Virus record (IMG/VR): IMGVR_UViG_3300020179_001394
Coordinates: 1 to 20,286 of that record
From: a virus
Strand: one strand, 5' to 3'
Length of the DNA: 20,286 nt
A program made the position numbers and the translations under genes. The notes beneath the pieces are model-generated. The model did not search any database and was not told the DNA's origin. It saw only the letters and a program-made list of their open reading frames with translations. The first letter of the stretch is position 1. Every line of letters starts with the position of its first letter. Positions 1-20,286 of the stretch are shown one piece after another.

Positions 1-409
1 TAGTAAATGTAGGATCTCCACCACCACCACCACCACTGGAATCAATAGTAATTCCTGCCGGACCCTGAGTAAGTGTAATACCCGTCCCAGCATTTAATTT
101 TACAGAAACAGTTATTCCAGATGAACTAGGACTTACATTAATACCTGTTCCGCCGGCTATAAACGCAGTATTCAGTCCAATAGTTATACCTGCTGGGCCC
201 TGAGTCAATTGAATTCCTGAACCCTGATTCAATCTTGCAGATAAAGTTATTCCTCCTGAACTGTCCAAAGATGTTGCAGTTATTCCGTTTCCGGCAAAAA
301 TAGACCCAATTCCCAAAGAATTTCCTCTGGAAATCAGTGTATTGTGTGAATTAAACAAATCGTTAAATGTGGCAGTTACACCTAAATTGGTTAAATTCGT
401 AAATGGCAT
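1..409 (-). CDS. Tail-fibre-like repetitive structural protein, N-terminal part (runs off left edge)
   Basis: The reading frame opens with ATG at 409-407, three bases after the stop of the preceding gene, and stays open to the left edge, giving about 136 residues of an incomplete protein. I translated it by hand. It begins MPFTNLTNLGVTATF and then falls into a repeat rich in Gly, Ile, Thr and Ser, with LTQGPAGITI occurring twice 45 residues (135 bases) apart, followed by a run of five glycines. Such beta-rich Gly/Thr repeats are usual in phage fibres and other elongated trimeric virion proteins, and the position after a gp8-like gene and a small adaptor fits a fibre. The start is supported by AGGA nine bases upstream (GGACCATAATCTATG) and by a TATAAATA motif 34 bases upstream. 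No receptor-binding domain is visible because the C-terminal part is outside the window, so specificity cannot be judged. Confidence 0.7.
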   Translation of the reverse strand, partial: MPFTNLTNLGVTATFNDLFNSHNTLISRGNSLGIGSIFAGNGITATSLDSSGGITLSARLNQGSGIQLTQGPAGITIGLNTAFIAGGTGINVSPSSSGITVSVKLNAGTGITLTQGPAGITIDSSGGGGGGDPTFT

Positions 410-412
410 AGA

Positions 413-1042
413 TTATGGTCCTGGGACAGATACTCCGTTCAAGTATTTATACGTTCCGCCTTCATTTTTTGCTAAAGTTTTTATTAGTCCGTTGGAACTA
501 AATGTGGCTCCTTGTGTTATTCCGATAATATTAATTTGATATCGATCAGCTCCAGGAATTGCAGATCCTATAGCACCACCAGAATTATCGTTTAAATTTG
601 AATCAGTTGTTGGAGTAATATATTGTGATTGGATTTCTAGTCCTATGAAATTACCAGATTGTGCTGTAATAGTTCGTTCTGTGTTATTATAAATCCAAAA
701 TTTAAATCCACTATCGTCTACCAGATACCAGTCTTTTTTGACTGTAATTGTATCCGCACTAACAGAACAACTTGTTGTCCGTAAAGGAACAGCACCCGGC
801 CAAGAAGGTCCAGAAGTCGCATCTGTTGCTCCGATCCAATTTCGTAATAAAACAGAATGTAATGTAAGATTTTTATAATAAGTTTCTTGAATTTCATTTA
901 ATTCTGATGCCTGAAGGGCCTGACCTGGTCGAAAGGCGACTAGAACATAGTTTGCTGCAGTTGCTCCTAGAATCTCGTTTTCGAATACTCTGCTGTTGAA
1001 CGGAAATTCGTTTAATGGGGTTTTAGAAAAAGGATATTTCAT
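413..1042 (-). CDS. Small baseplate / tail-fibre adaptor-like protein
   Basis: A 209-residue protein starting with ATG at 1042-1040, which overlaps the stop of the gp8-like gene by four bases (ATGA), implying translational coupling. The N-terminal third contains FRPGQALQASELNEIQE (about residues 37-53). I recall a similar 'F.PG..LQA.ELNE.Q' signature near the start of baseplate or tail-fibre-connecting proteins of T4-like marine phages, where it precedes a helix; this is recall, not a search result. The rest is a mixed beta-rich sequence with DWYLVDDSGFKFWIYNNTER in the middle and ends in GGTYKYLNGVSVPGP. No enzyme motif is present. Its place between gp8-like and fibre-like genes is where T4-like phages keep gp9/gp10-type connector proteins, but I see no convincing resemblance to T4 gp9 itself. 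Coding status is near certain; the role is inferred. Confidence 0.55.
   Translation of the reverse strand: MKYPFSKTPLNEFPFNSRVFENEILGATAANYVLVAFRPGQALQASELNEIQETYYKNLTLHSVLLRNWIGATDATSGPSWPGAVPLRTTSCSVSADTITVKKDWYLVDDSGFKFWIYNNTERTITAQSGNFIGLEIQSQYITPTTDSNLNDNSGGAIGSAIPGADRYQINIIGITQGATFSSNGLIKTLAKNEGGTYKYLNGVSVPGP
444..451 (-). promoter_or_regulatory. Putative T4-type late promoter (TATAAATA) for the fibre-like gene
   Basis: The minus strand reads TATAAATA at 451-444, an exact match to the T4 late promoter -10 element, inside the 3' end of the 209-residue gene and 34 bases upstream of the ATG at 409. An AGGA ribosome-binding motif lies between it and the start. Late promoters inside the preceding gene are common in T4-like phages. 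The motif is A/T only and chance matches occur in this AT-rich window, so its placement is the main support. Confidence 0.4.
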
Positions 1043-2322
1043 AAGTATGGTCTGACATATTGAATTGCGTACGATACGTTGGAATTTGGAGACTGGTTAT
1101 ATTCCGAGTTAGGTATTGATTGAATACCTGTTACTTGAACTGGAAGAGAATTGTTAATTGAATTAGTAATTAGTGCGTAATAATTATATGTTATTCCGTC
1201 TGAGTTATACGCAAGCAGATTATAATTAATTAGATTTACAATACCGGTAAATTGTTCAGGAATATTGAATAAATTATTGATTCCGTCTATAGCTTGACTT
1301 TCATTGTTGGCACAAACAAGAGTTATTGCAGACTGTAATTGAGAAATTACACCAGCAGTCAGTCCAGAAGAAGTAACCGTTGCACTCAATATTTCAGAAT
1401 ATGCTTCACCTCTATTGACTAATGTAATTCCAGTAATTTCTCCTGTGTTTCCTATAATATTACTCAAAACAAATCGAATATCTCCACTAGATCCAGTGCC
1501 GCTAGATATTCCTATAGTTGTATCTGTAGGTATTTGCATTCCCAACAGATTGGAATCAATAAAAGCTCCTAAAATTGCTCCTTCTGGAAGATTGGATTCT
1601 AGTGCAGTTTTAGCTGCCTGCACCTCAAAATTATTTGAATATCGCCAATCTGTTATTGCAGAATTAACTTTGTCTGTTATACTATTTAAAGAAACAGACC
1701 CAGTTACAGGCAAAGATTCTGAGAATATTGTATGATATTTAGTGCTCAGTGTGGATGATAATTGTTGACAGTCTGGACATGAAGTTACTAATAGTCCGGT
1801 TTGATGACTTCCATTTACCAAAGAACCAGTAGTTCCTGTACTATTTGGTTTATATATTAAACAATAACCAGTAACACCAGAATCGTTACAAAAGCTTTCA
1901 GATTTACGGTCAACTATTTGTCCTAAAGCTCTAAACGATGGAATTCTAGTATATTGACTGATTCTTCTGTTGAGATCTACTGGAAATGCTAGAGTCCACT
2001 GATATCCGTCCTCTAAAGGGCCGGAAGCAGGAGGAATAGTAGAAGGATTATGTCTATTTTTTATATTTTGAACATTATTAGAAAGACATATCCATACGTA
2101 ATTAGACCATTTAACTAATGACGGATGGGCATCACCCAAAGAATTTCCAAAAGATGAGTAAACTGAACCCCTTTTCCATTCATCAATAATCTTAGCAGAG
2201 TATATTTCAGTTATTAGAAAAATATGAAACGGATTGTCTTTGACTTGTTTAGAAGACAATACAGACAATCCTTGTAATTCAGGAGGAAGATATCCAGTTA
2301 AAATGTGATAAGTGTCAGGCAT
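1039..2322 (-). CDS. 8: Baseplate wedge protein, T4 gp8-like
   Basis: A 427-residue protein; T4 gp8 is 334 residues, so this is longer. The N-terminal 150 residues show the gp8-type pattern: an NPFHIFLITE strand, then YVWICLSNN followed by a short loop with paired prolines and DGYQWTLAFPVDL, which parallels the 'vYkCLdNN...P..DGY.WkymY.i' signature of gp8 and its cyanophage relatives. Further on, GEITGITLVNRGEAY resembles the 'tgitvtngG.gY' beta-turn repeat often seen in T4-like marine structural proteins. In T4, gp8 is a dimer on the outside of each baseplate wedge and binds gp7, gp10 and gp6, consistent with its neighbours here. The start follows the upstream stop after two bases; AGAAGA about 12 bases upstream is a weak ribosome-binding candidate, and a TATAAATA motif lies 22 bases upstream. 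The C-terminal 150 residues are not recognised. Confidence 0.65.
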   Translation of the reverse strand: MPDTYHILTGYLPPELQGLSVLSSKQVKDNPFHIFLITEIYSAKIIDEWKRGSVYSSFGNSLGDAHPSLVKWSNYVWICLSNNVQNIKNRHNPSTIPPASGPLEDGYQWTLAFPVDLNRRISQYTRIPSFRALGQIVDRKSESFCNDSGVTGYCLIYKPNSTGTTGSLVNGSHQTGLLVTSCPDCQQLSSTLSTKYHTIFSESLPVTGSVSLNSITDKVNSAITDWRYSNNFEVQAAKTALESNLPEGAILGAFIDSNLLGMQIPTDTTIGISSGTGSSGDIRFVLSNIIGNTGEITGITLVNRGEAYSEILSATVTSSGLTAGVISQLQSAITLVCANNESQAIDGINNLFNIPEQFTGIVNLINYNLLAYNSDGITYNYYALITNSINNSLPVQVTGIQSIPNSEYNQSPNSNVSYAIQYVRPYL

Positions 2323-2324
2323 GG

Positions 2325-3437
2325 TTAATCACAATCTTCTGCAATATTTATATTAGGATGTGTTGCGCCCATAGAATATTCTAACTTATACATATCTCGT
2401 ATTTCCATGTCTTGGAATCCTGTTTGACCCGTCATTCCTATGCTCCACGACGGAAATACATACGAAGGAGCTCGGAATGTTCCAATTAAAGAACATCCTC
2501 CTGAACTTCCAGTTAATCCGTAATAAGTTATTCCCAGAATAACTAACTCAAATTGAGGATTTCCTCCGTAAGATACTCCTAATATTCTATACGCAGAATA
2601 GTTTCTTATATTAGGAGTTTGTTGTTCAGTTGTAGTTGTGGTAGATCCACCGTCTCCGGTTACCGTTGTTAAATCAAAATTAAAATAAAAATTTGTTCCT
2701 GCTGGATGTAAAACATTTTCATATAATTTTAATAATTCTGGTGCTGCAGTTATTCCTGTTGCATTAACAACATACGAATATTCAGTAAATTCTCTTCCGT
2801 TTTGTAATCTATTTTTATTCAAAAGACCTAAATTGGATGTTCCACTGAAACCGTTAGGACCGGCAAAAAAGCCTCCATTTAACTTTACTATGCTGTCTCT
2901 AGAATAGTCTATCCTAAATCCTGTTGTTCCAAACAGTTTAGTAAAAAATATATCACACGATTCTGGAGATCCTTTTTTGATTAAGAATTTTGTTTTAATA
3001 CTTCTAGTAAACTCAGAAACTACTCGTCTTCCTAACACCCCGCCATCACGACGAAGAATATAACTGTCTTCTTTGAAATACGGAAAATATATAGAATTTA
3101 ATTTGCTTCGAAACGAATCGGAAACTTCTTCAATATCTGTTATTTTTTCCAGATCTGTATCCAATAAATATCCAGATCCTCCTCGATCTGTATCAGTACA
3201 ATACAACCAATCGTAGTATTTTTGTATAAAATCAAAAACTGTTACAGAATTTACGTTCTGATTTTTTTGTTCTTGGATCCATCCTGGAACAAATTGATCT
3301 ATATCAATAACAGATTCACAACATAATTTTTTGAATAAAATTTCTGTTTTTAATTTTAGTAAATTATTGGATATTGTAGATGCAAGGCCACTTTCAGGAG
3401 GAGTTCCACTTGGAATATAACTTAAAAAGATACTCAT
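2325..3437 (-). CDS. Likely baseplate wedge protein of the gp7 / P2 gpI type
   Basis: A 370-residue protein that starts two bases after the stop of the gp6-like gene. The N-terminal half contains VFDFIQKYYDWLY, then an acidic helix, a 'FKEDSYILRRDGG' stretch, and RSIKTKFLIKKGSPESCDIF followed by FTKLFG. This matches in outline a family I recall from marine T4-like phages: a 'F...YY.WL' helix, then 'K.fY..KGt..s...lFr.lFG' and a short strand ending in a G-F/W turn. In contractile tails the wedge core is gp25 + gp6 + gp7 (P2: gpW + gpJ + gpI); this gene sits directly after gp25-like and gp6-like genes, where the gpI/gp7 core protein is expected. It is much shorter than T4 gp7 (about 1030 residues), so it would be a minimal version. 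A TTTTTEQQTPN linker near residue 268 separates a C-terminal beta-rich part. The assignment rests on synteny plus weak motifs. Confidence 0.5.
   Translation of the reverse strand: MSIFLSYIPSGTPPESGLASTISNNLLKLKTEILFKKLCCESVIDIDQFVPGWIQEQKNQNVNSVTVFDFIQKYYDWLYCTDTDRGGSGYLLDTDLEKITDIEEVSDSFRSKLNSIYFPYFKEDSYILRRDGGVLGRRVVSEFTRSIKTKFLIKKGSPESCDIFFTKLFGTTGFRIDYSRDSIVKLNGGFFAGPNGFSGTSNLGLLNKNRLQNGREFTEYSYVVNATGITAAPELLKLYENVLHPAGTNFYFNFDLTTVTGDGGSTTTTTEQQTPNIRNYSAYRILGVSYGGNPQFELVILGITYYGLTGSSGGCSLIGTFRAPSYVFPSWSIGMTGQTGFQDMEIRDMYKLEYSMGATHPNINIAEDCD
2345..2352 (-). promoter_or_regulatory. Putative T4-type late promoter (TATAAATA) for the gp8-like gene
   Basis: The minus strand reads TATAAATA at 2352-2345 within the last codons of the preceding gene, 22 bases before the ATG at 2322. 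The sequence between them contains AGAAGA, a possible ribosome-binding site. The spacing is what a T4-type late promoter with a very short leader would show. It would allow gp8-like and downstream fibre genes to be transcribed apart from the hub and wedge-core genes. Chance occurrence is possible. Confidence 0.42.
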
Positions 3438-3439
3438 CC

Positions 3440-5068
3440 TTAACTCGTAATATCTAGTTCATCGAATTTTATAAGAGATTTTATTACCGGTAACATGACA
3501 GAAGATTTGTTTGTTATACTTAAATCGGGAGTATCGTTCCACAGCTTGTTTAATCTGATGTAACCAGAAGACATCAAAACTCTACCTACATCCAGATCTA
3601 CTTTAGTGTTGTTGGTGTTAAATATCTCGAGTGGTTGAATTTTACTTTCTGTTGTTGCAGGTAATCGAATTGTGTATGAAGGACCATTGATGGTTGCGGT
3701 AAGAATCGTGGAACCGTTTTCTGTTAACGCGTTTTCCAAATAAAATTCAGAGAATTTTTGATCCGGGGTAGGTGTGTTAATAACAGTCTTATCGTACTCA
3801 AATGAGGCTACCTCAGACGAAAATTCCTGTAAAACTAGTTCTTTTAACTCAGAAAAATTAAATTTTCTAGAAAATCTAAAAGAATCGAAATTGGAATATA
3901 AACTTTGAAATAATGATTGAATTTCTGTCTCTATTGCGTTCTTTCTACCATCATTTACTCCTGGACGATAAACAATTTTTGTATAGATCTTTACTGTGTA
4001 TTGTCTTGGAACAACATATTCTGGAATCAGTGCAAGTGGATTCTTTTTTCTTAAATAGTCTATTACTACACTAGAGTCTGGATTTGAAGTAATATTCTCG
4101 TATGACACAAATATTCTTCCTGGTTTAGGAGGATCTAATTCGTTTCCGCCGTATACTACAAATAAATCTTCATCTGTAAATTTATCGTCTCTTATTAGTA
4201 ATGCGGCATAATCTCCTTTAGTTACTGCTCGATCTTGACCTGAAAAAACACGCGGTGCAATGAATTTTACAACATCTAAATCTGGTTCATCGTTTCCGCC
4301 TGAAGATTGTTTAACTACAGACTGGGCACCAGTAAAACTAATTATTCCGTTTCCTTGACTACCACTAGATCGAAGATATCGAACTCGTACCGTATCAGAA
4401 TTTAAAATAGATTTTCCTAAATTATTTTCTTTTCCGAAATGTATCTCGAATAGATCTCCATTTCTTTCAATATAAAAAATAGTATCATCGTCATTTGGAA
4501 AATAATTAACATTCTTCCATGTCGTTGTCACTGGTGAAGATCCGGAGGATGTTACGGTAACATCAATAGTACTAATGTCTACATTGGAATGAGGTATAAT
4601 ATACTTTTGTTTAGTTAAATCTATTTCAGAAGAAATTATCTGATTAACAAGAATGCCTTCTGTTATGGTTACAGGACTGGCAGTTCCTCCTGCTTGTAAA
4701 TTATAAAAATTAAATACAGAACCGTTTGCTGCTATTCCTGTAAAAGACGTGTAGGCTAGAACCGACCCAGATACATTAATTTTTGCTTGTGCAGATTTCA
4801 ACCCAGGAACAGTATACCCCAATGGTTTAACCAAAGAAACAATAGATTTTGTTCTTTGTGCAGAATCCAAAAACACTTCTGCTGCCAACAGGTTAGAATA
4901 AAACGCATAATAATATGTGTTATAGGCCAACAAATCAATAATAGTTTGTATTGCAGATCCTTCAAAGTTGTAACCTACAAATGTGGTTTGATTTTTAAGA
5001 TAATCCGTGAGTGATGTTTTTATATCAGAAAAATCGATTTTTGTTAAATTAGGAGGAGTAGTTGTCAT
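3440..5068 (-). CDS. 6: Baseplate wedge protein, T4 gp6-like
   Basis: A 542-residue protein, shorter than T4 gp6 (660) but of the size seen in T4-like cyanophages. The first 100 residues carry the family signature: IDFSDIKTSLTDYLKNQ, then FEGSAIQTIIDLLAYNTYYY, LAAEVFLDSAQRTKSIVSL and PLGYTVPG. The middle has the usual beta region, with RNGDLFEIHFGKENNLGKSI and the APRVFSGQDRAVTKGDYAAL segment that the family shares with P2 gpJ. In T4 two gp6 copies per wedge clamp around gp7 and join neighbouring wedges into the baseplate ring; the same role is expected here. The start ATG lies four bases after the gp25-like stop, so the two are co-translated; no good Shine-Dalgarno sequence precedes it. The C-terminal 130 residues are less conserved. 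Confidence 0.93.
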   Translation of the reverse strand: MTTTPPNLTKIDFSDIKTSLTDYLKNQTTFVGYNFEGSAIQTIIDLLAYNTYYYAFYSNLLAAEVFLDSAQRTKSIVSLVKPLGYTVPGLKSAQAKINVSGSVLAYTSFTGIAANGSVFNFYNLQAGGTASPVTITEGILVNQIISSEIDLTKQKYIIPHSNVDISTIDVTVTSSGSSPVTTTWKNVNYFPNDDDTIFYIERNGDLFEIHFGKENNLGKSILNSDTVRVRYLRSSGSQGNGIISFTGAQSVVKQSSGGNDEPDLDVVKFIAPRVFSGQDRAVTKGDYAALLIRDDKFTDEDLFVVYGGNELDPPKPGRIFVSYENITSNPDSSVVIDYLRKKNPLALIPEYVVPRQYTVKIYTKIVYRPGVNDGRKNAIETEIQSLFQSLYSNFDSFRFSRKFNFSELKELVLQEFSSEVASFEYDKTVINTPTPDQKFSEFYLENALTENGSTILTATINGPSYTIRLPATTESKIQPLEIFNTNNTKVDLDVGRVLMSSGYIRLNKLWNDTPDLSITNKSSVMLPVIKSLIKFDELDITS

Positions 5069-5072
5069 TTTA

Positions 5073-5447
5073 TTATGGTATGATTGTTAACTGAATATTT
5101 TTCTGTGATTCTTTAGTTTTATCATTTTCTTTTACATCAAATACCAATTTATTGTTATTAAAAGAAACTGTCACATCTATAATTCTTGGTTCAAATTGTA
5201 AAATACTAGTTTTAAGAGACTGTAAAAACTCGTATTGTGTAATAGGATTATCAAACGTAAGAGATTCTATTTTTAAATTTGTTCCAAATTCTTGATTAAA
5301 TTGTCGTTCTCCTTTAATGGTTAACAGTATGTTTTTTAATGACTGTTTTGTGGCATTAACTCCAGTTACCATATTAAAATCGTTCGTATACGGATTTTTA
5401 GTCAAAAAGAAAGGAATATCTACGTAATTTACTTTGTCTAATAGCAT
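5073..5447 (-). CDS. 25: Baseplate wedge protein, T4 gp25-like
   Basis: A 124-residue protein against 132 in T4 gp25. It shows the family hallmarks in order: NPYTNDFNMVTGVNATKQSL, KNILLTIKGERQFNQEFGTN, a short variable part, and FEPRIIDVTVSFNNNKLVF. The GER..N.EFG motif and the EPRI strand are the core of the gp25/P2 gpW fold, which is related to lysozyme-like sheath initiators in name only and has no catalytic role in the baseplate. gp25 primes sheath assembly and forms the wedge core with gp6 and gp7. It lies 22 bases after the hub-like gene at 5470-6579 and directly before gp6, the order seen in T4-like cyanophages. The upstream bases lack an obvious ribosome-binding site. Confident assignment. 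Confidence 0.95.
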   Translation of the reverse strand: MLLDKVNYVDIPFFLTKNPYTNDFNMVTGVNATKQSLKNILLTIKGERQFNQEFGTNLKIESLTFDNPITQYEFLQSLKTSILQFEPRIIDVTVSFNNNKLVFDVKENDKTKESQKNIQLTIIP

Positions 5448-5469
5448 TGTAATATGTATAAAGCTTTTA

Positions 5470-6579
5470 TTAGTCTATAGTTTGTTTAGGCAACGCAGTT
5501 CTGGCCAAAGTAAGATGCATAGCATAATAAGTTTCTGATATAAATTCGTAAAGAATTGAAGTTATAATCCACATCCCTGAATTTAAAGTATTTTTTATTC
5601 CTTCATTATAATGTTGAACTTCAATAATATCTCCTAGATTTATTGGTTCAGATCGATATCCATCCACTTTTATTTTGATTTGATTTAGTCCTAGATGAGA
5701 CATCAGGGCATATCTAAACATTGGAGTTGCCTCTGGTGTTTCCCAGAAAGTAGAGTTTATTTTAGTGTAGGCCAAATATTCTCCATAACTATTTCCTCGT
5801 TCTGGACAACCACAAGAAGATTCACTATACGGATCTTCGTAATTACAACCCAAATAATCTTTTCCTAAAACTGCCTCTATTCGCTTACATTCGTTTATTT
5901 TGTTGTATTCTTCGAATATTTCCAGATAAGTGGGTTCTCCATCGCCTGCAGTTCCTCCTGTTGCTCCTCCTGTTGCTCTTTCTGTTGCTCCTCCTCTTGC
6001 TCCTCCTCTTGCTCCTCCTGTTGCTCCTCCTGTTGCTCCTCCTGTCGCGGAATATAAGATATCTGGCCTCATATTTTTAGCAGGACAAAACATATACGGA
6101 TCTGTTGTGGGACCTCGTATTGTTTCTCCCATATTATGAGAACAACTGTCTAATCCTATTGTTGAACAATTTATTTTTTCTGTTGTATCCGCATTTGCGT
6201 AAACAATGAATTGAGCAGACCAATTAGAATCAAATAAATCGTAGTTTGGTTTATTGATCGGTGGTTCGATTATTCCGTAATCACTTTCTCCACTTATATC
6301 CCATTTCCATACATCTTTTGCCAATAATCCTGGACGATATATTGCACCGTCTCCTATTTGTACCGAATACGTAGTAGGAGAAGTAACTGTACTAAAATTG
6401 TTTAATTGATCAATATAGTCTGGATTATAAATGTTTAAATAATTCGGCGGTTGAACTACTAATCGTAATAAATTTTCAATTGTTAATTTGTTTGGATCCC
6501 ATGGACCTAATTCCGGACCAGTACACTTTGGTACTGGTTCAAATGGTCCTGTCGCGCAAATATCAAATGTTATCGACAT
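5470..6579 (-). CDS. Hub-like protein carrying a gp27 C-terminal-type domain
   Basis: A 369-residue protein. The last 70 residues read like the final tube domain of gp27 and related hub proteins: SHLGLNQIKIKVDGYRSEPI, then LGDIIEVQ, a short loop, SGMWIITSILYEFISETYY and AMHLTLARTAL. In T4 gp27 the corresponding region is 'ltPGvkIiF....yvdeViHel.....thlymft'. The N-terminal 170 residues are proline- and asparagine-rich and not recognised. A GGAT/GGAR linker (about residues 178-210, encoded by 12-base repeats) divides the two halves, and the second half has a CNYED...SCGCPERG cysteine cluster. The start ATG at 6579 is backed by AGGA nine bases upstream and follows the giant gene by 13 bases. 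It immediately precedes gp25, where the hub gene sits in T4-like marine phages. It lacks the first hub domains, which appear at the right end of the window, so I read it as one part of a divided hub. Coding is certain; the hub domain is a moderately confident inference. Confidence 0.55.
   Translation of the reverse strand: MSITFDICATGPFEPVPKCTGPELGPWDPNKLTIENLLRLVVQPPNYLNIYNPDYIDQLNNFSTVTSPTTYSVQIGDGAIYRPGLLAKDVWKWDISGESDYGIIEPPINKPNYDLFDSNWSAQFIVYANADTTEKINCSTIGLDSCSHNMGETIRGPTTDPYMFCPAKNMRPDILYSATGGATGGATGGARGGARGGATERATGGATGGTAGDGEPTYLEIFEEYNKINECKRIEAVLGKDYLGCNYEDPYSESSCGCPERGNSYGEYLAYTKINSTFWETPEATPMFRYALMSHLGLNQIKIKVDGYRSEPINLGDIIEVQHYNEGIKNTLNSGMWIITSILYEFISETYYAMHLTLARTALPKQTID
5951..6046 (-). 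repeat. 12-base tandem repeat encoding a Gly-Gly-Ala-Thr linker
   Basis: Eight near-identical 12-base units of the type GTTGCTCCTCCT (plus strand) run through the middle of the 369-residue hub-like gene. On the coding strand each unit gives GGAT, GGAR or a variant (one unit is ERAT). Small changes (gtt to ctt, cct to ttt) give Arg and Glu variants. The run is in frame, so unit gain or loss would only change linker length. Confidence 0.9.
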
Positions 6580-6588
6580 AATTTATAA

Positions 6589-6592
6589 TCCT
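6589..6592 (-). promoter_or_regulatory. Ribosome-binding site (AGGA) of the 369-residue hub-like gene
   Basis: The minus strand reads AAAGGATTATAAATTATG; AGGA at 6592-6589 lies nine bases before the ATG at 6579. This is one of the few clear Shine-Dalgarno sequences in the window and supports the chosen start. The motif begins directly after the TAA stop of the giant gene. Confidence 0.6.
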
Positions 6593-9500
6593 TTAGCCAG
6601 TTGAACCCACATAGGGATCTTTAATTCCATACGGATGTTGTCCCGTAAAACAGCTCCACGCAACATTCTTACAGTCATGGAACTCAGCAGAACATGTGCA
6701 TCCCGGGTGTTTATCACATATGTAGTAATTACACGGACAAACCCCGCAGTCCTGCGGAGTCGGGATCGGAGGACCCTGAATGAACTCGGGACACTCACAG
6801 CACTTCTCTTTTGCTTTGCAGGCACAATACTGATCCCACTGTTTGTCACAGCAATATTCATAGCCTGGAATCGCACAGACACTTGAGCAACATTTCCCGG
6901 GGTTCGTCTCGCAAACCCCGAAGGTACAGGTTTCCACATCGCAATTCAAACAAACATCTTTACACACTGCTGGATTACCATCTTCCTTCGTAACAGGACC
7001 ACTAGCTCCACAACATGGACTAAATCCATAGCCTGGATTGTACCATTCCACCTTTCCATGTGATAATAGTTCTTTATCGTATTCTCCATAAAATCCAGTA
7101 ATATCTGTACAAAATTTATCACAGTCCATTCCGTAAGTACCACACGGACATTTAAGATTACAGTTGTATTTATGCATACAAAGAGGAAGATCACATTTTT
7201 TACAATCTTCGCATGTCACTCCCTGGGGACAATCTTCTGAATTGTATAATAAATCCAATCCTCTAGTTTTTCCACCAGTCCATCCCCCAGGATTATATTG
7301 ATCTGCTGACCACAACAATGCATGATGGTTTCTACACTCACACGGACATTGTGGTTTACCACAATTACAAAGCCATTTTGCTAGAGTTCGGCATTCTTCA
7401 TCCCATGCCATAGTACAGCATCTTGGGTTGTAAGTACATACTGCCGCTTCGCAGTTTGGATCAGTAGTACATCCTATCGGAAAAACACACCGACAATACT
7501 GAAAAGTTGCTCCTGATACTCCTGCTGTTGGTTCGAAGTACCAAAAATCGGAGTTCGTGTGGTTACAATTACAGTCCGACGGTGACTTCCAAAAACAAGT
7601 ATCTATGTCACCGTTCTCGAGGAGGTAGGATGGACATACCCAACAATTATTTACTCCGCAGGGAACACCGTTTACATCCCGTCCCCGAGTATTGCCGCCG
7701 CAGTGACACATTTCGTCCCTATTAGCCCGGAAAGCCACAGTTGGTTGTATTTTTTCTAGTTTAGTATAATATACTCCTCCTTCCACTAGATTGAGCCCTA
7801 TTGATCCGTCCTTAGCGGTTGCACCTTCAAGGTAATATGAACTAAGAAAATCTGTACAACAATTTTGATAATATAAACCCTTTGTTGGATCAGTCTTCTG
7901 TATCTCTGTCAAAACTTGCTCTTTCACAATATCGCAAGGACGATCTTCTATTGCTAAATCTGTAAGTGACCTCCATATACCATCTTTGTAATAATAAGGT
8001 AACCGCTGACATGGTTGCCAGGTTTGTCCATCTTCTCCAAAAGGAATTACACCGTTTTCTATTTCAGTTATTCTGTCCCATAATCCAGGATGAGGCCAAC
8101 ATTGTCCAGCATACGAATTTTCTAAAGAGTTTACAGCCAAATAAGGTGTTTTGCCTGGGTTCTTCGGCATCGGGCCGGAATATGGGTTAAACTCCCATAA
8201 TATTTTATTGCCCTTTCCTTTTGGGCATGTTTGCGACGGGGGGCAAGTTTGAATTCCTTGAAACGTAATTGCGTTATTCCATATACGTATAGGAGTTCGA
8301 CAACATCCATCTTTACCTGCTCTATGGAAAGTTATACCATCAAAGTAATCGATTCCTGGCGAGACATTCGGGCCCAATGGCATCATGCCTACATACTCTG
8401 GTGCCCAGTATCCCAACGGTTCAAATCCTTTAATTTTTGTCAATATAGGGAACGAGTCACCCGATCCGACAGTATTAAAAGGTATTTGCCATGCACACCA
8501 ACTTTGATCTGAAATTCCTATATATGTACCATCCTGCAATGGCCCAACCTTGGTTTGGGTCTGAGCCGAGTCGCCGGGATGGAGTGTCACAATGGGCCCT
8601 GTACAATTTTCACACTGCTTTGGTGGATATAATGTTCCTGGTCCCGCAAAGATGTGCGAGCTGGTTGCGTACTTATCGTAAGCATTGCATTGGTAATTGT
8701 ATGCATTAATGTTAGTATGAAATTCTGAGCTCTCAATTCCGTCTTCTATAACTTTACCACATGAACCTTTAGGACAAGGAATATCCTCTCTGAACTTTCC
8801 ATGTAGTCCAGCTTCACAAAAGTGTTTAAAATCATTAAATGGTTGCCCTCCCCATGTTTCTAATAAATTCCAACGACATAAATGTTGTTGAGATTCGCCC
8901 TTCGATATCACCGGTTCTCCGTAACAAGTACAACAACCAGTTTCTCCACAACTACTTGTCCAGCCGGGTGGTTCTGGCCAACCTTCAATATTCCATCGAC
9001 TTTGAGTACATCCGCCCGGAATATTGGATGAATTAAAGCATGTTATAAACGCATATACCGAATCGTTGCTAGTAAATCCTTTCCACATATTATTTAATTG
9101 AGTGGCTAACCCACCATTTGTGCAATCATCTACAAAGACATGTTTGCCTGGATATCCTAATGTTATTCCCATAGGGACACATGAGTATTCTAAATCATCG
9201 CAGCAATTGGAGACAATAGAGTTACAGGTCTCGGCGGAATTAATTAGGCCATAATTTTTTCTCAGTATTGTGTGATTTATAATCTGTCGTTCTGGATCTC
9301 GTATATTATCAATACACACCATTCTGCCTCGCGGCGTGATCGGCGCCTTATCGGTTGCCCAATTTGGCCAGAGACTTTTGACGCCCAGAGCTTCGGAATT
9401 ACAGTACTTAAAGAATGTTTTTGCCCATAAATCAGGTTGCCACCACGGGGAATCACACATTGATATATTACGACCGACGCCGTTGAGGGCTCCTGCCTGC

Positions 9501-12500
9501 TCGACCTCTACTCCGAGACGGTAATTTATGTTCGGCACCGCGTAAACTGGCTGACTAGAATCTTCCGAGTACCAATAAGTTATAAATTGTTTTCCAGAAG
9601 TAATGAATTCTCCAGCATGATTTTCTTCCCAGTAACAACAAGATCCTCGTTTAGTCGACGAACATCCGCTTTGAGATTTGGGGGTAGGAAGAATTGGAGG
9701 CAAATTAATGAAAGCATTTGCTCTCCATGGCATTAAGGATCCATAATCTTTATATTTGGGATCACCTACTGTAGAGTTGCCCACGAAACAACAAGAATTT
9801 CCCAGGTGATCGTAACTGTAAGAAGCTCCTACTGAGTCAGTGTATAACTCATCAAAAGTTGGTCCAGCCCAGCCTGAACACGAAACTCCTTCTAAACATC
9901 TCGTTGAAACCGCCTCAAGGCACGCAACCAGTCCACTCATTTCACCGGTTTTATACCAAGGTCCTAGTTGTGGATCTTCCCAATCATATTGAGCACAATC
10001 ACATATACTCTCATTACCTTCCCCCTTCGCGCACCGCTGTCTCCAAAGGCAGGTACAGCACGTTTTCATCAGGCCGTCGCCTGGTACTTTCGCATCTAGA
10101 GGTTGACCATCTAAATATGGTTCGCCATTTATGCATTCTAGGGTACTCGGAGCATCAACTGAACAAAGGTCATTAAAGTAGTACTCAGTCATACTATCAC
10201 AGCACGGTTCATTCCATATGTGAGTGCAGCCGCTCGGTATCACAGTACATGATTCAATCTCACCTTTACTCAATTTTTCCAGGCAACCCTCTGGATCAGG
10301 GTTATAAATAAAATTATTAAAATGTCCAGATATAACTTGAGGTCCAGGGCCTCCGGATTGACAAAGATTATCGCCAAGTGGTAAAATCCATTGTGCTGTT
10401 CCATCAGCCGGCCGAACTCCCTGACAGTAATCCGTCATGGGTCCGAAATATGGGTTAAAATAAGGATCTCCGCCTCCCTTCGGCACCCGCGGTTGGAATT
10501 TGGGAAGCGAGGGACTATATGGATTCATTTTTGGTGCTGGAATTTCTGAACAAACATACTTGCTGTCGACAGGGTGCTGCGATCTATCTTCAATTTCTAC
10601 GAAACTAAATGGAACTTTTGTATTATCCCATGCCCATTTTCTTCCAGCAAATCTTCCGAAACAAATGTTTGAAGTCAGAGACCCCTCATTTACGGATCCA
10701 GGATAAGCATTCCACTTAGTGGGGTGCCGTGAGGGTGTCGGGTAACTAACGATATTTTTTGGAATCCATGGCCAATAATGGATGCCATCGGGGGTTGGTA
10801 TTCCATGGGGTTCAGTTTGTATTGCCCCAACATATCTTCCGATAAAAGAACAAGAATTTCCAAGATAAGCGCTCACTGCTCCTGTTTGCCACTCACAGGA
10901 CGACGAGGGTGTGGGACCCGTATTTTTTTGAATGCCAGACATTTGATTCGACACAGCGTGTCCCATACCACTAACATTCCAATAAGGTTGAGGGCCTGCA
11001 GATGGATCTCCACCTACACCGTGGCCTATATGATACATTACATCAAATTTGTCTACTATGGTATCGTGGGGGGGTGGACTCCATTCTCTTCCCACTTTGT
11101 GTAACCATGAAGTAGCGGGTTGTCTTTTACTCCAATGCACAAGATCACCTTCATAAGGCCATGGTGATAGAGTCTTAAACGGCTTAGGAGACCATCCCCA
11201 ATTAGGAAGTATGGCACGAGAACGAAAATATACGCTGTGTACTAGTCTCCAATACGCTCTTCTTTTAGTTAGATTTAACAGTTCAATCCCGAAATTGGGT
11301 TCAGGCAAATTATAAATGTCACGGTTTACTTGAAGAGTATGGATTCCTTCGTCTAGATAACAATCTGGCCAAGAAGCTCCTGGTTTCGGGCTGGCCATTC
11401 TTGCCAATGCAGGAGCTCTTTTGTCGAATTTAGCAGTAAATGGGTCATATCCATTGCCCCCTTGGGTTGATGCCGCGGCTCTTATTTCCCATTCGTCTCC
11501 TGGTAGACGTGCAGGACCAACACATTTAATTTTACCAGGATTATTATATTTATCCCTAAGAGCAAATAGTTCTGGCCAATTCAGGGGAGTTATCGAGGGC
11601 TCGCCCTCTTCATTCAGGCCAACTAAAGTTTGAATATCATCAAATATTTCTTGACGCCAATCTTTTAATTTTAAGCGATCTAAAAATGCACCAGGATTTG
11701 GTAATCTTTGTTGTACTTTATCATTAGTTTGCTTCCACGCAGCATCAGTATGAGCCTGCCAAACAGCTTCCCTGCTATCTTGCGGCATAAGTTGTTGTTT
11801 ATTATAACCATATTGATATCCTAGGTTCCAATTATCATATTCACAAAGATCTTGTATTATATCTTCTCTGGATGAGGTGCTAAATTCAAAAGAAAATAAA
11901 TGAACAGCATCTGCAATTTGGTGAAAAAAGAAAGGCATACTGCGGTCCTTTAAAAAATCAGATGGAAAACTTCCGTCATCCAAACAGTCCATTGAACCTT
12001 TAACATAAGTAAATTCTTGAGAAACAAATGTAAAGAAATATTTGAAAAGATTATGCGGCCAATTTCCTATGCCGATTATTTCGTTTGTGTGGGGCAAAAC
12101 TATAGGATATGACTTGTATTCTGTTTCTCTTGCAATTCGTTTTGCTGCAGAAAACTTTTCACCACATACAACTTTAACATATTTTTTGTTTGCTGTTCCT
12201 CCACTTACTCCAGAAAAATTGAATCTATTGTTTTCAGAATTGCCCCAACAATAAATTGAACCATCTATTGAAATAGCACAAGTGTGATATGCACCACACG
12301 CAATAGACTTTATTGGAATACAGTCCGGTCCAGGACAAGTTAATTCAGGTGGCGGAGCAGACTGTCCAAAATCATTTTCTCCGGATTGTCCAGTGAGACC
12401 AGCTCCCCAACAAACAACAGTTTTGTCTGTTTTTACTCCACATGAATGAAATTTTCCTGCTGCAATGTCTATAAATTGTATGTTGGTTAACTCATTAGGA

Positions 12501-15500
12501 ATCTTAGATTGTCCTTTATCGTAAGTTCCTCCTGCACCCCAAGCATAAAGTTTATTGTCGCTTTTTATTGCGAGACTATGATAATATCCAGCAGCAACCT
12601 TTTTTGCCATCCCAACTTGGTCCCGGGAGAAGTTGGTTTGTTGTGCATAAGAAGCTCCCCAACAAAATACGTTAGACCCTCCTTTCTTTGAATAATTGTT
12701 TATCGCAACATTGTGATCTATTCCACAGGCAATTTCTTTCCAAGATTGAACACCTTCACATAAATTTAAAACAGCCCTTTGATGAAGCTCATACCTTTTG
12801 GGATGACCTTCATACCCCTTAGCTGTAAACCAGCCATGGTTTGCCTCTTGTCTTGATAATACATGACTAACTTCTGACTCAACAAATGTTCCTGTTCCTC
12901 CGAATACATTTGAGTTTTTGGATCCACCAAAAGGAATAAAGGCATTTTCGTCTTCCAGCATATGACCATGACATGTGATAATATCTGTTCGATAGCATTC
13001 CCCAAAACATGTTGGCAATCGAGTTTCCATTGATGGACTACTGCTCCAAAAACCATTGTCGTCTATAGCTGACACTAGACCTTCTCTCGTGTCGAGAGGG
13101 CAACACGGTTGCTTTCCCCATGTGGTTGGGCATCCCGACTCGTCATCTGTTGTGTAAAAAGGATATCTACAATCTAAACATTTCTCAGCACAGTTAAAAG
13201 ATTCAACATCTTGTTGGACGGATGGGCATGGCGGATCTGCGTCGGGTTGGGTTTCACCCCCTTTGTGTGGTATAGAGACATCCTCCTCTGCGTTTGAACA
13301 TTTATTAATCTCCCGTATATCTTTCGATTCCCAATCCTTTGTGCAATCACCATTCCAATTAAATGGAGGGAGTACGTCAGGCCAAAATAAGGCATTACTA
13401 ATTTTTTCTGCTCCATAAAAATTTATTGTTGAGTCTTCTCGATCATATAATACAGTTTCTGTTCTTGGACATATTTTCATAAGCGATCCAGTTGGACCAG
13501 TTTCTTCCCACTGTTCATGGTTATAAGAAGCTTCACATGATGGTGGCCACATTCCAAATCCAGTGTATGGTACGTCCCCTCGTCGACTGCCATGGCATCC
13601 ATTGAATGCCGGCAAGCGCAAATTGCGGCAATCCGTAAGATAATGTTCCGGTAGATGCAAATGGAACCCACTTACTAGGCCGGGTCCGCCCCAACCACTG
13701 CCGTCGCCATCGCCGTCGCCACCGCCGCCACCGCCGTCGCCACCGCCGTCGCCACCGCCACCGCCGCCACCGCCACCGCCGCCACCGCCACCGCCGCCAC
13801 CGCCACCGCCGGGACCGCCGCTCACGGAGAGCGGCGGAGCCCAATCCCCTTTGCACGGCTGGTCTTGGGGGGAACTCTGAAGTGTATATTTTGAATATAT
13901 ACCTGCTGAAGTTTCTGTTGCACCATTTTTTCGTATAATAATACATCTATCTCTGCCCGGTTCTCCTCCTACACTTAATTTTTCGGCACGAGACCACTTA
14001 GGCACTGTTGTCAAAGGAAGTGGAAATAATCGGGGAGTACCCATATCACTGAGTAAAGCTTCAGAAGACGGGCCCGTCTGCATGCGCATGTTAAACCTAT
14101 CTCCTGCCCATGGGCCATAGGCCCAATGGACATGTGCCATTTCTCCGTTGCCCACACCCCAGTTATAACGAAGTATATTATAATGGGGAGGATTTTCAAA
14201 TTCTGGAACTGGTCTAAAAAGTCCTCTAAGTGTACTGATTCCTTTACCTTCCATCCAGTTATACGGGAAAGTAACTAAAACAGGATGACCGTATCCTGCT
14301 AAATTTATATACGATCCCGAGGCTGTCCCCCCGTATTCGGTTCCACCTTCAGAAGTTTCTTTGTAATACCAGTATTCTCTTCCATCATATCTTGCAAGAG
14401 CTGCTAACATATCAGGACCCGCTGCAATATCTGCACAACCCTCATCGATTGATGCTGTGTGTGAGGTGTCGCCAATAGTCCCAATAATGTCTATACCTGT
14501 ATACTCAGGAATATTTCCTTCAGTATCCCCCTGAAATTCACGACTCGCAATAACTATTGGCTTTTTGTCATTAAATTGAAGTATTTCCCATATATCCGGA
14601 TTTAAGTGTTCTGATACTCTTTCTTGGTATGGGGTAAGACCACACCCTAAGATAATATTTTGGGTTAAATCTACCGATTTGTCTTCCGGACAACCAACAC
14701 CCTTTGATCTTAGTTGCATATATTCTTTTGTGGTTGCGGGAGGATATTTTGGACTATATGACCCTGCTCTATAAGGCATTCCCATGCCCAACCACGTTTC
14801 CGACATATATGTTCCTACTTCATTTTCTCCAAGCCATGCTTGATTGTTTGCAGGAACCCTAAAAAGTCTACAACACCAGTCCATGACGCTGATGTACCCT
14901 TCGCACTCTTCCCCTAAGGCTAGCCAGGAACACATTTGGTTGGGGTAATAACCCGTGTCATTCATAGACGCCATAACTGGAGTACTCCATGCACCATCTG
15001 GCCATGTGTCGCCCGGCGCCCATTCCGCATGGAACCCAAGGTCGTGGGTCCGTATACTCTTATATCCCGACCAATGAAATGCAAAACGAGGATGCTGGTA
15101 CGAGAATTCACATGGGGGCTGCGTGCCGTACGAGGGAGCTCTGCTGCCAGGTATACATCCACATACATTTGCTGCAGGAAAATATTGATCTTGTTGTCCC
15201 AAACATCTATTTTTAGTCCACCATATTAAATTACACGCCCGCTCTTGTACTACTTGCTGCCCGGGGACGAATTCTCCTTCATATAGCTCGGTGAATCCGT
15301 CTCCTTGAGTGTTGTCAATACCTTTACTTAACGAATATCCAAATACTATAGGACGACTAGCTGGTCGTACATCTTCAATGCCATTTGCCTGCATTTGAAC
15401 AGCAAGAATATCATGCAATACAGGTTTTATTCCAGCATGACAATCTGTTATGAGTCCATTTTGACTCATAATGGTATCTATGTTCTCAAAACATCCCTGG

Positions 15501-15565
15501 CCAGGTGGCGGCGGTGGCGGCGGCGGCAGAGTTGGACCATCTTCACAACAAGATAAACATGACAT
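6593..15565 (-). CDS. Giant cysteine-rich multidomain virion protein with RCC1-like repeats
   Basis: A single uninterrupted 2990-residue frame, 44% of the window. No whole-protein family is recognised. Visible parts, in order: MSCLSCCEDG followed by eight prolines (about 13-20); a Trp/Gly/Cys-rich body; a run of more than 20 glycines, then Gly/Asp (about 584-625); RCC1/BLIP-II-type beta-propeller repeats (about 940-1140) with units such as VAAGYYHSLAIKSDNKLYAWG-like strands; a long Cys/Trp/Pro-rich middle; and a C-terminal disulfide-type region with 40 cysteines in the last 260 residues. No transmembrane helix, signal peptide or catalytic motif is evident. It lies three bases after the 1403-residue hub-like gene and 13 bases before the gene with the hub C-terminal-type domain, so it is almost certainly a virion component at or near the tail tip. 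Adhesion or a protective or puncturing appendage is inference. The start has no Shine-Dalgarno (AACATAAATTATG) and probably relies on coupling. Confidence 0.6.
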   Translation of the reverse strand: MSCLSCCEDGPTLPPPPPPPPGQGCFENIDTIMSQNGLITDCHAGIKPVLHDILAVQMQANGIEDVRPASRPIVFGYSLSKGIDNTQGDGFTELYEGEFVPGQQVVQERACNLIWWTKNRCLGQQDQYFPAANVCGCIPGSRAPSYGTQPPCEFSYQHPRFAFHWSGYKSIRTHDLGFHAEWAPGDTWPDGAWSTPVMASMNDTGYYPNQMCSWLALGEECEGYISVMDWCCRLFRVPANNQAWLGENEVGTYMSETWLGMGMPYRAGSYSPKYPPATTKEYMQLRSKGVGCPEDKSVDLTQNIILGCGLTPYQERVSEHLNPDIWEILQFNDKKPIVIASREFQGDTEGNIPEYTGIDIIGTIGDTSHTASIDEGCADIAAGPDMLAALARYDGREYWYYKETSEGGTEYGGTASGSYINLAGYGHPVLVTFPYNWMEGKGISTLRGLFRPVPEFENPPHYNILRYNWGVGNGEMAHVHWAYGPWAGDRFNMRMQTGPSSEALLSDMGTPRLFPLPLTTVPKWSRAEKLSVGGEPGRDRCIIIRKNGATETSAGIYSKYTLQSSPQDQPCKGDWAPPLSVSGGPGGGGGGGGGGGGGGGGGGGGDGGGDGGGGGGDGDGDGSGWGGPGLVSGFHLHLPEHYLTDCRNLRLPAFNGCHGSRRGDVPYTGFGMWPPSCEASYNHEQWEETGPTGSLMKICPRTETVLYDREDSTINFYGAEKISNALFWPDVLPPFNWNGDCTKDWESKDIREINKCSNAEEDVSIPHKGGETQPDADPPCPSVQQDVESFNCAEKCLDCRYPFYTTDDESGCPTTWGKQPCCPLDTREGLVSAIDDNGFWSSSPSMETRLPTCFGECYRTDIITCHGHMLEDENAFIPFGGSKNSNVFGGTGTFVESEVSHVLSRQEANHGWFTAKGYEGHPKRYELHQRAVLNLCEGVQSWKEIACGIDHNVAINNYSKKGGSNVFCWGASYAQQTNFSRDQVGMAKKVAAGYYHSLAIKSDNKLYAWGAGGTYDKGQSKIPNELTNIQFIDIAAGKFHSCGVKTDKTVVCWGAGLTGQSGENDFGQSAPPPELTCPGPDCIPIKSIACGAYHTCAISIDGSIYCWGNSENNRFNFSGVSGGTANKKYVKVVCGEKFSAAKRIARETEYKSYPIVLPHTNEIIGIGNWPHNLFKYFFTFVSQEFTYVKGSMDCLDDGSFPSDFLKDRSMPFFFHQIADAVHLFSFEFSTSSREDIIQDLCEYDNWNLGYQYGYNKQQLMPQDSREAVWQAHTDAAWKQTNDKVQQRLPNPGAFLDRLKLKDWRQEIFDDIQTLVGLNEEGEPSITPLNWPELFALRDKYNNPGKIKCVGPARLPGDEWEIRAAASTQGGNGYDPFTAKFDKRAPALARMASPKPGASWPDCYLDEGIHTLQVNRDIYNLPEPNFGIELLNLTKRRAYWRLVHSVYFRSRAILPNWGWSPKPFKTLSPWPYEGDLVHWSKRQPATSWLHKVGREWSPPPHDTIVDKFDVMYHIGHGVGGDPSAGPQPYWNVSGMGHAVSNQMSGIQKNTGPTPSSSCEWQTGAVSAYLGNSCSFIGRYVGAIQTEPHGIPTPDGIHYWPWIPKNIVSYPTPSRHPTKWNAYPGSVNEGSLTSNICFGRFAGRKWAWDNTKVPFSFVEIEDRSQHPVDSKYVCSEIPAPKMNPYSPSLPKFQPRVPKGGGDPYFNPYFGPMTDYCQGVRPADGTAQWILPLGDNLCQSGGPGPQVISGHFNNFIYNPDPEGCLEKLSKGEIESCTVIPSGCTHIWNEPCCDSMTEYYFNDLCSVDAPSTLECINGEPYLDGQPLDAKVPGDGLMKTCCTCLWRQRCAKGEGNESICDCAQYDWEDPQLGPWYKTGEMSGLVACLEAVSTRCLEGVSCSGWAGPTFDELYTDSVGASYSYDHLGNSCCFVGNSTVGDPKYKDYGSLMPWRANAFINLPPILPTPKSQSGCSSTKRGSCCYWEENHAGEFITSGKQFITYWYSEDSSQPVYAVPNINYRLGVEVEQAGALNGVGRNISMCDSPWWQPDLWAKTFFKYCNSEALGVKSLWPNWATDKAPITPRGRMVCIDNIRDPERQIINHTILRKNYGLINSAETCNSIVSNCCDDLEYSCVPMGITLGYPGKHVFVDDCTNGGLATQLNNMWKGFTSNDSVYAFITCFNSSNIPGGCTQSRWNIEGWPEPPGWTSSCGETGCCTCYGEPVISKGESQQHLCRWNLLETWGGQPFNDFKHFCEAGLHGKFREDIPCPKGSCGKVIEDGIESSEFHTNINAYNYQCNAYDKYATSSHIFAGPGTLYPPKQCENCTGPIVTLHPGDSAQTQTKVGPLQDGTYIGISDQSWCAWQIPFNTVGSGDSFPILTKIKGFEPLGYWAPEYVGMMPLGPNVSPGIDYFDGITFHRAGKDGCCRTPIRIWNNAITFQGIQTCPPSQTCPKGKGNKILWEFNPYSGPMPKNPGKTPYLAVNSLENSYAGQCWPHPGLWDRITEIENGVIPFGEDGQTWQPCQRLPYYYKDGIWRSLTDLAIEDRPCDIVKEQVLTEIQKTDPTKGLYYQNCCTDFLSSYYLEGATAKDGSIGLNLVEGGVYYTKLEKIQPTVAFRANRDEMCHCGGNTRGRDVNGVPCGVNNCWVCPSYLLENGDIDTCFWKSPSDCNCNHTNSDFWYFEPTAGVSGATFQYCRCVFPIGCTTDPNCEAAVCTYNPRCCTMAWDEECRTLAKWLCNCGKPQCPCECRNHHALLWSADQYNPGGWTGGKTRGLDLLYNSEDCPQGVTCEDCKKCDLPLCMHKYNCNLKCPCGTYGMDCDKFCTDITGFYGEYDKELLSHGKVEWYNPGYGFSPCCGASGPVTKEDGNPAVCKDVCLNCDVETCTFGVCETNPGKCCSSVCAIPGYEYCCDKQWDQYCACKAKEKCCECPEFIQGPPIPTPQDCGVCPCNYYICDKHPGCTCSAEFHDCKNVAWSCFTGQHPYGIKDPYVGSTG
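6785..6945 (-). other. C-terminal cysteine module of the giant protein (CC-WD-C type)
   Basis: This part encodes CDVETCTFGVC, then CCSSVC and YEYCCDKQWDQYCACKAKEK, ending in CCECP. The CC..xWD..C...A core matches the pattern of a second module about 600 bases upstream in the gene (7355-7475). Regular paired cysteines suggest a small disulfide-stabilised domain or a metal site. Domain identity is inferred from spacing only. Confidence 0.5.
7355..7475 (-). other. Cysteine module of the giant protein resembling bacterial 'CC-WD-C' surface repeats
   Basis: The coding strand gives CTTDPNCEAAVC followed by YNPRCCTMAWDEECRTLAKW and LCNCGKPQC (about residues 2695-2735 of the giant protein). The spacing C-x5-C-x3-VC-x3-NPxCC-x3-WD-x2-C-x3-A-x3-C is, from memory, very like a repeated element of predicted exported proteins in planctomycetes and some myxobacteria. 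This is recall rather than a search, so confidence is moderate. Confidence 0.5.
12130..12745 (-). other. RCC1/BLIP-II-like beta-propeller repeats in the giant protein
   Basis: Five units of about 40-55 residues are visible: WKEIACGIDHNVAI; KKVAAGYYHSLAIKSDNKLY followed by AWG; FIDIAAGKFHSCGVKTDKTV followed by VCWG; IKSIACGAYHTCAISIDGSI followed by YCWG; and YVKVVCGEKFSAA. The 'v..iaaG..Hs.ai..dg.vy.WG' pattern is the RCC1 signature. Four complete strands sets plus a partial fifth would make an incomplete propeller unless flanking divergent units close it. RCC1-like propellers bind proteins or glycans in other settings; the role here is unknown. This stretch is visibly more AT-rich than the rest of the gene. 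Confidence 0.85.
13690..13813 (-). repeat. GC-rich low-complexity tract encoding poly-Gly/Asp
   Basis: An almost pure run of three-base units (ccg, cca, cgt on the plus strand) encodes more than 20 consecutive glycines followed by GGGD/GDGD stretches. It is about 125 bases of very high GC in an AT-rich genome. In the protein it would be a long flexible or polyglycine-helix linker between two Trp/Cys-rich parts. An arginine/tryptophan-rich frame on the same strand here is a shadow. Confidence 0.92.
15503..15526 (-). repeat. Octaproline tract near the N terminus of the giant protein
   Basis: Eight consecutive proline codons (CCG, CCA, CCT) give residues 14-21 or thereabouts, directly after MSCLSCCEDGPTL. 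It would form a rigid polyproline stretch that sets the cysteine-rich N-terminal tip apart from the body. Confidence 0.9.
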
Positions 15566-15568
15566 AAT

Positions 15569-18500
15569 TTATGTTACTTTATTAAAATCTGTATTATTTA
15601 GTCTCTGAAATATTTGACCAATATCCCAACTGTCTGGGTTATACATGAGATATCCGTCAAAATCGTATTGACTTTGACGATGAACATATCCGATACGATA
15701 AAAATCAGTAATTTCCATATCATTATGTATCTTGTTTAGATCATCGATAACTTTAAATAATTTTGCTGGAACAAATAAATTCAACGGTATTGTACAAGTC
15801 CACCAAGATCTATGAGGTCTCATTTTTCTGTGAGAATTTAATAAATATCCGCTTCCCATATAAGAAGCCCTTCGTTCTGGATCAATATATGACGACAATT
15901 TCCAAGGATGATCGTCTTTGTTCCATTGTTCCATATAGTCTACTTCATCTAAACCACGATAATCGTTTTCTGGCATTGTGGCGTAGTATACTTCTTTTGT
16001 TTCAAACATAAATTCTGGCCATAAATCCATTCCATTATCTGATACATTAGTCTGGAAATAGGGCATTATATTGCTTCCTGTCCAATCTGGATGATCTTTT
16101 CTGTCGTATTCTTCCAGTTTCATTTTCTTGACAGCAACATCAAATCCGTATGGATCCATTCCGATTACTGCAACATTGTTTCTGACAGATTGTCTTCCGA
16201 CAGGACCAGAAGTAAGAGAAACAAGATACGGAAGAAAATACTCGCAACCAGCGTCTCGAACAAACCCGTTTGGAAAGTCTGCAATTCTATCTAAACCTAT
16301 TGGATCTTCAAATTCGATTCGAACATAAGAACTCAATTCTTCTCGTTTCAAATTAGGAGGTCTAGAGTTTGCTGTGAGTCCTGTTTGACCGGTAGTTATT
16401 CCGTAGATAAAGGTGTAATCGGATTGAGTTTGTCCTGGTACCGACAAGGTTGCCCCGCCACTGATTCCTTTCCAAATAACACCTGCTACAGTTTGATCAA
16501 ATTTTTGACTAGACAATTCTGATTCGGGTCCAGGAGCTCCCAGAGATTGTAATGTAGACGAAACTTCGGTTACAGGACTGTTTGAGTATCTATTATGATA
16601 TCCCGACATTCCTTTATATTGTTGATCGTAATACGGATGTTCTTTCGGAGGATCGATTTGACAAATACCCTTATCGTTTATTCCCTGATTTGTTATCTGA
16701 TTACCTGGTCCTGGATTTAAGTTTCCAAACGCGATATTGTAAACCCAATTTCCTAAAGAACTTCCTGTTATTGATTTAGATTTTGCTAGAATCTCGTATC
16801 TACTGCCTCTAATATTTTTTCTAGTAACAGACTTTACACCGTATAAACTTAAAGGTTGATTTAATGGAGTAAGTCTTTTTCTTCCTTCTCCTGTTCTCCA
16901 TCCAAAGGCAGATCCTCCCTGATGACTCATCAATCCCCCACCAGTGTCTCCAACAGAAAATATACTACTGCCGGGAGTTTTAGAATAAAAATAAGCGGGT
17001 CTGTCTAACCATTCCTCTACTTGTACTCCGATATTTAAAAGATGATCATGTAAACCCTGATCATGTCTTCTTAAAATATAATTTTCTGCCCTGAGTATAT
17101 TAAATTCTCGTATTGCATTTTGCTTTAGAGCTATTAATACATTAGGATTAAGGCAATATTCATTATAGGATATTCTTCTAGTTTCTAAAATATCTCCAGA
17201 GGATCCAGAGGCTTCGGTACTTTCTCTTCTAGATTCACAATCTGGTAATTCGCCAGATCCTCCACTTACACCAAAACAAGCAGAAGGAATTGCGCCGTAT
17301 ATTTCCTTGGTTCCCCATCTATCGGTGAAATTATAAAACGGATTCAGTATGATATCAGCGGAGGCTCCAGAGGCTCCTATTGGAAGAATATTTTCTAAAT
17401 TTTGTATTTTTTTAACATATTTTCTGTTGTCTTTACCTCGAACATAAACATTTTCCGAACACTCTCTACACCATTGAGGTAAATATTGAAATTTAGGTAT
17501 ATACGAGTGTTCTCCTACAACTGGACCTGTGCATCCTGTGTATTTTTCTCCTCCTCCGTAAGTGTTTCCAAAATTAATTGTTCGTAGAGTACAATTCTGG
17601 GGTAATTGAATATACGGAATTCTTTTGCTTAAACCAGGAACTGTTAAGTACGGTTGTTTTTGTGTATTGTTGAGTTTATCAATTTCCCACTGAGCATCAG
17701 CAGAAGCACCAGAAGCACCAGAAGCACCAGAAGCACCACTCGGTCCGGAAATACCAGATTGCCATAAATGATATGTTGGAATATTAGGTCCGGCATATTT
17801 TGGAGAATATCCACAAGGTATACCTACTCCATAATATCCGTCATCAAAATTTACCGACTCTGTGCAATATGAAATTCCTGCCGTTATTGCTGTCATTTCT
17901 TGAAATGTACTAGTAAAGGTTTTTTCGAAATAACTCTTTACACTTGTGTTCAAGAATCCGGTTTCAATAGAATAATAATTGTTAATTGTTTTAATTATAA
18001 ATTCTCTGTTTATGGACTCGTTACATTCTGCACAATTAACTGTATTGTCGTTTATAAACGATATGCCAGAAATAATCCATCCGTCTACTTTTTCTAAAAA
18101 GTCTCGAATAAATCTGAGTCTATTTATATTGTTTGTAATTGCCTCTGAGTATTGCCGTTTGACCAATATGTTATTGTAATCTGGTTGACCACCAGACATT
18201 CCTACGCCGACTATAATATTTTCTGCGTCTTGTTTAAAATTATAAAATTGTCTTATAGTTTGATTGTACGGACTTGCAGTGAATCCAAGATCTCTAGAGA
18301 TATACAATCCGTGTTTACTAACAGAGGCTCCTGTTACCGCAATTACTCCCATATTAGAAGCCCCTGAAGCCCCTGAAGCCCCTGAAGCCCCTGAAGCCCC
18401 TGAAGCCCCTGAAGCTCCACTAACTCCTTGAAATACAGAAGTATAGTTTATAGCATCTGTAAACGAGCCAGCTGCGTAAACTTTATATCCTTCTCCTGTT

Positions 18501-19780
18501 ACTTTTTTATTATTTCTTTTTAAAATAGTATTAAATAAACCGTTTTGTCCGTATATACTTTCAAAAGTTGGACCACTACCTAATTCCAATGCCTCTTTGA
18601 ATATAACTCGATCTTTTTCACTTCCTATTGCGTCCTTTAAACAACAAATTTTACATCTATAAGCTTCCCATTTTCTTTTTAAATTCATCAATTCATTGAA
18701 TTTTTTTCTGCTTTTCTGTACAGGAACTTTAATTCCAGTTATTATTTTGTAAAAAGTTCTAAAGTCCATGGGACTCAAATCAAATTGAGATTGCCACATT
18801 CCATCCGAATCAAACGAATAACTATACGAACCTATACTTTCCCACCATGGAGAATTTTTTACATTAAATGTATTTTTAGCAAAATATCCGTATCTACTGT
18901 TATTGGCATCTAAAAATTCAATATCAGTGTGAGAATATTTTGCTGTATTTCCACTTCCACCAATCAATATAACTGGAACTCCTGCAACTAGTGTTATAGT
19001 CCCTGTAGGTCCAGCTGGTCCACTTTGATAGATATTAAGTTTTGTTCCATCTGGTGGACATTGAGGTATGAAATCAAAACATTTGTCGTAATCGTACTTG
19101 ATTTCAGTTTGAGATTTTTTCTTTTTCAGACTAGATCTGGTGTCTACAAACGAATAGTACGGATCAGCAAAATCTGGTTCTATTCGTTTATATGATGCCT
19201 TAAATAATTTACTAAAATTTTGAGCAACTGCATCATGATGACTTTTAATGGTAGACAACTGATGTATTTTGTTTTCGAACATAGGATTTTCATCATTAAT
19301 AATGAATTTTCCTTTGGATTCTCCTTGATACATTTTAGATAAACTTCGAAAATGCCATAGTCCTCTGTGATCTGACCATAAACAAAAATTTGCTTCAGGA
19401 AATTCAGAAGCTAATTCGGTATCTCGAACAGCATAGGAGGTAACATAACCTAATAATTCCAACAACTTCATTTGTGCAATAGGTTTCTTGTAGGGCCAAG
19501 AGTAATTATTGTACTTTACCAAAACTCCATTTTTAGTATTTTCTATATCTTCTTGTCTGTAATTGAATTCGTTTTTATCAAAGATATAGTGAATAAAACT
19601 GGGTATTATAGGAATATCAATTCCAATAGATCCCGTATTTCCAGTATTTCCGGTATTTCCAGTAGCTTCGGTTGTTCCAGTAGCTCCGGTAATTCCACAT
19701 GCTGGGTTATATGTTGAATCGATTAAGCGGTTGGCATGGGATCCAATATACAGATCATATTCTTCTTGGTCTTCTTCCAT
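15569..19780 (-). CDS. Large baseplate-hub-like protein (gp27-type segment) with collagen-like inserts
   Basis: I take ATG at 19780-19778 as the start: it shares one base with the upstream stop (TAATG) and has AAGG eight bases before it. The frame's first ATG at 19840 would add 20 Arg-rich residues that are shadow of the upstream gene. This gives 1403 residues. Around residues 65-190 the protein shows hub features: FIHYIFDKNEF, a helix with MKLLELLGYVTSYA, then PEANFCLWSDHRGLWHFRSL and KGKFIINDENPMFENKIHQL. T4 gp27 has the equivalent 'dkFvFvWQDimGvnm' and 'yPMIvgeps' elements in that order. After that come Gly-Ala-Ser runs (about 454-475 and 680-693), CxxC pairs (CKICC, CAEC, CREC) and a 700-residue tail with no recognised family. 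T4 gp27 has only 391 residues. The gene is tightly linked to both neighbours. The hub segment is moderately supported; the function of the long body is unknown. Confidence 0.55.
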   Translation of the reverse strand: MEEDQEEYDLYIGSHANRLIDSTYNPACGITGATGTTEATGNTGNTGNTGSIGIDIPIIPSFIHYIFDKNEFNYRQEDIENTKNGVLVKYNNYSWPYKKPIAQMKLLELLGYVTSYAVRDTELASEFPEANFCLWSDHRGLWHFRSLSKMYQGESKGKFIINDENPMFENKIHQLSTIKSHHDAVAQNFSKLFKASYKRIEPDFADPYYSFVDTRSSLKKKKSQTEIKYDYDKCFDFIPQCPPDGTKLNIYQSGPAGPTGTITLVAGVPVILIGGSGNTAKYSHTDIEFLDANNSRYGYFAKNTFNVKNSPWWESIGSYSYSFDSDGMWQSQFDLSPMDFRTFYKIITGIKVPVQKSRKKFNELMNLKRKWEAYRCKICCLKDAIGSEKDRVIFKEALELGSGPTFESIYGQNGLFNTILKRNNKKVTGEGYKVYAAGSFTDAINYTSVFQGVSGASGASGASGASGASGASGASNMGVIAVTGASVSKHGLYISRDLGFTASPYNQTIRQFYNFKQDAENIIVGVGMSGGQPDYNNILVKRQYSEAITNNINRLRFIRDFLEKVDGWIISGISFINDNTVNCAECNESINREFIIKTINNYYSIETGFLNTSVKSYFEKTFTSTFQEMTAITAGISYCTESVNFDDGYYGVGIPCGYSPKYAGPNIPTYHLWQSGISGPSGASGASGASGASADAQWEIDKLNNTQKQPYLTVPGLSKRIPYIQLPQNCTLRTINFGNTYGGGEKYTGCTGPVVGEHSYIPKFQYLPQWCRECSENVYVRGKDNRKYVKKIQNLENILPIGASGASADIILNPFYNFTDRWGTKEIYGAIPSACFGVSGGSGELPDCESRRESTEASGSSGDILETRRISYNEYCLNPNVLIALKQNAIREFNILRAENYILRRHDQGLHDHLLNIGVQVEEWLDRPAYFYSKTPGSSIFSVGDTGGGLMSHQGGSAFGWRTGEGRKRLTPLNQPLSLYGVKSVTRKNIRGSRYEILAKSKSITGSSLGNWVYNIAFGNLNPGPGNQITNQGINDKGICQIDPPKEHPYYDQQYKGMSGYHNRYSNSPVTEVSSTLQSLGAPGPESELSSQKFDQTVAGVIWKGISGGATLSVPGQTQSDYTFIYGITTGQTGLTANSRPPNLKREELSSYVRIEFEDPIGLDRIADFPNGFVRDAGCEYFLPYLVSLTSGPVGRQSVRNNVAVIGMDPYGFDVAVKKMKLEEYDRKDHPDWTGSNIMPYFQTNVSDNGMDLWPEFMFETKEVYYATMPENDYRGLDEVDYMEQWNKDDHPWKLSSYIDPERRASYMGSGYLLNSHRKMRPHRSWWTCTIPLNLFVPAKLFKVIDDLNKIHNDMEITDFYRIGYVHRQSQYDFDGYLMYNPDSWDIGQIFQRLNNTDFNKVT
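17701..17736 (-). repeat. 9-base tandem repeat encoding Gly-Ala-Ser (4 units)
   Basis: Four perfect copies of CAGAAGCAC (plus strand) encode GASGASGASGAS in the 1403-residue hub-like protein, after a related GPS unit. Gly-X-Y triplets of this kind form collagen-like triple helices or flexible linkers in trimeric phage proteins. The codons differ from those of the repeat at 18357-18419, so the two tracts expanded separately. Confidence 0.92.
18357..18419 (-). repeat. 9-base tandem repeat encoding Gly-Ala-Ser (7 units)
   Basis: Six perfect copies of GAAGCCCCT (plus strand) and one variant (GAAGCTCCA) encode seven GAS triplets in the hub-like protein. Perfect identity at DNA level points to recent expansion by slippage, and copy number may vary between relatives. 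Confidence 0.93.
19632..19694 (-). repeat. Collagen-like Gly-Asn/Ala-Thr triplets near the N terminus of the hub-like protein
   Basis: Seven imperfect 9-base units of the type CCAGTATTT or CCAGTAGCT (plus strand) encode GATGTTEATGNTGNTGNTG (about residues 30-48). It lies between the start of the protein and its gp27-like segment, so it acts as a linker between the product's first 28 residues and the hub domain. Confidence 0.85.
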
Positions 19781-19782
19781 TA
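19778..19782 (-). promoter_or_regulatory. TAATG stop-start overlap (translational coupling)
   Basis: On the minus strand the stop of the first hub-like gene (TAA, 19782-19780) shares its last base with the ATG (19780-19778) of the 1403-residue gene. AAGG lies eight bases before the ATG. Such overlaps let ribosomes that finish the first frame restart on the second, which would keep the two products in proportion. Confidence 0.75.
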
Positions 19783-20286
19783 GAATGGCCTTGAATATCC
19801 TTGACCAGCATTTGGACCGTCTCCGCCATCTGCAATCCATCCAATAAAGTCTTTAATATCTGATTCATTTTCTGGTATTTCTATTGCTGGTTTCAAAGTA
19901 GCTTCGTACAAATCCGAATTCATAAATTCCAATACAAACACATTGATTTTTTGAAATCCGTCCATTGGTCCACTCAAAGAAGCTTCATCTGTTACAACAG
20001 TTTTGTTTAAAATGATTCCTTGAAATACCGTGAAATCAAAATTACCACCATCTGTAGGATGAACTCTGGATTTAAATCCAATTTGCAAATAGTCTAACGG
20101 TTTAATTTTATCAAATAAAAAAACTCCATCTGTTTTACTTTGAGTATTAAGACAATTCAATGTTCCTGAAACTGTTGGACTCATCAAAGATTCAACAATA
20201 CTTAAACCTTTTAGTAGAGTTTGACTCTTTGCGTGATTGCCGTCGGCTGGAAATAAACTTACAATCACTTCTCCCTGTTTATTAGT
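19780..20286 (-). CDS. Baseplate hub protein, gp27 first-domain-like (5' end beyond right edge)
   Basis: The frame is open to the right edge. The first possible start inside the window is GTG at 20268-20266, giving 162 residues, but six more codons (TNKQGE) precede it in frame, and the only Shine-Dalgarno-like bases (GGGAGAA) abut the GTG with no spacing, so I think the true start lies outside. The product is beta-rich: VSLFPADGNHAKSQTLLKGL, SIVESLMSPTVSGTLNCLNT, FLFDKIKPLDYLQIGFKSR, FTVFQGIILNKTVV and KINVFVLEFMNSDLYE. T4 gp27 domain 1 has the same run: 'a..ittLtmrdSLyg..eg.lqfyds', 'mdGneiiqIsv', 'riyGckhfsvs' and 'iaIelgtihsieN'. It ends with the Gly-rich GWIADGGDGPNAGQGYSRPF. Alone it lacks the rest of a hub; the next gene and the one at 5470-6579 carry the missing kinds of segment. 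Confidence 0.6.
   Translation of the reverse strand, partial: TNKQGEVIVSLFPADGNHAKSQTLLKGLSIVESLMSPTVSGTLNCLNTQSKTDGVFLFDKIKPLDYLQIGFKSRVHPTDGGNFDFTVFQGIILNKTVVTDEASLSGPMDGFQKINVFVLEFMNSDLYEATLKPAIEIPENESDIKDFIGWIADGGDGPNAGQGYSRPF

Follow-up and report, generated by a model that had tools for sequence, protein, structure and literature searches.

In the virus record IMGVR_UViG_3300020179_001394, three genes are homologous to successive parts of the single open reading frame (ORF) that encodes a gp27-fold baseplate hub in related viruses. In contractile tails, the hub serves as symmetry adaptor and core, and it belongs to the minimal set of components common to phages, tailocins and type VI secretion. 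The record, analysed over its entire 20,286 bases (hereafter the window), is a genome fragment of 20 kb from an uncultured phage of the T4 superfamily. It contains a single minus-strand gene block, which along transcription reads domain 1 (D1) gene, 1403-aa gene, 2990-aa gene, 369-aa gene, gp25 and gp6 (Table 1). Very probably, a single hub gene has here been broken into three, with an inserted module and with a Cys-rich gene in the break, and the pieces would co-assemble.

The first-pass annotation had described elements of gp27 that follow one another in the T4 order in separate frames. The ORFs, their borders and the positions of the NFCLWSD, NPMF, LGDIIEV and SGMWIITSI elements are as it described: the 1403-aa product has NFCLWSDHRG at residue 131 and NPMF at ~165, and the 369-aa product has LGDIIEV at 315 and SGMWIITSI at 334. 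Its figure of more than 4000 extra residues between the hub parts is borne out as well (1170 + 2990 + 284 = 4444). We find three chains and 4444 extra residues rather than a single chain of ~360-450 residues; one-chain length does not define the fold, and the departure makes the split hub a variant. The start assigned to the first piece had to be corrected. A 162-residue product beginning at a GTG had been proposed, while the open frame in the window is 168 aa, and in the L037 contig, 99% identical to the window, the gene starts 26 codons upstream of it. The GTG is thus not the real start.

Table 1 Features of the split-hub locus in the window, in order of transcription
Feature	Position	Strand	Evidence or remark
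Hub piece 1, gp27 domain 1 (first ring barrel)	19780..20286	-	truncated by contig end; 194 aa full-length in L037
TAATG stop/start overlap, pieces 1/2	19778..19782	-	conserved in L037 and L045
Hub piece 2, whole gene, 1403 aa	15569..19780	-	ORF list; dN/dS 0.11 vs L045
Piece 2 core, residues ~62-233: gp27 domain 2 + first half of domain 3	19082..19597	-	fold, HMM from fused relatives only
Giant Cys-rich protein gene, 2990 aa	6593..15565	-	fills slot between hub pieces 2 and 3; dN/dS 0.33 vs L045
RCC1-like repeat region, residues ~930-1190 of giant protein	11996..12778	-	RCC1_2 E 6.6e-27
Hub piece 3, whole gene, 369 aa	5470..6579	-	ORF list; dN/dS 0.10 vs L045
Piece 3 core, residues 285-366: second half of gp27 domain 3 + domain 4	5482..5727	-	fold, HMM from fused relatives only
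gp25-like baseplate wedge gene	5073..5447	-	Pfam + PHROGs; constant downstream neighbour of hub
gp6-like baseplate wedge gene	3440..5068	-	Pfam + PHROGs; tree marker

Scans with gp6 and a conserved part of the insertion yielded over 100 further virus loci, with 148 relatives in the last scan. In most relatives one frame of 1535-2179 aa encodes the counterparts of the 168-aa, 1403-aa and 369-aa products in succession; it is located after gp53 and, wherever that end is present, before gp25 and gp6. Relatives with the parts fused, which the first-pass annotation had proposed to look for, therefore exist in numbers: at the border of pieces 2 and 3, 84 loci are fused, 18 are split and 8 were scored neither, some of the loci being two fetches of one contig. 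L015, L016 and L017 show an intermediate state, with pieces 1 and 2 in one chain and piece 3 apart. HMMs built from the fused relatives only match pieces 2 and 3 and no other window ORF (D2 5e-28, I1 3e-20 and I2 5e-83 in piece 2; C1 4e-45 and D3b 8e-8 in piece 3). D1 was missed among the window ORFs by an HMM built in this way; by BLAST, the D1 piece matches the N-termini of the L016, L017 and L012 products with E 3e-14 to 9e-15. An apparent split in L070 was rejected owing to a run of N in the contig. Of the two related contigs L062 and L063, one has a whole hub ORF (1913 aa) and the other a broken one (1726 + 186 aa) with the same flanking coordinates, the difference being due to a misassembly or to a recent break.

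The family to which these ORFs belong is phrog_350, the PHROG 'tail protein' hub of cyanophages, Caulobacter phage Cr30 and Vibrio and Rhizobium phages. The fused L035 product matches it in three colinear stretches with E 2e-25, matches of fused relatives also being found at 6e-13, and the split orthologues match piece by piece with E 2e-6 to 1e-12. The window pieces themselves are tied to the hub family via orthology: the D1 piece reaches E 0.05 only, and piece 3 gives no direct match where its orthologues reach E 2e-6. PF09097 (T4 gp27 domain 1) has no match in the window, but a control was without match too, so that this absence carries no weight. Compared directly with T4 gp27, the sequences show no significant similarity; an hhalign comparison with the single T4 gp27 sequence, a mere hint at the W.D..G element (E 0.022, probability 2%), was discarded. 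Sequence searches of the PDB with the N-part profile and a fused hub retrieved no hub, no match among cultured phages was returned by tblastn for either the 1403-aa product or a fused hub, and a scan of bacterial genomes with the insertion profile found no relative.

Structure searches covered D1/D2 and the piece 3 C-terminus. An AlphaFold model was obtained for residues 1-1195 of the L017 product (pieces 1+2) from 55 sequences; its mean pLDDT is 58.5, with values >70 in most ten-residue blocks of residues 20-275. The top structural match is T4 gp27, with Z 10.8 spanning 204-205 residues both for 2z6b_D (model 13-439 to gp27 6-281) and for 1k28_D (model 13-290 to gp27 6-237). It is followed by the hubs of P1, Mu and contractile injection systems and by VgrG, and every other match with Z of at least 8 is to a hub or baseplate-centre chain. 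Foldseek agrees, with E from 2e-5 to 1.5e-4 (4.5e-5 among them), and in a viral structure library the top matches are 400-460-aa proteins of T4-type phages, some of them hubs. For the C-terminal end of piece 3, which is the confidently modelled part of the 369-aa product, the fold search returned the R2 pyocin hub (Z 5.1), P1 (5.0), Mu gp44 (4.6) and T4 gp27 (4.0), the piece 3 core aligning to T4 gp27 289-365, Mu gp44 257-337 and R2 pyocin hub 253-325. Hubs rank first and second here, with Z of only 4-5 and unrelated folds at similar Z. Taken by itself this match is weak; it fits in with the sequence evidence and with the fused relatives. Hub-domain matches, the absence of which would have counted against the earlier proposal, were thus obtained by profile and fold searches for all parts, mostly via orthologues. 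Jointly, the matches cover gp27 6-281 and 289-365, with an interruption at ~282-288. As we take domain 3 of gp27 to be 207-239 and 307-343, following its published limits, this domain is therefore built from two genes here.

The additional length has two sources: an ancestral insertion of ~1200 residues at gp27 ~282-288, and a later break with the Cys-rich gene. An alignment of the fused relatives shows 1210-1485 residues already present between the hub halves, with insertion blocks I1, I2 and C1 conserved across the family and three long helices predicted. In the window, the 1403-aa product beyond residue ~233 constitutes the first arm of the insertion (I1 and I2), with predicted long helices and collagen-like repeats (runs of GASGAS/GNTGNT, 15569-19780), and residues ~91-284 of the 369-aa product form the return arm (C1). 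In the fused relative L035, a Cys-rich and collagen-like stretch lies instead within the hub chain itself. The split-clade break falls inside the ~1200-residue module, between I2 and C1. The proposal of a hub both split and expanded is supported with one adjustment: the ~1200-residue expansion is older than the split and present in single-chain relatives, and the Cys-rich gene is what the split added. In a gp6 tree with five cultured phages as the outgroup, the split loci form a single clade (95/95) next to fused loci (90/68). Each of the cultured hubs examined is encoded by one uninterrupted gene, and one chain is therefore taken as the older state. By parsimony, the break between pieces 2 and 3 apparently arose once.

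Within the split clade, this break holds at least one gene at every locus with both sides present. The slot genes encode 171 aa in L012, 610 in L017, 734 in L008, 855 in L015, 908+272 in L016, ~2480 in L045 and 2990 in the window. The first slot genes all start with a Cys cluster (MSCLSCC, MYCGCC, MAFCCC), and those of the window, L003, L015 and L017 contain a VC..CC...W[DN]..C motif that occurs nowhere else in the loci. Besides the Cys-rich start and the partly shared motif, phmmer comparison of slot genes across subclades revealed no common ancestry. No hub homology was found for the 2990-aa product, so that of the four adjacent genes over which the first-pass annotation had spread the hub, three have the hub fold and this one falls away; it may be a tail-tip structure. 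The product also contains a long Gly run. A nucleotidyltransferase-like signature (GS/GG ... D[IV]D[IV], e.g. VGSVARFF...RDIDIL) is seen in hub-slot genes at L016:7635-8453, L015:7544-8491 and L008:1940-2707, with weak Pfam support (PF14907 E 0.11, L008 only); an enzyme would be an unexpected occupant of a baseplate slot. The split might be without structural consequence if a protease cut the long fused hub at the same places during assembly, the virion then containing an identical set of chains in both cases. T4 gp5 is cleaved, providing a known case, and the breaks lie in an inter-domain linker and in the insertion and not in conserved core segments. Against it stands that the break always holds a new gene, and we consider this explanation unlikely.

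All pieces are under purifying selection. In comparison with L045, the dN/dS of the hub pieces is 0.10-0.18, the upper value being that of the D1 piece, against 0.33 for the faster-evolving Cys-rich insert. These values bear on whether the pieces are remnants or have been repurposed, another complete hub being encoded elsewhere in the genome. As both the window and the split-clade contigs are fragmentary (up to 50 kb), there is room for such a gene, but strong purifying selection on all three pieces argues against it, as does their location in the gp53-gp25 interval, which is the hub position in relatives. Furthermore, no second phrog_350 match was detected in ten relatives of 40-157 kb or in a 50-kb split-clade contig, and the second complete hub named beforehand as the finding that would overturn the proposal was absent from these ten contigs and from the split-clade contigs of up to 50 kb. 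Accordingly, we regard a second hub as very unlikely. The ten hub-bearing contigs of 40-157 kb, possibly incomplete (L084, L062, L118, L070 and six others), likewise gave no match to a gp5-type OB domain, Phage_base_V, phrog_430 or PAAR; this lack of a gp5-type spike partner in them counts against the hub interpretation.

The surroundings of the split hub are those of a baseplate locus. In the L037 contig, gp48-like and gp53-like genes precede the D1 gene, such that gp48, gp53, hub, gp25 and gp6 are found together, and gp23-type capsid genes in five related contigs confirm membership of the T4 superfamily. Gene products downstream of gp6 (window 2-3437) also look baseplate-related: weak matches link a 370-aa product to PF23786 baseplate wedge and a 209-aa product to DUF4815/phrog_358, the last gene being truncated by the contig end. 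A gap of ~0.8-0.9 kb separates gp25 and gp6 in L066, L070 and L072, the two genes being adjacent elsewhere; in L070/L123 a 305-aa gene occupies it.

Gene borders are the same in the window, L037 and L045, the last being 71% identical in the D1 piece, and the arrangement is therefore not a sequencing slip. The TAATG overlap also recurs in both, so that the D1/D2 border is not a sequencing error. Piece 1 is encoded apart from the rest of the hub in the window, L037, L045, L012 and L053, and the position of the D1/D2 break differs among the window, L012 and L053. On the hub tree no fewer than three changes are needed to explain the break, among them the contig-edge entry L093, whose 'split' label was rejected for that reason; the D1/D2 linker break probably arose more than once. 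That the pieces are joined at translation into one giant chain, by a D1/D2 frameshift and stop read-through, is most unlikely: pieces 1 and 2 do overlap, and in the window only one TAA codon separates piece 2 from the giant gene, which continues in the same frame, but inspection of the D1/D2 overlap revealed no slippery heptamer, the corresponding genes of L012 are 13 nt apart with separate ATG, the in-frame relation of piece 2 and insert is lost in L045 and L017, and the insert and piece 3 are out of frame with 13 nt between them.

We thus favour a hub of separate chains derived from one gene. A phrog_350/gp27-type hub would have gained the ~1200-residue module between the halves of its second ring barrel, and in one lineage the gene would have broken within this module, with a Cys-rich gene coming to occupy the break. 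The pieces would be translated separately, pieces 1 and 2 through TAATG coupling and the others from their own starts. By analogy with the co-assembling chains of lambda gpL+gpJ and RcGTA g13+g15, the chains could then assemble 3:3:3 into one trimeric hub beneath the tube. Chain 1 would supply domain 1, chain 2 domain 2 and half of domain 3, and the strands of chain 3 would complete domain 3, with the two insertion arms projecting from the ring. Most likely, the fast-evolving Cys-rich protein docks at the arm tip as an exchangeable surface or receptor-facing part. On balance, we lean towards a ring barrel completed in trans by two chains (the 1403-aa and 369-aa products), the break acting as a permanent exchange slot for Cys-rich tip genes of 171-2990 residues while the ring is left untouched.

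Element order is the same in T4 gp27 (1K28, 2Z6B), which in contrast is one 391-aa chain without the ~1200-residue module and with sequence similarity below significance. The cultured phrog_350 members examined are also single chains of 440-450 aa without insertion (Cr30 446 aa, S-H38 448 aa). Hubs split over two genes are known: in lambda (gpL/gpJ) and RcGTA (g13/g15) hub domain I is a separate gene with other genes between, and the two chains assemble 3:3 into one ring (PMC10721106, PMC7296036). The window resembles these systems in encoding hub domain I apart, but they have two chains and siphophage-like tails, whereas the hub described here belongs to a T4-type myophage, comprises three chains and has a break that separates the two halves of the second barrel. 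In gpL/g13 an Fe-S domain with four Cys follows hub domain I; this domain is absent from the full-length D1 product, with 2 Cys in 194 aa. A gp27-type hub much enlarged by extra, exchangeable domains is also seen in gp147 of phage 0305phi8-36, a 'hyperplastic' gp27 homologue (PMC2147016), although its extra domains flank the core in one chain, which is neither split nor interrupted inside the core. Literature searches on gene fission in baseplate hubs returned nothing closer than lambda/RcGTA, and we found no split hub described for this T4-type myophage lineage, for three chains, or for a break inside a ring barrel beside a variable gene slot.

In this uncultured T4-type branch, the hub took up a ring-domain module of ~1200 residues and then became three genes plus a variable gene, and the fused and split forms, existing side by side, make the order of events readable. 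The split hub provides a test case for whether a ring barrel can assemble from two chains, and its slot a natural place to seek swappable tail-tip parts. Furthermore, three otherwise unannotated gene families gain a likely function.
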